Shown: piece after piece, positions 1 to 64,000 of the stretch
Layout: each line of letters begins with the position of its first letter
Position numbering within the stretch: position 1 is the first letter of the stretch
NCBI RefSeq assembly: GCF_030848575.1
Contig: NZ_JAVDDX010000001.1
Location: 1,364,001-1,428,000 of the forward strand
Length of the DNA stretch: 64,000 nt
Direction of reading: 5' to 3'
Source of the DNA: Haloarcula sp. H-GB4
GTDB lineage: Archaea; Halobacteriota; Halobacteria; Halobacteriales; Haloarculaceae
The notes under the pieces: generated by a model
What the model was told of the DNA's origin: nothing
The model's input: only the letters and a program-made list of their open reading frames with translations
Database searches by the model: none
Made by a program: the position numbers and the translations under genes

Positions 1-739
1 TCTCCGATTCCTCTTCAGTTAATTCCAGCTTCCCAGTATTGTACTCCCAGTTGTGTTCCGTTACATGATTGACGACTTGAATTGCCGTCTTCCTATCAAC
101 CCCGAGGTCAGCTAAGTAGCGTTCCTGATACGGAATCGGAGGGAGATACGGATCATGCGGGCCAAGATAATGTAGGAACATAAAATACGGATTCGCGTCT
201 TGGTTCAGCCGCCGAATGTTTCGCTTGGCCAATTCATTAACAATGTATGCTATCGAGTGGTCGACAAGGTCCGTTGAGAAGCCAACAGAGTGGTTTCTAA
301 TTCCAAGCAGATACTTGAGGAGGATGTCGATATCGACCGTCTCCAGCAGTGAACTGACGCTACCGAACCAATCGAACTCATCAAACCCACGGTGAAGTCC
401 TGTCGCTCTGCTAACATGTGAGTTTCGAGAGATTGCGACAGACTGGTACCCTGCCTCGCTCAGCAGTTCAGGAACCGTTTGCAACTCGGACGGAATCGCG
501 TTCTCGATCATATTCACACCGTGAGCCGATGGATAGACACCTGTCAGCATTGATGAGACCGAGGGTCTGGTCGCGATGGCATGAGAAAAACAGTTTGAGA
601 CAGCAGTTCCCTGCGCCTCGTCAGCAATCGCTTGAATGTTCGGTGTTGTGTTTCTCTCGTATCCATCCATTGTGGTGTGGTCTGCCCGAAGCGCATCGAT
701 GACAATCCAGACAATATTCGGGTGATGACCAGCTTCCAT
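1..739 (-). CDS. Sulfatase / alkaline-phosphatase-superfamily enzyme, C-terminus beyond window
   Basis: Reading the minus strand from ATG at 739 gives an open frame to the window edge (246 codons). The start reads MEAGHHPNIVWIVIDALRAD, in which the VIDALRAD segment holds the first metal-binding Asp of the sulfatase fold. Further on are TPNIQAIADE, a nucleophile region TRPSVSSMLTGVYPSAHG and FLHYLGPHDPYLPP, all in family order. The usual Cys of sulfatases (C-x-P-x-R) is replaced by Thr, so a formylglycine-type sulfatase is unlikely; a phosphodiesterase or phosphoglycerol/phosphoalkyl transferase acting on surface glycan is a better inference. The gene lies beside rmlD and a rhamnosyltransferase-like gene, which supports a role in glycan decoration. 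An ATG 27 bases upstream is in frame, but the homologous part begins right after 739. Confidence 0.85.
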   Translation of the reverse strand, partial: MEAGHHPNIVWIVIDALRADHTTMDGYERNTTPNIQAIADEAQGTAVSNCFSHAIATRPSVSSMLTGVYPSAHGVNMIENAIPSELQTVPELLSEAGYQSVAISRNSHVSRATGLHRGFDEFDWFGSVSSLLETVDIDILLKYLLGIRNHSVGFSTDLVDHSIAYIVNELAKRNIRRLNQDANPYFMFLHYLGPHDPYLPPIPYQERYLADLGVDRKTAIQVVNHVTEHNWEYNTGKLELTEEESE

Positions 740-988
740 GGCCAACACTAGGACGCACGGATACATCGTTATTGGTAAAGTACCTTCCATAACCGCCTGC
801 CCAGTGCGATTTTAGCAACGACGTGGTCCGAGTTCACATTTGTAATTATGGCTGATCGGTCGTGGCTCTAGAACTGGATTAGCTGGACGTCTGAGGCGGG
901 TCGTCAGCAAGCTGAGCCACAGACGAATTGCGAAATTACTGGTGGTGGGTAGATAGTTCAGGCGCTGTTCCCCCAACGGACATGGGAA

Positions 989-996
989 TTTAATAT
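989..996 (+). promoter_or_regulatory. Probable TATA box upstream of 1020/rmlD
   Basis: The element TTTAATAT is centred about 27 bases before the ATG at 1020, the spacing expected for a leaderless haloarchaeal transcript. It probably drives transcription into rmlD, either through the small reading frame at 1020-1223 or as a 5' leader of about 200 bases. Confidence 0.4.
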
Positions 997-1019
997 CCAG
1001 GTAGCGGTATGTCGGCAAA

Positions 1020-1223
1020 ATGAGAGGGACTAACGGGAGGATCTATACTCAGTTGCTACAGCAGGCAGATAGTACCGATTGGCCGGGTAGTCCAAAAGAC
1101 ACAGATACCGAGCGGGAGAGGGAATCCGCTCGTCACAGCCTTGCTGGAGGGGATGGTTTTGACGATAACAAACCGGGACAAGGCAACGGCCGGCGCTCAA
1201 TTACAGTGGCACTGGTGTCATGA
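1020..1223 (+). CDS. Small hydrophilic ORF overlapping rmlD start (doubtful)
   Basis: This 67-codon frame begins at an ATG correctly spaced from a TATA-like element and ends in a TGA that overlaps the rmlD ATG (ATGA), an arrangement typical of translationally coupled haloarchaeal genes. The product, beginning MRGTNGRIYTQLLQQAD, is hydrophilic with no domain I recognise. It is only moderately acidic and has a run of Arg and Glu residues around 30-36. The position favours a real gene and the composition does not. If it is not translated, the stretch 740-1219 is a 480-base spacer that also holds the promoter of the leftward sulfatase gene. Confidence 0.25.
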   Translation: MRGTNGRIYTQLLQQADSTDWPGSPKDTDTERERESARHSLAGGDGFDDNKPGQGNGRRSITVALVS

Positions 1224-2086
1224 ATATCGTCGTTATCGGTGGAAGCGGGCTCGTTGGACAAAACATCTTGCGAAGCTGTGAGGAGCGTGGCATTTCAGCG
1301 ACCGGAACGTATAGAACAGCACCTGATACAGGAACTAACAGAGAGCTAGATAAGACAGACCCTGTATCAGTTCGCGAGCTTCTCCAAGAGATTGAACCGG
1401 ACGCAGTCGTAGATACAGCCGCGTTTCACGCTGTTGATGACTGTGAATCCGAGCAAGAGCGCGCGTGGACGGTCAACGCACAGGGGACGAAACACGTGGC
1501 TAGCGCCGCAGACGCTGTCGGCGCACAGCTAATTTATATCTCGACAGATTACGTATATTCTGGAGCACCGAGCGATGCACCGTTCAGTGAGACAGACTCC
1601 GTCTCACCGGTTAATTACTACGCACGGACGAAGTATGCTGGCGAACAGGCAGCAAAAATCGCTACAGAAACGACGGTGCTACGACCAAGCGTAATCTATG
1701 GTCTCGCCAGCAACAACTTCGTCACGTGGGCTATCAGCGAGCTACGAGCAGGCAATGAGATATCGATCGTTGACGATCAGGTTTCTACCCCCACGTACGC
1801 GCGCGATCTGGCGCAAGCTGCATTGGCGGTTGCTGATCAGAACCTCACGGGCGTGTACAACGCAGCCGGACCGACGCGAGTGTCGCGATATCGATTCACA
1901 CGTGATCTGGCCGCATCATTCGGGTTTAATCAAGACCTGATTTCACCGATCTCTACCGAAGAGTTCGGCCAAGAGGCACCTCGTCCGACAGATAGCAGTT
2001 TGGATTCGTCGAGAATTTCAAATAACGCAGATATATCATTTCGGTCTCATTCGGCAGTCTTCGACAAACTGGCAGAGATATCATAA
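1220..2086 (+). CDS. rmlD: dTDP-4-dehydrorhamnose reductase (RmlD/RfbD family)
   Basis: A 288-residue protein of the extended short-chain dehydrogenase fold. The NAD(P)-binding motif GGSGLVG is at residues 7-13, the STDYVYSG strand at 108-115, and the catalytic YxxxK pair at Y134 and K138 (YARTK). Length matches RmlD, which reduces dTDP-4-dehydro-rhamnose to dTDP-L-rhamnose in the cytoplasm. The RmlA, B and C enzymes are not in this window. The next gene is a rhamnosyltransferase-like GT2, which fits use of the nucleotide sugar in surface glycan assembly. A related possibility is another NDP-sugar 4-ketoreductase, since the family is hard to split by sequence alone. Confidence 0.85.
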   Translation: MNIVVIGGSGLVGQNILRSCEERGISATGTYRTAPDTGTNRELDKTDPVSVRELLQEIEPDAVVDTAAFHAVDDCESEQERAWTVNAQGTKHVASAADAVGAQLIYISTDYVYSGAPSDAPFSETDSVSPVNYYARTKYAGEQAAKIATETTVLRPSVIYGLASNNFVTWAISELRAGNEISIVDDQVSTPTYARDLAQAALAVADQNLTGVYNAAGPTRVSRYRFTRDLAASFGFNQDLISPISTEEFGQEAPRPTDSSLDSSRISNNADISFRSHSAVFDKLAEIS

Positions 2087-2276
2087 TAATTCTTCAGCAC
2101 AAACGTGTTACTGCATTGGAGCAGTCTCTATCGAGTAGCCGACCGCTACTGATGCAAATAAGTTCTATTTTCGCCGTTCAGTAGCCACCATCTATCTATA
2201 TGACAGAAGGTCCTATTTTTGACAGTAATGGCTATTGACAGCTTTGCCGTTGGAAGAACACCGGGCTTGTACCATC

Positions 2277-3161
2277 ATGAAGCCGAGTGTTAGTGTCGTA
2301 ATATTAACAAAGAATCCGGGGAAACAGTTTGAGGAGATACTGTCTGCAGTTGAGAGACAGTCGTATTCTGGCCCCGTAGAAACCGTTGTGGTCGATTCCG
2401 GATCAACGGATGGAACACTTTCACGAGCAGAGGCCCATGGCTGTGCTATTTATACCATCAATCCGGAGGATTTTCATCACAGTAAAACCCGGAATTTCGG
2501 GGCAGAGAACGCCTCCGGAGACATACTCGTGTATCTTACCCATGACGCGACGCCTAAAACGGAAGACTGGCTAGAAAATCTTGTCAATCCGATTATCTCC
2601 GATCAGGCGGGGGTTGTGTACGGCCGGCAAGTCGCGTACCCGGACGCAAAGCCGATGAATGAATTCTTTTACTCGCATTTCTATCCGGACCAACGCAACA
2701 CACTGACTGCAGACGATACGACAGACACACGGCAGTTCTTCCTCGACAACGTGTATGTTTCGGACGTATCAGCGGCCATCGATAGAGATATTTGGGAGCA
2801 ATATCGGTTTCAGGAGGCCATCAATATGTCCGAAGATAAAGACTTCGCGCTCCGGGTTCTCGATGGGGACGTGAACATCGTCTATGAGCCTGAGGCTGTG
2901 GTCTACCATTCACATGATTATGATCTTAGAGAGAATCTGCAGCGGCGATTCGAGGACGGGCGGGCGTACGCAACTATCGCCGCAGATGGAGAGGACAATT
3001 TCGTCTCAAATGGGGTGCAGTACGTTATTAATGAGATGAAGTATCTGGTCAAGAATGGATACATACACTGGCTGCCCTATGCAGTGCTTTACGACTTCAC
3101 ACACTTTTTCGGGTTCCAGTGTGGGAAGTTGTTAGGACAGTTTGAGAACCTTGAGCGGTAG
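2277..3161 (+). CDS. GT2 family glycosyltransferase, rhamnosyltransferase-like
   Basis: A 294-residue protein beginning MKPSVSVVILTKNPG. The GT-A nucleotide-sugar site is visible as VVDSGSTDGT at residues 38-47, and YLTHDATP around 86-93 supplies the acidic metal-binding motif in the form usual for RfbF-like rhamnosyltransferases. An ED pair near residue 182 (MSEDKDFALRVL) is the expected catalytic-base region. An in-frame start exists at 2235, but the fold begins at 2277, so I use the later ATG. The C-terminal segment (about 245-285) is hydrophobic and aromatic and may dock on the membrane. It probably transfers a sugar, perhaps rhamnose, to a lipid-linked glycan; acceptor unknown. Confidence 0.85.
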   Translation: MKPSVSVVILTKNPGKQFEEILSAVERQSYSGPVETVVVDSGSTDGTLSRAEAHGCAIYTINPEDFHHSKTRNFGAENASGDILVYLTHDATPKTEDWLENLVNPIISDQAGVVYGRQVAYPDAKPMNEFFYSHFYPDQRNTLTADDTTDTRQFFLDNVYVSDVSAAIDRDIWEQYRFQEAINMSEDKDFALRVLDGDVNIVYEPEAVVYHSHDYDLRENLQRRFEDGRAYATIAADGEDNFVSNGVQYVINEMKYLVKNGYIHWLPYAVLYDFTHFFGFQCGKLLGQFENLER

Positions 3162-3641
3162 TTGAGACCAGTATATACGCTACGCAAGGGCGATATCTAT
3201 ATCCGAAAGGCATACTGTTATAATTATTGAAACCTATATCAACGCAATCGATGTGACCTCCGATATCGATCGAGCCCGGATGAGACGGTTAATATTTGGC
3301 TTTCCTACTTCTTTTGACCGTTGTATTCATTACCTTCTACAGTATTGTTATCAATATTTCATTTCTGTCGTAGTATCTGGTAAGTTCCCTGCAAATAAGT
3401 GAACCTAGCTAGCTGAATAGCGATAGTAACTGTATCTTACTCGTCGGAACGATATTTCAGGGACTCCCTAATCACCCACACGAGATGTTCAGAGCAGATT
3501 CACCCCAATCCAATTTGAAAACAGAGACCACCGAGTGTCGGTATCGACAGATTTCGCTCATCGAGCAGCAAGAAAAGCGCAATTACAGCGGTAGCGGGAC
3601 AGAAGCCCACGCTCGCAGCTCACAGCAGATATACAGCAATT
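3162..3641 (+). other. AT-rich intergenic region, no gene seen
   Basis: 480 bases, visibly AT-richer than the flanking genes. I find no plausible coding frame, tRNA or clear repeat. It must hold the promoter of the beta-helix gene at 3642, but no TATA element stands out at the usual distance. Confidence 0.5.
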
Positions 3642-5792
3642 ATGTCTAAGTCATATAACTACAACACCCCTGCAGAAGGGACTCTTGACTGGCATATTCC
3701 ACTGAATGAGAACTTCAGTGCTATCGAAAGCGATGTCCAAGAACTCGCAAACGAACTCGGTGTCTCCGGAGTGGGCGGATACAACACTCCAGCGGAGGGG
3801 TCACTCGACTGGGATAATCCACTGAATGAGAACTTCAGTGCTATCGAAAGCGACGTTCAGACACTTGCTAACGAACTCGGTATCTCTGGCGTTGGCGGGT
3901 ATAACACTCCCGCAGAGGGAACACTCGACTGGCACGTCCCACTCAATAATAACTTCGAGTCGATAATGGACGACCTCAGCACGGTCTCCGATAATATCGG
4001 TGGAGATCAGCTGTCGAAAATGAGCACACTCTCTGTGGCAGACGTTTATTTGTCGTTGGTCAACGATCTTGATGACCGCTCGCAGGCAGTGTATGACGCG
4101 ACTACATTTGATGGTTCCTCACTTGCTCATCAGGTCGAAAACGCAATGTCAGCAATGGGATCAGAGATCGATGGGCGGGCCGTCTTAGAGGTCCCCGCTG
4201 GCACCTATTCTTGGGATAAGACGGTGGAAATCGATACCGGCTCGGTTCTAGGCCCGATGCTCTGCTTCGCGAACGATGCAGCCATAGACGTAACAGCTGA
4301 CTGGGCATTCAACGTCCGCCGATCGGGAGACGGATCGAACTACTACGGACTGACGAATGACCCACGAAATCAGATCCAGGTATATGGTGGGAAGTGGACA
4401 CTCCAGGGGACCGGATGGATGTCCGCAGTCGATATCTACCGGGGTTTGATCGCACCAGTCGTCATCAGAGGTGGGACGCACGGCCTGTTGGTTCGGGATG
4501 GCCAGGACTTCAGTGAAGGCTGGTCTGTCCGTGATGCGACGTTCGAGGGTGTCTCAGAACCAATCCGATTTAATTGCCAGAGTGGCGACCAGCAGTTGCT
4601 CGCAAATCTAACATTCAGAGACTTCCAGACCGGGGTATTCCTCGATCAGGCGTCTGGTCAAAACCTGACTGCATCAAACCTGGTGTTCGAAAGCCCCCGA
4701 AGTGACGCTGTCGGGCTCCGCTTCAATAAGTACACTACTGGAACAGTTTATGGCGCAGTGTGGACTGGGTCTACAGGTGCGTTGCTCTGGAACGACGGGA
4801 ATTACACGCGCCCATCTGTCGTCGATGCCGATATTGCAGACGGCGGTTCACTCTGGAAGGGGCTGGAACCAGACGCCTCTTCAGACGTGCCGTGGCAGCA
4901 ATGTCAAGACTCACCGGTCGTAGTGGATGGCGGTCCACAGATCACAACGCCAGTCGTTCGAACAGACTCCTACAGTGGCTCGTTGGCAGATCAGATTGAA
5001 GCGGCTGCGGGCGATCTGTCAGAGGGAGGGACGATTCTGATCTCTGGACAGGATTCGTATGACATTGGACGAACGATCTCACTGACGCTCGGGGGTCGTG
5101 ATATCTCGGTCGTGTCTGCATGGAACGTTCGATTCAACGTGACGACCTCCGGGTGGACCTTCGATGTGACTGGTGCCGGTCACCTCGGTATTTACGGCGG
5201 CTTCTGGCATGGGCAAAACGACGGGTCGAAGCCGGGATGGTTGACCACTGATGTCCCGAATCTCGACGTAGCTGTCAACGCTGTATGGTTCTTCCCCGGT
5301 GGCAGCGGGATCAACGCGACACCTCGTTCCAAGGGGAGCTACCGGATCTTCGATACGCGATTCCACAAGATCTGTGAAACAAACGAGGTCGACCTCGCGA
5401 GTAATGCGTGTGTCCAGATTGGTGGCTCCGGATGCGCAGAGCTACTCCTCTCGCATATCGAAACCTCTGAGACGAAACGGTGTTACCGGTTCAATGCCGC
5501 AGTTGACGACTTCCACGGTGTCCGTCTTTCCGCACACCCCTGGTCTGAGAACGATGGGGCGAAATTCGCAGAAACAAACGCATCGCTGACTGGAACATGG
5601 TTCAACGTGAAATGGGAAGCGCCACGTAACAGCAACAGCATTGTATTCGACAACAGCAACACGTCGTCTCCTGCTGACGCAGTTGAGCCGTGGTCATGGG
5701 CAGACGGGGAACCGGTTGAGTTGTGGCGGGGGACAAAGCCACAGTTCTTCCCGGGGATCGACACCCGAGTGGATACGGCCCACATTCCGTAG
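3642..5792 (+). CDS. Repeat-headed double beta-helix (pectate-lyase-like) protein
   Basis: A 716-residue protein. Residues 7-46, 47-86 and 87-119 are three copies of a 40-residue unit with the core YNTPAEGxLDWxxPLNENF, the third shorter and more diverged. The rest reads as two tandem beta-helix domains. The first starts near residue 157 (SLAHQVENAM, then LEVPAGTYSWDKTVEI), and the second near residue 445 (SLADQIEAAAGDLSEGGTI, then DSYDIGRTISL). Both then run through Gly- and Asn-rich short strands typical of right-handed parallel beta-helices. There is no signal peptide or membrane segment. The unit with W..PLN.NF resembles short head modules of tail-fibre-like proteins. Possible roles are glycan cleavage, epimerisation or binding; no catalytic residues can be assigned. 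It sits between a glycosyltransferase and a flippase. Confidence 0.75.
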   Translation: MSKSYNYNTPAEGTLDWHIPLNENFSAIESDVQELANELGVSGVGGYNTPAEGSLDWDNPLNENFSAIESDVQTLANELGISGVGGYNTPAEGTLDWHVPLNNNFESIMDDLSTVSDNIGGDQLSKMSTLSVADVYLSLVNDLDDRSQAVYDATTFDGSSLAHQVENAMSAMGSEIDGRAVLEVPAGTYSWDKTVEIDTGSVLGPMLCFANDAAIDVTADWAFNVRRSGDGSNYYGLTNDPRNQIQVYGGKWTLQGTGWMSAVDIYRGLIAPVVIRGGTHGLLVRDGQDFSEGWSVRDATFEGVSEPIRFNCQSGDQQLLANLTFRDFQTGVFLDQASGQNLTASNLVFESPRSDAVGLRFNKYTTGTVYGAVWTGSTGALLWNDGNYTRPSVVDADIADGGSLWKGLEPDASSDVPWQQCQDSPVVVDGGPQITTPVVRTDSYSGSLADQIEAAAGDLSEGGTILISGQDSYDIGRTISLTLGGRDISVVSAWNVRFNVTTSGWTFDVTGAGHLGIYGGFWHGQNDGSKPGWLTTDVPNLDVAVNAVWFFPGGSGINATPRSKGSYRIFDTRFHKICETNEVDLASNACVQIGGSGCAELLLSHIETSETKRCYRFNAAVDDFHGVRLSAHPWSENDGAKFAETNASLTGTWFNVKWEAPRNSNSIVFDNSNTSSPADAVEPWSWADGEPVELWRGTKPQFFPGIDTRVDTAHIP
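3660..3998 (+). repeat. Three tandem 120-bp coding repeats
   Basis: Units begin at 3660, 3780 and 3900. Units 1 and 2 share a perfect stretch over about 3701-3734 and 3821-3854 (the segment encoding PLNENFSAIES), so the duplication looks recent. Unit 3 is more diverged and truncated. Confidence 0.85.
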
Positions 5793-6183
5793 ATCGAGGG
5801 ACTATCTTCTCTCTGGACTGATACTGTCTATATAAACGTCTTCATCGGTCTTCACGGTCGGCGCCCCCATTCCGTCAATCGTATTAGGTACTTGATTGTG
5901 ACATTACAAGCGGATTGACACGTCATAATCCGCGACTAACTATTTATTCAGTATGGGTTGCCCAATGTAGACGTGAAACAAAGCATTTTACAGTGCCATG
6001 CAAACTCCTTCGGTGGTTCTCAAATCCATATCTATTCAGACATCTCCTCCGATGTCAGAATGGGCGGCCCCCCTATGACACCGATCCGGACCGAGGACAC
6101 AACCCCCTCTGTGTTCAATATCAAGCAGTCTACTCGCATCCCTTTCTGCAATATTACGGTATGACAAGCGACGCTTGCTAGCG
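5793..6183 (+). other. Intergenic region, no gene seen
   Basis: 391 bases between the beta-helix gene and the flippase. Short open frames here have no recognisable features. A TATATAAA-like stretch at about 5830-5837 is too far from the flippase start to be assigned with confidence. Confidence 0.4.
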
Positions 6184-7704
6184 ATGAGCGATCAGACGAA
6201 CTCAGCCATGACTGGCACCGACGAGGACGGATCGATACACAAACTGTACGAACAGATTATCAAAGGAGGCGGTATTGCGTTCGGCGCAAGCCTGTTCGAT
6301 AAAGCTCTTGGGTTCCTGTTCAACATTGTCGTCGCACGGTTTCTCGGGGCGAGCGGATACGGATTGTTCGTTCTCGGGTGGACAGTCGTACAGTTTGCTC
6401 AGCCGATCTCACTACTGGGGTTACCTGACGGTGTCGTACGTTACGTCTCAAAATACCGGAGTGAAGATGCCGATTCACAGGTGCGAGGGACAGTCTTCGC
6501 TTCAATAGCTATCACTGGACTACTGGGAATTCTTTTCGGCATACTCATGGTTCTCTTTTCGGGCCCACTGGCAGTACGAGTCTTTGAAGAATCGGCGTTG
6601 GTTCCGTTGCTGCCAATCCTGGCTGTGGCCCTTCCGTTCCGTGTACTGTTGACTGCATCAACGTCTGTCGCAGTTGGATTCAAGCGTGTTGGTGTCCAGC
6701 AGGGAGTCCTGAATGTCGCCTTTCCGATTCTGAAACTCGGCTTAGTTGCCGGTGCGCTTCTTCTGGGGTATGAACTCAAGGGGATGGTGACAGGGTTTGC
6801 TCTGGCCGTCGTTCTTTCAGCGCTACTCGGACTCGGTTTGATTCCGGGCTTATTCGAAGATATTGGCTTCCGCGGCCCGATTAAAGCCGATATTAAAGGA
6901 TTGCTGAGATACTCGTTTCCGGTGTTTCTCTCGGGGTTCAGCTATCTCGCGCTTAATCAAATGGACCGATTGCTCCTCGGTACGTTTCGCTCGTCGGCAA
7001 CTGTCGGGATATACAACGCCTCTTCGGTACTCTCACAGCAGGGAGTGATTTTCTTTTCGGCGCTGGTCACGATATTCAATCCAATCGCCTCGGATCTGTA
7101 TAGCGGTAACAACATCACCAGACTTGAAACCGTGTATCAGACGGTGTCCCGCTGGGTGCTGATTTTCACGTTTCCGGTTGTTGTCATCGGGTCACTGTTC
7201 GCAGCCGAACTCCTGCAGTTATTCAATGAACAGTTCACTGAGGGCGTTCCAGTGTTGATCATCTTGTTTGCCGCGCAATTATTGCTAGTCGCGGTTGGAC
7301 CGGCCGGCGAGCTCTTGCAGATGTCCGGGTTTCAGGATATCGTTCTGGTCGATACAGTGACCATGCTGGTCGCTAATGTCATCCTCAATCTGTTCCTGAT
7401 ACCGCAATACGGTGGTGTTGGAGCAGCGGTGGCGACTGCGATCTCCATTTCGGGAGTCCAGCTAGCCGAGCTCTATCAGACAAAGCAGTACGTCGGTATC
7501 CAACCGATCGGGAGGCAGTATATCATCACGCTTGTTATCGGGGGCGTGTTCGCGCTTCTCGCGTACTTGATAGGCCTCCGCTCTTTCTCCCTCCTCCCGC
7601 GGATCGGAATGGCACTCGGAATTGCGGTGGTCTATGTGCTGGTCATCTGGATGTTTGCAGTCGTTGATGACGATAAAGACATTTTCCGAGAATTCGTTGG
7701 CTGA
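6184..7704 (+). CDS. Wzx-type polysaccharide flippase (MOP superfamily)
   Basis: A 506-residue polytopic protein with about 12-14 hydrophobic segments spaced through its whole length. The N-terminal stretch GGGIAFGASLFDKALGFLFN and the following VVARFLGASGYGLF are typical of polysaccharide-synthesis exporters (PF01943/PF13440 type). The central NQMDRLLLGTF segment is also usual. It should flip lipid-linked oligosaccharides across the membrane. A TTG start at 6175 is in frame three codons earlier, but the ATG at 6184 (MSDQTNSAM) is a better start. The gene lies among glycosyltransferases on the same strand, which supports the role. Confidence 0.9.
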   Translation: MSDQTNSAMTGTDEDGSIHKLYEQIIKGGGIAFGASLFDKALGFLFNIVVARFLGASGYGLFVLGWTVVQFAQPISLLGLPDGVVRYVSKYRSEDADSQVRGTVFASIAITGLLGILFGILMVLFSGPLAVRVFEESALVPLLPILAVALPFRVLLTASTSVAVGFKRVGVQQGVLNVAFPILKLGLVAGALLLGYELKGMVTGFALAVVLSALLGLGLIPGLFEDIGFRGPIKADIKGLLRYSFPVFLSGFSYLALNQMDRLLLGTFRSSATVGIYNASSVLSQQGVIFFSALVTIFNPIASDLYSGNNITRLETVYQTVSRWVLIFTFPVVVIGSLFAAELLQLFNEQFTEGVPVLIILFAAQLLLVAVGPAGELLQMSGFQDIVLVDTVTMLVANVILNLFLIPQYGGVGAAVATAISISGVQLAELYQTKQYVGIQPIGRQYIITLVIGGVFALLAYLIGLRSFSLLPRIGMALGIAVVYVLVIWMFAVVDDDKDIFREFVG

Positions 7705-7797
7705 CCCTTCCCCTCATGTTGCAAAGGGGCAAACCGCAAGCGATCGCAGAGATAGTCCCGTTTCAACCCAAGCTACTGTAGTGTTATATCCAGGTCG

Positions 7798-8967
7798 TCA
7801 TTCGGTTGTTTCGCTCTCACGTCCCCACGTTGACGCCGCGGTCATGTGACTCCACCACGCTGCATTCATTGGCTGATGGCGATGCTCGGGGATGACGTGA
7901 GTGTTAGTCTCCTCGGTGGTTTCAGTATACGATGGCAATACCTCACCTAGTGCCCAGTGCTCCTTTAGCCCAGCAAACTTGAGACGTACAGCCTCAGTCC
8001 GTGTCGACGGATGGGCACCAGAGAGTATCGAGACAGCATCTCCTTCCCACTTCTGTCCATCAGCTAATGGGTTTTCCCCGGACCCATCGTATGTTTTGTT
8101 CAGCATATACTTCCGGAGTGGTTTCTCCGGAAGGGAATCTTGTACCCGCGATCTTTCAATCAGCGGTCCACCAGAGGCGGGACAGAACACGGTCTGAAAC
8201 TTCCGGGTCACGATCGTCAAACTCCAGCCACTGAGGAACTCGTTCCATCCATCGATAGCTGGTCTGATCCGACAGAAAACGACTACCTTCTCGACGATCG
8301 AGGGGTCAGTGAGATATGCGTCAGCAATAGAACAGAGTGGTCCACCTGCCGCAATCACGAGCGGGTTCTCTCGGGATGCCGCGTTAGCTGCGGCAACTAT
8401 TCTATCCGTGGCAGCTGAACCAATCGGGTCTGTCTCGTCTATCGCCTCCGATTCCGGTTTCGTGTGCCGGGTGTTCACTCCTGTTTCAGCGGGAGGGAGG
8501 TCTGTAAAGCCACTTTCTACTGCCTTCGTGCGGATAAGCCTATGATGGTTCGCGTAGCGGTTTTCGGCCTCCGTTTGCTTTTGTTTGCTATCCCACCAGG
8601 GAACACTGGGGAACTCATGAAGGTATCCGTCGAGCTGTATTCCGTTTGAATCACTTGCCATTGCCAGTGCGAGTTCGCCGTTAAAATTGTCCGTCGGGAT
8701 ATCGTTCAGATACACGAACGGATTGGTGTTGTCCACCGCCATCGGTGATGGTAACCGCTGGACAGGCGTCGGTGTGGGCGCTGAATCGGTTTTCGAAGGC
8801 GGTTCCTCCGGTGGCGTCGCGGCGGTGTTTTTTCGAGCAGGTGTGGCGGTTGAAGCAGTTCGAGTGGCCTCGGTAGTGGTGCTAGACTCGGACTGCTGTA
8901 ACCCGGAACAACCGGATATCAGTGGGATCCCGCCTGCTGTGAGAGTTAAGTACGTTCGACGCTTCAT
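7798..8967 (-). CDS. Lipoprotein with a nucleoside-hydrolase-like fold
   Basis: 389 residues from MKRRTYLTLTAGG. The signal peptide ends in LISGC (Cys20), so the protein is a lipid-anchored extracellular protein. A Thr/Ser/Ala-rich linker follows to about residue 85. The folded part starts with FVYLNDIPTDNFNGELALAM, which resembles the Asp-rich N-terminal motif of inosine-uridine nucleoside hydrolases, then LVIAAGGPLCSIADAYLTDP, and near the end WEGDAVSILSGAHP, both in family-like positions. Several of the usual calcium-binding Asp residues are missing, so activity on nucleosides is uncertain. An in-frame ATG at 9123 would put 52 extra residues before the signal peptide and is not preferred. 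The gene converges on the flippase gene. Confidence 0.6.
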   Translation of the reverse strand: MKRRTYLTLTAGGIPLISGCSGLQQSESSTTTEATRTASTATPARKNTAATPPEEPPSKTDSAPTPTPVQRLPSPMAVDNTNPFVYLNDIPTDNFNGELALAMASDSNGIQLDGYLHEFPSVPWWDSKQKQTEAENRYANHHRLIRTKAVESGFTDLPPAETGVNTRHTKPESEAIDETDPIGSAATDRIVAAANAASRENPLVIAAGGPLCSIADAYLTDPSIVEKVVVFCRIRPAIDGWNEFLSGWSLTIVTRKFQTVFCPASGGPLIERSRVQDSLPEKPLRKYMLNKTYDGSGENPLADGQKWEGDAVSILSGAHPSTRTEAVRLKFAGLKEHWALGEVLPSYTETTEETNTHVIPEHRHQPMNAAWWSHMTAASTWGRESETTE

Positions 8968-9240
8968 TTGTCTTTCATATTGGCCCATATAGTAACATTT
9001 CTTTGGGGTGATATGGGTCACTGCCGAGTACGGCTCGACTTTCTTGTTGCTCCGGGAGACAGAATCGCATGCCGTGGGATACGCTGTTTGTGCCGAGTTC
9101 GACATACTCGGCCAGGAAGGCAACTGCTACCACCCATACCGAAGCCAGATAGTACAAACCAGCTGGGTCAACCAAAGAATAACAGTACTGTCAGCTGAAG
9201 TATGAAATGAGAGAAGAGTAAATAGACTATTCAGTTCACT

Positions 9241-10080
9241 ATGAATACGGGCACACTCAAATCCGTGCTAGTCCCCGCAGTGCTTCCCGCGGTGTTGCTT
9301 GCGGGGGTAGAACTCCTTACCGCGTCACCGCTGGCGATCACAGGCCCATTCATTTTTGTCTTTCCGGAAATGACAATCGCAGCAGTTTCCGGCATGTTGC
9401 TGGGGCCACTCGCGCTGATCGGAATCGGACTTGGGGTGCTCTTCGATATATTCCTGACCGGAGTAAGCCCCCTTACAGATCTGTTACTACTGACAGTCGG
9501 TGGCTGGTGTGCGCTCTTTACCACAGAACGACGGTACAGGGAGCGTCTGGGAGAAACCCAGCTTATCATGCTTCTCCGAGAGTATGGACTGCGCGGAACC
9601 GGTGCTGTGCTGTTTTCGGCAGCAGTATTCTCGTGGGTGTACGTGATCACGAATACTGGGCGGTTCTATCCGAGAGCACTCGTGTTACTGGTGAATCTTT
9701 TTGTCTCCGTGGTGCTTCTCGGCGGAATCGCGATTAGTCTCTGTTATCCATTGTTTCGAAATTCCCGATTGTACGAGGGGTTGTCGACCATTCGTGCCGT
9801 ATCCGAGAAAGGGTCATTCCCAAGAACACCAGGCCGGTCTCTCTCTTTCGTCAGTATTGTCTGGTTGCTCACCGGTTCTGGCATCAGCGTTTTCTTCGAC
9901 GTGCTTGACCTCGTCCCACGATTCGTGTTTCGTCGACGCGGCATCGAAGCCTTACTCTCCCTGAAACAGATCAGTGTAGCGACGGACAGCGGGCAGACGG
10001 TTCAGATTCTATATGGTGGCGTCATGCTCGGCCTACTGATCGTGTTGCTGTGGAGCGTACCGGCCACAGATCGTGGGTAG
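9241..10080 (+). CDS. Integral membrane protein of unknown function
   Basis: 279 residues with about seven hydrophobic segments (roughly 8-28, 38-58, 62-85, 120-140, 147-170, 205-225, 255-275). I do not recognise the family. The start is set by MNTGTLKSVLVPAVLP and the first membrane helix. The gene converges on the larger membrane protein at 10148-12109. Its location in the glycan cluster suggests a part in polymer assembly or export, but nothing in the sequence proves it. Confidence 0.7.
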   Translation: MNTGTLKSVLVPAVLPAVLLAGVELLTASPLAITGPFIFVFPEMTIAAVSGMLLGPLALIGIGLGVLFDIFLTGVSPLTDLLLLTVGGWCALFTTERRYRERLGETQLIMLLREYGLRGTGAVLFSAAVFSWVYVITNTGRFYPRALVLLVNLFVSVVLLGGIAISLCYPLFRNSRLYEGLSTIRAVSEKGSFPRTPGRSLSFVSIVWLLTGSGISVFFDVLDLVPRFVFRRRGIEALLSLKQISVATDSGQTVQILYGGVMLGLLIVLLWSVPATDRG

Positions 10081-10147
10081 GTTGACTTTGAGTTCAGGTT
10101 GTACGGGTCCTGAGCCCCTTATCGAATCGTAAGCGGGACAGTCCCGT

Positions 10148-12109
10148 TCACGACGACCCGAGGACAACCTCATCACGCTTCCAGAGGATTCCATGCTGTC
10201 CTGAATCATACATCTTGTTGTTAGTTGTTGACTCCGCTCGGAGCCACTCTTCAGATATCAGTATCTTCCCACTCTCGAAATCGAATACGACCGGATGGTC
10301 AGTCCAGGAGTCCCTGTAGAGGAGATAGCCATTTTCAGCCCGCAATGTCCCATTGTCGACAGTCGCACGTCCAACCGACGTGCCGCCGTAGCGCTCAATC
10401 GCGAGCGCATCGACCCAGGCAGTCTGAATGGGAATCCCGTGCGATCGCTTGAACTGATTGAGCTCCTGAAACGATTCCATCTCTGACTCGGAAAACTCGA
10501 CCTGCCCTTGCGGTGGCCCGTTCGGTGGATCGTGGATCTGATACAGATCGTCACCAGCCCAAACAAACAACGGTGTCGTGGCTGCTAACAACACAAAGAC
10601 AATGACTGGGACGACCCGGAGTGCAGGTCGAGACGCGGTGCTGCGGACCAGCCGGTACAGACCCAGTCCGAAGACCAGCGGAAAGAAGAACGCAAACGGC
10701 ATTCGTGACCGAGACAAGCCGGGAAACACGAACGGAGTCTTGAATACGATTGGTGCCGCGAGAACGGCAAGCAGTATCACGCTCAGTGAATGTCTGTACT
10801 TCGGGTACCGCTGTAGTAAAAAGGCGAGTCCGATAGCATAGACCGCCGTCATCGAGAGGAGATACAGGCTGTTGACTGAGAGGAGATTCAGTACTGCAGT
10901 CTCGACTGTCTGTTCCGGAACGGTGGTTCCAAAGGCGATGAATCCCGCCGCCTCCGACGATGACTCGGCGATCAGGAACCCTTCGAGAATCGAACGGATA
11001 GCCAGTGAGAAGTTTATAATAAACGAATCTGCAGCCACAGTCCAGTAGGTTACTGCGGCAATCCACCCCGCAACGAGTGGGAATATCTGTGGATGGAACA
11101 GACTGTCACGATTGAACTCGCGATCTCGGAACACACTAACGGCAATCGGCAGTAACGCCAGAATGGTAATTATCGGCGTCAAAAGGATAAACGACAGGTG
11201 GTGAGTGAAAACAGCGCTCCCCATCACTAACAGCCCTGTCGCTGTCCAGTTGAGCGGTCGGCTGTTCTGTGACGCTGTCGCTCTGAACCCGATATAGATG
11301 ACAAATATCAGTAGCGGAACGGCAAGCGCCTGTGGGAAGAAGTACGTCGCAAAGTACGACAGCGGGTACAGAAGTGTTGCACTGAGGGCCACATACAACG
11401 CCACTCGAGACCACTGGAGCGCCACCCGCGCGAAGACGTACAGTAACAGAATAACCAGGACGCCATAAACGAGCGTCCCACCAGTCAGAAGGGCACCGTA
11501 TGCGTCGAGACCCGTTATCGAGCTGAGACTGCCAATAAATAGGTGTAAGCCGGGGAAATAGCTGTACAGGCCATGTCCGATATATTCCCCGCTGATCGCC
11601 ATGACGCTCCCGTCGGTTAGCAAGCGCTCGATATGATGGACATGAAAGAGCGTGTCTCCGCCAGAGAAGTAAAATCCGAGTGTGAGGTATTTCGTAACCG
11701 GCGAAATCAAAAATAAGCTGATCGCCTGTGGGAGTGCAACACGCGTTGTAGCCCCAGCGAGGAGCTGGTACACTACCAGCAGATACCCGAGCGGCAATGC
11801 CACCACAAGAACGAGGAGGCGATGGTCCGTCTGATGTGCGACGACAACAGCGGCCAGCGTAATCAGGTAAACGCTTTTATTTGCCCAGCGGAGGGCTGGT
11901 CCACTCACGTCCGTTGGCTCTGTAAACTGGTAGCCATAGTAAATCACGCACCCGATGCAGAGTCCGATAAGGGCGTACAGTCCACGGATACCAATGACGG
12001 CACTTAGACTGTAACTGACAAAGAGCACAGTCGCCGTTCCCGCGACCAGTGCAGTTGGAAAGAACGCTCGGTGTACCAGTGACCGTATATTCTGTCTCAT
12101 AGGCGCCAA
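10148..12109 (-). CDS. Large polytopic membrane protein, GT-C-like
   Basis: 653 residues. About 12-14 hydrophobic helices fill residues 15-490, followed by a soluble external C-terminal domain of about 140 residues (from about FVWAGDDLYQI). That plan is typical of GT-C glycosyltransferases and related archaeal membrane proteins. An early luminal loop holds SGGDTLFHVHHIERLL, with the acidic and His residues often seen in the first loop of such enzymes. There is no WWDYG motif, so it is not the AglB oligosaccharyltransferase. Translation may begin at M1 or at M4 (MRQNIRSLVH, 12100). It has the same overall plan as the gene at 26785-28473. Confidence 0.75.
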   Translation of the reverse strand: MAPMRQNIRSLVHRAFFPTALVAGTATVLFVSYSLSAVIGIRGLYALIGLCIGCVIYYGYQFTEPTDVSGPALRWANKSVYLITLAAVVVAHQTDHRLLVLVVALPLGYLLVVYQLLAGATTRVALPQAISLFLISPVTKYLTLGFYFSGGDTLFHVHHIERLLTDGSVMAISGEYIGHGLYSYFPGLHLFIGSLSSITGLDAYGALLTGGTLVYGVLVILLLYVFARVALQWSRVALYVALSATLLYPLSYFATYFFPQALAVPLLIFVIYIGFRATASQNSRPLNWTATGLLVMGSAVFTHHLSFILLTPIITILALLPIAVSVFRDREFNRDSLFHPQIFPLVAGWIAAVTYWTVAADSFIINFSLAIRSILEGFLIAESSSEAAGFIAFGTTVPEQTVETAVLNLLSVNSLYLLSMTAVYAIGLAFLLQRYPKYRHSLSVILLAVLAAPIVFKTPFVFPGLSRSRMPFAFFFPLVFGLGLYRLVRSTASRPALRVVPVIVFVLLAATTPLFVWAGDDLYQIHDPPNGPPQGQVEFSESEMESFQELNQFKRSHGIPIQTAWVDALAIERYGGTSVGRATVDNGTLRAENGYLLYRDSWTDHPVVFDFESGKILISEEWLRAESTTNNKMYDSGQHGILWKRDEVVLGSS

Positions 12110-12450
12110 TCACACACTCCAGAATACGAAATGTCACCAACGGGACGCAGTACGCCCTGTTTCTGCTGGCCGTGTAGTCGTGGCGAAGATGGTGACACCC
12201 TGAATGCGTGAGCCAGCCACTGTGCCGGTGTTGCGACGACATCCCCCTCACGGAATCGACAGTAGCAGAGTGACGGTTTCACGACACGGCGGTCGCACAG
12301 ATTATCGGGACAGTGCAGCGTAGTGGATCTACTGCCAGCCACCGGATCCCCTATCTCCTCCTCGTTATGTTCGCCGCCCTGCAACAGACTGCACCGTAAA
12401 GACCACCCGGAACAAGCCTTGTTTGTAGTGGCACAGTGCATGAGGATCAC
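12110..12450 (-). other. Intergenic region, no gene seen
   Basis: 341 bases between two minus-strand genes. The open frames over it are Cys- and Arg-rich in a way unlike haloarchaeal proteins. I see no RNA gene. It should hold the promoter of the membrane protein at 12109. Confidence 0.4.
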
Positions 12451-14106
12451 TTACAGTGCATTGTCGATGTGCTCTCCGGCTTTCAGTGCCAGTGCCGCGA
12501 TAGTAAGCGTGGGATTCATTGCGCCGCCCGTCACGAACACGCTGCTCGATGCGATATAGAGGTTGTCGAGGTCGTGTGTCCTGAGTTGCGGCGTAACAAC
12601 GCTTTTCTCTGGGTTCGTTCCCATTCGCGTCGTTCCCATTTTATGTGAGGCAGGGGGCGGGTCAGCAAGATCGGTTTCAGAAACGATGGTTGCCCCCAGT
12701 TCGTCGAAGATATCGTACTGAACCTCTCGGATAAATTCCATCGTTTCACGCGCATGCGAGCCGATATTCCACGAGACATCTGGAACGGGGTTCCCGAAAT
12801 CGTCGGTCTTCGATTCGTCCAGCGTGACTCGGTTTTCTCTCCGAGGGAGCAGCTCCGGGTTCGCGAGCAGACGGACTCTATTGTTGGGATAGTTTGATTC
12901 GATTTTGTCGAGGACTTCGTCTCCCCAACTGTCGCCCATAGCGAAGTCGAACACGTTCTCTCGCGAGGTCATATCACCGCCGCTGAGCATTGGTCTGACG
13001 ACGGACTCGGGGTTTACGTTCTCGAACACCAGCTTAACGCTGCCCGGTTGCGGATCATCGTGGTCGTAGAACTGGTGTGATTCTCTTGTGTGGTAGCCGA
13101 TGGGCTCCTGATTCGTCGGCTGCTCTAGTTCTCCAGTCACGGAAACGATAGGCTGGTCCATGAAATACCGGCCGACGGCACCGCTACTATTCGCTAACCC
13201 ATCAGGATACTGTGGGGACTCGGAGAGCAGTAACAGGCGTGGTGTTTCCACGGCCCCGCAGGCGAGCACGAACGCATCCGCATCCTGACGATAGGTGTCT
13301 CCGCTCGGCGTCGCGTACACGGCCGCGTCCACAGTCTCCCCAGTACTGTCGTGTTCGATCCGTTGCACTGGAGCCCGGTCTATGACCCGTGCGCCTTCAG
13401 CCTCCGCCTTGCGGACGTGGACATCAGCACTGTATTTTGCCCCCGAAGGGCAGACCGGAATACACGTACTGAATCCAACGCACTGGCTCCGTCCGTCGTA
13501 CGCCTCCGAATTCCGCGCCTGAGGGGTCGAGTGCATCGTAATCTCGAGTTCATCACAGGCGTCTGCAAACAGTGTATCCGAGTAACTCGCTGGAAAGGCA
13601 TCCATCGGGTAGTCAGTCTCCCTGGGCGGTTCGAACGGGTTATCTTGCGTGCCGGCGACCCCCATCTCCTGCTCGGCCGCCGCGTAGTACGGCCTGAGAT
13701 CCTCGTAGTCGATGGGCCAATCCGCTGCGAGACCGTATCTGGTGTTCATTTCGAAGTCTTTCTGATGCAGACGTGGGGTAATGCCCAACCAGTGCAAGGT
13801 CGTTCCGCCGACAGCTTTCACGCGCGTCTGATTCAACGGGTAGTACGCCCCACCGGAGGTGACATACTGGTCGCGAGGGCCGCCCATGTTCCAGATATCC
13901 AGTAGTGAGCCATGCGGGCGGAGACTCTGCTCCATCTGTTCGAGGCGATTTCCCGGGTCGAACCGCTGTCCTGCCTCAAGTATCACGACATCGTGACCTC
14001 GACTCGATAGGGTGTACGCGACCAGCGCACCGGCCACACCTGAACCGACCACACAGACGTCAGCGTCACTCGATGGTCGTCGGTCCGCTGTACTATTCTG
14101 TGACAT
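12451..14106 (-). CDS. GMC-family FAD oxidoreductase (gluconate/sugar dehydrogenase large subunit type)
   Basis: 551 residues from MSQNSTADRRPSSDADVCVV. The FAD Rossmann motif GSGVAGA is at about residues 21-27 and ends in VILEAGQRF. A Cys-containing stretch CVGFSTCIPVCPSGAKYS is typical of the GMC subgroup that includes gluconate 2-dehydrogenase large subunits. The C-terminal region has HKMGTTRMG and MNPTLTIAALALKAGEHI, the usual GMC catalytic and FAD-binding end. The chosen ATG overlaps the end of the upstream small-subunit gene by 14 bases; a longer start at 14166 would overlap it by 74 bases. The pair should oxidise a sugar or polyol; electron acceptor not visible here. Confidence 0.85.
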   Translation of the reverse strand: MSQNSTADRRPSSDADVCVVGSGVAGALVAYTLSSRGHDVVILEAGQRFDPGNRLEQMEQSLRPHGSLLDIWNMGGPRDQYVTSGGAYYPLNQTRVKAVGGTTLHWLGITPRLHQKDFEMNTRYGLAADWPIDYEDLRPYYAAAEQEMGVAGTQDNPFEPPRETDYPMDAFPASYSDTLFADACDELEITMHSTPQARNSEAYDGRSQCVGFSTCIPVCPSGAKYSADVHVRKAEAEGARVIDRAPVQRIEHDSTGETVDAAVYATPSGDTYRQDADAFVLACGAVETPRLLLLSESPQYPDGLANSSGAVGRYFMDQPIVSVTGELEQPTNQEPIGYHTRESHQFYDHDDPQPGSVKLVFENVNPESVVRPMLSGGDMTSRENVFDFAMGDSWGDEVLDKIESNYPNNRVRLLANPELLPRRENRVTLDESKTDDFGNPVPDVSWNIGSHARETMEFIREVQYDIFDELGATIVSETDLADPPPASHKMGTTRMGTNPEKSVVTPQLRTHDLDNLYIASSSVFVTGGAMNPTLTIAALALKAGEHIDNAL

Positions 14107-14641
14107 CTGGTGCTGTTTGATACGACTGATAGCCACCCGGGTAGCCGACCGGGTTTTCGATACCAACGAGTTTGCTTCCTTTCGGGGCGGTAAACAGTCC
14201 GTACAGAAGCTGATTGATCAGATGATATCGGACACGTTCCGGAAGCGTTCCGGTCGGGTCCGGACTCATTCGGTCGACACCCAGTTCCTGAAGCGCTACT
14301 TGCCGGTCTGAAATCGACAGTTCCCAGAACGGCCGGTCGTGGATCTCCCGAACGTGAGCACTGAATGCGTCGATGACCGGAATCAGGCTAGCCTGTTTTT
14401 CCGGTCGGAGACCCGTGACGTATTGCTTGACGAATGCAGCGATTCCGGTTACCTCTGTCGGGTACACGACTTCGGCGATCGCCACGACCGTCTGAAGTTG
14501 GTCAGTCGAAAACCCAGATTCGTTCTCAATACCTTCATTTTCCGCTGCCTTTCGGTCGGCATACGCGACTCCACTGACCCCGATGCCACCACCCATGACG
14601 AGAGCATATAGCGCATCGCGTCTCGTCAGTTCCATTGTCAT
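14093..14641 (-). CDS. Gluconate 2-dehydrogenase subunit 3-like, Tat-exported
   Basis: 182 residues with an N-terminal LTRRDALYALVMGGGIGVSG, which is a Tat-type RR signal followed by a short hydrophobic stretch. The mature part has AIAEVVYPTEVTGIAAFVKQYV and a run of amphipathic helices matching the small (gamma) subunit family of membrane-bound gluconate dehydrogenases. The stop codon lies inside the start of the GMC oxidoreductase gene, so the two are almost certainly one operon. In this family the small subunit carries the Tat signal and takes the flavoprotein across the membrane with it, which would put the complex outside the cell. Confidence 0.8.
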   Translation of the reverse strand: MTMELTRRDALYALVMGGGIGVSGVAYADRKAAENEGIENESGFSTDQLQTVVAIAEVVYPTEVTGIAAFVKQYVTGLRPEKQASLIPVIDAFSAHVREIHDRPFWELSISDRQVALQELGVDRMSPDPTGTLPERVRYHLINQLLYGLFTAPKGSKLVGIENPVGYPGGYQSYQTAPDVTE

Positions 14642-14838
14642 TTAGTTTGTTCAGCGAATCATTAATCTTTCGCAAATTTGACACCACCTGTCCGCGTAGC
14701 CACTATCCACAGACTAGCGAGACAAACTGAACACCGCGTGCCAAGCTACCGGCCCCAGTCGATTTTCCGATCAGTGACAGCAGGCGAGTTGGCTTTTTCA
14801 CCCAGACGGGTTCGGTTCAAGCGAGTTCCTATCGACAC

Positions 14839-15738
14839 TCAGGGGTATTTTCCTTTGCCGCTTTCCCGTGTGAGTCCATCAAGGAGTCCTTCAGCTAATC
14901 CCCGGACACCTGTGAGTTCCCCATAGTATACCCGAATTCCCACCTGCTCGACCATCCAGGCGAACAGATACAGCAGGAACAGATCACTGATCCGCTCCCG
15001 AAATTTCTCTCTGAAGAGCACCATGTTCCGGGACCGGTAGTAGGAGTACATCGGCCCAAGTTCCCCTCTCGAACTCTTGCTTTCTTTGTGGTAGATTCGG
15101 GACGTGGTGTCCGTCACCAGTTCGTACCCCGCGTCCTGTATCCGGACCGCGTGTTCGACATCATCGTAGTAGAGAAAGTAGTCTTCAGGGAGCAGTCCAA
15201 CCTCGTCCAGTACATGTGCCGGGAAGAGCAAGCTACAGTTCGGGATGTAATCGTTGTAAATGAGTCCGTCCGAACCGCTAGGTGTAGCGTCAACGTGGTC
15301 AGTGTTTCCCGTTTTCCAATCAATCATCCCCTTCTGGAACCAGACAGTGTCGGTATCGGGGTACTCTGTGACTAGCGGTGTGAGCATACCGATGTCCGGG
15401 TTCGATTGCATCGTCTCGACGAGGTCAGACAGGAGCGACGCGTCCGGGATGACGACATCGTTGTTCAGTTGCCAGACATACGCAGCACCAAGTTCGAGGG
15501 CCTTGCGCGTACCGACGTTCATTCCGCCCGCGTAGCCAAGGTTTTCACCGGTTCTAATCAACTCAACCGATTCGTACTCGGTTTCCAGTCGGTCTGCCGA
15601 ACCGTCTGTAGACCCGTTGTCGACGAGCACAATGTCGTGGTTCGGGTAGTCCAGCGTAAGCAGTGAATCCAGACAGGCGCGCGTGTCATCGTAATTATTC
15701 CAAGTAACAACAGCGGAGACAACGTACGGAGCACCCAT
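14839..15738 (-). CDS. GT2 family glycosyltransferase
   Basis: 299 residues. The GT-A fold starts at YVVSAVVTWNNYDDTRACLD; the nucleotide-sugar motif is VLVDNGSTDGS near residues 36-46, QLNNDVVIP near 90-98 supplies the DxD-like site, and YYDDVEHAVRIQDAGY near 188-203 the catalytic region. This pattern fits the rhamnosyl/galactofuranosyl-transferase branch of GT2. The C-terminal 60 residues are hydrophobic and aromatic and may lie on the membrane. A UDP-galactopyranose-mutase-like gene starts 400 bases away on the other strand, so galactofuranose is a possible donor sugar; that is inference. Confidence 0.85.
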   Translation of the reverse strand: MGAPYVVSAVVTWNNYDDTRACLDSLLTLDYPNHDIVLVDNGSTDGSADRLETEYESVELIRTGENLGYAGGMNVGTRKALELGAAYVWQLNNDVVIPDASLLSDLVETMQSNPDIGMLTPLVTEYPDTDTVWFQKGMIDWKTGNTDHVDATPSGSDGLIYNDYIPNCSLLFPAHVLDEVGLLPEDYFLYYDDVEHAVRIQDAGYELVTDTTSRIYHKESKSSRGELGPMYSYYRSRNMVLFREKFRERISDLFLLYLFAWMVEQVGIRVYYGELTGVRGLAEGLLDGLTRESGKGKYP

Positions 15739-16141
15739 TGTATCCGATGTAATGATACTCGGTAATGTAAGTATATTGTATTTTATAGTTTACAAGACGA
15801 GTACGACTGCGTTTCGAAACGGCGATGGACCGACGTTATCGAGGGTAAACAGGTTGCAGTGGTCAATCAGGACGGTCACGACCCCCGATAGTATTCCACT
15901 ACGCGGAGGCAAACTCACAACTGTCGCGATAGACTGGAGTCGCGGGGCTTTAAGCTGCGTGTACGGTTCAGGAGCGGAGGTGAACGACGCCTCCCCCGGC
16001 AGGTGTCCGCAGTCCGAATCTGGCCCAGCGGGTGTTTGATAAGACGTAGTCTGGCAGTTTTCGCAGAGCGTGGATCTGATAACCCCGTTCTGTCCCGTAA
16101 ATTGATATATCCGGGATGAATATGTCACCTCACCGAATACT
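15739..16141 (+). other. Divergent promoter region
   Basis: 403 bases between divergently transcribed glycan genes. ATTGATATAT at 16101-16110 is about 35 bases before the ATG at 16142 and is a likely TATA box with a very short leader. A minus-strand frame here contains CENCQ and a later C, but it overlaps this promoter and is not convincing. Confidence 0.45.
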
Positions 16142-17389
16142 ATGACGACTGTAACAGTGATTGGTGCGGGCGTGGCCGGGTGTACAACGGGGTACCTTCT
16201 CAGCGAACGCGGGTACGACGTAACGGTTCTCGAGAAGGGGGAAATCGGTGGGCTTCTCAGAGAGATCGAATTTGATTCAGGGTATCACTGTGACTCTGCA
16301 CCACATCTTCTCTTTTATGACTCTGAGGAAGAGGCGATTGTGGGTGACCTGTTTCGGCGATTTACCGACCTAGACGACCATACGTTCTATGCGAAAACAT
16401 ATCCAACAGGAACGATAGACGAACCACACAATTACCCCGTCACACGGTCGAATATATCGCTCTGGGACGACGCCGAAGAGATCGAAGAAGAGTTAGCGGC
16501 CGCGGAAGGGAAAACTGACGCCGATTACTTCGAGTCATATATGCGTCGGCAGGTCGGAGAGCGGCTGTACAACCGATATTACAAGAACTACACAAACAAG
16601 CACTGGGGGATCGACCCTACCCGCATTACTGGCGACTGGTTCGATTTCAAAATCAGTTTTCCCGACACTGAGGATTCGTTTTTCGATGGAGCCGCGAAGT
16701 ATCCACAGAAGAAGTATTCGACAGTCCTCAAGGAGATGGTTGCGGATTGTAATGTCATTTACGACGGGGCAACCGGATTCGAGACGGCCGGAGCTGAAAT
16801 CGAAGGTGTCACGACCGAGAGTGGGGACGTGATCTCTAGTGACATATTCGTCAGCACAATCGATCCAAGCTTGCTGGTAGATGCTGACGAATCCTTACAG
16901 TATCGGAGTATGGCAATACTGGGCGCCCACATCGAAGCGTCCGAGAGACTGTTCCCCGAACACGTGAGTTGGGGGTATTTCCCGAACGACTACGAGTTTA
17001 CCCGTATTACTGACTACGATTTCACGCCGCAGGACATCCCGGACGGCGAGTACATTTTGACCGTCGAATTCCCATGTTTCATCGATGAGGATATCTGGGG
17101 TCGCTCTACAGAGTGGTTCGAGGAGTCCCTGCTCTCGTTCCTCAACGAACAGGGCGTTGAGGCCACGGTGAAAGACGCAAAGGTGCGGCGTGCGCCGCGG
17201 GCCTATCCGCTCCCCGTCGAATCAGAGATAGAGACGTTCAACGAGATGAACGGCCAACTGAACGCGTATGAGAATATGTTCAATCTCGGTCGAGTAAGTA
17301 CCTACGAGTATATCTGGATCAAAGACATCGTCCAGCAGGCACATGAAACCGTAGATGAGGTGACCGCCGCGACACCACTGCAATCGTAG
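16142..17389 (+). CDS. glf: UDP-galactopyranose mutase-like flavoprotein
   Basis: 415 residues. The FAD-binding motif GAGVAG is at residues 8-13 (VTVIGAGVAGCTTGYLL), followed by VTVLEKGEIGGLLRE, the form seen in UGM and related amine-oxidase-fold proteins. The segment YTNKHWGIDPTRIT at 150-163 corresponds to the YTxKQWG motif of UDP-galactopyranose mutases, and YPQKKYSTVLKEM near 188-200 to the next conserved block. UGM converts UDP-galactopyranose to UDP-galactofuranose in the cytoplasm. The family also has protoporphyrinogen-oxidase-like members of unknown substrate in glycan clusters, so the exact reaction is not certain. It runs in the same direction as the GT4 gene 55 bases downstream. 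Confidence 0.65.
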   Translation: MTTVTVIGAGVAGCTTGYLLSERGYDVTVLEKGEIGGLLREIEFDSGYHCDSAPHLLFYDSEEEAIVGDLFRRFTDLDDHTFYAKTYPTGTIDEPHNYPVTRSNISLWDDAEEIEEELAAAEGKTDADYFESYMRRQVGERLYNRYYKNYTNKHWGIDPTRITGDWFDFKISFPDTEDSFFDGAAKYPQKKYSTVLKEMVADCNVIYDGATGFETAGAEIEGVTTESGDVISSDIFVSTIDPSLLVDADESLQYRSMAILGAHIEASERLFPEHVSWGYFPNDYEFTRITDYDFTPQDIPDGEYILTVEFPCFIDEDIWGRSTEWFEESLLSFLNEQGVEATVKDAKVRRAPRAYPLPVESEIETFNEMNGQLNAYENMFNLGRVSTYEYIWIKDIVQQAHETVDEVTAATPLQS

Positions 17390-17444
17390 TGACAAGCACA
17401 ACAGTCATTGCCAGACCGCGCCCGAATTACGTCCTACTCAAGTC

Positions 17445-18647
17445 GTGAACGTCCTCCAGATCACACCAACAAACGTCTATCCACCGTCTGACGGCGGCCA
17501 GCACAGGAGCCATGGGCTCGTCACGTCGTTTCCCACCCATGGGGATGCCGTATATCGATACTGTCAGGGCGGACACCTCCAAAACTACTTCCGCGGCAGT
17601 CTACAGCAGACGGTCTCGATCGAGGAGAAGTACCAAGAGTTGCAGCATCTGCATCCGGTATTCGATCTCACCCGACTCCCCGAACTGTTTGGATTGCCGA
17701 ACGTTTTTTTGGGAGCGTCGCTCCGCTTGCTGAAGCCTACAGTTTTCCAGCGGCGAATCAACTGGGCTGATGTCATACTCGTCGAACTTCCGTGGCAGGT
17801 GCCAGCCGTCACATCCCTGGCAGACGGCACCCCGGTCGTGTATTCGAGTCACAACGTCGAACAGGAACGGTTCGAATCAACCAGTAGCGGCTTCATCGGA
17901 GACCAGTTTACCAGTCGGGTCTCAATGATCGAACGGACGGCACTCGAACGGGCCACAGCAGTTGTCTGTACGTCCGAGCGCGATGTTAGCGAATACCGCC
18001 GCCGATACGGCGTGAAGACGAACTATATTGTCTCCCCGAACGGCGTCAGCAGAGAAGCGTTATCGAGTGGGGGATCACAGCGGGAGTCGTCGGGAACAGT
18101 TTGCGGGGAACACGACATCAGTGCAGACATGATCGGGCTGTTTATTGGAACGGACTACGGCCCGAATCGTGAGGCGGCACGCGAGCTAGTTCGGGTCGCC
18201 ACGGAGGCGGCCGAGCGAGGACTCGATATCCACTTTCTGATCGTCGGCAGCGTTGGTGAGTCCATATCCACTGACCGAGACAACGTCACTTGCACCGGGT
18301 TTGTGTCCGATCTTGACCCATACTTTGCGGCGGCAGATATCGGATTGAATCCAATCGAATCCGGGAGCGGCACGAACATCAAACTCCTCGAATATCTTGC
18401 CAAAGGTCTTCCCGTGGTGACCACTGCGTTCGGACGGCGGGGATTCCAGATCGCCCACGAGCAGGAAGTTCTCGTTGTTCCAGTCACCGGGTTCACCGAC
18501 GCGATTGCGCGTCTGGTCTCGGACGGGGCCCTTCGCGAACAGTTGGCCGCTAACGGCCGCGAATACGTCCGTGAGACGCATCTATGGGAGCAGATATCCA
18601 CGGAGTTGCGCGCTCAACTCAGTACAGTCATCACCGAGGGTTCGTAG
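17445..18647 (+). CDS. GT4 family glycosyltransferase
   Basis: 400 residues from a GTG start (GTG AAC GTC CTC), which is right where the first strand MNVLQITPTNVYPPSDGG begins. The first Rossmann domain contains VVYSSHNVEQERFES. The second has LFIGTDYGPNREAARELV, GFVSDLDPYFAAADIGLNPI and SGTNIKLLEYLAKGLPVV, the usual GT4 donor-site series with the E-x7-E-like region near LLEY. It probably adds a sugar from an NDP-sugar to a lipid-linked glycan at the membrane face. It follows the UGM-like gene closely enough to be co-transcribed. It converges on the DUF1616 gene with only 8 bases between the stops. Confidence 0.85.
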   Translation: MNVLQITPTNVYPPSDGGQHRSHGLVTSFPTHGDAVYRYCQGGHLQNYFRGSLQQTVSIEEKYQELQHLHPVFDLTRLPELFGLPNVFLGASLRLLKPTVFQRRINWADVILVELPWQVPAVTSLADGTPVVYSSHNVEQERFESTSSGFIGDQFTSRVSMIERTALERATAVVCTSERDVSEYRRRYGVKTNYIVSPNGVSREALSSGGSQRESSGTVCGEHDISADMIGLFIGTDYGPNREAARELVRVATEAAERGLDIHFLIVGSVGESISTDRDNVTCTGFVSDLDPYFAAADIGLNPIESGSGTNIKLLEYLAKGLPVVTTAFGRRGFQIAHEQEVLVVPVTGFTDAIARLVSDGALREQLAANGREYVRETHLWEQISTELRAQLSTVITEGS

Positions 18648-18655
18648 CGGGCCAG

Positions 18656-19684
18656 TCACCCAGAAGTGGTTACATTAATCCAGAGATGAGTCTCGCGATA
18701 CGCGTTCGCAATCGTCGGCTCTCTTGGTGGTTCGCCGCGATAGAGCAAATACGCCAATCTGAGTCGCGGACCGGTCAGTTTTGGCGCGACGCTGTGTGGA
18801 ACCGTGTCACTCTGGTTGTGTGCGAGCGTAACTGAAAGCCGATATAGCTCGCTCTCGCGTACAGTCATCGTCCCATCGTCTGATACTTCCTGAAGTTCGA
18901 CGACGGTCGTGTATCTGATCGTCTCGTGCTCATGGTTTTCTAGCCCAAGGACGACCTGCCTCTGTTGGCCGCTCGTGAATTCTGTGGGATAGTCTCTGGC
19001 AACAAGGTCGCCATCAGCTGTTTCGGTCAGCAGATACATCTCTGTGATCCCCTCCTCGCCGGTTGGCCCGCCGACGCCAAACCCGAGGGTTATAGCTGTG
19101 ATCACAACCCCGACGATCAGCAGTATATTCAGTCCAAGGTCGACCCGGGTCGGCGGGTTTCCGAGTCGGTGACGGATAGTTCGGTACCAGGGCCCGATGG
19201 GGACGGTATAGCGATCCTCGGCCGGAAGTGCCCTGCGTCGTTTTATACCGACCACAGTGGCAAGGAGCACGAACCCGGCGATAGTGACGAACAGTGTGAC
19301 GGTTCTAAACTCCCAAGGAGATATCTCGAGAAACAATCCGCAAAAGATAACGAGCGAAATGCTCGTCGCAAGGGAGAGAGTGAACCGTTCAATCCCGTCG
19401 ACTTGGTCACTAATACTTCCCGTCGTCTCATCAGCGTCGACGCCAGCAGATGTCGGATGATTCTGTGGTGGTGCCCCGGGAAATAGGACGGCAATAAGTG
19501 CGTAGCCCGGAATGAACAGGACAAACGGAACGCCGACAATGACTCGCAACGGGGACGAACGGAGAACAGGCACGAACACTGTGAGGCCAGTCGCGGCTAC
19601 ATAGAGGAGAACAACCAGCAGATCAGCGGGGACTGCGTGCACAAATCCGGGAAGCAACCGAACAAGAAACGATCTGTTCGACAT
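18656..19684 (-). CDS. DUF1616 membrane protein
   Basis: 342 residues. The N-terminal half has paired helices with the family core VIVGVPFVLFIPGYALIAVLFPG (about 48-70), then further helices at about 108-165 and 200-225. An external domain of about 115 residues ends the protein, from YLLTETADGDLVARDYP to ETHLWINVTTSG. The same plan and many identical positions occur in the gene at 32258-33271 (YLLTEGEDGERVADGYP and EVHLWVNVTG), so the two are paralogues. DUF1616 proteins are frequent in archaeal surface-glycan regions; function unknown. Confidence 0.85.
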   Translation of the reverse strand: MSNRSFLVRLLPGFVHAVPADLLVVLLYVAATGLTVFVPVLRSSPLRVIVGVPFVLFIPGYALIAVLFPGAPPQNHPTSAGVDADETTGSISDQVDGIERFTLSLATSISLVIFCGLFLEISPWEFRTVTLFVTIAGFVLLATVVGIKRRRALPAEDRYTVPIGPWYRTIRHRLGNPPTRVDLGLNILLIVGVVITAITLGFGVGGPTGEEGITEMYLLTETADGDLVARDYPTEFTSGQQRQVVLGLENHEHETIRYTTVVELQEVSDDGTMTVRESELYRLSVTLAHNQSDTVPHSVAPKLTGPRLRLAYLLYRGEPPREPTIANAYRETHLWINVTTSG

Positions 19685-19758
19685 CTAGTGTGTTTGGTTC
19701 ATTGATCCATAATATTAGTATCCCTAGATGGTTCAGGCCTTGCTCAGCCTCGACAGCG

Positions 19759-21141
19759 CTACAACCTCGATAGTTTGTATCCGACCACTGGGTCACCGAC
19801 TGTCGTATCGTTCTCCACGACATCGATCTTATACTCATCGTCAGTGCTGTCCCACCGAACGGATGAGTTGACGCTAACACAGCAGTCGTTCGCACCGTTG
19901 CCTGTCGGGTCCAGATGGACACTCAAGTGAGTGCCTGGTTCGGAGATCCCTGTGGCGATAGTTGCCTCTCCATCTGTAAGCGTCACCGATCCGGTGGTTG
20001 CTTCACGCGACTTTGTATCAATGTCTAACTGTTGTTCCGTCCCATCGTCTTTGATCGCTTTGAGGGCTCCGCTATTCGCATCTGTGAACAGTTTGACCCC
20101 CGTTTCCGGCGGGGACGGGGATGACTTCGGGATGAACGTGATATCCGTCGTTTCACCGCGGGCTTTCGGGAGCCACGAATTCCCCTTTACTGACATCGAA
20201 AAGTAAAACAAATTCGTCAGGTGTACCCTAGCTTCGGTTTCGGGCTCAGCAAACGTCCACCGCATCGCAGTAATAGGGGGAGACGCATCAGTCAGGTCCA
20301 AGATAACGACTGCATCCGAGTTGTTCTCCTTCGTCGCAACCTGTTCCCAGTTCCCACCAGAAGACCGTACTTCGATGGAGAGATATTGTGGTTTCGCCTG
20401 ATCCCGGAACATCACCATCGCTCGTCCGGGTCCCCAGTCTTCGGAAAGGTCTTCGATAGTAATCTGTGCCGGGAAGTCTTCTGATTGGTTCCAACCGGCC
20501 CAGAGCTTTGGCCCAGGCTTGAATAGCGTGTGGAGTCCCGCACCGGCACTCAACGGAGTGTGGCTGACGTCGGCCCACGCATCAGCAAATCCGAGTACAT
20601 TGTCCTGTGCCCCAACCGCATCAGTTGCGTGTGGATGCATTCCGGGCAGTATCATGTCGTGGACATGGTTGTTCGTGTCATAGGGTCCTTTGAGCGTTCC
20701 ATTGGACAACTGAACGCTACCGGACAGTTCCAGTCGCTGCGTCTCGCTATCGAAGGTCGCATCGAACTCCTCGTTGTCACCAAATGTCACTGTCTGGTCC
20801 GTTCCAACATGGAGCGAGTCGACAGCTAATGAGCCCAATGTCGCGTCAATGCCAGTAATATCGTCACTCTGTATCGCAGTGTCTACGCCGACAGTGTCCG
20901 AATCCCGCTGCTCTATCGAGGTCGCCCCGGTAAAATCAAGCTTCGTAACATCAGCACTTACGCGAGAGCCGTCCTGCAGCACGTCAATACCGGTACCGCT
21001 GTTCCCGGTAAGCCCTCCACAGCCGGCGAAAAGAGAGAGTCCGGAAAGCCCTGTCACAGCTAGGAGTTTTCGCCGAGAGAGTGCAGTTGTCTCTATCTGT
21101 GCCGACCGTGAGTCCCCTGCCCCAGTCATTGAAGCAGGCAT
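19759..21141 (-). CDS. Tat lipoprotein with tail-fibre-like C-terminus, unknown function
   Basis: 460 residues. The signal is LSRRKLLAVTGLSGLSLFAG followed by Cys41, a twin-arginine lipoprotein signal. After it come short Gly/Asp/Thr-rich strands and a beta-sandwich-like middle (WAGWNQSEDFPAQITIEDL to RVHLTNLFYFSMSV, about 225-320). A segment then reads VKLFTDANSGALKAIKDDG, a phrasing common in tail and glycan-binding proteins, and the last 80 residues are beta-rich with VSVNSSVRWDS. I do not recognise the family. It is probably an anchored surface protein that binds glycan. An ATG at 21129 is also possible: the TATA-like AATTATAAG at about 21158-21166 fits it with a short leader. Confidence 0.65.
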   Translation of the reverse strand: MPASMTGAGDSRSAQIETTALSRRKLLAVTGLSGLSLFAGCGGLTGNSGTGIDVLQDGSRVSADVTKLDFTGATSIEQRDSDTVGVDTAIQSDDITGIDATLGSLAVDSLHVGTDQTVTFGDNEEFDATFDSETQRLELSGSVQLSNGTLKGPYDTNNHVHDMILPGMHPHATDAVGAQDNVLGFADAWADVSHTPLSAGAGLHTLFKPGPKLWAGWNQSEDFPAQITIEDLSEDWGPGRAMVMFRDQAKPQYLSIEVRSSGGNWEQVATKENNSDAVVILDLTDASPPITAMRWTFAEPETEARVHLTNLFYFSMSVKGNSWLPKARGETTDITFIPKSSPSPPETGVKLFTDANSGALKAIKDDGTEQQLDIDTKSREATTGSVTLTDGEATIATGISEPGTHLSVHLDPTGNGANDCCVSVNSSVRWDSTDDEYKIDVVENDTTVGDPVVGYKLSRL

Positions 21142-21277
21142 TCACTTTACTAGATCATAATTATAAGCCGCATACTGGAGGACGACTCTGGGTTGCACGC
21201 GTCTACTGCTCCGCCGGATACAGTCGCGATCCGACAAGCTGAGCCAATTCCGTATTTGTTCCGTCACGCCCCAGCGG

Positions 21278-22519
21278 TTAGAGATATCCCAGATCTTCTA
21301 ATCTGCTCTCGACAGTTCCGGTTTCAATAGTACCGAGGTCCGAGTACCACTCCTGTAGCGGCTCCTGTATTTCGGGTCGGCTCACAAAGTCACTTACCGC
21401 GTCAAGCAGTTCCGTCGGCGCGGCCTGTTTCGGTTTCGGATATAATTCGTCTGGATCAGACGCTAACTGATAGAATTCCGTATTAATAACGTTCCAGTCA
21501 TAATCGTAGGTGTTCACCAGTTTCTCTCCTTCTGTCCGGATACCAGCCCATATTTTTTCCGTGTCGTCATCCGGTCCACATAGTAGGTGTTGTGGGGGTA
21601 CGGTTGCCGCCGCCTCAGTCCCCTCCCAGACAGTCGGTGGATCAAGGCCCAGGAACCGGAGTATCGTCGGGGCGATGTCGATCTGACGGGTGAGACCGTC
21701 CGTTAGTTGACCAATATCACTGTTTGTCAAGAGCGGGACGCGGACAGTTTCGTCGTACAGTTGCTTGTGACTCACAATCCCGTGATCGAACTCCTCGCCA
21801 TGGTCAGCAGTAATGACAGTCGGGGTATCGCCGAGCGTCTGGAGCCACGGCGTAAGATGGGTATCCAGTCGCCGCACAGCCTGTTTGTATAGGCTCCGTG
21901 AATGCTGCCGCAGCCACTTGGGATACGCTGTGTCGTCGTACTGGGGTGCCGCTGCGAGCGAAAGCGGTGATAAGACAGGTCCGATCTCCAGTCCGCGTGT
22001 TACTCCGGGGAGATACGGTTTATGTGGTTCCATCAGATGGACCCAGAGGAATCGTGGTGGATCAGTGTTTTCCCACCAGGTCTGCGCTCGTTGCAAAACA
22101 GTTTCCGCAGGTATCAGCGGCTTTAGTTGCAGAAGGTTACGTGCCCGTTCGAGGCCGAACCGTAGTCGGCTCGAATCCTCGATCCCGCCGTTCCAGAACG
22201 TGTCGAATTCGTCACGCCATCGACTCAGCCAGGGGTTCGAAGCGATAAATCCGGCTGTCGAGTAGCCAGCTCGGTTAAGCTTCTCGGGCAAGGTCGGGAT
22301 GTCTGGGTTGACAGTCCCGTCTTTCATCCAGACCTGCGGGTAGTATGACGCTCCAAACAACGCTGGAAAAGTATTGCTCGTGTTTGAGGACGTTGCTATC
22401 GCTGCTGTTCGCTCCCAATCGCTATTAGCCGTATACGATCGGAATTCCGGCATCGATCTTAGTGCATCGTCTCTCCAGCAGTCAATCGTCACGAATACGA
22501 AATCAGTCATCCCAGACAT
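21278..22519 (-). CDS. Sulfatase / alkaline-phosphatase-superfamily enzyme
   Basis: 413 residues. FVFVTIDCWRDDALRS at residues 8-23 has the first metal Asp, and VITADHGEEFDHGIVSHKQLYDETVRVPLL near 237-266 the second metal site. FLWVHLMEPHKPYLPG is also a family block. In the nucleophile region (ATSSNTSNTFPALFGASYYP) there is no Cys, so the formylglycine sulfatase chemistry is unlikely and a Thr or Ser nucleophile is expected. The C-terminus ends in VESRLEDLGYL, a tail shared with the enzymes at 59321 and 61979. Translation may begin at M1 or M4. The AT-rich stretch TTAATTAAATAC on the minus strand at about 22548-22559 is a likely TATA box. Confidence 0.85.
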   Translation of the reverse strand: MSGMTDFVFVTIDCWRDDALRSMPEFRSYTANSDWERTAAIATSSNTSNTFPALFGASYYPQVWMKDGTVNPDIPTLPEKLNRAGYSTAGFIASNPWLSRWRDEFDTFWNGGIEDSSRLRFGLERARNLLQLKPLIPAETVLQRAQTWWENTDPPRFLWVHLMEPHKPYLPGVTRGLEIGPVLSPLSLAAAPQYDDTAYPKWLRQHSRSLYKQAVRRLDTHLTPWLQTLGDTPTVITADHGEEFDHGIVSHKQLYDETVRVPLLTNSDIGQLTDGLTRQIDIAPTILRFLGLDPPTVWEGTEAAATVPPQHLLCGPDDDTEKIWAGIRTEGEKLVNTYDYDWNVINTEFYQLASDPDELYPKPKQAAPTELLDAVSDFVSRPEIQEPLQEWYSDLGTIETGTVESRLEDLGYL

Positions 22520-22941
22520 GACTCTCTCAGAACTAACAGTGATGCAATGTATTTAATTAACAACTACTTTCGCGTACAGTACAGATCAGAGTCCATCAAT
22601 TACCCTCGAAGTTGGTTTCGAGACCTCGCTTGGATGGGCTCAATTCGGCATGAAACCGCTCTCCACTGGCTCTACAACTACTGTATTTTTCCATATTCAT
22701 AGCCAAGAGACACAGGCTAGTCGACTGTGCGGTCCCTGACTATCGGAGCTTAACTACTGAACAGTTCCGCCTGCTGTCCGGTTCAGGAACCGGTGTCAGG
22801 TCTGAACAGGAACTAGAGACTGAGTGGGAATACTGATAGCCACATCGAGATGCCCGGTTGGCATTGACCATCCCGAGTAAAACCGCTGACAGTCGGAATA
22901 CCTGAGAGCGGCACGGATGTCCGACGGAACTCCCGCCGTAC
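22520..22941 (-). other. Intergenic region at a composition change
   Basis: 422 bases. It separates the AT-richer glycan cluster from the GC-richer block to its right. It contains the promoter of the leftward sulfatase-like gene. I see no gene or RNA here. Confidence 0.4.
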
Positions 22942-25900
22942 TTAGTCCGCCGACTCCTCGTCGGGCGTCCGCGTTCGGTCGCCGCTCGGGAGCAACGAGA
23001 CCGGCGAGGCCGTCAAATACGGCACCGTTGCGACGAGGGCCCCGAACAGGGCAAGCGAGACGCCGCCGACAAATATCGCTGCAAGGATGGCTGGCGGCGT
23101 CCGCGCGGAGAGGCGGAAGCCGAAGAAGACGAGCCAGCCAGCCCGTTCCAGCAGCTGTAACGCGAGAACCGATAGGCCAAGAGCGAGGCCGGTTGCTGGA
23201 ATTGCGATTCGAGCGATATCAGCCAGAATCGTCCGCAAGACCCGCCACTGCGTCGCGCCGGTCGAACGATGGATACCGATAGCTTGCCGACGCGCGTGGA
23301 CACCCTGTGCGAACGTCGCCGTGGTACTGCCGACAGTACTCAGCGCCGAGAGGACGACAAGGACGCCGAGAATCAACTGGACGTTCCCGAACACGCCCTC
23401 GACGGAGCGCTCAATTGGCGTTCCGGACGCGTACGACCCGCTGCTTGCCACCGCGGATGCCAGCCGGCGGTCGCCGGTCACCTTGTAGTCCGCCGTGGTG
23501 AGGGTGGTCCCGTTGGCTGTCATTCGATAGGTGTACGTTCCGGGCTGGCTCCGTCCGCCGTCCGGGGAGAACCGCGTTTGCGTGACGTTTCCGGGCGGCA
23601 TATAGACAGTCCGGTTCCGGGAAACGCCGGGGCCAATAACGCCCACGTTGCGCGTGAGCGGTTCCTGCCAGGGGTTTGCGAGTCCGACCCTGAGCGTTGG
23701 CGTCGTCAGGACCGACCCCGATGACGGAGCTATCGACAGCTCCCCGTACAGTTCCCGTTCGGTTCCACGGACGATCTGAATGTCGTGTGTCGCCGTCTGG
23801 TCTCCGGACCGGGCCGTTATCGTATAGTTCCCCGGCTCGCGTGGCAGGGGAACGACGGCGACACCGCTCGATCCAGTTCTGAGCGACGGGCCGTTCACCG
23901 TGACGGTGGCGTTCGAAACGCGCTCTCCAGTTTTGGTGACGACAGGGACGGAGAGCCCCGACCCGGGCGGGGCCTGGGATGGCAGCTGGCTTGGAATCTC
24001 GATAGCGTTCGGTGAGACCACGGTCACCGAATGTGTGTACTCCCCGGCAGTAGCGTTGGCAGTCCCCAGTTCCGACGCGGTAACGGAGACAGTACTAGTC
24101 CGCTCCTGTCCCGGCGGGACAGCCACCGTCGTTGTCCGCTGGTCGCCCTGATACTGGACTGTGACTTCCCGGTCCGCCCGCTCGTTGCCGACGTTTCGGA
24201 CGGCGACAGTGAGGTTGACTGTGTCACCTTTCGTGACGCGACTTGGACCCGACAGCCCTGTCACGACAGCGCCCGATTGGTTGGCCGCGACACCGTCGGC
24301 GTCGTCGAGAGCTGAGACCGAGCCTTTGACGCGGATCATATGAACCTCTCCCGGTCCGGTCGCCAAGTCGGCCGCGGAGTCAAGCGGCAGAATGAGCAGG
24401 TCATCGAGCGTTCTGGGGGCGTCGTACCGCCCGACAATAGTGACCCGGCGAACCCCAGGCTTGACGCTTCCACTGACGGTCAGTTCGTCACCGACCCCGA
24501 CATCGAGCGTCTGTGCGAGGTCGCTCCCGATGACGGCCTCGTCATGTCGCTGTGGTCGCTGGCCTTCGACCAGCGTGGCCCCGGTGACGTTCGCGAACGC
24601 GTCGTACTCCGCCCCATGAGCCATGTACGGCTGGCCGTCCGAAACCTGAGCGTAGATGACCTCCGGGCTGGCCGGCGTCCCGTCGGCACTCAGGGCCGAA
24701 GCGTACTCAGCATCGAGACGACTGTTCAGCGGGTGGGGCGCGCCGGCTTCAGTGATGGTCCCGGTTCCGCCTGCTTCACCGCCAAGTGGGGACGCGAGGC
24801 CAGCCAGGGAGACGACCAGCAGGAATGTGATTCCGAACACGGTCAGCGTCGCCGCCGTCGGCACGACCGAGCGCCACGAGAGAAACGTCGGTGTGACCCA
24901 GCTTCTGAGCGTCGCAAGCGCCGACTGCCCGGACTGGCCGGATCGAGTATGGCGGTTTCCGAGAGATGCCGGTGGACGAGTCGCCGCAGGGTAGGCCGCA
25001 AGCGCGCCTGCAACCAGCCCCATCAAAACGAAGATTCCAGCGACACCAGCAACGACAGTGGCGCTCTGGCCGGTAACAGTGATATCAAGCGCGATTGGGA
25101 GGCCGACGAAAATCGCGACGTTGACGAGCGCCTTGATAAGGATGAGTCCGACAGCGTAGCCCAGCACGACTCCGGTCGTGACGAGGAGGCCGGCGCGAAG
25201 CGTAAACAGAAGCCCTACACGCCACCCCGATGCGCCAGTCGAGCGGATGACTCGTATTGCATCGAGTCGGTCGCGAACGCTCATCCGCGTGACGTTATAG
25301 ACGACGATGAGGACCAGCAATCCGCCGGCAGCCGCGGCGATACCCAGCGCCCAGAGAACCTGCTCCAGACCGCCGAGGACGTACAGGAGCGCGCTGACAA
25401 GCGGTGCCCCCTCACTCGGAAGACTCCCGAGCCCGGTCCCGCTCGGGCTGTGGTCGATGACGAAGTAGCCGGTGACGCCGACCCGCTGGGCAGTCGAGGC
25501 GTTCGTCGCGTACCACTGATTCGAGAGGAACGTCGTTCCCCGCTCTTGTGGAACAACCGTGAGGGAGACAGTCCCGTTTGACCCACTGACTGTTCGGGTT
25601 CGCTGCTGGGAGACCGGTCCCCGGCCATCAACCCCATCGGGAATCGTCGGTAATCGCCCCTCCTGCCACTGGGCCGACCCCTCGATAAGCACCCTGGGCG
25701 TATCGGGCGGAATGCCGACGAGACGAACGTCGGTCCCGTCTGTGGTCGCCGTCGCTGTCGGGAGCACGGTGATATCCTCGCCGGTTTCCGGGGGGCCGTT
25801 GTCCGCGTCGTGGTAGGTGACCGTCCCGGAGTTCGCAAGCGGTTCGGCGAACGTTTCCGAGTACGTTACGGCGGTGAACAACAGCAGGACCGTGCCGATG

Positions 25901-25986
25901 AGAAACGCGGCCGTGACGGCGACGACGACGACGGTGAGCCGATCCCGTCTGGACCAGCGAAACAGGAGGGCGTTTCTGTATCCCAT
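22942..25986 (-). CDS. FtsX/MacB-type ABC permease with inserted CARDB/Ig-like domains
   Basis: 1014 residues. An N-terminal helix (about 15-38) and an external region lead to a first FtsX-type block at about 200-345 (VLGGLEQVLWALGIAAAAGG, ATRPPASLGNR). A second membrane entry is at about 375-400 and a MacB-like external domain at about 400-560 (EAVIGSDLAQTLDVGVGDEL). Then come CARDB/NEW3-like segments, with NLTVAVRNVGNERADREVTV near 587-606, and an Ig/carboxypeptidase-regulatory-like segment (GVAVVPLPREPGNYTITA). The second FtsX block at about 865-1000 ends in ALVATVPYLTASPVSLLP. It is the membrane half of a LolCDE/MacB-type transporter or mechanotransmission complex. The inserted Ig-like domains make it about twice the usual permease length. 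The ATPase gene ends 7 bases upstream. Confidence 0.85.
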   Translation of the reverse strand: MGYRNALLFRWSRRDRLTVVVVAVTAAFLIGTVLLLFTAVTYSETFAEPLANSGTVTYHDADNGPPETGEDITVLPTATATTDGTDVRLVGIPPDTPRVLIEGSAQWQEGRLPTIPDGVDGRGPVSQQRTRTVSGSNGTVSLTVVPQERGTTFLSNQWYATNASTAQRVGVTGYFVIDHSPSGTGLGSLPSEGAPLVSALLYVLGGLEQVLWALGIAAAAGGLLVLIVVYNVTRMSVRDRLDAIRVIRSTGASGWRVGLLFTLRAGLLVTTGVVLGYAVGLILIKALVNVAIFVGLPIALDITVTGQSATVVAGVAGIFVLMGLVAGALAAYPAATRPPASLGNRHTRSGQSGQSALATLRSWVTPTFLSWRSVVPTAATLTVFGITFLLVVSLAGLASPLGGEAGGTGTITEAGAPHPLNSRLDAEYASALSADGTPASPEVIYAQVSDGQPYMAHGAEYDAFANVTGATLVEGQRPQRHDEAVIGSDLAQTLDVGVGDELTVSGSVKPGVRRVTIVGRYDAPRTLDDLLILPLDSAADLATGPGEVHMIRVKGSVSALDDADGVAANQSGAVVTGLSGPSRVTKGDTVNLTVAVRNVGNERADREVTVQYQGDQRTTTVAVPPGQERTSTVSVTASELGTANATAGEYTHSVTVVSPNAIEIPSQLPSQAPPGSGLSVPVVTKTGERVSNATVTVNGPSLRTGSSGVAVVPLPREPGNYTITARSGDQTATHDIQIVRGTERELYGELSIAPSSGSVLTTPTLRVGLANPWQEPLTRNVGVIGPGVSRNRTVYMPPGNVTQTRFSPDGGRSQPGTYTYRMTANGTTLTTADYKVTGDRRLASAVASSGSYASGTPIERSVEGVFGNVQLILGVLVVLSALSTVGSTTATFAQGVHARRQAIGIHRSTGATQWRVLRTILADIARIAIPATGLALGLSVLALQLLERAGWLVFFGFRLSARTPPAILAAIFVGGVSLALFGALVATVPYLTASPVSLLPSGDRTRTPDEESAD

Positions 25987-25993
25987 CGATTCG

Positions 25994-26695
25994 TTAGTTC
26001 GTCTCCGTGGACGGGCTCGCGTCCGGCGCCGAGGCGGTATCGGAGACGAGGGTGCCGCCGCGGATGAACAGCCGTTCGTCGAACCGCTGGGCCAGTTGCG
26101 GGTCGTGGCTGATGACGACGAGTGCGGTCTCCGTCGATTCCTTCATACTGAACAGGAGGTTTAGGACCGATTCGGCGGTATCCGGATCTAGCTGCCCGGT
26201 CGGCTCGTCAGCAAGGATAATTTCGGGGCGGTTTGCAAGTGCCCGTGCGATAGCAACCCGCTGTTTCTCGCCCCCGCTCAGCGTCGCAGGGTACTGGTGT
26301 TCGAGTCCGGCGATGCCTAGGCGTTCGAATAGCGTGTCCAGCCAGTCGGGATCACGGTTGCCCGCATGTTCTTGCGGGAGCGACGCGTTCTCGCGGGCCG
26401 TCAGGTCGCCGATGAGCTGGAAATCCTGAAAGACGAACCCGAGCGTCGTCCGACGCAGCCGGGCACGCTGGCGTTCGGATAGGGCACTCGCGTCTCGGCC
26501 GGCGACTTCCAACTGACCGCTAGACGGTGGTTCTAGCAGTCCGAGGACATTGAACAGGGTCGACTTGCCGGCTCCGCTAGGCCCCTGAACGAGCATCGCC
26601 GCGTCGGACCCGACGGTAAGTGAGACACCGTCGAGAATCTTGGTCCCCCGTCGTGTGACACACAGCCCTGAACCGACGAGGACGGGGTCAGTCAT
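25994..26695 (-). CDS. ABC transporter ATP-binding protein, LolD/MacB type
   Basis: 233 residues from MTDPVLVGSGLCVTRRG; an in-frame start at 26743 adds 16 residues with no family match. Walker A is GPSGAGKST at 38-46, the signature is LSGGEKQRVAIARAL, Walker B is IILADEPTGQLD, and the switch His is in VISHD. Length and the PTGQLD form fit the LolD/MacB group, which energises release or export of lipoproteins or surface material by FtsX-type permeases. Seven bases separate it from the permease gene, so the two form one unit. Confidence 0.9.
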   Translation of the reverse strand: MTDPVLVGSGLCVTRRGTKILDGVSLTVGSDAAMLVQGPSGAGKSTLFNVLGLLEPPSSGQLEVAGRDASALSERQRARLRRTTLGFVFQDFQLIGDLTARENASLPQEHAGNRDPDWLDTLFERLGIAGLEHQYPATLSGGEKQRVAIARALANRPEIILADEPTGQLDPDTAESVLNLLFSMKESTETALVVISHDPQLAQRFDERLFIRGGTLVSDTASAPDASPSTETN

Positions 26696-26784
26696 TGTCG
26701 GCCTTTCTGCCGGCCCCGTATTGTATGCCACGGTTACATACACGGGAGAGACCGAGGGTGGAGAGCCAATCGAACTGTGTGCGC

Positions 26785-28473
26785 TCAGCAGTTCGTTCGG
26801 TTCCCGCCGGGGCGAACAAGGTACACGGAGTCGATCCCTCGGGTGTCATAGACCACATCGTTCTCGTAACGCCACTCCTCCAGCGCCGCAGGCGTGGTCT
26901 TCTCGCTTCCGGCCGGGAACAGATGTGCCCCGGTCGTCCCCCACGATGCCCGCGACAGCGTCGGGCAGTTTGGTTCCGCACCGCCACCGAGCCACCGGGC
27001 GGTCGGCTGGTACGTACCGTTGGCTGAACCCGGATAGTACAGGTCGACGATACGGCTGAACGGATGGTCGGAAGCCCACTGCTCGTCAACGTGATCTGCG
27101 GTGAACGTGGCGGCCGCGAACTGCGATTCGGTCGCCCCCGTCGGGAACGCTAGCGTGTCGAGATTGATGAACGCGATAGGCATCGTTACGACTGCGGCGA
27201 CCACGACGACGACTGTCAGAACCGTTGCGAGTCGGTGGCTGTGGGCCTTCGGCGACCCACGTCCGCCGTCCGGCGACGGCGACCGCCGATAGGCGACCGA
27301 CGCGACGCCGATGCCAGCGAGCACGAACACGGGCAGATGAATGAACGTCTGCCCGCGGAGCGCCGTCCCGTAGTACTCTGGCGTCAGCGAGGCGGTCAAC
27401 GAGAAGTACACAGTAACAATTGGCGCTAGTAGCAGCGCAAGCACGACCGGGCCGATCAACCGACGATCGCGGCTCGCACGCGGGAGGCCGACGACCGCAA
27501 ACGCCACCGGGACGGCAAAGGCCGCGACAAGCACCAAGAGGCCGATCGGCGTGGTCTGTGTCCCGGGGAACACGGTCTGTAACGCGTTCGCACCGAGCGT
27601 CAGAAACCAGAGACCGACTGCGCCGCCGATGGTCACCCGCTGCAGGCGAGCGCTCGTCCGCTGGAACCAGACAAGCGTCGCCACCAGCACAACGACCCAG
27701 GCCAAAAACAGCCCCGGATACGCGCTGATACGGTCAACGTAGGGGACCTCCAACAGCGAGCGTTCTGCAATCCGGTAGTACCCCCACATATACACCCAGA
27801 AGCCCGCGACGACGGCGAGGGCGGTGACGGCATCACGACGCGACGGAATACCGGCGAGGTGGGCGGCTAGCACCCCCGTCAGTACCAGCGCAACGATGAG
27901 CGAGCTAAACGTGTGCAGGAGCGGGAAGGCAGCGAACAGGAGGATCACAACTGCCCCCCATCGACGCCGGTATCGCTCCGTCGTGAGCAACCGATGAACG
28001 GCAATCGCAAACAGCGGGAGCAAGAGGAACGCCAGTGCCTCTTCGTCAGTCTGGCCAGTCCGACGGAGATAGATTCCCTCTACTGCGAGCCCCATCCCGA
28101 CCACGCCCATCGCCAGTGTCGTGCGCGAGTGACGCCATCGGCTCGACTGCGCGAGGCGTTTGACTAACGCCATCGCCGTCAGACAGGATGCCGCACCAGT
28201 GACCGCGACGACCAGCTGGGCGATGTACAGCGGCCGTTCACCGGTGAGCGAACCGACGACCGTCAGCACAGCGGTAAACACGATGTTGTCCGCGCGGAAC
28301 CGTGTGAGCGGAAAGGTCCCCGTCCGAAGCGTGTCTCTCGCCAGCGCGACGTAACCGAATCCGTCTAGCGTCGAGGGCAGTGGTGTCCAGTGGAGCGTCG
28401 TCAGTCGGGCCGCGGCTGCCACGGCCAGCACAGCTACGATGAGCAGCACTCGTCCTGTCCGGCCGTCACTCAT
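26785..28473 (-). CDS. Polytopic membrane protein, GT-C-like
   Basis: 562 residues. Helices begin at about 8-25 and continue to about 440; an external C-terminal domain of about 115 residues ends with YDTRGIDSVYLVRPGG. The first external loop contains STLDGFGYVALARDTLRTG, with the Asp and aromatic residues expected in the first loop of GT-C enzymes. The last domain includes DLYYPGSANGTYQPTARWLG. This plan matches the gene at 10148-12109. It may transfer a sugar from a lipid carrier on the outside of the cell; no family can be named with certainty. It lies 89 bases before the ABC ATPase gene on the same strand. Confidence 0.7.
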   Translation of the reverse strand: MSDGRTGRVLLIVAVLAVAAAARLTTLHWTPLPSTLDGFGYVALARDTLRTGTFPLTRFRADNIVFTAVLTVVGSLTGERPLYIAQLVVAVTGAASCLTAMALVKRLAQSSRWRHSRTTLAMGVVGMGLAVEGIYLRRTGQTDEEALAFLLLPLFAIAVHRLLTTERYRRRWGAVVILLFAAFPLLHTFSSLIVALVLTGVLAAHLAGIPSRRDAVTALAVVAGFWVYMWGYYRIAERSLLEVPYVDRISAYPGLFLAWVVVLVATLVWFQRTSARLQRVTIGGAVGLWFLTLGANALQTVFPGTQTTPIGLLVLVAAFAVPVAFAVVGLPRASRDRRLIGPVVLALLLAPIVTVYFSLTASLTPEYYGTALRGQTFIHLPVFVLAGIGVASVAYRRSPSPDGGRGSPKAHSHRLATVLTVVVVVAAVVTMPIAFINLDTLAFPTGATESQFAAATFTADHVDEQWASDHPFSRIVDLYYPGSANGTYQPTARWLGGGAEPNCPTLSRASWGTTGAHLFPAGSEKTTPAALEEWRYENDVVYDTRGIDSVYLVRPGGNRTNC

Positions 28474-28535
28474 TGCCGGGTCCTACAGCGGGTGGGTGTA
28501 AGATAGTTACCGCATTCCGCCGGCGGAGTCGGGGC

Positions 28536-29849
28536 TTACGATAGGCTGTCGATCTGTAACTCCCTAGCGTGTTCGACTGCGGCTTCCGCACTGGCACGGT
28601 CCATCTGGTCCGCCGAGAAGGCCGCGCGATCGTATGCCTCCACGACGGTCCGGACCGCGTCGACCTGATCTGTGTCGAGGGCGCTGTCCTCACACCATGC
28701 AAGCAATTCCCAGTGCGTCTTACTGTTCTGAAAGTCCGCAACAGCCCGGATGTCATCGGCGACCGATTCGTATGCCATCGTGACCGCTGAGTCGTACTTG
28801 CCGGCCGCGAGAGCGTTCCCCATCTGGTCCGTCGGACTGTCAGTTGATGTGGGAGTGTCGTCGATGGACTCGATGGCTTGTGGCTCGTCGGTGCCCGTCC
28901 TCACGGTCGTCTCTGTCCCCTCAGACTCGGGGGTAGCGTCGGAAAACAACCCAAGTCGACGAACGATGACCTCAAGAATCAGAAGGATAATCGCGGTCAG
29001 CAGTGCAGCGATGACCGGGACTGTGAAGAACGAACGGATCTGTGACACGAGCGACTGGGGACTGCTCCCTGACGGCTCCGTTGAGCCACCCGAGGTATCA
29101 ACGGTCGCCGACGACTCTGCCGCCTCAGGGCCGACTATGATCGATGCGGTCGCGCGCTTGCCCGCAATCGCACGGCCCTCATACGGAATCACGGCCGTGA
29201 CGGTTTGTTCACCGGTCGTTACGCTTGGCGGCAGCCTGATACTGGTCGTCACCGTCCCGTTGCTCCCGGTCACCACGCGTTTGAACAGCGCCCCACCGAT
29301 GCGTAGTTCGACCGGGACATTGCTCACACCCTCCCCGTTGACGCGCACTGCTGTCGTGACTGTTAGCTCGTCGCCGGTAGCGAGACGGGTCGGTGACCGG
29401 TCGAGGGTGAGCGTCGGGGTCACCTGCGTGACACTGGCAGCGACGGTTGCCGTGTCACCGCGATACACCGCAGATTGGGCCGGAGTATATCGGACCGTAA
29501 CGTCAGTGGGACCGGTCTGTGCCGAACGGGGCCGGTACTGGAGCGCGAACGAACCGTTACCATCGGTCTCAACGAGTCGTGTTCGGTTTTCGACTTCGAG
29601 TCTGACCTGCTCGTTCGCGACGGGCGTCCCGTTCGCCGTCCGCAACGTCCCGCGGATGGTAGCGGGGTTCGTGTAGGAAATCGATCCGGGACTGATCTGA
29701 ACGTCGAGAGTCGTATTCACAGCCCCTGTCTGGGTTTGCATTGGCGTCTCGTTACTGTCGGTAGCGACGGCTGTTGACCCGCCGATCCCGACAAACAGGA
29801 CCAGCAGGACTGTTCCGACACCAACGAACCACGACTGCAGAGTTGCCAC
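28536..29849 (-). CDS. Ig-domain membrane protein with DUF4129-like cytoplasmic end
   Basis: 437 residues. A signal segment (about 7-28) is followed by two Ig-like domains: residues about 50-145 (TIRGTLRTANGTPVANEQV) and about 150-245 (ELTVTTAVRVNGEGVSNVPV). A membrane helix lies near 275-300 (VIAALLTAIILLILEVIVRR). A 90-residue helical cytoplasmic end follows: GKYDSAVTMAYESVADDIRA, then KTHWELLAWCEDSALD, then VVEAYDRAAFSADQMDR. The end resembles the C-terminal region of DUF4129 proteins. The next gene upstream is a longer paralogue. The protein probably links an external Ig-like sensor or scaffold to a cytoplasmic partner; this is inference. Confidence 0.75.
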   Translation of the reverse strand: MATLQSWFVGVGTVLLVLFVGIGGSTAVATDSNETPMQTQTGAVNTTLDVQISPGSISYTNPATIRGTLRTANGTPVANEQVRLEVENRTRLVETDGNGSFALQYRPRSAQTGPTDVTVRYTPAQSAVYRGDTATVAASVTQVTPTLTLDRSPTRLATGDELTVTTAVRVNGEGVSNVPVELRIGGALFKRVVTGSNGTVTTSIRLPPSVTTGEQTVTAVIPYEGRAIAGKRATASIIVGPEAAESSATVDTSGGSTEPSGSSPQSLVSQIRSFFTVPVIAALLTAIILLILEVIVRRLGLFSDATPESEGTETTVRTGTDEPQAIESIDDTPTSTDSPTDQMGNALAAGKYDSAVTMAYESVADDIRAVADFQNSKTHWELLAWCEDSALDTDQVDAVRTVVEAYDRAAFSADQMDRASAEAAVEHARELQIDSLS

Positions 29850-29969
29850 TACCGGACTCGACAGACCGTACGCATATTCGTTTTATCATTTCCGCTGCTG
29901 AGCGCTGAAGACAGCAGTTCCAAACCTGATTGCGGGCCACAGCAGGGACTCGAACCGGCGAGTGGACAG

Positions 29970-32129
29970 TCAGTGATTCCCGTTCGACTTGATCTTACGG
30001 GCGCGCTCCACAGCTGCTTCGGCCCGTGACGGGTCGACTGATGTCGGCGCGAACGCTGCGGCCTCGAAGGTTTCGACCACCGTTTTGATATCTGCTATCC
30101 GTTCCTCCGAGACGCCGTGCTCCTGGCTCCGCTGGAGGAGTTCCCAGTGTGTTGCCCCCTCGTCAATCCCGTTTTCCACTGCCAGCACGTCGTGAACTGC
30201 GGTGTACGCTGCCATCACTGCGGCGTCGTAGTTCCCGCTGTCCAGATACGTCTCGACGCGGTCCTCGAACGTCGGCGTCGGTTCGTCTGACGACATCGCC
30301 GACGGATCAGAGTCAGCCATTGATGCATCAGCCGTCTCGGTCTGGACAGGCGAGTCCGCCTCTCGGGGTTGGCGGACACGTGACACGACAAACCAAGCTG
30401 CGGCGACAACCACAAGTGCTACCCCACCACCGAGGACGGGCAGCCAGCTGTAGCCGATAACCCCGTTCCCGAAGGCCGCTGGGTTCTCATCGGAGCCGAA
30501 CAGTATCGCCACCAGCGTATCGATGAGCAGATCATTATCCGAATCTGAGCCGACCGGTGGGTTGCCACCGCCGGATCCAGCCGCCAGCGTTGTCGTTGCA
30601 GTCGCATTACCGAGGTTTGCCCGTGGCTCGTCGTACGTTGCGGTGACAGTCACAGATTCGTTGCCTTGGGGATTCTCGAGAACAGTCTGGAACGACCCGT
30701 TTCGGTTCGTCTCGACCCGCTGTGTTCCGCTAGCACCGATCTGCAGGCGTACCGGGCGACCCACCACTGGGTCCTCCTCAGCAACAGTCTGGAGTTTCCC
30801 GCTGACGAGGACCCCGTCATCCGTGCGTGATGCATTCACTGAGAGGTTTGTTCGAGTCTCGACGACGACAACAGGGGTTTCCGACTGGACGCCTGCAATT
30901 GCTCGGTCCTCATACGGAACCCGGGCGATGACCTGACGCTCCCCGTCATTTACCGTCGCCGGGAGTCGGATCGTTTCTGTGGCGGTGCCGTTCGGTCCGG
31001 TCGTCGTCCGCGCAACGACAGACTCACCAATAGCAAACTCGACTGGGACCGCATCGACACCGTCCGACGCGACTGTCACGGACGCCGTGGCGTTGAGTCG
31101 GTCGCCGTATCCCACCGAATCCGGTGCGATTTCGCTCGTCAGGTCCGGGGTCACCTGTTGTACGGTAATCACGAACGTGGCGTTGTCGGACAGGTACACC
31201 GAGTCAGTTTCTGGGACGTACTCGATCGATATGGATTGCGACCCGAGCCTGGCCGAACGTGGCCGGTACTGCGTTTCGAATACGCCGCTCGAATCAGTCT
31301 GGACAGTCCGCGTCCGGTTCTCGATCCTGAGTTCAACCGCCTCGTCCGCGATGACCGAGCCATTCTCAGTCTGTATCTGGCCGGCGACCGTTCCGGAGTC
31401 ACTGAATGATGCGGTCGAGTCTATCGACCGAACCGTGAGTGTCGTTCCAACGAGCGTCTCTTCACGGATGACTGCCTGCGTCGCCGTGATGTTCGCTGTC
31501 GTCTCGTTGATCTCGGTCTGTCCCGAAGACAGGTCAATAGATGTGATGTTCTCAATCCGGTCGAGGTTCTGATTCAGTTCGTTGCTCCTGTCGCTGATGT
31601 TCGACGCCGTTCGCTCCATCGCCCGTGCAGTGGTGCGGGCCTCGCGTTCGTTACCGCGCTCGCGTGCCGTCTGATATGCCGCGTACTGTTGCCGATACCG
31701 CTGGACCTCGTTCGTTAGGTTTCGCTGGTTCTCGCGCGCGGCCTCAAACTCCCTCGCAGCGGTGTCGTCCGTATCCGACGACGTGTCTCCAGCAACCTCG
31801 ACGTACTGCTCTAGACGCTTGTCGTAGTCGTCACCGAGGACCGACCGAGCCCGGTCGTACTGGGCGTTCGACAGCGCAATACTGCTGTTTTCCAGCTGTC
31901 CGCCCATCGTCCGAGCTAACCAGGCGGCTGTTTCGTCGCTGTACTCCCCGTTCGATACCGAATCCGGGTTTTCCTGTTGCGTCTCGTTGTTGTCCGTCGG
32001 CGTCTCCACCTGACGGTTCAGAGCCGGACCCCCGTCGTCAGTTCCCATCGCTGCCACCCCACCAGCGCCCGCTGTAAGCCCCAGTATTGTCAGGATGGCG
32101 AACACGGCCCACGACTGGCTCCGGAACAC
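29970..32129 (-). CDS. Long Ig-domain membrane protein with DUF4129-like cytoplasmic end
   Basis: 719 residues. After a signal segment (8-28) there is an external helical region rich in Gln, Glu and Arg (about 60-215), likely coiled coil (ARENQRNLTNEVQRYRQQYA). Three Ig-like domains follow: about 235-325, 330-425 and 430-520. The phrases ELRIENRTRTVQTDSSGVFE and QYRPRSARLGSQS match the paralogue at 28536. The membrane helix is near 567-590, and the cytoplasmic end repeats the paralogue's plan (YDAAVMAAYTAVHDVL, THWELLQRSQEHGV, VVETFEAAAFAP). Gene order and shared domains suggest tandem duplication with gain of the coiled coil and one Ig domain in this copy. It diverges from the DUF1616 gene. 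Confidence 0.75.
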   Translation of the reverse strand: MFRSQSWAVFAILTILGLTAGAGGVAAMGTDDGGPALNRQVETPTDNNETQQENPDSVSNGEYSDETAAWLARTMGGQLENSSIALSNAQYDRARSVLGDDYDKRLEQYVEVAGDTSSDTDDTAAREFEAARENQRNLTNEVQRYRQQYAAYQTARERGNEREARTTARAMERTASNISDRSNELNQNLDRIENITSIDLSSGQTEINETTANITATQAVIREETLVGTTLTVRSIDSTASFSDSGTVAGQIQTENGSVIADEAVELRIENRTRTVQTDSSGVFETQYRPRSARLGSQSISIEYVPETDSVYLSDNATFVITVQQVTPDLTSEIAPDSVGYGDRLNATASVTVASDGVDAVPVEFAIGESVVARTTTGPNGTATETIRLPATVNDGERQVIARVPYEDRAIAGVQSETPVVVVETRTNLSVNASRTDDGVLVSGKLQTVAEEDPVVGRPVRLQIGASGTQRVETNRNGSFQTVLENPQGNESVTVTATYDEPRANLGNATATTTLAAGSGGGNPPVGSDSDNDLLIDTLVAILFGSDENPAAFGNGVIGYSWLPVLGGGVALVVVAAAWFVVSRVRQPREADSPVQTETADASMADSDPSAMSSDEPTPTFEDRVETYLDSGNYDAAVMAAYTAVHDVLAVENGIDEGATHWELLQRSQEHGVSEERIADIKTVVETFEAAAFAPTSVDPSRAEAAVERARKIKSNGNH

Positions 32130-32224
32130 ACCGAGTTATTCTCCCGGGTTGATAAAATGCGTTCGGTTGGCTTACCGGAGACAGTTGCAGTTATCCGCTG
32201 AGATGGAAAGCGAAGCAATCAGCT

Positions 32225-32232
32225 ATTTTTTT
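32225..32232 (+). promoter_or_regulatory. Probable TATA box for the DUF1616 gene
   Basis: The T-rich TTTTTTTAC stretch is centred about 29 bases before the ATG at 32258, the expected spacing for a leaderless transcript. It supports choosing that ATG over the TTG two codons earlier. Confidence 0.45.
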
Positions 32233-32257
32233 ACCGTGCCGATATGACTCATTGCCA

Positions 32258-33271
32258 ATGGCTGAATCCCAGGCGTGGAAACTACTCTTGCCGCGCCAGC
32301 TCCGCCACCTCCCGGCTGATCTAGCAGGCGTTGTCGGCGTTGTGGTCCTGACAAATCTGGCTGCCTTGCTGCCGGTCGTCTCCGACACGCCGGTCCGCAT
32401 CATCGCCGGGCTCGTGTTTGTCCTTTTCATCCCCGGCTATGCGTTCATCGCAGCGCTGTTTCCAGAAGCTGGGAGTGGCCCCAGTACCGACGATGAAACC
32501 GTTTCGAACCCAGAAGCGGACGGGATCGACGGGATCGAACGGACCGCACTCTCGTTCGGGCTCAGCATCGCTCTCGTTCCTCTGGTTGGCCTGGTGTTGA
32601 ACTTCACACCATGGGGCATCCGCCTGCTTCCGATTCTCGTCTCGCTTAGTGGACTGACGCTCGTGTTGACCGCTGTCGCGGCTGTCCGACGCTGGGCGCT
32701 GCCCGCCGATGAACGGTTCCGAGTTCCGTATCGCGCGTGGCTTAGTGCCGGGCGTGAAGAGGTATTCTCGCCGGCCTCGCGGACTGACGCCGCCCTGAAC
32801 GTACTGCTAGTCCTGAGTATCCTGCTTGCAACCGCCAGTGTCGGATACGCCGTCACGGTGCCCAAAGACGGTGAGCGATTCAGCGAATTCTACCTGCTGA
32901 CAGAGGGTGAAGATGGCGAGCGCGTTGCTGACGGCTATCCGACGGAGTTTCAGCGGGGCGAAGGTCGCTCGTTGATCGTCGGTATTGGGAATCAGGAACA
33001 CGAGCGGACGGAGTACACCGTTATCGTCGAGTTACAACGCGTTGAGCGCGTTGGGAATGAGACGCAGGTCCGGGAGCAATCTGAACTACAGCGCTTCCAG
33101 CCGACGCTGGGACACAACAAGACCTGGCAGCGCCAGCACGAGGTGGAGCCCGAGATGACTGGGGAGAGACTTCGGCTCCAGTACCTGCTGTACCGTGGCT
33201 CACCGCCAGAGACTGTGGCCCAATCGACCGCGTACCGGGAAGTCCACCTCTGGGTGAACGTGACCGGCTGA
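32258..33271 (+). CDS. DUF1616 membrane protein (paralogue of 18656-19684)
   Basis: 337 residues from MAESQAWKLLLPRQLR. The family core VRIIAGLVFVLFIPGYAFIA is near residues 46-65, with more helices at about 105-160 and 190-215. The external end runs from FYLLTEGEDGERVADGYP to EVHLWVNVTG. The same external end, nearly residue for residue in places, occurs in the gene at 18656, which lies in the glycan cluster. It is transcribed divergently from the Ig/DUF4129-like pair. Function unknown; the shared external domain suggests the two proteins bind the same kind of ligand or partner. Confidence 0.85.
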   Translation: MAESQAWKLLLPRQLRHLPADLAGVVGVVVLTNLAALLPVVSDTPVRIIAGLVFVLFIPGYAFIAALFPEAGSGPSTDDETVSNPEADGIDGIERTALSFGLSIALVPLVGLVLNFTPWGIRLLPILVSLSGLTLVLTAVAAVRRWALPADERFRVPYRAWLSAGREEVFSPASRTDAALNVLLVLSILLATASVGYAVTVPKDGERFSEFYLLTEGEDGERVADGYPTEFQRGEGRSLIVGIGNQEHERTEYTVIVELQRVERVGNETQVREQSELQRFQPTLGHNKTWQRQHEVEPEMTGERLRLQYLLYRGSPPETVAQSTAYREVHLWVNVTG

Positions 33272-33388
33272 TCCGTGTTCTTGTAGAGGGCAGCACCATC
33301 CCAGGTAAAACGGGGCTATCCCGCGGCCTGCGCTTTGAACACTGAACCCAGCGAACAGCTTTTATTTTCTCGGCCCATTCGCTTCACG

Positions 33389-33922
33389 GTGTACCCCGCA
33401 GGCCACTTCCTCCTCGCAGTCGTCCCGCTGACGGCGTATACGGTGGCTCGGTGGCATCGCCTCCCATCCGGGCCGATGGTACTGCTCCTGCTTGTCGCGA
33501 CACAACTTCCGGACGTAATCGACAAGCCGCTCGCGTGGACGTTTGCTCTTCTTCCGAGTGGGCGTATGCTAGCCCACTCGCTGGTCATCTCGCTCCCCGT
33601 CCTCACCGTCGTTGTACTGCTGGCTGCCCGCCGTAGCTACGGGCGGTACGCAGTGGTGTTTTCTGCCGGCTATCTCTCACACATCGCCGGCGACTTCTAT
33701 CCGATTGTGCGACTCGGGACGGATTACTACTTCTTCCCGAACCTGTTCTGGCCGGTGGTTGCGGCAAACCCCGATAGAACGCCGTCGTTTGCAGCGCATT
33801 CGCCCGACGGTCTGCTCTCGCTCGCCGTCCCCCTGATCGTCTTCGGACTGGCCGTCAGCTACAGTTTCGTGACGATGTACCGGAGAGACGAACGGATATC
33901 AGTGGAAATCCCACCGCGCTAA
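33389..33922 (+). CDS. Membrane-bound YdjM-type metal-dependent hydrolase
   Basis: 177 residues from a GTG at 33389. The first residues then read VYPAGHFLLAVVPLTAYTVA, which lines up with MVLPSEHFIIALLPVAVYAL of the paralogue at 50804-51319; the longer frame from TTG at 33335 adds 18 residues the paralogue lacks. Shared motifs are QLPDVIDKPLAW, LLPSGRMLAHSL and LSHIAGDFYP, where the His and Asp residues probably bind metal (PF04307-type LexA-binding/YdjM family). Four or five hydrophobic segments are present. Substrate unknown. The stop of DUF1616 is 117 bases upstream on the same strand, so co-transcription is possible. Confidence 0.75.
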   Translation: MYPAGHFLLAVVPLTAYTVARWHRLPSGPMVLLLLVATQLPDVIDKPLAWTFALLPSGRMLAHSLVISLPVLTVVVLLAARRSYGRYAVVFSAGYLSHIAGDFYPIVRLGTDYYFFPNLFWPVVAANPDRTPSFAAHSPDGLLSLAVPLIVFGLAVSYSFVTMYRRDERISVEIPPR

Positions 33923-34051
33923 CGCTTTGCTCACCGGTCGTTGTAAGCTGAAGTGACAGCTCTCCAGCGGCGGACATCAGGTTAGCAGTCAGATAGAGTC
34001 GCTGCTGTTCCCAGCACTGGGGGTCCACGGACTAAAACTAAAACGACGGTC

Positions 34052-34192
34052 TCAGACTGGGGCTGTGGATTCTATCGGCGCTTCGCCGCAGTTGACACAG
34101 ACGTACTCTTCATCAACGGTGACCACGACCGGTGAGTTGCACTTGATACACTTGATCTTCGCCGCACGAGATGGTTTTGCGTAGTCCCCCAT
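34052..34192 (-). CDS. Small zinc-ribbon protein, 46 residues
   Basis: Minus-strand ATG at 34192 to TGA at 34052. The product starts MGDYAKPSRAAKIKCIKCNS and ends with VCVNCGEAPIESTAPV. The CxxC pairs (residues 15/18 and 32/35) form a two-knuckle zinc ribbon. The core is Lys-rich, unlike most proteins here. An AT-rich element, TTATTTACA on the minus strand at 34221-34229, is about 33 bases upstream and suits a short leader. Such small zinc ribbons are abundant in haloarchaea; partner unknown. Confidence 0.75.
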   Translation of the reverse strand: MGDYAKPSRAAKIKCIKCNSPVVVTVDEEYVCVNCGEAPIESTAPV

Positions 34193-34383
34193 TGTATGTA
34201 CCTTACACTGTCATGTTATCTGTAAATAATATAAAATTACCCCTTTCAGCAACATTGAATCTGCAACCGCTGGTGACATGATAGTTCAGTCATTCGAGAA
34301 CCGTAGACTTCGAATGGGCATGCAGCGGAGAAGGAAATCGCATCGGAGAAGAACCGAAACCGCTGTGTAAACTGGAGCGTTCG

Positions 34384-36138
34384 TTAGTCGCGTCGTGCCA
34401 GGAATCCAGCGCCTAGCAGTGCTAGCACCGCGACGAGGACGGTGAACCCGGGACCACTCGAACTCGTGGTTTCGACCGTGCCCTCCGTTCCGGCTGTGTC
34501 CGTATCGTCGGGTTGCTGTGCCCCACCACCTGCGGTCGTAGCTGCTTCCGTTGGTTCCGCTCCGCCTCCAGTCTCGGTGCCGTCGTCGGTGTCGGTGTCA
34601 GTCGTAGTTTCGTCCGCTGTGTCTTCTTCGGTACTCTCGTTATCGGAGTCGTCATCACCGCTATTGTTGTTGTCGCTGTCGTCGCTTCCGTCGTTATTGT
34701 TGTCGTCGTTGTCGTCGCTTCCGTCGTTATTGTTGTCGTCGTTGTCGTCGCTTCCGTTGTTATTGTTGTTGTCGTCGTTGTCGTCGCTTCCGTTGTTATT
34801 GTTGTTGTCGTCGTTGTCGTCGCTTCCGTTGTTATTGTTGTTGTCGTCGTTGTCGTCATTTCCGTCGTTGCTGTCACTGCCATCATCGCCGCCACCAGTG
34901 TTGTTATCACTGTCGTCGTTATCGTCGTCCGACTGTGACAGTGTGACCGTTCCTGTGGAGGAACTGATCTCGTTTGAGTCTTCGCCAACAGCGACGTGCA
35001 CGTACGTGTACGTCCCGTTCGACCAGGAGTCGAGCGTTTCGACATCGATGGTGGTATCGGAGGTATCGGATACCGTTGTCGCCGAGGCGTGCATCATATT
35101 ATCACCAGTCGAATCCGGCGATGCTTCGGAGAGAACGAATCCGAACAGGCCGATCAGCCCCGCAGACGGCATCGTCCCCGCGGCTGTCGAGTCCCCACCG
35201 GTGAGGGTAGCGCCATCACTGGCCGACGAAACGCCGTTGACGCCCTCAAAGGAGTTCTCGACCGTGACTTGATCTTCGGAGAAATCCTCATTGATGTCAC
35301 CAGTCACCCGAACGGTGCTCGTCTGGCCCTGCAGTTCGTCCTCATCGAACAACAACACGGCGTGCGTGACAGAGTCGTCTTCCAGTTCGGTCTCGATATC
35401 GAGCGAGACGTTATCCCCGGTGGAGACATTGTCGGCGGTCGCCTCGACCGTAGACGCGCTTTCCTGAACCAGCGTCTGTTCAACGCCGACAACGGTCACG
35501 TTTCCATCGGCCGAAACGTTGTTGTCCGAAACGGACAGTCCTTGTCCGTCATCGACGGTGACCAGAATGAAGCCGTAGGCACCACCCGAGTCAGGTGTGT
35601 ACGAGGTTTCGAGCTCACCATTTTCATCTAGCGAACCGACCCCGTCCGCGTCGTCTAACAGTTCGACCGAGTTAGCGTTGGAATCGTTCGTAAAGATACT
35701 AGCTAGATCGGTTCTGACGCTCCCTTCGCTAAATCCAGCCGACTCTGGGCCTTCAGAGAGTCTGACAGCAAGCAGTTGCGCCTCGTCGCCGGCGAGTCCC
35801 GTGGTTCCAGCCCCGGTAGTTGATTCAAACGTAAGATCAACTGCTTCGCCTGTCTCGTGAATCGTGTACTCATCCCTGTTGAGGGGAACGTCACCGGTCT
35901 GTGCAGACTCGATGTTGATGTACGTCTCTGGCGCTGCTATCGTCGTTGGGCCGGTAGAAGACGTCCGAAGTGGGAGCAGTGACCGCTCCCAGACATCCAC
36001 GTTTTCCGTCACTGCCGTCGTTTGTCCGTCATCCACTGGCGTTGCCGCTGCCGACGTTACCGACAAGGGAGCGGCTAACACCAGCAGCACTGCAATCGCA
36101 CAAATTACAGTGTGTTTCCCTCTTGGTGTTTTATACAT
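34384..36138 (-). CDS. Secreted surface protein with DDN-repeat stalk and PGF-CTERM-like tail
   Basis: 584 residues from MYKTPRGKHTVICAIAVLLV, where a signal peptide ends at about AAA. The mature part opens with VTENVDVWERS and is beta-rich and acidic for about 360 residues. A low-complexity stalk of Asp, Asn, Gly and Ser follows (five 11-12 residue repeats), then a Thr/Glu/Gly linker. The end is SSSGPGFTVLVAVLALLGAG followed by FLARRD, the plan of an archaeosortase-processed PGF-CTERM tail. An in-frame GTG lies 16 codons upstream at 36186, but that stretch holds a TATA-like AATTATACC at the leaderless spacing, so I take the ATG. The next gene upstream is a paralogue. Confidence 0.85.
   Translation of the reverse strand: MYKTPRGKHTVICAIAVLLVLAAPLSVTSAAATPVDDGQTTAVTENVDVWERSLLPLRTSSTGPTTIAAPETYINIESAQTGDVPLNRDEYTIHETGEAVDLTFESTTGAGTTGLAGDEAQLLAVRLSEGPESAGFSEGSVRTDLASIFTNDSNANSVELLDDADGVGSLDENGELETSYTPDSGGAYGFILVTVDDGQGLSVSDNNVSADGNVTVVGVEQTLVQESASTVEATADNVSTGDNVSLDIETELEDDSVTHAVLLFDEDELQGQTSTVRVTGDINEDFSEDQVTVENSFEGVNGVSSASDGATLTGGDSTAAGTMPSAGLIGLFGFVLSEASPDSTGDNMMHASATTVSDTSDTTIDVETLDSWSNGTYTYVHVAVGEDSNEISSSTGTVTLSQSDDDNDDSDNNTGGGDDGSDSNDGNDDNDDNNNNNGSDDNDDNNNNNGSDDNDDNNNNNGSDDNDDNNNDGSDDNDDNNNDGSDDSDNNNSGDDDSDNESTEEDTADETTTDTDTDDGTETGGGAEPTEAATTAGGGAQQPDDTDTAGTEGTVETTSSSGPGFTVLVAVLALLGAGFLARRD
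34684..34857 (-). repeat. Tandem 36/33-bp coding repeats
   Basis: Three units encoding DDNDDNNNNNGS (36 bp) followed by two encoding DDNDDNNNDGS (33 bp) make up the stalk of the surface protein. Units are nearly identical at the DNA level, so copy number is likely variable. The in-frame unit lengths keep the protein readable on expansion. Confidence 0.85.
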
Positions 36139-36465
36139 TACTGAATTTTTTCGGAGGGATACGGTATAATTCTTATGCAGTGACACTCAGCGCTACACAG
36201 TGTCATATGAAGGTTTCAAGACACGTAGATACTGTTGCGGGATTTTACAGGGCGAATCCTGAATCCTGTCTCGGTACGGTTACCCTATTCGCATCGGTGA
36301 GAACTGTACAGAATAGCGACTGGTCGACGCTATCTAATTGACAACATACCCGGATTTATGGCCATTTAGATGATATATCCGTGGGAGCGGTCAGGATCAG
36401 TAACGGTCGGTGATAAAATGAGTGACTTATTCTGTGGGCCCGCCCTGTGAAGGCCGCCAGAGCAG
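36139..36465 (-). other. Intergenic region between surface-protein paralogues
   Basis: 327 bases. It contains the promoter of the downstream paralogue, with AATTATACC (minus strand, about 36163-36171) roughly 28 bases before the ATG at 36138. No gene is seen. Confidence 0.5.
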
Positions 36466-37764
36466 TTATTCTGCCTCGTCTTCGTCGTCCTCCGCAGTGT
36501 TGTTCGGTCCGCTGGCGTTATCTGGGGGACCGCCGCCGTTGTCAGGGCCGCCGCCCGGACTCAGTGCCACCGTGCCGGTATCCGAGTTGACCGTTCCGGA
36601 CTCAGTGCCGACCGCGACGTGGACGTACTGATACGCGCCATTTGGCCAGGAATCCAGCGTCTTGACCGTTACGTTGCCGTCAGAGTCAGCGCTGACGACC
36701 GTTGCAGAGGCGTGGATAACGTCGCCGTCGGCATCCGCTTCAGCTTCGGAAACCACGGTGCCGAATATACCCTGTACCCCGATTGCAGGTATCGACTGGT
36801 TTTCGGAGAGATTGAGACCTGCGATACCGGTGTTGTCGCCGACTGTCGCAACACCGCTGACGCTGTCAAAGGAATTTTCGACAGTGATCTGGTCCTGACT
36901 GAAGCTCTCGTTTAGCTTGCCGGACACCGTCACCGTACTTGACTGCCGCTGGAGTTCACCCTGTCTTACCAGCATTACTGCGTGCGTGACGTTTTCGTCC
37001 GCCATCTCTGTTGCAACGTCTAGCGTGACGTTATCACCGGGATTGACCGGGTTTTGCGTCGACTTGACGGTCGAAGCGTTGTCCTGCACAAGCGCCTGCT
37101 CGACACCGACAACAGTAACGTTCCCGTTAACCGACACGTTTCCGTCGGATACCGACAGTCCCTCTTCGCCGCTATCGACAGTCACCAAGACGAGGGCGTA
37201 TACACCGCCCGATTCAGGAGTGTAGGACGCGTTTAGTTCACCCTCGTCACTTATCGCTCCAACGCCATCTGCATCATCAAGTAGTTCCGCTGACGTGAGA
37301 TTCGAATTGTTTGCGAAGATGTCTCCGAGTGAGCCCGAAATGTCGCTCGTGTTTGCGCCTTCGGTGGTCGGTGCTTCATCTAACTTGACAGCCAGTAGTT
37401 GCGCTTCGTCGCCGGCAAGTGCCCTCGTCCCGGCACCGATCCTTGGCTCGAAGGACATATTTATCGACTCGTTGCGCTCATGGACTGTCAGCGTCCGCTT
37501 GTTGAGCGGTAAGTCGCCAGTCGCAGCTGATTCGACGTTGATGAACGTCCGAGGTGCCACTATCGTAGTCGGCCCTTCTGATGTCGTTCGAAGCGTGAGC
37601 GGGGACCGCTCCCACACGTCGACGTTTTCGGTCACCGAGACCGACTGGCTCTCGGCAACGGGGGTTGCTCCGACGGTGGACGTCACTGATAACGGACCAG
37701 TGAGTACCAGCGTGACTGCCATCACGAGGATGACAGCCGGTTTTACTATTGGTGTTTTTACCAT
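36466..37764 (-). CDS. Secreted surface protein, paralogue lacking the PGF-CTERM tail
   Basis: 432 residues from MVKTPIVKPAVILVMAVTLV. The signal peptide, the VTENVDVWERS opening, and blocks such as LRTTSEGPTTIVAPRTFINV and AELLDDADGVGAI match the gene at 34384 closely. It stops after a short Gly/Pro/Asn linker (GGGPDNGGGPPDNASG) and an acidic end AEDDEDEAE. It has no stalk repeats, no PGF motif and no C-terminal helix, so it should be released or held by other means. The minus-strand AAATATATC (about 37789-37797) is centred about 29 bases before the ATG, again pointing to a leaderless start rather than the GTG at 37812. Confidence 0.8.
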   Translation of the reverse strand: MVKTPIVKPAVILVMAVTLVLTGPLSVTSTVGATPVAESQSVSVTENVDVWERSPLTLRTTSEGPTTIVAPRTFINVESAATGDLPLNKRTLTVHERNESINMSFEPRIGAGTRALAGDEAQLLAVKLDEAPTTEGANTSDISGSLGDIFANNSNLTSAELLDDADGVGAISDEGELNASYTPESGGVYALVLVTVDSGEEGLSVSDGNVSVNGNVTVVGVEQALVQDNASTVKSTQNPVNPGDNVTLDVATEMADENVTHAVMLVRQGELQRQSSTVTVSGKLNESFSQDQITVENSFDSVSGVATVGDNTGIAGLNLSENQSIPAIGVQGIFGTVVSEAEADADGDVIHASATVVSADSDGNVTVKTLDSWPNGAYQYVHVAVGTESGTVNSDTGTVALSPGGGPDNGGGPPDNASGPNNTAEDDEDEAE

Positions 37765-38399
37765 TACCAAAACAGTACTGAAGCCTGTGATATATTTCTT
37801 GTGCAGTGACACTATTTGAGTGACTTCAGAGAGTCTCTAGACGCACATAGCGCACAAACTAGAGTGTAATTGATTGTTTTCTTTTAGTTATTTCTTTTTG
37901 ATGGGTACTAGCAAATAAGGTGGTAATTAACCGATACTAAAACAGTCTATATAATAGCCCAGTGACTGTAGCCTGTGTTTAGAACTGTAATTACTGAACT
38001 AATCTGGTACAATCCAGTAGAGAGTTCGCTTCATCGGGCAGGTGCCATAGGCTAGTTACTGAGGGCTGTCAGGCACGCGGCGCTGCAATTCCACCTGACT
38101 CTCATGAAATACCCGAAAGCATGACATCGGCCCGTTTTCGGACGGATTGTGGCATGGGAGACTCCCCTCGGAATCCAGTCGGGACGAGACCACAGTGGGA
38201 GAGAACACGGAGAACCGCATCGCGAAGATACGTCTCTGGTATATTGGGTCGGAGAATTGCGAGGGAAGATCGCTCCGTGCGAGTCTTCCAGCACCGATCG
38301 GCCTCGTCTTCTCCGCGAGTCACCACCGGGGACGGCGGCGAACTCGCGACCGTGACGACGGCCGCTCACTGTTTGCGAGGGACCGTGTCGGTCCAACAG
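37765..38399 (+). other. Noncoding region, AT-rich then GC-rich
   Basis: The first 270 bases (to about 38040) are AT-rich with no coding frame. From 38050 several frames are open in both directions, but none has a start, domain or composition that convinces. I see no known RNA. Confidence 0.4.
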
Positions 38400-38420
38400 T
38401 GCGATGGAAGGGATTTGAAC
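38400..38420 (-). repeat. Copy of the tRNA-Leu 3' end
   Basis: These 21 bases match the 3' end of the tRNA-Leu gene (38510-38530) with one mismatch (TGCGAtGGAAGGG...), in the same orientation and 110 bases away. The flank does not fold as a tRNA: bases beside the T-loop do not pair. It looks like an attachment-site remnant left by an integrated element. Confidence 0.6.
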
Positions 38421-38509
38421 TACGCGGAGGCGGGCAACCGCCCCGCCTACTCTCATTCAAACTCTTCCGTGTGCATCTTTCGGCGCCGCGTTGTGCGGCC
38501 CCTATACGA

Positions 38510-38593
38510 TGCGAGGGAAGGGATTTGAACCCTTGGACCCCTACGGGAGCGGATCTTGAGTCCGCCGCCGTTTCCTGGCTTGGCTACCCTCGC
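38510..38593 (-). tRNA. tRNA-Leu (anticodon CAA)
   Basis: 84 bases on the minus strand. The acceptor arms GCGAGGG and CCCTCGC pair perfectly, with discriminator A and no encoded CCA. The anticodon stem GCGGA/TCCGC encloses loop CTCAAGA with anticodon CAA, reading the Leu codon TTG. A long variable arm is present (CTCCCGTAGGGGTC), as expected for tRNA-Leu, and the T-loop is TTCAAAT. No intron. Confidence 0.95.
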
Positions 38594-38792
38594 ACGCGTA
38601 TTGCATTCAGATACATGGTAGTACGGTATAAATGTCGTACGGAAGCGACTCGGGACCGGCCAGGCACATGGCAATGCTTGAACCGAATATACCAGACCTC
38701 AATGCAGTGCGCTCGGGGGTAGATTGGGTTTCAATGGCAATCATAGCTGACAGAACCGGTGGTTTGACCCACCATGAACCAGTAGCGTAGGC

Positions 38793-39275
38793 ATGGACGA
38801 CCACACGCGTGACCCGACCGTCGAGGCTCCCGACGGGAACCCATCGGGGTGGCGAAGCGACGGTCAGTGGGAACACGAGACGCTCAGACGGGCCGTGGTC
38901 CACGGCGTCCGCCTGTACAACTCTGACGAGTTCCACGAATCACACGACTGTTTTGAGGACGAATGGTACAACTACGGCCGCGGGAACACGGAGAGCAAGT
39001 TCCTCCACGGGATGGTGCAAGTCGCCGCCGGCGCGTACAAGCACTTCGACTTCGAGGACGACGACGGGATGCGGTCGCTGTTTCGCACATCACTGCAGTA
39101 CTTCCGTGGCGTCCCCAACGATTACTACGGCGTCGACCTGCTAGATGTTCGGACGACGGTAACAAACGCACTATCGGACCCGTCGGCACTACACGGCTGG
39201 CAGATCCGTCTCGATGGCGAGTACCCGACGTGCCGCCCGGAGGATATCGAGTTCGCGGAGTCGCTCGAACACTGA
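38793..39275 (+). CDS. DUF309 family protein
   Basis: 160 residues. The family signature is plain: [16 protein letters not shown] at residues 47-62, with the His/Glu/Asp pattern, followed by [18 protein letters not shown]. The domain is an all-helical bundle. The biochemical role of the family is not known; the conserved acidic and His residues suggest metal binding. The gene stands between tRNA-Leu and the AstE-like gene, on the same strand as the latter. Confidence 0.85.
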
Positions 39276-39320
39276 CTGAATCCGGACAATTCTAAAGGCT
39301 GGGCGCGTTATCACGGGTAG

Positions 39321-40109
39321 ATGCGAATCGAGCAACTGGGAGACGGGGTTCCAGAAGTGGCCGTCGTGGGGAGCATCCACGGCGACGAACCGTGCGGCCG
39401 GGACGGCATCGAAGCCGTCCTTGCCGACCCGCCAGAGGTCGAGCGCCCTGTCAAATTTATCATCGCGAACGAAGCCGCCCTTGACGCGAACAAGCGGTAT
39501 CTCGATACGGACCTCAACCGCTCGTTCCCTGGTGACACCGACAGTGAGTCCCGCGAGACACGGTTAGCCGCGACCATCACGTCTGAGCTCCGTGATTGCA
39601 CCGTGCTTTCGTTGCACTCCACGCAGTCCTACGATGGGATGTTCGCCCTTGTCGACGAGCTCACACCGGAGATGGAGGACCTCTGTAGTGTCCTTTCCGT
39701 GGACGCCGTTGTACAGACGAAAGGTGCAAACGAGGGGCGAATGATCGCAACAGTGGACTCCGTGCTCGAAGTCGAGTGCGGCTATCAGGGCTCCGCGGAA
39801 GCCGCCGAGAACGCAGCGCAGGTCATCCGAGAGTTCCTCGCCGCCACCGGCGTTACCGCCGAGTCACCGCCGCAACGGGAGACATCACTGCCAGTGTTCC
39901 AGCTCGGCGAGCCGATTCCGAAGGCAGCAGCCGACCAGTACGAAGTGTTCGTCCGGAACTTCGAGCCGGTCCCCGAGGGCGACCCTGTCGCAGCAGCCGA
40001 CGACGAAACCGTTGTTGCGGAGGAGCCCTTCCACCCGGTGTTGCTCTCAGCCTACGGCTACGAGGACGTGTTCGGCTTTACCGCGGATCGGATCGGGATG
40101 CTTGATTGA
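39321..40109 (+). CDS. Succinylglutamate desuccinylase/aspartoacylase family zinc hydrolase
   Basis: 262 residues. The zinc site is SIHGDEPCG with His20 and Glu23, and the third ligand is His99 in LSLHSTQSYDG. DLNRSFPG at 64-71 is the substrate-binding motif of the family, and LEVECG near 150 supplies the catalytic Glu. The family removes acyl groups from amino acids in the cytoplasm. The length is short for AstE (about 320), so the substrate may differ. The DUF309 gene ends 45 bases before it, so the two may form a unit. Confidence 0.85.
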   Translation: MRIEQLGDGVPEVAVVGSIHGDEPCGRDGIEAVLADPPEVERPVKFIIANEAALDANKRYLDTDLNRSFPGDTDSESRETRLAATITSELRDCTVLSLHSTQSYDGMFALVDELTPEMEDLCSVLSVDAVVQTKGANEGRMIATVDSVLEVECGYQGSAEAAENAAQVIREFLAATGVTAESPPQRETSLPVFQLGEPIPKAAADQYEVFVRNFEPVPEGDPVAAADDETVVAEEPFHPVLLSAYGYEDVFGFTADRIGMLD

Positions 40110-40154
40110 GCGGGTTTGTAGCGGGGTTCGGCCCAGTCGTTATTTCACCGTCGA

Positions 40155-40514
40155 TTAGTCATGGTTTTGCGCGAGAACTTCATACGAGGTATACTCAATC
40201 CTGTCCGGGTCGTCCGCAAGAACCGAGTCGAGTAGTTCGTCCTCCCAGCGGAGCCACGCATCCGGATACGCCGACTTCGGCACCGGGTCATCAACAGGGC
40301 CCCAGACAGCCTCCCAGCTAGCTGTGCTCTCGTACACCCAGACTGCTGCGAACTGATCTGTGCGGCTTCCCTTGATGCCACGTCCGATCCGGTAGTCGAC
40401 CAGTCCGGGTATGTCATCGAAGAGAGCCTCGTCGACTGCTACGGTAACTGCGTCGCGGAAGTCGGCAGGGCTTGCCGAGTCAGCTAACTCGTAGTGGTGG
40501 ATGCTTATTATCAT
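40155..40514 (-). CDS. Small dimeric alpha/beta-barrel-like protein
   Basis: 119 residues from MIISIHHYELADSASPADFR. The longer frame from 40664 adds 50 residues without family character. The pattern of a first strand (IISIHHYEL), a helix, then GLVDYRIGRGIKG and FAAVWVYESTASWEAVWG is that of ferredoxin-like dimeric barrels such as the ABM/Dabb families or EthD. I cannot assign a reaction. It follows the dipeptide transporter genes on the same strand, but its start lies 128 bases after the transporter's end. Confidence 0.6.
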   Translation of the reverse strand: MIISIHHYELADSASPADFRDAVTVAVDEALFDDIPGLVDYRIGRGIKGSRTDQFAAVWVYESTASWEAVWGPVDDPVPKSAYPDAWLRWEDELLDSVLADDPDRIEYTSYEVLAQNHD

Positions 40515-40641
40515 CCTGTCGTCACATTTCGGATATCTGTCACCACTCACGTATAATCTGTTCCCAGGATCAATGCCATTCTGCAGCAGCCCACTGTGCT
40601 TCAGCCCGACGGACAAGCCAGTCCTCTGTGGTGGCTGACTC

Positions 40642-41946
40642 TTACTTAGACTGCTGCTGGCCATCAGTCTCGACTAAATGACAGGCAGCGCGGTGTCCAT
40701 CCGCGATAGCTACTGTTCGCGGTTTTTCACGAATACACGCTGTCGGAAACGCCTCAACGAGGAGTTCTTGTGCGCGGTTGACCTCGCCATCAAGCACGAG
40801 ATTGAGTGAGTCTTCGACAATCCGATCAGCCTGGCTATCGGCGAGCGTCTGGGGCATATCGAACTCATCGCGTATCGCCCGTCGGGTCTGGCTGTCTGTG
40901 ACTTCCTCGACTGCGACACCAGTCTCGGCGGCGACGAACTCCCGGACGGTTTCGTGGTCGATTCCCTCCTCGTTGAGTCGGTGTCTGAAATCGAGCACTG
41001 CCCGCCAAGCGGACTGTTCGAAATCGTACGCTTCGGGCGGGATGACTTTCGGACACCGCGTGTGGAAGCGGCAACCACTTGGTGGATTCGCCGCCGACGG
41101 GACATCACCGGAGAGGATGATACGGTCGCCACGCGCTCGTGGGTCGAGTGTCGGTATCGACGAGACGAGCACTTCGGTGTAGGGGTGGCAGGGTGCTTCG
41201 AACAACCGCTCGGTCGGCGCCGTCTCGACGATCTCGCCGAGGTACATCACCGCGATACGGTCGCAGATTTCCCGGATCACACTCATGTCGTGGCTGATGA
41301 CGATGACACTGAGGTCGAACTCCGACTGCAGGTCCCGAAGCAGCGCGAGGATGTCTGACTGGACGGAGACATCCAGCGCACTCGTCGGTTCGTCAGCGAT
41401 TAGCAGGTCTGGGTTCAACACGAGTGCCCGAGCCAGGGCGATTCGCTGTTTCTGGCCCCCGGAGAACTCGTGGGGGTACCTGTCGATGTCACCCGCGGAG
41501 AGGCCCACCCGTTCCAGCAGGTCCGACACCACTTCGCGCCGTAGCTCCCGGTCCGTCACGCCGTGGATGACCAGTGGTTCCGCGACCGAGTCCCCGATAG
41601 ACATCCGCGGGTCGAAACTGGCGCTGGGGTCTTGGAAGATCATCTGCGCGTTCCGCCGGAAGGCTTTGAGCTCGTCGTTGTCGAACGCTGTCACCTCCCG
41701 GCCGTCGAACCGGATCGACCCTGAAGTCGGCTCGACCAACTGCAACAGCGCTCTGGCGGCTGTCGATTTCCCACAGCCGGATTCGCCGACGATACCGACC
41801 GTCTCCCCGTGGTCGACCATCAGGTCGATGCCATCGACGGCTTTGACCCGACCGACCTCCTGCTTGAGGATGCCCTCGGTGATCGGGAAGTGCTTGCAGA
41901 GGTCCTCGACCGCCAGCAGCGGCGGCTCACCCATCGGTGTACTCAC
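40642..41946 (-). CDS. dppF: Dipeptide/oligopeptide ABC transporter ATP-binding protein (DppF/OppF)
   Basis: 434 residues. Walker A GESGCGKST is near 53-61, signature FSGGQKQRIALARAL near 164-178, Walker [13 protein letters not shown] near 185-196, switch region VISHDMSV. The peptide-transporter C-terminal block GDVPSAANPPSGCRFHTRCP is present. Between that RCP and the final C..EKP and ADGHRAACHL segment there is an insertion of about 100 residues compared with bacterial DppF (ETVREFVAAETGVAVEEVTD and following). The start overlaps the end of dppD by 20 bases. With dppD it powers uptake of peptides or a related nitrogen compound. Confidence 0.9.
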   Translation of the reverse strand: MSTPMGEPPLLAVEDLCKHFPITEGILKQEVGRVKAVDGIDLMVDHGETVGIVGESGCGKSTAARALLQLVEPTSGSIRFDGREVTAFDNDELKAFRRNAQMIFQDPSASFDPRMSIGDSVAEPLVIHGVTDRELRREVVSDLLERVGLSAGDIDRYPHEFSGGQKQRIALARALVLNPDLLIADEPTSALDVSVQSDILALLRDLQSEFDLSVIVISHDMSVIREICDRIAVMYLGEIVETAPTERLFEAPCHPYTEVLVSSIPTLDPRARGDRIILSGDVPSAANPPSGCRFHTRCPKVIPPEAYDFEQSAWRAVLDFRHRLNEEGIDHETVREFVAAETGVAVEEVTDSQTRRAIRDEFDMPQTLADSQADRIVEDSLNLVLDGEVNRAQELLVEAFPTACIREKPRTVAIADGHRAACHLVETDGQQQSK

Positions 41947-42982
41947 CTTTGTGTCCGTTTTCTACTACGGCCGGGTCGCCGTCCGGGCCGTAGTGGATAC
42001 AGGATGCCGCTTGGCCGCCACCGAGGTCGTAAAGAGGCGGCTGGTCGCCAGTGAAGCATGTCTCTCGGGCGTACGCACAGCGGTCGGAAAACTGACAGCC
42101 AGCCGATTCGTCGTGGAGATCGGGAAGCGTTCCCGGAATCGTGTCCAATGTAGTGCCTCGTCCAGGAAGACAGTCAAACAGCGCTTGCGTGTACGGGTGG
42201 GCCGGCGACTCGAACACGTCGTAAACGCTCCCGTGTTCCATGACAGCCCCCGCGTACAGCACGACGACCCGGGCGGCCACCTCAGCGACGACTCCCAAAT
42301 CGTGCGTGATGAGCAGTATCGACATCCCCAATTCCGATTGAAGCCTCTTGAGCAGGTCTAGCAACTGGGCCTGGATGGTCACGTCTAGCGCCGTCGTCGG
42401 TTCGTCGGCGATCAAGAGGTCGGGATTCGCCGCGAGTGCCATCGCGACGGCGACCCGCTGTTTCATCCCACCGGATAGTTCGTGGGGGTAGGCATCGTAA
42501 TGACTTGACGCGTCGGGGATATCTACTTGATCAAGCAGCGTCACCGCGCGCTCTTTGGCCTCGGCTTTGCTGACATCTTCGTGTAGCTGAATCGCTTCGC
42601 GCACCTGCCACCCGACCGTGTAACAGTGGTTCAGCGCGTCCTGTGGGTTCTGGAACACGTGTGCGATGCGGTTCCCGCGGACCGCCCGCAATTCCTGCTT
42701 CGAGAGGGTCACCAGGTCGCGGCCGTCGAACGTAACCGACCCGTCGACGATTCGGCCGGGCGGCATCGGAATCAGTCGGGTCAGCGTTTCTGCAGTCACC
42801 GTCTTGCCGCTCCCGCTCTCGCCGACAATGCAGACCGTCTCACCCCGGTCAATGTCGAAGGAGACGCCGTCAACGGCTCGAAGCCGGCCCGCGTCCGTCT
42901 CGAACTCGACGGTGAGGTCCCGAACAGACAGGAGCGGGGCGTTACGTGACGGACTCGGTGGGGCCTGGCGCTGGTCGCTCAT
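41927..42982 (-). CDS. dppD: Dipeptide/oligopeptide ABC transporter ATP-binding protein (DppD/OppD)
   Basis: 351 residues from [20 protein letters not shown]. The ATG overlaps the TGA of dppC (ATGA); the longer frame from 43093 would run into dppC. Walker A GESGSGKT is near 55-62, the signature is [15 protein letters not shown], Walker B is [12 protein letters not shown], and the C-terminal peptide-transporter block is [19 protein letters not shown]. Translationally coupled with dppC upstream and dppF downstream. Confidence 0.92.
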
Positions 42983-44154
42983 GTGTTCCCCTCCGAGCGC
43001 GGGTCGAGGGCGTCCCGCAGCGCATCGCCCACGAAATTGAACGCCAGAATGGTGAGAAAGAGAAAGACGCCGGGGATGGTCGAAACCCACCACGCCGACC
43101 CGAGGTCAGACCGCCCGGCCGCGATGGTCTGTCCCCAGGAGGGGATCGTCGGGTCACCGAGCGAGAGAAACGCTAGCCCGGCTTCAAACAGGATGAGTCC
43201 CGGAATCAACAGCGTCAGGTTCGTGATGACCGTCCCGGAGACGTTCGGGAGGATGTGTCGGCGGATGACGTGTTTCGCGTCCGCGCCGGCGCAGCGAGCC
43301 ACTTCGACGTACTCATCTTCCGAGCGCTGGAGCGCCGCACTCCGAACCAGTCGCGCGGTGCCGCCCCAGCTGAGGAGCCCGAACACGAGAATGAACATCA
43401 GTAGGCTCCCACCGAAGAGATAGATCAGAAGGATGTACAGCAGGAACGACGGGAAGACTTGCTGGATATCTACGTATCGCATGAGCACCTCATCAACCAG
43501 ACCGCCGAGATAGGCAGCCACGGTCCCAACGGTCGCACCGATGCTGATGATGAGAAACGACGTGATCAGGCCGATGCGAATGGAGACCCGCATGCCGAGG
43601 ACCACCAGTGCGAGGATGTCCTTGCCCTCACCGGTCGTTCCGAGAGGGAACGCCCAGCTCCCGTAGCACTGCCCGTCCGCGACTCGACCGACACACTGCA
43701 ACGGAACCGAGCTGTCGACGGCCACGCCGACCGGTGGCTGGTAGCTCTGTATCAGTTCGACCGATGGTTTCCCGACGAGCAGTGGGCCGAACAGACCGAT
43801 CGTGAACAGGACTACCAGATAGCCGAGGCTGACGACAGCGGCGCGATTCTTCCGGAACTCCCGCCAGTAGTGGGCAGCCATCCGCCGATTCGTCCACAGC
43901 GGGACGAGAATATAGAAGCCAAACAGCAGCAGCGACAGCGTGAACAGCCAGTCCAGCTGGGTGATGTCCCAGCCATTTCGGAATATGGGGTTCGGCTTGA
44001 ACAGTGGTGACGGACGGAAGTAATCGTAGAGGAATAGGGCCGCGAGAAAGAGCAGCGACAGGAGGAACCCGGTCGTTTGCCGGGAGAGTCCGACCCCCCG
44101 GTCGGCGTCCCAGTCAATGTCTTCGAACCGTCGGCGGGGCGTATCCGAGCTCAT
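42979..44154 (-). CDS. dppC: Dipeptide/oligopeptide ABC transporter permease (DppC/OppC)
   Basis: 391 residues. Helices are at about 30-48, 65-85, 110-130, and five more in the BPD-type permease domain (about 185-385). The loop that contacts the ATPase is ARCAGADAKHVIRRHILPNV, the EAA motif of this family. The N-terminus is about 90 residues longer than in bacterial DppC and has two extra helices, common in haloarchaeal members. The start codon shares a base with the stop of dppB; the end overlaps dppD. Confidence 0.92.
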   Translation of the reverse strand: MSSDTPRRRFEDIDWDADRGVGLSRQTTGFLLSLLFLAALFLYDYFRPSPLFKPNPIFRNGWDITQLDWLFTLSLLLFGFYILVPLWTNRRMAAHYWREFRKNRAAVVSLGYLVVLFTIGLFGPLLVGKPSVELIQSYQPPVGVAVDSSVPLQCVGRVADGQCYGSWAFPLGTTGEGKDILALVVLGMRVSIRIGLITSFLIISIGATVGTVAAYLGGLVDEVLMRYVDIQQVFPSFLLYILLIYLFGGSLLMFILVFGLLSWGGTARLVRSAALQRSEDEYVEVARCAGADAKHVIRRHILPNVSGTVITNLTLLIPGLILFEAGLAFLSLGDPTIPSWGQTIAAGRSDLGSAWWVSTIPGVFLFLTILAFNFVGDALRDALDPRSEGNT

Positions 44155-45122
44155 CAGCGATCACCGTAATCGATTCGGGGGTCGAGAACGGTATACGCGA
44201 TGTCCTGGAGCAGGTTGCCGACGATGGCGATGAACACGCCGATTAACGTCGTTGCAAGCACGAGCGGCGTGTCCTGGTTCTGTATCGCACGGAAGCTCAA
44301 TTGTCCAAGCCCGGGGATGCCAAACACCACTTCGACGAGATACGAACTGGCGATGAACAACCCTAGCAGGTCGGCTACGAGAATCGTCGACAGCGGGACA
44401 GCGGCCGGCCGGAAGACGTGTCTGAGCAGTATCCATCGCTCCGAGGCGCCTTTGGCCCTCGCCGTCTTCGTGAACGTCGCTTGAACGTACTCCAGCGCCT
44501 CCGCGCGGGAGTAGCGCGCGAGACTGGCAATCGAGCCCGTTGTGAGGACGAACACAGGCAAAACGAGCTGTCTGGCGTTGGCCAGACTGAACACGGGGAC
44601 ATCTGGGTCGAACACGATGGGGACGAGGTCGAGATGGACACCGAAGATGACCAGCAGGATGATCCCGAACCAGAAGTTCGGGATGGCATAGCCGAAAAAC
44701 GCGACGAACGTCGCCGCGTAGTCGAACTTCGAGTACTGGTGGGTCGCCGAGTACAGCCCGACTGACAGCCCGAACACGACGGTCAGCACACTCCATGGAA
44801 CCGAGTACATGACCGTGTACGGTAGTGCGTCTATGATGGCTGCAGTCACTGGCTGGCCCCGGGACGTGCTGTACCCCCAGTTGAACGTCGCCATGTTCGT
44901 CATGTAATCGACGTACTGTCGCCACAGCGGGCGGTCTAACCCACGCCGCTGTTCGTAGGCTTCCCGTGCAGCCTCCGCGTCACCGCCCGAGACGGCCGCC
45001 TGGAACTGGATTGAGGCGAGCGTCTGTTCCTGAGTCACCAGCAGCAGCGCCCAGGTGATCGAGAGGATAATAAACGTCGCAACGACCGCCCAGAGCAACC
45101 GGCGGACGACGTACCACCTCAT
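44154..45122 (-). CDS. dppB: Dipeptide/oligopeptide ABC transporter permease (DppB/OppB)
   Basis: 322 residues. The first helix is VVRRLLWAVVATFIILSITW, the remaining helices lie at about 95-310, and the EAA loop reads TFTKTARAKGASERWILLRH, typical of DppB. The N-terminal external loop (QTLASIQFQAAVSGGDAEAA) is usual for the family. Its start overlaps the 3' end of the substrate-binding protein gene by 4 bases. Confidence 0.92.
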   Translation of the reverse strand: MRWYVVRRLLWAVVATFIILSITWALLLVTQEQTLASIQFQAAVSGGDAEAAREAYEQRRGLDRPLWRQYVDYMTNMATFNWGYSTSRGQPVTAAIIDALPYTVMYSVPWSVLTVVFGLSVGLYSATHQYSKFDYAATFVAFFGYAIPNFWFGIILLVIFGVHLDLVPIVFDPDVPVFSLANARQLVLPVFVLTTGSIASLARYSRAEALEYVQATFTKTARAKGASERWILLRHVFRPAAVPLSTILVADLLGLFIASSYLVEVVFGIPGLGQLSFRAIQNQDTPLVLATTLIGVFIAIVGNLLQDIAYTVLDPRIDYGDR

Positions 45123-47011
45123 CTATCGAAATAGTACCGCTGGTAGTCCCACCCACTGGCGAAGGTGTCGCTCGGCCCGACAAGAGGGTCCTGTGCCCCG
45201 GTGATATCGGACTCCATCAGCAGAAACCCGAAGGGCTGCTCCCGTGCAATCTGCTGGAATACCTGGCCGAACAGCTCCTGGCGCTCGGTCTCGTCGACGG
45301 TTCGGGACGCCTCCGCATACAGTTCCGGGATATTCGATTCCGGCACGTAGCCCGCGTAGTTGGCGTTCCCTCGCTCCCGGAAGAACGTCACGCTCGAACT
45401 CGGCGTTCTGGGATACGTATTGAATCCCAAGACGACCGACATATCCCACGGTTCCTGACTGACGGAGACGTCTCGCGGCCCGCCGTTGAACGGCCCAGAG
45501 CTCCAGGAAACATCTTCGCCCTCCGGTGGCGAGTTCGACGCGTACTGTTGCTGAAACGTGTTCCCGGGGATCGTCTCGATCTCGATACTGACTCCCAAGT
45601 TGGACTCGATCTGCTGGCCGACCAGTTCCGCCAAGGTCTGGTTCGTGTTGCTGGCCGAACTGGCGTACAGCGACAGCGTAACGGGGTCGCCGTCCGGGTT
45701 GAGGAGCGTCTCCCCGTCGTACTCGTATTCGGTCCCCTCGATGCCCCGCTCCATCCGCGTTCGCGCCGGCCCTGAGCCCTGTAGGTCATCGGTCCCGAAC
45801 GTGTACTCCTGTATTTCGTCCTCGGCGTACCATTTCGAGAACCGCGGCTGCATCGTGTACGCCGGTTCCGCGAAGCCCCGATAGAGGTTCTCCGCGAGCG
45901 TCGTCTTATCGACGGCACAGACGAACGCCTGTCGAACCGGAATCTCTCGGAATAGCTCCCAGCCGTTCGCCCGCATGTTGTACTTCAGCGCCTGGACGAA
46001 CGGCTGTGGCTGCACGTACACGTCGATGTCTTCGTTCTCCTGGAACCCCTGTGCGTTTCGCGGTGGTATCCCCGCGATGGTCACCTCGCCGTTCCGGAGC
46101 GCGTTGAGTCGCGAGGACTCTTCGGGAATCACCTGGACCGTGTATGATTCGAAATACGGGACGTTGTCCCATTCCTCGCCCAGTTCGTTGACGTTGCGGA
46201 GATAGTAGTCATCGTTTCGCACAGTGACGTACTGGGACTCTCGTTCCCACTCCTCGTACGTGTACGGCCCCAGATTGCCGGTGTACTGGAGCGTGTTAAT
46301 CTCCTCGTCCTGTCGGAGCCCCTCTGCATCCTTGTCTGGAACGTACTTCTCTAGGATGCCCTTCGGGAGACATAACTGGCCCCACATAATCGGCTTGAGC
46401 GGAAACGTCGGATCGACTTCCGGGAGCCTGATCTCGAAGGTGAGCGTGTCCACCTGCTCGACTGGAATCGGTTCGCCCTGCCGGAACCAGTCTCCGGCGT
46501 TCGTGTACCCCGCCCAGTTGTCTTCGCCCTGGAAGACGTTCGTGATCATATACACCCAGTCCTCGGCAGTCATCTGCCCGTAGCCACCGCCCCACTGGAG
46601 ATTGTCCCGGAGCGTGATCCGGTAGGTCTGTCCGTCCTCTGTCGATGGCTCGGCCCACAGCGGGAAGACGTTCTGGTCGTTATCGACCGCCCAAGCACTG
46701 TCCAGCGTAAGGTCGATGTACGCGCCGGATGCCGTGTCGTTGACGTACAACCAGTTCAACGAGTTCGCGTCAGACCCGGCGACGGACGTGTACGCACCCG
46801 AGACTGTCCGCGAACTCGGATTTTCCGCTGCGTCGGCCGTGGCTGTGCCCCCGCTATCATCATCGCCGTCACGATCCGTCTGTTCCGCGCCCCCGCCAAG
46901 GAACCCGTTACACCCCGCGAGTGCTGTGGCCCCGCCGACGCCAAGTACGTGCAACAAGTCTCGCCTGTTCGGTCGGTAAAGCCCACCCTGGTACTGGTCC
47001 TCGGGTGACAT
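45119..47011 (-). CDS. dppA: Substrate-binding lipoprotein of dipeptide-type ABC transporter (DppA family)
   Basis: 630 residues. The N-terminus has NRRDLLHVLGVGGATALAG and Cys34, a Tat lipoprotein signal. A Ser/Asp/Gly linker leads to the SBP_bac_5 domain, with blocks such as VNDTASGAYIDLTLDSAWAV, YRITLRDNLQWGGGYGQMTA and NGEVTIAGIPPRNAQGF. It captures the solute outside the cell and delivers it to DppBC. Likely ligands are peptides, but the divergent acetamidase/formamidase gene hints at an amide or other nitrogen compound. An AT-rich CAATATCAATAAG stretch at about 47028-47043 is the likely promoter. Confidence 0.9.
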   Translation of the reverse strand: MSPEDQYQGGLYRPNRRDLLHVLGVGGATALAGCNGFLGGGAEQTDRDGDDDSGGTATADAAENPSSRTVSGAYTSVAGSDANSLNWLYVNDTASGAYIDLTLDSAWAVDNDQNVFPLWAEPSTEDGQTYRITLRDNLQWGGGYGQMTAEDWVYMITNVFQGEDNWAGYTNAGDWFRQGEPIPVEQVDTLTFEIRLPEVDPTFPLKPIMWGQLCLPKGILEKYVPDKDAEGLRQDEEINTLQYTGNLGPYTYEEWERESQYVTVRNDDYYLRNVNELGEEWDNVPYFESYTVQVIPEESSRLNALRNGEVTIAGIPPRNAQGFQENEDIDVYVQPQPFVQALKYNMRANGWELFREIPVRQAFVCAVDKTTLAENLYRGFAEPAYTMQPRFSKWYAEDEIQEYTFGTDDLQGSGPARTRMERGIEGTEYEYDGETLLNPDGDPVTLSLYASSASNTNQTLAELVGQQIESNLGVSIEIETIPGNTFQQQYASNSPPEGEDVSWSSGPFNGGPRDVSVSQEPWDMSVVLGFNTYPRTPSSSVTFFRERGNANYAGYVPESNIPELYAEASRTVDETERQELFGQVFQQIAREQPFGFLLMESDITGAQDPLVGPSDTFASGWDYQRYYFDR

Positions 47012-47258
47012 TGACTATCAAGAAGTGTCCAATATCAATAAGTATCACTGCTACTTTAGGAATCGGTGTACCTTTATCAATAAATGCGGATATATAACAT
47101 AACTACAGTTAGAAGGATAATTTTTCTCGTTCCTGTATTTTTGTTCTGCCCAGCAGACCGACCCGTTTGATGCCACCGACCCAACAGAGTTGAATTGACG
47201 GCACGGGGCACTTCCGAGGATAGAGACGACGCTGGAGCCACTCGCACCCACACCATGA

Positions 47259-47265
47259 TTTATTC
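47259..47265 (+). promoter_or_regulatory. Probable TATA box of the acetamidase/formamidase gene
   Basis: TTTATTC is centred about 29 bases before the ATG at 47291. This places the start of transcription at or beside that ATG and argues against the in-frame start at 47195. Confidence 0.5.
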
Positions 47266-47290
47266 TCGTATAGCCCGTGCTTGGGAATGT

Positions 47291-48595
47291 ATGTCAGAGC
47301 AAATCCAGCAGGAACTCGATGTCGGCCGGTTTACGCTTGGACTCGTCGGGCCGGATCAGGAATGGGCCGGCACAGTGGCCGACGGCGGGACCGTTCGCAC
47401 CCACACGCCGCCTGCGTGCTGGGGACCGATGGTCACCCCCGAGTTCCGCGGCGGCCATGAGGTGACGCGACCGATCCGGGTCGAGAACGCCGAACCCGGC
47501 GACGCACTCGTTGTCCGTATCAAGGATGTTGAGGTGACGAGTATTGCGACGAGTACGGGCAGCATGGCCGAACGGGAGGACGCCTTCGGGAGCGACCCGT
47601 TCGTCGACCATCGATGCCCGGAGTGTGGCACCGAATGGCCCGACAGCGTCGTCGAGGGGACCGGCGAAGACGCGATTCGCTGTGCGGAGTGTGGAGCCAA
47701 TGCCTCGTCCTTTGGCTTCGAGTTCGGGTACACCGTTGCCTTCGACGAGGACCGCTCGGTGGGGCTCACGGTCGGCCCCGACGGTGCGGCGGACCTCGCG
47801 GAGCGCGCCGACGAGGCGATGGCACTGCCTGACCACTCCCGGCAACACCCGATTCTGCTGTACAAGCCCGACGAAATACCGGGCACGCTTGGGCACCTCC
47901 GACCGTTCATCGGGAACATCGGGACGACGCCGTCGGTCGAGTTCCCCGATTCACATAACGCCGGTGACTTCGGCCAGTTCCTCATCGGTGCCGACCACGA
48001 CTGGGGCCTCGCCGATGAAGCGGCGCTTGCGGCCCGCACGGACGGCCACATGGACTCGAATGATGTCCGCTCTGGCGCGACGCTCATCTGTCCCGTCGAG
48101 ATAGACGGCGCAGGCCTCTACGTTGGGGACCTGCACGCCAACCAGGGCGACGGCGAACTCTCGCTTCACACGACCGACGTGAGCGGCCGTACCGAACTCG
48201 AAGTCAGCGTCATCAAGGACCTCGACATCGATGGCCCACTTCTGCTTCCGAACGAGTCGGACCTGCCGGATATCGCCAAGCCGTACACGGACGCCGAGCG
48301 AGAAGCGGGCGAAGCCCTCGCTTCCGAGCATCATGTCGATGACGTCGTCGATGCAGCGCCGCTCCAGATCATCGGGTCCGGTGCGACTATCAATGACGCC
48401 ACCGAGAACGCATTCGCACGGGCTGGGACACTCTTCGGTATGTCAGAGGGTGAGGTCCGGGCACGCTGTACGTTCACCGGCGGCGTCGAAATCGCGCGAC
48501 TACCCGGCGTCGTCCAGCTCTCGATGCTCGCGCCGATGGATCTCCTCGAAGAACAGGGGCTCGCCGGAACCGTCCGCGAACAGTACGACCTGTAG
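47291..48595 (+). CDS. Acetamidase/formamidase family protein with inserted zinc ribbon
   Basis: 434 residues from MSEQIQQELDVGRFTLGLVG. Family blocks include GPMVTPEFRGGHEVTRPIRV, PGDALVVRIKDVEV, LRPFIGNIGTTPSVEF, HNAGDFGQF, YVGDLHANQGDGELS and the C-terminal CTFTGGVEIARLPGVVQLSM. Between residues 109 and 134 there are two CxxC pairs (C109/C112, C131/C134), a zinc ribbon lying in the N-terminal half of the domain. The enzyme releases ammonia from formamide or acetamide in the cytoplasm. It is divergent from the dppABCDF operon and shares its control region. Confidence 0.88.
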   Translation: MSEQIQQELDVGRFTLGLVGPDQEWAGTVADGGTVRTHTPPACWGPMVTPEFRGGHEVTRPIRVENAEPGDALVVRIKDVEVTSIATSTGSMAEREDAFGSDPFVDHRCPECGTEWPDSVVEGTGEDAIRCAECGANASSFGFEFGYTVAFDEDRSVGLTVGPDGAADLAERADEAMALPDHSRQHPILLYKPDEIPGTLGHLRPFIGNIGTTPSVEFPDSHNAGDFGQFLIGADHDWGLADEAALAARTDGHMDSNDVRSGATLICPVEIDGAGLYVGDLHANQGDGELSLHTTDVSGRTELEVSVIKDLDIDGPLLLPNESDLPDIAKPYTDAEREAGEALASEHHVDDVVDAAPLQIIGSGATINDATENAFARAGTLFGMSEGEVRARCTFTGGVEIARLPGVVQLSMLAPMDLLEEQGLAGTVREQYDL

Positions 48596-48616
48596 TTGGA
48601 CGGCGGCTGGTGGCGT

Positions 48617-48877
48617 TCACCCACCTCGCATCGCCGGAAAGAGTTCGACCGCCGCGCCGGACGGGACCCGCTGGTCGTGGGAGGCGTTGTCCCCGTCGAC
48701 CATCACTCGCACACTCGGTCGGAGTTCGCCGTCCGCATCGACTAACTGTGACTTCGCACGCGGATACGCGTCGACGAAGGCCGTAATCACGGCTCCAACA
48801 GTGTCGCCATCGACTGTAATTTCGACTGTCTTCGCCCCTGTCGCCGCCCGGAGCGACCCGTACACGGTCACGTCCAC
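48617..48877 (-). CDS. MoaD/ThiS-like ubiquitin-fold small protein (SAMP type)
   Basis: 86 residues, beta-grasp pattern, starting MDVTVYGSLRAATGAKTVEI and ending AAVELFPAMRGG. The C-terminal Gly-Gly is the residue pair that E1-like enzymes adenylate in sulfur carriers and in archaeal SAMP protein modifiers. It may serve molybdopterin synthesis, tRNA thiolation or protein conjugation. It converges on the acetamidase gene, 21 bases away. Confidence 0.85.
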   Translation of the reverse strand: MDVTVYGSLRAATGAKTVEITVDGDTVGAVITAFVDAYPRAKSQLVDADGELRPSVRVMVDGDNASHDQRVPSGAAVELFPAMRGG

Positions 48878-49109
48878 ACTGCTCAGTTAGGTCCAAGACC
48901 GCAAAAAGATACGTCTCCCGCTCGATGTCGGCGCTGGATGTGAACGGCTTCGCCGGCAAGACAGTCCGACCAGATCGGATACTTTGTCCCGGCTTGTGCG
49001 AATACTATCGCGATTCAAACTGGAACCAAACGTAGAGTCGCCGGCTGCGATGACAGATAGCAAACAGACAGAAGAGGTTTACAAGCACAGTCGAAAGCGA
49101 ACAACTGCT

Positions 49110-49679
49110 ATGATACCCTCCAAGCAAGCCGTCAGTAGCCTCGGGAGTCTGCTCGCCGTACTCGGACTCGCCGGGGTCGCAACAGCACAGCCTACAGCCC
49201 CGGGTGGGAGTGCGGGCCCGGGCTTCAATATCGTCCTCCGTTTCGGTGTCGGGTTCGTCATGCTCTCGGTGTTGGGCGCCGCAGCAGCCGCTATCGGCCC
49301 GTCGTACACGACGAACGCCGTGCGGGAGATTCAGGATGACCCCGGCGACGCAATCGGCTGGGGGATTCTCGTCGGCATTCTGGTCCCCATCGGGTTGGTA
49401 CTACTCACGCTGACGATTATCGGCGCGCTGATATCGATCCCCGGACTGCTTCTCATCGGCATCCTCAGTATCGTCGGCACCGGCATTACTGCTGTCTGGG
49501 TCGGGAATTCGGTTATCGGCGATGACGGCACCGTTAGCGCAACAGACGGCGTCGCCGGGGGGCTGTTACTGGCCGTTCCCTTCGCGATTCCAGTCGTCGG
49601 CGGCTTCCTCCTCAACCTCATAACGCTCGTCGGCCTCGGTGTCGTCGGCCGCGGGCTGTACGAGGAATGGTCGGACTGA
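49110..49679 (+). CDS. Small integral membrane protein of unknown function
   Basis: 189 residues from MIPSKQAVSSLGSLLAVLGL. The first hydrophobic stretch may be a signal peptide (ends near TAQP). It is followed by helices at about 35-60, 90-130 and 145-175, rich in Gly, Ile, Val and Leu. The frame extends upstream to 48984, but TTTACAAG at about 49078-49085 is centred 29 bases before the ATG at 49110, so a leaderless start is more likely. I do not recognise a family with certainty. It converges on the lipoprotein gene at 49732. Confidence 0.7.
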   Translation: MIPSKQAVSSLGSLLAVLGLAGVATAQPTAPGGSAGPGFNIVLRFGVGFVMLSVLGAAAAAIGPSYTTNAVREIQDDPGDAIGWGILVGILVPIGLVLLTLTIIGALISIPGLLLIGILSIVGTGITAVWVGNSVIGDDGTVSATDGVAGGLLLAVPFAIPVVGGFLLNLITLVGLGVVGRGLYEEWSD

Positions 49680-49731
49680 GCGAGTGGTCGCCGACGGTTG
49701 AAGCGGTTTCTCGCTGCTGCAACGAGTGGGT

Positions 49732-50499
49732 TCAGCTCGCGCCGGGACACCCGAGTTCGTGCGGGTCGTCGTACACCTCTGGCGGAATCGAGATGGCGGT
49801 TGGTTCACCGTACTCGCTGTACTGGACCGTGATCGTGGCAGTTGCAGTCGCTCCACGCTGTGAGATTTCTATCCTGAGTTCCGACTGTACCGGTCGGTTC
49901 GTGTTTGGATTAACCCAGAGTCGCGCTGTCGCGTTCTCAAGCGAACCGCGGTTTAGATCCATGTCGCCAGCCTGTCGGCGATTCATGAGTGACCTGATAG
50001 TCTCAGCGCTCGGGGAGGCCGTGACGAGAACAGTCCGGTTGCCGTCAAGCGTCTCATTGCCCCGCCAGTAGACGTTCGAGCGTTCGAAGAGCAGCAGTTG
50101 CCGATGGAGCGGCGTCGTGGTCGCCCACGGATCGGAACGCGATACGTTCTCGACGGCGTAGCCACCCCAAGGGTCCTGACAGCCCTGGTACGCTTTGTAC
50201 CCGTCGACATAGGAGTCGATCGTCTGGTCTTGCATCCGCGTCGTCGCTTGCATCCGTTTTGCGGAGACGTTTACCGCACCATCGCCGTCAACTCTCACGG
50301 TCCGCGATTGCTCACCATCCGATGCTACCACATGCATCTCCATATCGAATCGATACGCTTCGACGGCGGCAACAGTGCTGTTCGCCTCCTCGACGGCAGT
50401 GACGGCTCGTTCGTCGCTCGGTGGCGGGCTATCAGCCATGAATGTGCCACACCCGGCAAGGAGGGAAACGATGCATACGGCGAGGACCAATCGTCGCAT
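49732..50499 (-). CDS. Lipoprotein, LolA/DUF-type outer-surface protein
   Basis: 255 residues. MRRLVLAVCIVSLLAG and Cys17 form a lipoprotein signal without a strict Tat motif. The mature part is one beta-rich domain: FDMEMHVVASDGEQSRTVRV, YVDGYKAYQGCQDPWGGYAV, NRTVLVTASPSAETIRSLM, and ATATITVQYSEYGEPTAISI. This pattern of strands is like LolA/LppX-type half-barrels that hold a hydrophobic ligand, and haloarchaea have many such proteins. The ligand cannot be deduced. Confidence 0.7.
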   Translation of the reverse strand: MRRLVLAVCIVSLLAGCGTFMADSPPPSDERAVTAVEEANSTVAAVEAYRFDMEMHVVASDGEQSRTVRVDGDGAVNVSAKRMQATTRMQDQTIDSYVDGYKAYQGCQDPWGGYAVENVSRSDPWATTTPLHRQLLLFERSNVYWRGNETLDGNRTVLVTASPSAETIRSLMNRRQAGDMDLNRGSLENATARLWVNPNTNRPVQSELRIEISQRGATATATITVQYSEYGEPTAISIPPEVYDDPHELGCPGAS

Positions 50500-50803
50500 A
50501 CAGTGTTCTCGCTCGCCCGTCCGTCTAAAAGCTCATGGGTCCGATTCGTGACAGCCCAACAGCTGAAAATAGCGCCAACGTCAGAACCGCGGGAAGCTTC
50601 CGGCAGAATGGGGTCACTGCGTCGTCAGTAACTCCAGTTTCACATTGGCGCGCATGGGTAGTAAGCAGGTAGAGAAACAAGAACAGAATGCAAGCGAATA
50701 GGCCGCTCCGTTTGGAACTATGTAGGTTTGGGACCGCTTCCCGGAGAATCGTTATTTCGGACCTGATATGCAGTACGCTGACTCTAGCGTGGTGCAGACA
50801 CCG
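50500..50803 (+). other. Intergenic region, no gene seen
   Basis: 304 bases between two minus-strand genes. No RNA or repeat was noticed. It holds the promoter of the lipoprotein gene to the left. Confidence 0.35.
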
Positions 50804-51319
50804 CTATCTAACGTCGAGTTGGGATTGCAGGTCCGCGACCAGCACGTACGCCACCAGCGTCAGGACGAGCACCGAAAACCCGGTCCAGAGATGCAGGTTC
50901 ACTGCGCCCTCACCGACCCACTGTGGGACTGCCGGGCGCACAACGGGCGGCTGGAGCGGCCAGAGCAGGTCCGACGACACGTACAGGTTCGGCGGCAGGA
51001 GTTGCTGATTATCGGCCACCAGGTGTGAAAGGTGGGCGAACGCAAACGCCGTCCCAAGTCGGGCCCGGTCCGTTCGGACTGCGTAAGCGATGACGACAAT
51101 CGAGAGCGGAATTGCGAACGGGAGCGAGTGCATAAACACCCGACCGGAGGGGATGAGATGGAGTTCGTACGCTAACGGCTTGTCGATGAGATCCGGGAAC
51201 TGGCTGCCGAAGAACGTGACTGCGACTAGCTGGAGCGACGGGAGCTGTCTGTCCCGGAGGAGTGCGTATACTGCGACAGGGAGGAGGGCGATGATGAAAT
51301 GCTCGCTCGGGAGGACCAT
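50804..51319 (-). CDS. Membrane-bound YdjM-type metal-dependent hydrolase (paralogue of 33389-33922)
   Basis: 171 residues from MVLPSEHFIIALLPVAVYAL. Conserved positions with the other copy are QFPDLIDKPLAY, LIPSGRVFMHSL and FAHLSHLVADNQQLLPPNLY, where His and Asp residues are candidates for metal ligands. Four or five hydrophobic segments. This copy flanks the origin-like region, with its start only about 25 bases from the first long repeat. Confidence 0.8.
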   Translation of the reverse strand: MVLPSEHFIIALLPVAVYALLRDRQLPSLQLVAVTFFGSQFPDLIDKPLAYELHLIPSGRVFMHSLPFAIPLSIVVIAYAVRTDRARLGTAFAFAHLSHLVADNQQLLPPNLYVSSDLLWPLQPPVVRPAVPQWVGEGAVNLHLWTGFSVLVLTLVAYVLVADLQSQLDVR

Positions 51320-51342
51320 TTTCTGGTTAGTAGTGCTGAGGT

Positions 51343-51520
51343 CGTGTGCGAGGAAATGCCTTGTGTGGGATGGGGGTTTGCGCGTGCCATTGCGTCAGAT
51401 ACGCAGTCCATACCGCTCGCTTCACAGAGAGCGCTATGAGTGTTCTTTCGAGTTGTTGTATGGAGACCTGATTTCTGTGCCGCTATCGCTGGGACACACC
51501 CCACCGTGTCCAGTGTCTCT
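51343..51520 (+). repeat. Long imperfect direct repeat, copy A
   Basis: The stretch starting CGTGTGCGAGGAAATG and ending in the 19-base element GTGTCCAGTGTC is about 85% alike in its first 85 bases to 52341-52425 and has the same ending. The two copies lie about 1 kb apart and bracket the second element family. Confidence 0.7.
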
Positions 51521-51900
51521 GGTAGCAGTTGGTCCGTGTTCGGAACGGTGTCTCTCTTTCGACGATAATTGCCAGAGCGGCTCCACGGCTGCCGCCGTGG
51601 GTGGTGTTCTGGATGGGTTAGGCGGGGACACACGTGATAGAGCGTATGGTGGTCGCTGCCTGATTGACGAGAAGCCGGTCCCAGACACACCTCGCACCGA
51701 GTGTACTGGCTGTCAGTGTCTGAACGACAGCCGCCCATCTCAGACACACCCCACACCGAGTGAAGATTGGTTTCTCCACTGGCTCCGATGAACGTCAGAT
51801 AACGGGGCTTGAACTGGCAAAAGCCGCGAAGTCGCAAGCTGAATCGAGTATCCGACCAGACTGGTATCTTACAGTAGTCGACGAGTGACTTACACAGGCA

Positions 51901-52159
51901 CACACCACGTACCGAGTGTACTGGCCACTGATCCGTGCCGACAGAGGATGCTCGACAGAGACACATCATGAGCCGAGCGGCAGCCGTGGACCTTCGGGCA
52001 GTCGTTCAGAGTTTACTGTTGGTAGACAGCGCGTAGATAGTGAAAGGAGAGTAGAGATCCGTATCCAGATGTACTCCATCGTGGACTGTGTGTCGTGGGG
52101 CACGTAGCCTTGCGTAACCCAGTGTGAGTACTGGACCTTTACACTCGGTACGTGGTGTG
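51901..52159. repeat. Perfect 20-bp inverted repeat with 219-bp centre
   Basis: CACACCACGTACCGAGTGTA at 51901-51920 and its exact complement TACACTCGGTACGTGGTGTG at 52140-52159. Two further bases match on the outer side. The centre includes a moderately AT-rich stretch. Inverted initiator sites flanking an unwinding element are a usual origin layout. Confidence 0.85.
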
Positions 52160-52340
52160 TGTCAGCCGACACGTTCCTATATAAAACACCCTGAGATCCC
52201 CTGAAATTCGGTGCTGGATTCTTTTCCAAGATTTCACTCGTTTCGAGGTGTGTGAGACGGTATCGCGAACTGGAGCGAAGGCATGGATACTCACCCAGGT
52301 GAGATACAGTTCATTATGTAGGGGTTTGTTACGGTGAAGC

Positions 52341-52516
52341 CGTGTGCAAGGAAATTTCTTCTGTGGGATGAGGGTTTGCGCGTGCCAGTGCATTCAGATA
52401 CGCAGTTCACACCGCTCACTTCACTGTGTCGAGTGGCTTTTCGAGTGGTCTGTGCGTGCAGACTTGGTTTTCACACCGCTATTACTGGGACACACCCCAC
52501 CGTGTCCAGTGTCATT
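52341..52516 (+). repeat. Long imperfect direct repeat, copy B
   Basis: Begins CGTGTGCAAGGAAATT and contains GAGGGTTTGCGCGTGCCA and CAGATACGCAGT, as in copy A (51343-51520). It ends in another 19-base element at 52495-52513. A third element follows at 52571-52589 with the same right flank (GGTAGCAGT) as in copy A. Confidence 0.7.
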
Positions 52517-52626
52517 GGGAGTGCAGTCGGTTTGGGTGTTGTCCCAATGTTAAGAACTACCTGTCCCTCCCCCCACTGTGTCCAGTGTCTTTGGTAGCAG
52601 TCCAACGGCCTCATACCGAGAACCGC

Positions 52627-53844
52627 TTACTGACTCCGATCAAGACGTTGCTGCATTTCGTCGGTGACACCCACGACATCCACTGTTTCGCTGAGCGCCT
52701 CAATAAGGAGATCTGGATTTGTATCAAGAGCATACTCGTAATACCGTCCTCCAACCTCGCCTTTATTTCGCTCAACCCGACTGGCGATGCCTAACATTGC
52801 GAGTTCATTCAGGTGGTCTCGCATCCGCCGAGGAACGAGTGCATCTGTCGCTGCTCGGTCGCAGACGACCTCATACCGTTCTTGGATCGTTCGCGCCCGG
52901 ACTGGCGTATCGCTTTCCTCATGAAGCATCATGAGAGCATATAGTACCAGATGACCGTGCTGGGTAAGTCCGGCAACACCCTCAGCAATACGACTCCGTT
53001 CAAGCGCGGTTCGTGCAGTGTCAACGTGGGCCTCTGTGAGTTCAGTGGCGTTTTCTTCAACCGCGATATCTCCAGCTTCCATCAGTAAATCAAGGCTTTG
53101 GCGGGCGTCACCAGCGTCTTTCGCCCCGAAGGCAGCACACTTCGCGATCACTTCTTGTGGAACAACATCCGGGTAAAAAGCGATCTCGGAGCGCTGACGG
53201 AGGATGTCTCGAAGTTCGTTTGCGTCGTACGCTGGGAACTGAAGTTCCTTTTCACAGAGACTCGATTGGACCTTCGAGCTGAGTCGTTCACGGTATTTGA
53301 AATCGTTCGAGATTCCAATGATACCGACCCTACACTCACTGAGATTTCCATTCGCTCGCGCACGGGGAATCTGGTAGAGAATTGAGTCGTCCTCTATATG
53401 ATCAACTTCATCAAAAACAATGACTATTGTCCCCCCGATTGAATCAAGTTCGCTCCAGAGCCACTCGTTTACCTGTCGGCGCGGGTACCCAGTCGGCTTC
53501 AGCTGATCTGTAGGTGCACGTAGCTCATTCACAAGCTGGATCGCAACCTGATAGCTCGTACTTAAATCCTCACAGTTCGTCCGAATTGTCGTGACATCAA
53601 TGTCGTATTCAGCCGCATCCGACTTGAGCTCATCAAGCAGATAACGTGTGCACGCAGTTTTGCCAACACCGGCTTTTCCGTATAGAAAGATGTTCGACGG
53701 CTGATCGCCGTTGATAACTGGCTGCAACGCGGCGATATACTGCTGTAGCTCTTCGTCACGTCCCACAATCTCTTCTGGCTGGTAATCTTCACGAAGTGCA
53801 TCACGATTCTGGAAAATGTCTGTGTCTGGTTCGAACAACCCCAT
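52627..53844 (-). CDS. cdc6: Orc1/Cdc6 family replication initiator
   Basis: 405 residues. Walker A GKAGVGKT at 56-63 (NIFLYGKAGVGKTACTRYLL), Walker B VIVFDEVDHI at 141-150, sensor 1 region IIGISNDFKYRERL near 175-188, and ELRDILRQRSEIAF, the sensor-2/initiator-specific part of the AAA+ module. The C-terminal winged helix (about 300-390) has YALMMLHEESDTPVRARTIQ and RMRDHLNELAMLGIASRVER. It binds origin repeats and loads the MCM helicase. The ATG is about 36 bases from the TATA-like GGTTTTAAATACC (minus strand, 53874-53886). Repeats matching a common 19-base element lie on both sides, so the gene and its sites probably form one origin unit. Confidence 0.93.
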   Translation of the reverse strand: MGLFEPDTDIFQNRDALREDYQPEEIVGRDEELQQYIAALQPVINGDQPSNIFLYGKAGVGKTACTRYLLDELKSDAAEYDIDVTTIRTNCEDLSTSYQVAIQLVNELRAPTDQLKPTGYPRRQVNEWLWSELDSIGGTIVIVFDEVDHIEDDSILYQIPRARANGNLSECRVGIIGISNDFKYRERLSSKVQSSLCEKELQFPAYDANELRDILRQRSEIAFYPDVVPQEVIAKCAAFGAKDAGDARQSLDLLMEAGDIAVEENATELTEAHVDTARTALERSRIAEGVAGLTQHGHLVLYALMMLHEESDTPVRARTIQERYEVVCDRAATDALVPRRMRDHLNELAMLGIASRVERNKGEVGGRYYEYALDTNPDLLIEALSETVDVVGVTDEMQQRLDRSQ

Positions 53845-53922
53845 GTGTTTTCTTACTCACACTACAGTGGGATGGTATTTAAAACCACTGTGTCTTTTGT
53901 GTCCAATGTCTTCGAATTTGCA

Positions 53923-53941
53923 CCCCATCATGTCCAGTGTC
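53923..53941 (+). promoter_or_regulatory. ORB-like element, direct
   Basis: CCCCATCATGTCCAGTGTC, a member of the 19-base family, placed about 80 bases upstream of cdc6. Confidence 0.6.
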
Positions 53942-54094
53942 ACGGGATTTGAGCGAGTATGGAGACTCATGCGTAACCGGTTTGAACGGTTGTTACACGA
54001 TGCTGGAGGGAAACCTAACTAACAGTGCTATTTGACTCGTGAGCGGCGTATATCTGCCCTAGCGGCAGGATTTGAACACAGACCGATCAACAAA

Positions 54095-54113
54095 GACACT
54101 GGACACACTGGGG
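54095..54113 (-). promoter_or_regulatory. ORB-like element, inverted
   Basis: The complement reads CCCCAGTGTGTCCAGTGTC. It faces the copy at 53923 across about 150 bases, giving the opposed arrangement usual for initiator sites around an unwinding region. Confidence 0.6.
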
Positions 54114-54315
54114 TGGGAGAGTGGCGATACCGCACACGAGTACGGGCTGAAAATACAACAGATAGTCAGAGGAGCAAGGAGAGATTATATGACCACCTCA
54201 ATCAGCACGGCTGTCCCTGGTAACTGACCAACTCGGAAGGAGGTGTGTGGGTACGCACTCGATACTAAAGCCGCAGATGGAGACAAAGCAGAGCGCCGGT
54301 GTCGCTGCATTCGGT

Positions 54316-55455
54316 TTACCACGACCCGTCAACTGCTCGCTGATAGACGGTTTCGGCCTGATCAGCCACTGCATCCCAGTCGTACTGCTCCGCACGTTCG
54401 ACAGGGTCAGCCGATGGGCGCTCGCCACCGAGAGCGGCGTCGAGTCTCTCTGTGAGCGAGTCAACGGTTGGGTCGACGAGAAAGCCCGCGTCACCGATAA
54501 CTTCGTCTGCCGCCGAATCCGGATGGGAAGCGGCAATCACGGTACAGTCAGCAGCCATCGCTTCGACGAACGTAATTCCAAATCCTTCTCGCGTCGACGG
54601 TGACGCGAAAATGTCAGCAGCGCGCATATGCCCGAGCACGTCCTCGTAGTCGTCGAGAAATCCCAGCATCGAAACGCGGTCGGCGTGGGTCAGTGAGCTG
54701 CGTTTCCTGTCGAGGCGGTCACGCTCAGGCCCATCTCCGATGATACCGAGCGTGACGGCATGCTTGTCGGCGACTCGATCAAACGCCTCCAGCAGGATAT
54801 CGACGTTCTTGTGCTCGATCAGCCGGCCGGCGAAGACGATATCGTACCCACTGTCGGGTTGTGTGGCAGTCCGCACCTGCTCGGTGTCGAGCCCGTTGGG
54901 TACGACCTCAATATGCTTCCGGGTCAGGCCGATATCAGCGAGGTTGTCCGCAGTGATTCCTGAAACAGCGATCGGATGCTGGGGTGCCTTGGCAGTGAGT
55001 CGTTCAATGAGTTTGCCACCCGGAGCGAGCGGTCCGAGGTACTCCTCCCAGTAATCGCCCCAGACCTCATGCCATGTCGTGACGACTGGCGTGCTAGTCC
55101 CGAGACTAGCAAGTTTCGTGGCATGGACTGGGAAATATGGGAAGACGCTAGCAATGACAAGGTCATGTTCATTGTCGCTAAGACGACGGCGAAGCGGTGG
55201 GAGTGCGCGGACTGCGAAATCGATTGCCTCGGTGATGGACCGCCGGTCGTCTTCGTAGAGTTCTGCTTCAGGCGCGACCGCGCGCAGGGTCATCCCCTCA
55301 TGTGTGGTCTCCGCTGGGCCGTCCCAGTAGTGGCGACCATAGATGGTGACATCGTGGCCCCCGTCGGCGAGGCGAGTGCCGATTTCGTGGATGCGTTTCT
55401 CTGCGCCTCCACGCACGAACGGGTAGACAACATTGCTTATAAAACCGATACGCAT
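54316..55455 (-). CDS. GT4 family glycosyltransferase
   Basis: 379 residues. MRIGFISNVVYPFVRGGAEK is the GT4 N-terminal glycine loop, and PVVTTWHEVWGDYWEEYLG is in the acceptor domain. The donor domain begins VFAGRLIEHKNVDILLEAF and includes FLDDYEDVLGHMRAADIFAS and STREGFGITFVEAMAADCTV, where the E-x7-E motif (REGFGITFVE) is complete. It probably extends a lipid-linked surface glycan. It is the first gene of the second glycan island, next to the origin region. Confidence 0.9.
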   Translation of the reverse strand: MRIGFISNVVYPFVRGGAEKRIHEIGTRLADGGHDVTIYGRHYWDGPAETTHEGMTLRAVAPEAELYEDDRRSITEAIDFAVRALPPLRRRLSDNEHDLVIASVFPYFPVHATKLASLGTSTPVVTTWHEVWGDYWEEYLGPLAPGGKLIERLTAKAPQHPIAVSGITADNLADIGLTRKHIEVVPNGLDTEQVRTATQPDSGYDIVFAGRLIEHKNVDILLEAFDRVADKHAVTLGIIGDGPERDRLDRKRSSLTHADRVSMLGFLDDYEDVLGHMRAADIFASPSTREGFGITFVEAMAADCTVIAASHPDSAADEVIGDAGFLVDPTVDSLTERLDAALGGERPSADPVERAEQYDWDAVADQAETVYQRAVDGSW

Positions 55456-55497
55456 TACCTGAGAGATTCAGTCCAGTCCCAAACAGTGTTTCGGAAC

Positions 55498-56474
55498 CTA
55501 CGGATCCGGGACGGGGAATTTGTAGTTGTACGCCATCACCGAGTTTCTGGGACGCGTGTCTTCCAAAAAATTCCGAGCGGAGATATCACTTAACTGAATG
55601 CCGAGACCAGATCCGTTCTCTACGTGTTCCTGTTTGCTTGTGTGGTTATCGTAGCCAAATCGTTCGAGCTCGGCTTGAAGCGTCTGGACAGAGCTTTCCG
55701 GAAAGCCGTGAGTCGAGAAAATAATGCGTGGTGCACCGCTGTCTCGAATTGAACAGCAGCCATCGCCCCAAAACCAGTGAAGTAGCGCAGTACGGTCAAG
55801 TTGGAAGTCCTCCGGCACAACTTTTCGACGCTTACCATCGTATTTTTTATACCAGTCAGAATACATCTCTTCGAAAAGTGGCTGTAAACGGGACCTGAGT
55901 ATCCACATGGTATATTCAGGTCCGAATGTATCTGCCCGTGTGTTCGAGCGGGGAGCGTTCTCAGGAAAAAGGCCATCCGGGAGTTTCTCTTCGACTCGGA
56001 GCGTATGTTCCTTGACCGAGTTCGACAACCGGAAAAAGCAACCCCCCGATTCTCGTTGAAACAGACAGCCGTCGCCGAGGAGCTCTCCCTGAATCACGGA
56101 GATCTGGTGCGGACTGAATCCGACATCGACAGCTTTCCCGTCAGTCGACCGGAGTTCGATACCGGATTCTCGGAGGCGATACCGAATTTGCTCCGGAACC
56201 GTACCATAATCGGTGGCAATCGATTGGAGCGGTTCTCCCTGTTCAACGTATCTGTCAACGATCTCGTCGTCTTTCTCTTCGAGCCGGACGTGTGGATGGC
56301 CCCCTCGTTCGGTGGACACATCGTTCTCAACGAGACGCTTTCGAATTGTGGTGCTGACACATCGAAGTGGTCCGCTATCTCCTGTAGGGACTGGCCGTCC
56401 TCGTTGTACCGTTCGATGATTTCGTCCGTCTGCTTATCCAACCACTCGTACCGAGTTCCGGGCCCGTGACTCAT
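55498..56474 (-). pseudogene. Frameshifted LAGLIDADG-type homing endonuclease with two HTH repeats
   Basis: Read from MSHGPGTRYEWLDKQTDEII at 56474, the frame holds one helix-turn-helix repeat (NEDGQSLQEIADHFDVS) and then leaves the coding frame. A one-base loss near 56352-56358 explains this: the neighbouring frame continues with STTIRKRLVENDVSTERG, then a second HTH repeat (EKDDEIVDRYVEQGEPLQSI). Next comes a LAGLIDADG-like half (VIQGELLGDGCLF, FFRLSNSVKEHTLRVEEKL) and a second half (LLHWFWGDGCCSIRDSG). This is the plan of a free-standing homing endonuclease. The C-terminal 273 residues are still open from 56319, so a shorter product starting there is possible. Confidence 0.7.
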
Positions 56475-56586
56475 ACCTCTACGATCGTCTCCGTGGATTG
56501 TATACATTATGATTGTATCAATACATCGTACTACACATCTCGAAGATAACCGTCGTTTTAGTGGCTAGCCGCAGACCGGCGTAATA

Positions 56587-56796
56587 ATGGCCGAAATCGA
56601 TCTGAATCCGACCGATCGGGCGATCCTTGACCTCCTTCGTGACGGTCGGTGTACACCGTCGTATATTGCAGACGAACACGGGTACAGCCGACAGAACGTC
56701 ACAAACCGACTCAGTCGACTCGTCGAACATGGGTACGTTCGGAAAGTCCACACTGGATTGTACGAACTCGTCGACGATCCGCAAGCAGATCTGTGA
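56587..56796 (+). CDS. Small winged helix-turn-helix protein
   Basis: 69 residues covering one winged helix: LNPTDRAILDLLRDGRCTPS, YIADEHGYSRQNVTNRLSRL, VEHGYVRKVHTGLYELVDDP. This MarR/ArsR/IclR-like minimal fold is common among haloarchaeal regulators. No sensor domain is present. It lies between the decayed nuclease gene and the sulfatase-like gene, 98 bases before the latter on the same strand, so it may regulate that operon. Its frame is intact. Confidence 0.8.
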   Translation: MAEIDLNPTDRAILDLLRDGRCTPSYIADEHGYSRQNVTNRLSRLVEHGYVRKVHTGLYELVDDPQADL

Positions 56797-56860
56797 CATA
56801 TTTCGTGGCGTATTTTCAGACGAGGGTACCAATCAGATTCCTATCGATATAAATAAGCCA

Positions 56861-56869
56861 AAATATAAG
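56861..56869 (+). promoter_or_regulatory. Probable TATA box for the sulfatase-GT4 operon
   Basis: AAATATAAG is centred about 30 bases before the ATG at 56895, so the transcript is likely leaderless. The whole stretch 56845-56870 is AT-rich. Confidence 0.55.
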
Positions 56870-56894
56870 AGAGTCTACTGATTCCATCTCAGTA

Positions 56895-58160
56895 ATGACG
56901 GATCGGGACTGGAAACACGTCATCCTCCTCTCGGCGGACGCGCTCCGTGCGGACCACCTCTCCTCGTACGGTTATCACCGCAAGACCTCGCCCGTGCTCG
57001 ACGAGCTGGCTGATGAGTCGATTCGGTTCGGGAACGCGTACAGCGCGAGTTCGCACACCCGCGAGGCGGTGCCCGCGCTGTTGACGGGCGAGTACCCAGA
57101 TATCGCGATAGACGACGGGTATCGGCTCGCGACGGAGTCGGTGGCGTCGACGCTCTCGGAGGCGGGCTTCGCGACGGCCGGGTTCCACTCGAACCCGTTC
57201 GTCTCGCGGGCCTACGGCTTCGACGAGGGGTTCGACCATTTCGACGACGACCTCCATCTCGGCCAGCACAAACTGGTCGCGCTGGCTCAGCGGGCGCTCG
57301 ACAAGCTGCGGAACCGCCACTACGCGCGGGCCGACGAGATCAACGAGCGATCGTTGGAGTGGCTTGACTCTCTGGATAGTGGTAGGTCGTTCTTCCTGTG
57401 GAACCACTACATGGACACCCACGGGCCGTACGAGCCGCCGGGCGAGTACGCGACGCGGTACGCGGACCGGGAGGTGTCCGGGCGAGAGGCGCAAAAGCTG
57501 TACCAGCGCGCGATCGACGATCCTGAGTCGATCACGGACGCGGAACGCGAGCTGCTGATCGACTTGTACGACGCCGAGATCCGGTACAACGACGCGCGGA
57601 TCGGCGAGTTCCTGGCGGCGCTCCGGGAGCGCGATCTGTTGGAGGAGTCGCTTTTGATCGTCACCGCAGACCACGGCGACGCCTTCGGCGAGCACGGCTA
57701 CTACGAACACCCGCGGTACCTCCACGACGAGATCACGCGGGTACCCCTGATCGTGCGTCCGCCCGGTGGGGCCGCGGAAGAAGTTGAGACACCCGCGAGT
57801 ACGCTAGACGTGGGCGCGACAATCGAGGCGGCGGTCGGCAGCGAGGCAACGGGCGACGGCGTCTCGCTGCTCGGGACGCTCCCGGACGACCGGACGGTCT
57901 TCAGTCAGGCGCGCGGCGAGGACGAGCACGGCCACCTCCGGCGGTACGCGTCGCGGACCGCGGAGGGTGCGTGTTTCTGCGAGCGCGATCGGGAGTCGGG
58001 GACGATCGAGTTCGGGGAGTGTGCGGGGTCGGCCTTGCGTGAGGAGTTAGAAGCTCACGTCGACGAGCGGGTCCGTGTCGAGAACGGCGAGTCGGTCGAG
58101 GATGATGAGGAGGTCGACGAAGAGATCGAACGGCGGCTGGACGCGTTGGGGTATAAATGA
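56895..58160 (+). CDS. Sulfatase / alkaline-phosphatase-superfamily enzyme
   Basis: 421 residues. VILLSADALRADHLSSYGYH at 10-29 holds the first metal Asp, and LLIVTADHGDAFGEHGYYEH near 253-272 the second metal site. FFLWNHYMDTHGPYEPPGEY is a further block. The nucleophile region ASSHTREAVPALLTGEYPD has Thr and no Cys, so it is not a typical formylglycine sulfatase. The C-terminus EEIERRLDALGYK resembles the tail of three other enzymes here. Codon use is very GC-rich compared with the genes just to its left. The stop overlaps the start of the next GT4 gene (ATGA), so the two are coupled. Confidence 0.88.
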   Translation: MTDRDWKHVILLSADALRADHLSSYGYHRKTSPVLDELADESIRFGNAYSASSHTREAVPALLTGEYPDIAIDDGYRLATESVASTLSEAGFATAGFHSNPFVSRAYGFDEGFDHFDDDLHLGQHKLVALAQRALDKLRNRHYARADEINERSLEWLDSLDSGRSFFLWNHYMDTHGPYEPPGEYATRYADREVSGREAQKLYQRAIDDPESITDAERELLIDLYDAEIRYNDARIGEFLAALRERDLLEESLLIVTADHGDAFGEHGYYEHPRYLHDEITRVPLIVRPPGGAAEEVETPASTLDVGATIEAAVGSEATGDGVSLLGTLPDDRTVFSQARGEDEHGHLRRYASRTAEGACFCERDRESGTIEFGECAGSALREELEAHVDERVRVENGESVEDDEEVDEEIERRLDALGYK

Positions 58161-59302
58161 GTGAGTCGCTTCGGATCGCGATGATCCAAGACGACTGGTG
58201 GCCACGAACGGGTGGTGGACCGGTTCACGTGAAGGAGCTTTCAGTGGCGCTTGCAGAGCGATTTGACCACACCATCGATATCTACACCCGGGCGCTGAAG
58301 AAGGACGGTTCCTCTCACACGAAGACCGAAACGTTTGCCAACGGTAAGGTTCGCGTCCATCGACTGAAGCCGTCGACGGAGTACTGGAACCCGATCGGGC
58401 GGGTCGCGTCGCTGGGCACCCCGATTCCACACCTCCTCACCGAAGAGTTCGATATTGTTCACGGCCACACGTTCCTCCCGGCGGTCCCAACACGGACCGC
58501 GGGAACATTCACTGACGCGGCGACCGTCTTCACCGTTCACGGGACCGCGTTGAACTCCGGAGTCGGGCGCGATGAGTCCGCGCTCGCAGGCATCAAGCGG
58601 CGGCTGGAACGGCTCTTCGTCCTCAACTTCGACTACGATCACGTCATCTCGGTCAATACGGAGCACTTGGACCTGCTCGGCGATCACCACGAGGACCTCT
58701 CGTGTGTCCCGAACGGCGTCAATCTCGAACGGTTCGATGTCGATGTCGATCGACGCGACGAGATACTCTTTCTCGGACGACTCGCACCGAAAAAGCGGGT
58801 GAGCGATCTCATCGACGCGTTCGCTCGGATCGCCGACGAGATTCCTGAGACCGACCTCGTCATCGTCGGGACCGGCCCGAAGGGAGACGAACTCAAAGCA
58901 CAAGCGGCACAGACCGCGGTCAGCGACCGAATTCACTTCGAGGGGCGCGTTTCTGACGAGGCGATCCCGCGGTACTACCGTCGGGCACGGCTGTTCGTCC
59001 TCCCGTCCGTGTGGGAGGGCCATCCGTTGACGCTACTCGAAGCGTGGGCCGGCGAGGTTCCGGTGATAACGAGCGACGTTGAAGGGATCGGCGAGTTCGT
59101 CGAACACGAGGAGACGGGTTACCTCGTTCCCTCGGAGTCTCCTCAAGAACTCCGCGAGGCGATCCGGTACGCGCTAGACAATCCGGAAGAGAGCAGGGCG
59201 TGGGCCGCGAACGCGTACGAGTTGGTCAGCGACGAGTACTCATGGGAAGGCGTCGCGGACCGAACGAATCGGATTTATCAGGATATCACGTCGGACCGCT
59301 GA
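58157..59302 (+). CDS. GT4 family glycosyltransferase
   Basis: 381 residues. The N-terminal loop is IAMIQDDWWPRTGGGPVHVK, the acceptor domain includes FDIVHGHTFLPAVPTRTAGT, and the donor domain has FLGRLAPKKRVSDLIDAFAR, VSDEAIPRYYRRARLFVLPS and WEGHPLTLLEAWAGEVPVI (E-x7-E). Start overlaps the stop of the sulfatase-like gene, so both proteins probably act on the same glycan. It converges on the phosphodiesterase-like gene with 18 bases between stops. Confidence 0.9.
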   Translation: MSESLRIAMIQDDWWPRTGGGPVHVKELSVALAERFDHTIDIYTRALKKDGSSHTKTETFANGKVRVHRLKPSTEYWNPIGRVASLGTPIPHLLTEEFDIVHGHTFLPAVPTRTAGTFTDAATVFTVHGTALNSGVGRDESALAGIKRRLERLFVLNFDYDHVISVNTEHLDLLGDHHEDLSCVPNGVNLERFDVDVDRRDEILFLGRLAPKKRVSDLIDAFARIADEIPETDLVIVGTGPKGDELKAQAAQTAVSDRIHFEGRVSDEAIPRYYRRARLFVLPSVWEGHPLTLLEAWAGEVPVITSDVEGIGEFVEHEETGYLVPSESPQELREAIRYALDNPEESRAWAANAYELVSDEYSWEGVADRTNRIYQDITSDR

Positions 59303-59320
59303 GCCGGTCTTTTGTTGTGG

Positions 59321-60928
59321 TTACTCCATGTAGCCGAGGTCGGCGAGGCGGTCCTCGACGCTCGACGTGTCTTCTTGTGACGAGGTGTCGGCGTAGTCGT
59401 CGACGAGCTCGTCCCAATCGCGGCGTTCGACCGTCTCTTCGGTGTCCGTGAGGACCTTTCCGTCCGTGCTGCTGTCGACTGGGATCCCGAGCTCGGCCGC
59501 GACGGTCGGCGCGATGTCGTAGATCTCGGCCTGATCGCCGGTATCGAGCGGTCGGTTGGCGATCAAGATACCTTCCGGCTTGTGGTTCTTGTGGGGGTAT
59601 CGACGGAAGGTGTCGAGGATGGACCCGCTCACGTCGTAGCGGTAGTCGCGGGGGAACAGGGCGATATCCGGCGCATCGTCGAGGTGCTTCCCCTCGTAGA
59701 CCTCTTCGCGCGGCTTCACCGCGTCGAAGACGAGTTCGCCGTCCGGATCACGGACCGCTTCGAGCTCCTCGATAAGCTCGGAGCGAACGTCCTCGTAGTC
59801 GCTCTGGGGAACGACTCCGTGTGGGTCGCGTCCCTCGACGTTGAGATGGACGCCGAGACTGTTGAACAGAAGCTGGTAGGCGGTCGAGTTCTCGTGGTCG
59901 ACGACCTGATTCTGCGCGGCGACGAGGAAGTCCTCGGGGAGCACTCGTTCGACGGCCTTGTCAAGCCCGACCGTTCCGAGCAGCCGGTGGATCTTACGCG
60001 GAGAGAGTCCGACCGTCGAGAGCGCCAAGACCGTCGTATCGGCGACGGACGCGACAGGAGTGGAGCCGTCTTCGTCGGCTGTCTCTCCTTTTAGGTCGTC
60101 TTTCGCCTGCCGGAAGTACTGCTCCTCGCCCGTGGTCGTCTCCACGTAGCCGTGCTCGGCGAGCCACGAGTTCACGTAGAACGTCCAGTCGTAGTCGCCC
60201 ATCCCGTGGTCCGAGGCGATGAGGACCAGCGGGTCCTCCCCGCCGAGATCGATGATGTCGCCGACGAACTCGTCGACATTTTCGAGCACCCGTCGGATCT
60301 GGTCGCGGTCGTCGAGGTCGTGGAAGATCGAGTCGGTGACCTGGAACTGGACCGCCATTAGGTCCCAGTCGTAGCGCTCGTCGAGGAAGCGGGCCATGTC
60401 ACGGCGGTGACGGGCGACCTCCGTGTACTCCGCGACCGGATCGTCGTCAGTGCCGTACGAGGGGTAGATCCGATACTCGCCGTGCTCGGACTCGTACTCG
60501 TCTCGGAGTTCGGGGGGCGAGAACTCGACGTCTTCGGTGGCCAGATAGCCGGGGACGACGGCGCCACGTTCGAGCTCGGGAGCAGGATGCGTGACGGGGT
60601 AGTTGATCGCGATCGGCGTCTTCCCAGCTTCCGCGGCGGTTTCGAAGAGATACGGGGCGTCGACGGCGGGTCGATCGATGAGGGACTTCTCGTAGCCGTC
60701 GTTCGTAAAGAAGTCGAACACACCGTGGCTTCCGGGGTTACGGCCGCTGAGGAAAGAGGGCCACGCGCAGGGGGTCCAGGGGGGATGGGTGCTTTCGAAT
60801 CCTGATCGAGCACCGCTTTTCAATAGCGAATAGACGGTTTCGAGGGAATCATCACGTAGCCACGGATCGATCTCCTCGAATCCTAATCCATCCAGTCCAA
60901 TAAGAATCGTCTGAGCCGTGTCAGTCAT
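59321..60928 (-). CDS. Type I phosphodiesterase/nucleotide pyrophosphatase family enzyme
   Basis: 535 residues. The N-terminus TILIGLDGLGFEEIDPWL holds the first metal Asp, then STHPPWTPCAWPSFLSGRNP GSHGVFDFF, the nucleophile block of the phosphodiesterase branch (Thr in PPWTPCAW). VLIASDHGMGDYDWTFYVN near 233-251 provides the second metal site. The end carries DIAPTVAAELGIPV and the tail TSSVEDRLADLGYME. Proteins of this branch in glycan clusters are thought to handle phosphodiester-linked groups. The tail is shared with the enzyme at 61008. No signal peptide or membrane helix, so it acts in the cytoplasm. Confidence 0.88.
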   Translation of the reverse strand: MTDTAQTILIGLDGLGFEEIDPWLRDDSLETVYSLLKSGARSGFESTHPPWTPCAWPSFLSGRNPGSHGVFDFFTNDGYEKSLIDRPAVDAPYLFETAAEAGKTPIAINYPVTHPAPELERGAVVPGYLATEDVEFSPPELRDEYESEHGEYRIYPSYGTDDDPVAEYTEVARHRRDMARFLDERYDWDLMAVQFQVTDSIFHDLDDRDQIRRVLENVDEFVGDIIDLGGEDPLVLIASDHGMGDYDWTFYVNSWLAEHGYVETTTGEEQYFRQAKDDLKGETADEDGSTPVASVADTTVLALSTVGLSPRKIHRLLGTVGLDKAVERVLPEDFLVAAQNQVVDHENSTAYQLLFNSLGVHLNVEGRDPHGVVPQSDYEDVRSELIEELEAVRDPDGELVFDAVKPREEVYEGKHLDDAPDIALFPRDYRYDVSGSILDTFRRYPHKNHKPEGILIANRPLDTGDQAEIYDIAPTVAAELGIPVDSSTDGKVLTDTEETVERRDWDELVDDYADTSSQEDTSSVEDRLADLGYME

Positions 60929-61007
60929 TATCGGAAGTCCAGTGTGGCATCACAAAAAGCTTGAGTGAATGATATTACAGTGATATGGAATACTTTTGTG
61001 TGATACG

Positions 61008-61979
61008 CTATAAATAGCCGAGATCCGCTAATCGGTCCTCTACAGATGAGTCCTGAATTACCTCATCCGAAGTATCGGGCACGTAGGTTTGATTGTCTGT
61101 GGCGCTCGTTTCTACCAGAGGTACTTTTTTAAGATTCGGATGTGGGACACCCGCAATATGATTACTAATACCAAACTCTCCAAACAATTCACCATGATCT
61201 GCAGTGATAAGAACTCGCTCACGATCAAGGTTGTTTAGGAGCAACTCCACACTATCCAGAACATATCGTAAGTTGTCTAGGTATAGCTCGAAGATCTCGG
61301 CTTTGTTTCCTTGTGATCGAAGTTCTCCGAAAGGGTCTTTCTCGGTAGAGGTTATCTCTTGACCGTTCTGGGTTGTGTTTCTTAGATACGGCGCGTGAGG
61401 CTGCATGTAATGGACGAGCATCTTCTCAGGGGATGATTTCCGCCCAGTGTCGATAGCATGGTCAGTCACCGTTTCAGCCGGGACAACTCCGTACTCTTCG
61501 TTGAGATGCGAGAGAGATTTAAATTCCGCAAAGTCGTCTTTTGTCAAAGTCGGTCTGGACATCAGATTCGCGAATATGGGATGAGATTCGAGAAAAGACC
61601 CCCGTGTCGGTGACCAAAATCCGAAATCAACATCCTCAGTTAAAACTGAGTCGACCCACGCATTAGAGGAGATCTGGGTTGTTCGATTTATTTGAGTCCG
61701 ATGCTCTTCTGTGAAGGTATTGACCATCCATTCCTTTGAGGTGCTTCCTACGGAGTACACCGCTTCAACCTCATCAATGAATTCGTATTCCGGTGCGACT
61801 GTTCGCATAGCGTCAACGCGACAGGCATCGAGTACGATCAGTACGTCCCACTCTAGATCGAACACATTAGTTCCGACAGGATGGTACGAAGTAACAGCCA
61901 TCCACGGTAGTAAATATAGTGCATAAATTTCTCGGGTTATTTTTGACGAATATACTTGCTTAATCACATTTCTAAGCAT
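61008..61979 (-). CDS. Sulfatase / alkaline-phosphatase-superfamily enzyme
   Basis: 323 residues from MLRNVIKQVYSSKITREIYA. The metal Asp is in VLIVLDACRVDAMRTV, the nucleophile region is YSVGSTSKEWMVNTFTEEHR with Ser/Thr and no Cys, and the second metal site is VLITADHGELFGEFGISNHI. LVHYMQPHAPYLRNT is a family block. The tail is DSSVEDRLADLGYL. I choose the ATG at 61979 because minus-strand TATTTATATC (62003-62012) is centred 29 bases before it; ATGs at 61988 and 62123 are in frame. DNA here is AT-richer than in the neighbour at 59321, hinting at a separate origin. Confidence 0.85.
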   Translation of the reverse strand: MLRNVIKQVYSSKITREIYALYLLPWMAVTSYHPVGTNVFDLEWDVLIVLDACRVDAMRTVAPEYEFIDEVEAVYSVGSTSKEWMVNTFTEEHRTQINRTTQISSNAWVDSVLTEDVDFGFWSPTRGSFLESHPIFANLMSRPTLTKDDFAEFKSLSHLNEEYGVVPAETVTDHAIDTGRKSSPEKMLVHYMQPHAPYLRNTTQNGQEITSTEKDPFGELRSQGNKAEIFELYLDNLRYVLDSVELLLNNLDRERVLITADHGELFGEFGISNHIAGVPHPNLKKVPLVETSATDNQTYVPDTSDEVIQDSSVEDRLADLGYL

Positions 61980-62002
61980 GGTTGACATTGTATAATTGGA
62001 TA

Positions 62003-62012
62003 GATATAAATA
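62003..62012 (-). promoter_or_regulatory. Probable TATA box for the gene at 61979
   Basis: TATTTATATC on the minus strand, centred about 29 bases before the ATG at 61979 and only 20 before that at 61988; it favours the former as a leaderless start. Confidence 0.45.
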
Positions 62013-62338
62013 CAGGCGACACAATATTTGACGTATCTGAGAGTCAAAATATTTATTTTGCATCTGTAACCATCGAGTATCAATTCTGTGTGATTGAAAC
62101 AAAAATAATTTGCATCGGGGCACTACTCAACCGTCATAATTGATAAAGCGAACCAGCAGGAAATATTTTTTTCGTACGCTACTGTGATCACTCGCTCGTG
62201 TAGGCCCTGCTGCGGCCCCAGTACAACTGACCGCTCGGACTGCTAGACTACGAGTATGACCGTGAAATGTGGTAGATCGACCACTCATCGAAGCGAGATT
62301 TGGCATTTTCACATCTGATTCAGACAGTTTGCATTATA

Positions 62339-63406
62339 AGAGAGGGTGTCATAGAACGGTTACCACACCAACAAGCAGGGTGAACGCTGAGGTGGTATGA
62401 GCCCAGCACCCTGCAAAATCACCCTTCGGTAGACTCATTCTTCAATGTCGTAGAGACAGAGACGCTTGCGCTGTTTGAGTATCTCTCCTTCGAGTTTCTC
62501 GACAAGTTCAACGTGTTCGCCCCGGCCCAGACGGGGCGAACACGAGAGCACGAACCACCAGAGTTGATGCGTGGGTTCCTCCATTGCTACTACCACGACA
62601 TCTATGGGATTCGTCCCATTGAACGCGAACTTCAGAACACGGTCGTCTGGCTGAGCTGTGGGTTCGATCGACCGCCGTCGAGAGACGCGGTCGATCGCTT
62701 CCTCACTGACCTCGAACACGTTGTTGACGGGGTCTTCGACCGGCTCGTCAAGCAGGTCGCCAGCCGCGGCCTGTTCGACTTGACCTACTGTATCGATTCG
62801 ACCGATGTGAGGGCGATGCCCGCCGACCAAGACGCCTCGAAGTGCTACGATCCAACCGCCGAAGAGTACTACCACAGATACGGCTGCACGATCGCCTTGA
62901 CCGGATCAAAGATCCCGATAGCAACGGAGTTCACCGAGAGCAAGCAAGCGCCAGAAGAGACGGCGATGCGCGTCACGAGTGACGCGCTCGCCGTCGCCAA
63001 ACCGATGTGGATGGTCGGTGATAGCGCTTATGACACGCTCGACTGCACGACCACCTGCTGGCCGCACGGGTCGTGCCAGTCGCCCCATACAACGCGCGAA
63101 ACACCGACGATCCAAAAGACGTCGAGTACAGGGTCGAAGACCGCATCGACGAACACAGCGAGGACGTACAACTGAAGCAATCGACGCTAGACGAGACGTA
63201 CAACCGCCGGACAGGAGTTGAACGAACCAGCAAATCAATTAAGGACTGTGGCCTCGGGCGAACGCACGCCTGAGGCCGCGTCCACACACGAGTACATTCT
63301 CGCTCTATGCCTTTGCCTCGTCGTCGCAATCACCAACTACGAACGCGGAGACAATCCAGGGAGCACGATCATCACGGTGTGAGAACTCTTCTATGACACC
63401 CTCTCT
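62339..63406 (+). mobile_element. Decayed insertion sequence with intact 18-bp terminal inverted repeats
   Basis: The left end AGAGAGGGTGTCATAGAA (62339-62356) and its exact complement (63389-63406) bound about 1.07 kb holding one transposase gene. The ends, size and transposase fit an IS4/IS5-type (DDE) haloarchaeal element. I see no clear target duplication. The gene inside is broken at several points, so the element cannot move by itself. Confidence 0.85.
62398..63383 (+). pseudogene. DDE transposase, multiply frameshifted
   Basis: The start ATGAGCCCAGC at 62398 leaves frame within four codons (one base lost near 62408). The main frame then reads VDSFFNVVETETLALFEYLS through FDLTYCIDSTDVRAMPADQD and KPMWMVGDSAYDTLD, which include the DST and GDSAYD blocks of the catalytic core. 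A base is missing near 63043 (GACTGCACG), after which another frame gives HLLAA, VVPVAPYNARNTDDPKDVEY and RRTGVERTSKSIKDCGLG. An in-frame TGA follows near 63271. Finally a third frame gives LALCLCLVVAITNYERGDNP to the stop. Thus three shifts and one stop: a dead copy. Confidence 0.85.
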
Positions 63407-63554
63407 CGTTGTCTGCCATCTCGGCAAGCCATGTTCCAATTGGTTTATATATGTTCCGGTGATAAACTAGCATCTTGGTGAAAACAATCACAGTGTGGCT
63501 TCAAAGTACACTCCATGAGGATAATTTTATTTTACCGACCAGTGTACGACGAAT

Positions 63555-64000
63555 ATGAATATTCTTGGATATTTTCCAGGGATTGACTTTTCCGCCAACG
63601 AACAGTTTGGAAGAAAAGTCCATCTTCGTGAGTTCATATCTAATGTAAAGTCTAACGAAGGGGTAACAGCCACGTTTGCCATTGGCAATGCACCCCCAAG
63701 CCTATTTGATGGTGATCCGAACATCATTGAATTAGGCCACACAAACTCAATACTGCGACAGACAACGGGCGAATTCTATCAAGCAATATATTTCTCCAAT
63801 GTTATCCGACAGAACAATATAGACCTCATATACACCAGAGATTCGCCATATTTTGCGCCACTATTGATGAGTGTTCTCAGTGACACCCCTCTAGTTGTCG
63901 AAGCGAATGGGGTTCCAGAAAATGAGGGCCAGAATTCAATAGTTAGTACGGCTAGAAACAAATCATTCCACACAATACGTGCTGTAAAAAGAAATCACGC
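63555..64000 (+). CDS. GT4-like glycosyltransferase, cut by window end
   Basis: Starting MNILGYFPGIDFSANEQFGR, the frame stays open to the window edge (148 codons seen). The first strand and loop, DLIYTRDSPYFAPLLMSVLS and DTPLVVEANGVPENEGQNS fit the N-terminal acceptor domain of GT4 enzymes (compare the VEANGV and SHNVE motifs of relatives). DNA is AT-rich like the neighbouring gene at 61008. The donor domain lies beyond the edge, so the family call is moderate. Confidence 0.75.
   Translation, partial: MNILGYFPGIDFSANEQFGRKVHLREFISNVKSNEGVTATFAIGNAPPSLFDGDPNIIELGHTNSILRQTTGEFYQAIYFSNVIRQNNIDLIYTRDSPYFAPLLMSVLSDTPLVVEANGVPENEGQNSIVSTARNKSFHTIRAVKRNH

Follow-up and report, generated by a model that had tools for sequence, protein, structure and literature searches.

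Why two neighbouring genes should encode the same ectodomain, one with a membrane anchor and one apparently without, and at which codon each of them begins, are the questions raised by a locus in Haloarcula sp. H-GB4, which we analysed within a window of 64,000 nucleotides (the whole stretch of DNA considered here). The two genes, referred to as U and D, are the following.

36466..37764, minus strand: U, predicted secreted surface protein without an anchor, 432 amino acids counted from ATG
34384..36138, minus strand: D, paralogue of U with a stalk and PGF-CTERM, 584 amino acids from ATG

A first-pass annotation had placed tandem paralogues on the minus strand at 34384-37812, with a common signal peptide and a common VTENVDVWERS opening. 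Consistent with that description, a protein alignment of the window's pair gave 57% identity over 419 aligned residues, and both the signal peptide and the opening lie inside it. The observation made at the time is thus confirmed, and the interpretation attached to it is supported in part.

Of the 32 Haloarcula genomes searched, 15 carry the pair, in each case as two copies, with U upstream of D and the two genes adjacent. In a tree, the U proteins form one clade (support 98/92) and the D proteins form another (96/90), so that a single duplication is enough to account for them. Because roughly half of the related genomes examined retain the same adjacent pair together with its promoter, the difference in anchoring between the two genes is probably useful to the cell. 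Moreover, the fixed gene order and the common upstream element point to joint production of the two forms, as membrane-fixed and mobile versions of one surface module.

The explanation that we favour, and that we consider probable as a whole, combines a tandem duplication that included the promoter, leaderless mRNAs, an anchored D and an unanchored U. The whole transcription unit of one secreted ectodomain protein would have been duplicated in tandem before the pair-carrying Haloarcula species split, as the tree and the promoter private to the two genes indicate. Each copy would have a promoter of its own, with a TATA element that would direct transcription to begin at the ATG or immediately beside it; the mRNA would then be leaderless, and the in-frame upstream codons would remain untranslated. 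Both proteins would be exported via an N-terminal Sec-type signal peptide. In line with the known ArtA pathway, archaeosortase A would cleave D at the PGF-CTERM and attach it to a membrane lipid, so that D would hold its ectodomain on an acidic Asp/Asn stalk and a Thr-rich neck, whereas U, with the same ectodomain, a Gly/Pro/acidic tail and no anchor, would be either released or held non-covalently at the surface.

The C-terminal features on which the anchoring part of this explanation depends are these.

34390..34467, minus strand: PGF-CTERM sorting signal of D, residues 574-599 numbered from GTG
34664..34869, minus strand: Asp/Asn-rich stalk of D, a 36-nt unit repeated 5.9 times with 94% matches
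36469..36570, minus strand: Gly/Pro/acidic C-terminal tail of U, without a membrane segment

D matches the PGF-CTERM models of Pfam (PF18204, E 0.00067) and NCBIfam (TIGR04126, E 6.9e-10), and the window's U, scanned against both libraries, gave no match at E <= 1. (Note that, among the D proteins, this library scan covered the window's D alone.) Inspection by eye found the GPGF end in all 15 D proteins. C-terminal hydrophobicity (Kyte-Doolittle, 19 residues) is at least 1.68 in every D protein and at most -0.08 in every U protein; none of the 15 U proteins has a PGF-CTERM-like end or a C-terminal hydrophobic segment. The contrast between an anchored D and an unanchored U, first described from the window's pair, is therefore a fixed trait of the pair in all 15 genomes. 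Since the genome also contains an archaeosortase A gene (artA; TIGR04125, E 1.6e-104), D is, by its C-terminal features and the presence of this gene, a predicted ArtA substrate. The U ectodomain has 13-19 N-X-S/T sequons. Release of U from the cell is plausible, and we regard U as a candidate released form.

A quite possible alternative, to which we assign somewhat less than an even chance, is that U is retained at the cell surface, where its body or its acidic Gly/Pro tail would bind D, the S-layer glycoprotein or surface glycans, the two proteins forming one surface complex. Such docking would fit the retention of the tail's composition in all 15 U proteins and the constant position of U next to and upstream of D, and ectodomains that are 57% identical could pair together. 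It is weakened by the tail itself, a low-complexity sequence with no second copy in its own genome at E <= 1, in which no general retention signal is recognisable; on the same ground we rejected the tail as a shared signal. A more elaborate reading, which we think unlikely when all of its parts are taken jointly, is that U and D are an obligate two-part module whose fixed ectodomain and free paralogue bind one another or share a ligand, that adhesion or S-layer remodelling is tuned by the proportion of mobile to fixed copies, and that the module is a lineage-specific offshoot of a widespread haloarchaeal family whose members elsewhere work alongside a MacB/LolD-type ABC transporter.

Among 392 genomes of the order, profile searches detected the ectodomain family in 101, or about a quarter. 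The family is thus widespread, often near an ABC transporter of uncharacterised task, and yet no Pfam or NCBIfam model for it emerged from this analysis: the U/D ectodomain matched no curated family of either library at E <= 1, the NCBIfam matches at that threshold being PGF-CTERM and a weak RNase E match far below its cut-off for D, and none for U. At that threshold in NCBIfam, neither protein matches a curated surface-glycoprotein model (haloarchaeal S-layer glycoprotein). A PDB sequence search returned Filamin-B (E 0.75) and TRIM45 (E 0.82), neither of which was accepted as homology, and an AlphaFold model of the D ectodomain was beta-rich and, with a mean pLDDT of 46, unusable. Members of the family are annotated as "PGF-pre-PGF", "CARDB" or "PGF-CTERM sorting domain-containing protein".

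Several relatives in the family adjoin an ABC ATPase, permeases and a partner of roughly 350 amino acids. No ABC genes are directly adjacent to U and D; an oligopeptide-type ABC set starts 2.8 kb from U, and 7.6 kb from D there is an ABC/FtsX-type unit whose ATPase shares 39-48% identity with the ATPases next to three relatives. The roughly 350-residue partner had no counterpart in any of the 15 pair genomes (E <= 1e-5), with 64 of about 95-131 candidates scored per genome. An ABC ATPase is present at 13 of 17 family loci, over stretches of 6.5-19 kb, a count obtained with the oligopeptide-type ATPase as query, which detects any ABC ATPase. We rejected this linkage as a sharp test, since the U/D locus would pass it too, through the oligopeptide set 2.8 kb away; the ABC linkage of the family is a lead.

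As regards the start codons, the relevant features are the following.

37812, minus strand: GTG start of U named by the first-pass annotation
37791..37812, minus strand: promoter block of U, -48 to -27, with the TATA element ATATA at 37791-37795
36186, minus strand: GTG start of D named by the first-pass annotation
36165..36186, minus strand: promoter block of D, -48 to -27, with the TATA element TTATA at 36165-36169

The block GTGTCACTGCA.AAGAA.TATA begins, as had been reported, 48 nt upstream of each ATG and leaves the frame open, and a mechanical ORF call begins at the GTG. In leaderless haloarchaeal genes the TATA element is expected about 25-31 nt upstream of the start codon; in both U and D it covers -31 to -27, with its centre at about -29, close to the -28 originally given. 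We find that leaderless starts at ATG 37764 (U) and ATG 36138 (D) are very likely, and a comparison of the 15 genomes backs this promoter reading through spacing, start codons, stops and synonymous changes in D. Both the ATG at +1 and the spacing between block and ATG are constant in all 30 genes. The GTG at -48 holds for the window's own genes and does not hold across the genomes: the codon in D is ATG in 13 and GTG in 2, and in U it is GTA in 8, GTG in 4, and ATG, TTA and TTG in one each.

It could be argued that the extension is translated from the GTG or ATG at -48, yielding a longer signal peptide, and that the block is conserved as coding sequence. The frame is indeed open from -48 in 28 of the 30 genes, all 15 D genes retain ATG or GTG there, and in U the block and the signal peptide have the same synonymous difference (0.277 and 0.278). 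However, 9 of the 15 U genes have no ATG, GTG or TTG at -48, in-frame stops interrupt the extension in 2 of the 30 genes (TGA in one U, TAA in one D), and the synonymous difference of the D block is just 0.028, compared to 0.258 in the signal peptide. Furthermore, the -48 codon is upstream of the TATA element and hence outside a transcript begun there. The ratio pN/pS is 0.98 in the extension of D versus 0.50 in its signal peptide, and 0.73 versus 0.59, not far above, in U. Because the U block resembles the signal peptide in both measures, the argument for U depends on the absent start codons, the stop and where the TATA element lies; because every D has a possible start at -48, extended translation of D is directly excluded in a single species, that with TAA. 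Taking these observations together, we consider a translated extension very improbable, and by its behaviour across the 30 genes the block is a predicted promoter rather than coding sequence. (The first-pass annotation expected pipelines to choose the GTG wrongly. Among annotated distant homologues, 13 records had a match; of five looked at, two have annotated starts that drop the signal peptide and are thus too short, not too long.) The comparison is an example of how orthologues can help to decide on haloarchaeal start codons.

How specific the block is depends on the pattern used. In the window, the motif AGTGTCACTGCA is found twice exactly and six more times with 2 mismatches, a total not far above chance (shuffles gave a mean of 4.6, and 7 of 100 reached eight). 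Across the 4.19 Mb genome, the longer TCACTGCAYAAGAAWTATA is matched exactly at two sites, each of them at U/D, and with 3 mismatches at one other. In the 32 genus genomes, searched at <= 2 mismatches (the genome itself at <= 3), the promoter pattern has exactly two sites per genome wherever the pair is present (15 genomes) and no site in the remaining 17. A wider regulon was therefore rejected at <= 2 mismatches, where the pattern marks the U/D pair alone. Special conservation of the promoter was rejected as well: the mean identity of 23-nt upstream stretches is 0.94 for U (8 sequences), 0.95 for a zinc-finger gene (5), 0.95 for AstE (7) and 0.83 for DUF309 (7), so that the upstream regions of two of the three neighbours are about as well conserved as that of U, and we dropped conservation alone as an argument for a promoter. 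(This control leaves out D, as the pattern also matched U, together with YdjM, with 2 sequences, and DUF1616, with 1.)

The idea that U is merely a decaying copy of D merits hardly any credence: a C-terminal signal is easily lost by mutation and the next outgroup (genus g10, L106) bears PGF-CTERM, but the U frame is stop-free from the ATG in 15 of 15 genomes, pN/pS over U codons 51-110 is 0.14 (not realigned; a shift would raise the value), and another genus has a 40%-identical relative that is likewise short and without a PGF-CTERM match. (The corresponding value for D, 0.47, also not realigned, may be inflated by small upstream deletions and was not used.)

The component parts of U and D are ordinary for the haloarchaeal group, and the favoured reading, of a duplicated leaderless gene with one anchored product, can be set beside known systems. 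In Haloferax volcanii, the N-glycoprotein cluster hvo_2160-hvo_2173 includes a DUF1616 protein, and HVO_2160 is tabulated as Sec + ArtA and HVO_2161 as Sec only (PMC8241124; PMC10869688); the U/D locus likewise has a DUF1616 gene near the pair. A back-translated HVO_2160 peptide (PMC8241124) matched none of the 392 genomes, which may not include Haloferax volcanii, and for this reason the link of HVO_2160/HVO_2161 to U and D, a possible homology, remains a lead. Within the unnamed haloarchaeal ectodomain family, U and D are homologous to their relatives over about 380 residues and share the W.R...LR opening; many relatives are longer, and of ten scanned, five have a PGF-pre-PGF match and six a CARDB match. 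In Haloferax volcanii, PMC4983044 puts leaderless transcripts, defined there by a start 0-5 nt ahead of the start codon, at 72% of protein-coding transcripts. U and D resemble haloarchaeal leaderless BRE/TATA genes in a TATA element that ends 27 nt before an invariant ATG, and differ from them in the stretch TCACTGCA, just upstream of TATA and common to both paralogues; with TATA it has, apart from the orthologous pairs, no other site (<= 2 mismatches) in its own or 31 other genus genomes. Finally, compared to ArtA/PGF-CTERM substrates (PF18204, TIGR04126), U differs in having no PGF motif, hydrophobic segment or basic end, whereas D has all three and scores above the curated cut-offs. U and D are thus a clean natural pair, one ectodomain with and without an archaeosortase anchor, suited to a direct test of release versus retention.

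The first-pass annotation had described two tandem surface-protein paralogues, and this was confirmed: the upstream paralogue (U) and the downstream paralogue (D) share 57% identity across an alignment of 419 residues, with a PGF-CTERM match in D and none in U. As read from the sequence, the genes lie as follows.

34384-37812, minus strand: U and D genes, tandem paralogues
37764 (ATG) to 36466 (stop), minus strand: U gene, 432 aa
36138 (ATG) to 34384 (stop), minus strand: D gene, 584 aa

The PGF-CTERM match in D was found in two libraries, over the curated cut-offs, and U gave zero matches at E≤1 in the same libraries. The genome also encodes archaeosortase A (ArtA; TIGR04125, E 1.6e-104), the substrates of which are described in PMC7157517 as having a PGF motif together with a hydrophobic domain and residues of positive charge. 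Both genes were found in 15 of the 32 Haloarcula genomes (the pair genomes), always as two copies side by side, and a search of the H-GB4 genome at E≤0.01 returned no third copy. (Note that all seven distinct loci of named relatives from the protein search are also from Haloarcula; these overlap with the 15 pair genomes and hence are not independent of them.) Past the body, each of the 15 U proteins closes with a short Gly/Pro/acidic tail, 30-41 residues in length (by eye), and all 15 D proteins have a GPGF-type end (by eye except for the D of the window). Peak mean Kyte-Doolittle hydropathy near the C-terminus, taken over 19 residues, is at most -0.08 in U and at least 1.68 in D; N-X-S/T sequons number 13-19 per U protein and 7-14 per D protein. 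The comparison across the pair genomes supports the earlier reading that one paralogue is anchored and the other is not. Release is one of two possible fates for U, which may instead be held at the cell surface.

A maximum-likelihood tree built from 45 ectodomains resolves U as one clade (98/92) and D as another (96/90). With the midpoint root, used for drawing only, the nearest relative of U and D is a short protein from another genus (locus L104; grouping 100/97) in which a PGF-CTERM match is absent; next out are L106, which has such a match, and L107, both from a third genus (grouping 94/85). Judged from the tree, a single duplication would be enough to explain U and D. The anchor may have been lost once, before U and L104 parted, or separately in each.

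The conserved block upstream of each ATG (-48 to -27, TATA element included) had been read as a promoter, and here too the comparison across the 15 pair genomes lends support. The block begins 48 nt from the ATG in all 30 genes (15 U and 15 D), and the ATG itself is kept in 30 of 30. The TATA element ends 27 nt ahead of the ATG, and the codon at -48 lies upstream of that element and would therefore be absent from any transcript begun at this promoter. For Haloferax volcanii, the leaderless share of protein-coding transcripts is reported as 72% (PMC4983044). The codon at -48 is ATG in 13 D genes and GTG in the other two, which argues for a possible start there. At the same position the U genes have GTA (8), GTG (4), ATG (1), TTA (1) or TTG (1), and nine of the 15 have no usual start codon; a stop codon interrupts the frame in one U gene (TGA at -15) and in one D gene (TAA at -30). 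For D, synonymous difference is 0.028 in the block and 0.258 in the signal peptide; pN/pS is 0.98 in the extension (the in-frame codons from -48 to the ATG) versus 0.50 in the signal peptide. The corresponding contrasts in U are weak (0.277 versus 0.278, and 0.73 versus 0.59). We consider the promoter reading sound but ordinary, because two of three neighbouring genes keep their upstream stretches similarly well (23 nt at 95% mean identity).

Searched with up to two mismatches, TCACTGCAYAAGAAWTATA has exactly two sites per genome in all 15 pair genomes and is absent from the 17 other genus genomes. The block was therefore probably duplicated along with the gene and retained in both copies, serving no further gene at that stringency; allowing three mismatches in the H-GB4 genome adds a single site, elsewhere, with all three. 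The stretch TCACTGCA, which precedes the BRE/TATA region, could be an operator private to the pair. The D promoter also holds a near direct repeat, TGACACTG / TGTCACTG, at a spacing of 20 nt (36178-36205, minus strand); by eye, seven of the 15 D genes keep its upstream word unchanged and five more differ from it at one position. In seven of 15 U genes (for example, those of L009, L013 and L015), an out-of-frame ATGTTTCAGTAATG at about -11, upstream of the expected U transcript start, overlaps the true start; two further U genes have a variant, and the U of the window is without it.

The pair belongs to a widespread ectodomain family that is without a name. Of 146 genomes of the taxonomic family, 34 have the ectodomain by profile search; in the order, pair genomes included, it is present in at least 101 of 392 genomes and at least 40 of 95 genera (a lower bound, as four candidates were scored per genome in the order-wide search). 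No Pfam or NCBIfam model matched the ectodomain of U or D at E≤1. Ten relatives scanned at E≤0.1 gave weak ectodomain overlaps, all below cut-offs (TIGR04279, E 0.0072; Filamin, 0.053; DUF4232, 0.071; TIGR03836, 0.072); outside the ectodomain, five of the ten matched PGF-pre-PGF and six CARDB. No PDB relative was found at E below 0.7, and the AlphaFold model was too poor for use. Among the titles and abstract openings listed for PGF-CTERM and the secretome in Haloarcula, for DUF1616 and FtsX or PGF-pre-PGF in haloarchaea, and for HVO_2160 and archaeosortase, none names the pair or the ectodomain. In two of five annotated family members examined, L157 (5226) and L159 (5061), the annotated start falls past the signal peptide, and these proteins are therefore listed without one. 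The family member of L112, an 828-aa ORF (2320-4803), ends in a D.N.NGEIDTLEIL repeat, which we take to be dockerin-like, in place of an anchor.

An ABC ATPase match is present in 13 of 17 relatives' loci outside the pair, although the query was a generic ABC ATPase and would count the locus of the pair itself too. Gene order in annotated plasmid records, five of which were fetched out of 13 with a family match, is better evidence for the ABC link. In three of the five, an ABC ATPase and two permeases come directly after the family gene, and one permease is annotated as FtsX-like; the fourth is without this arrangement, and the fifth stretch stops before the end of the family gene. Eight neighbour-encoded proteins of 348-402 aa, picked for size and place, are all mutually similar (E≤1e-3 in at least one direction), and four have a PGF-CTERM-like end (by eye). 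Loci L111, L117, L118, L119 and L157-L161 present a recurrent haloarchaeal set of family ectodomain gene, ABC ATPase, permeases and this partner, some loci missing one or other part. Within Haloarcula, the partner is clear in G002 and G018, which are also the two genomes that carry a different type of family member, and weak in G006; it adjoins the family gene in G002 and lies about 150 kb from it in G018. Since the search found no partner in any of the 15 pair genomes (64 candidates scored per large genome), the pair looks, from these searches, like an offshoot without it.

Around the pair, the window holds the following features.

18656-19684, minus strand: DUF1616 gene
22942-26743, minus strand: ABC ATPase and 1014-aa protein with an FtsX match, 7.6 kb from D
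28536-29849: secreted-looking protein, MG4 match just below cut-off, between the ABC/FtsX unit and D
29970-32129: secreted-looking protein, likewise
32252-33271, plus strand: DUF1616 gene
34052-34192, minus strand: 46-aa protein with two C..C motifs, near D

The ATPase of the ABC/FtsX unit is 48, 39 and 39% identical to the ATPases beside three relatives, and an oligopeptide-type ABC set starts 2.8 kb from U. A gene for a 562-aa membrane-protein-like product also lies between the ABC/FtsX unit and D, and two glycosyltransferase genes, a GLF-like mutase and a sulfatase lie from 14839 to 22519. Each of the seven named Haloarcula loci has the 46-aa gene and a YdjM gene near D, and six have a DUF1616 gene there, with none within the fetched stretch of L072; DUF1616 also occurs near family members in three of 17 other loci (L104, L105 and L110). 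The H-GB4 genome has four DUF1616 genes, two of them those of the window. The Haloferax N-glycoprotein cluster hvo_2160-hvo_2173 is described as including a DUF1616 protein (PMC8241124), and that region is said to matter for shape regulation (PMC10869688). A DUF1616 gene is common to the surroundings of the U/D pair and the Haloferax cluster, a likeness of gene context; a back-translated HVO_2160 peptide matched none of 392 genomes. The U/D pair is new and well conserved, with anchoring and promoters of known types, and does not amount to a system of a new kind.
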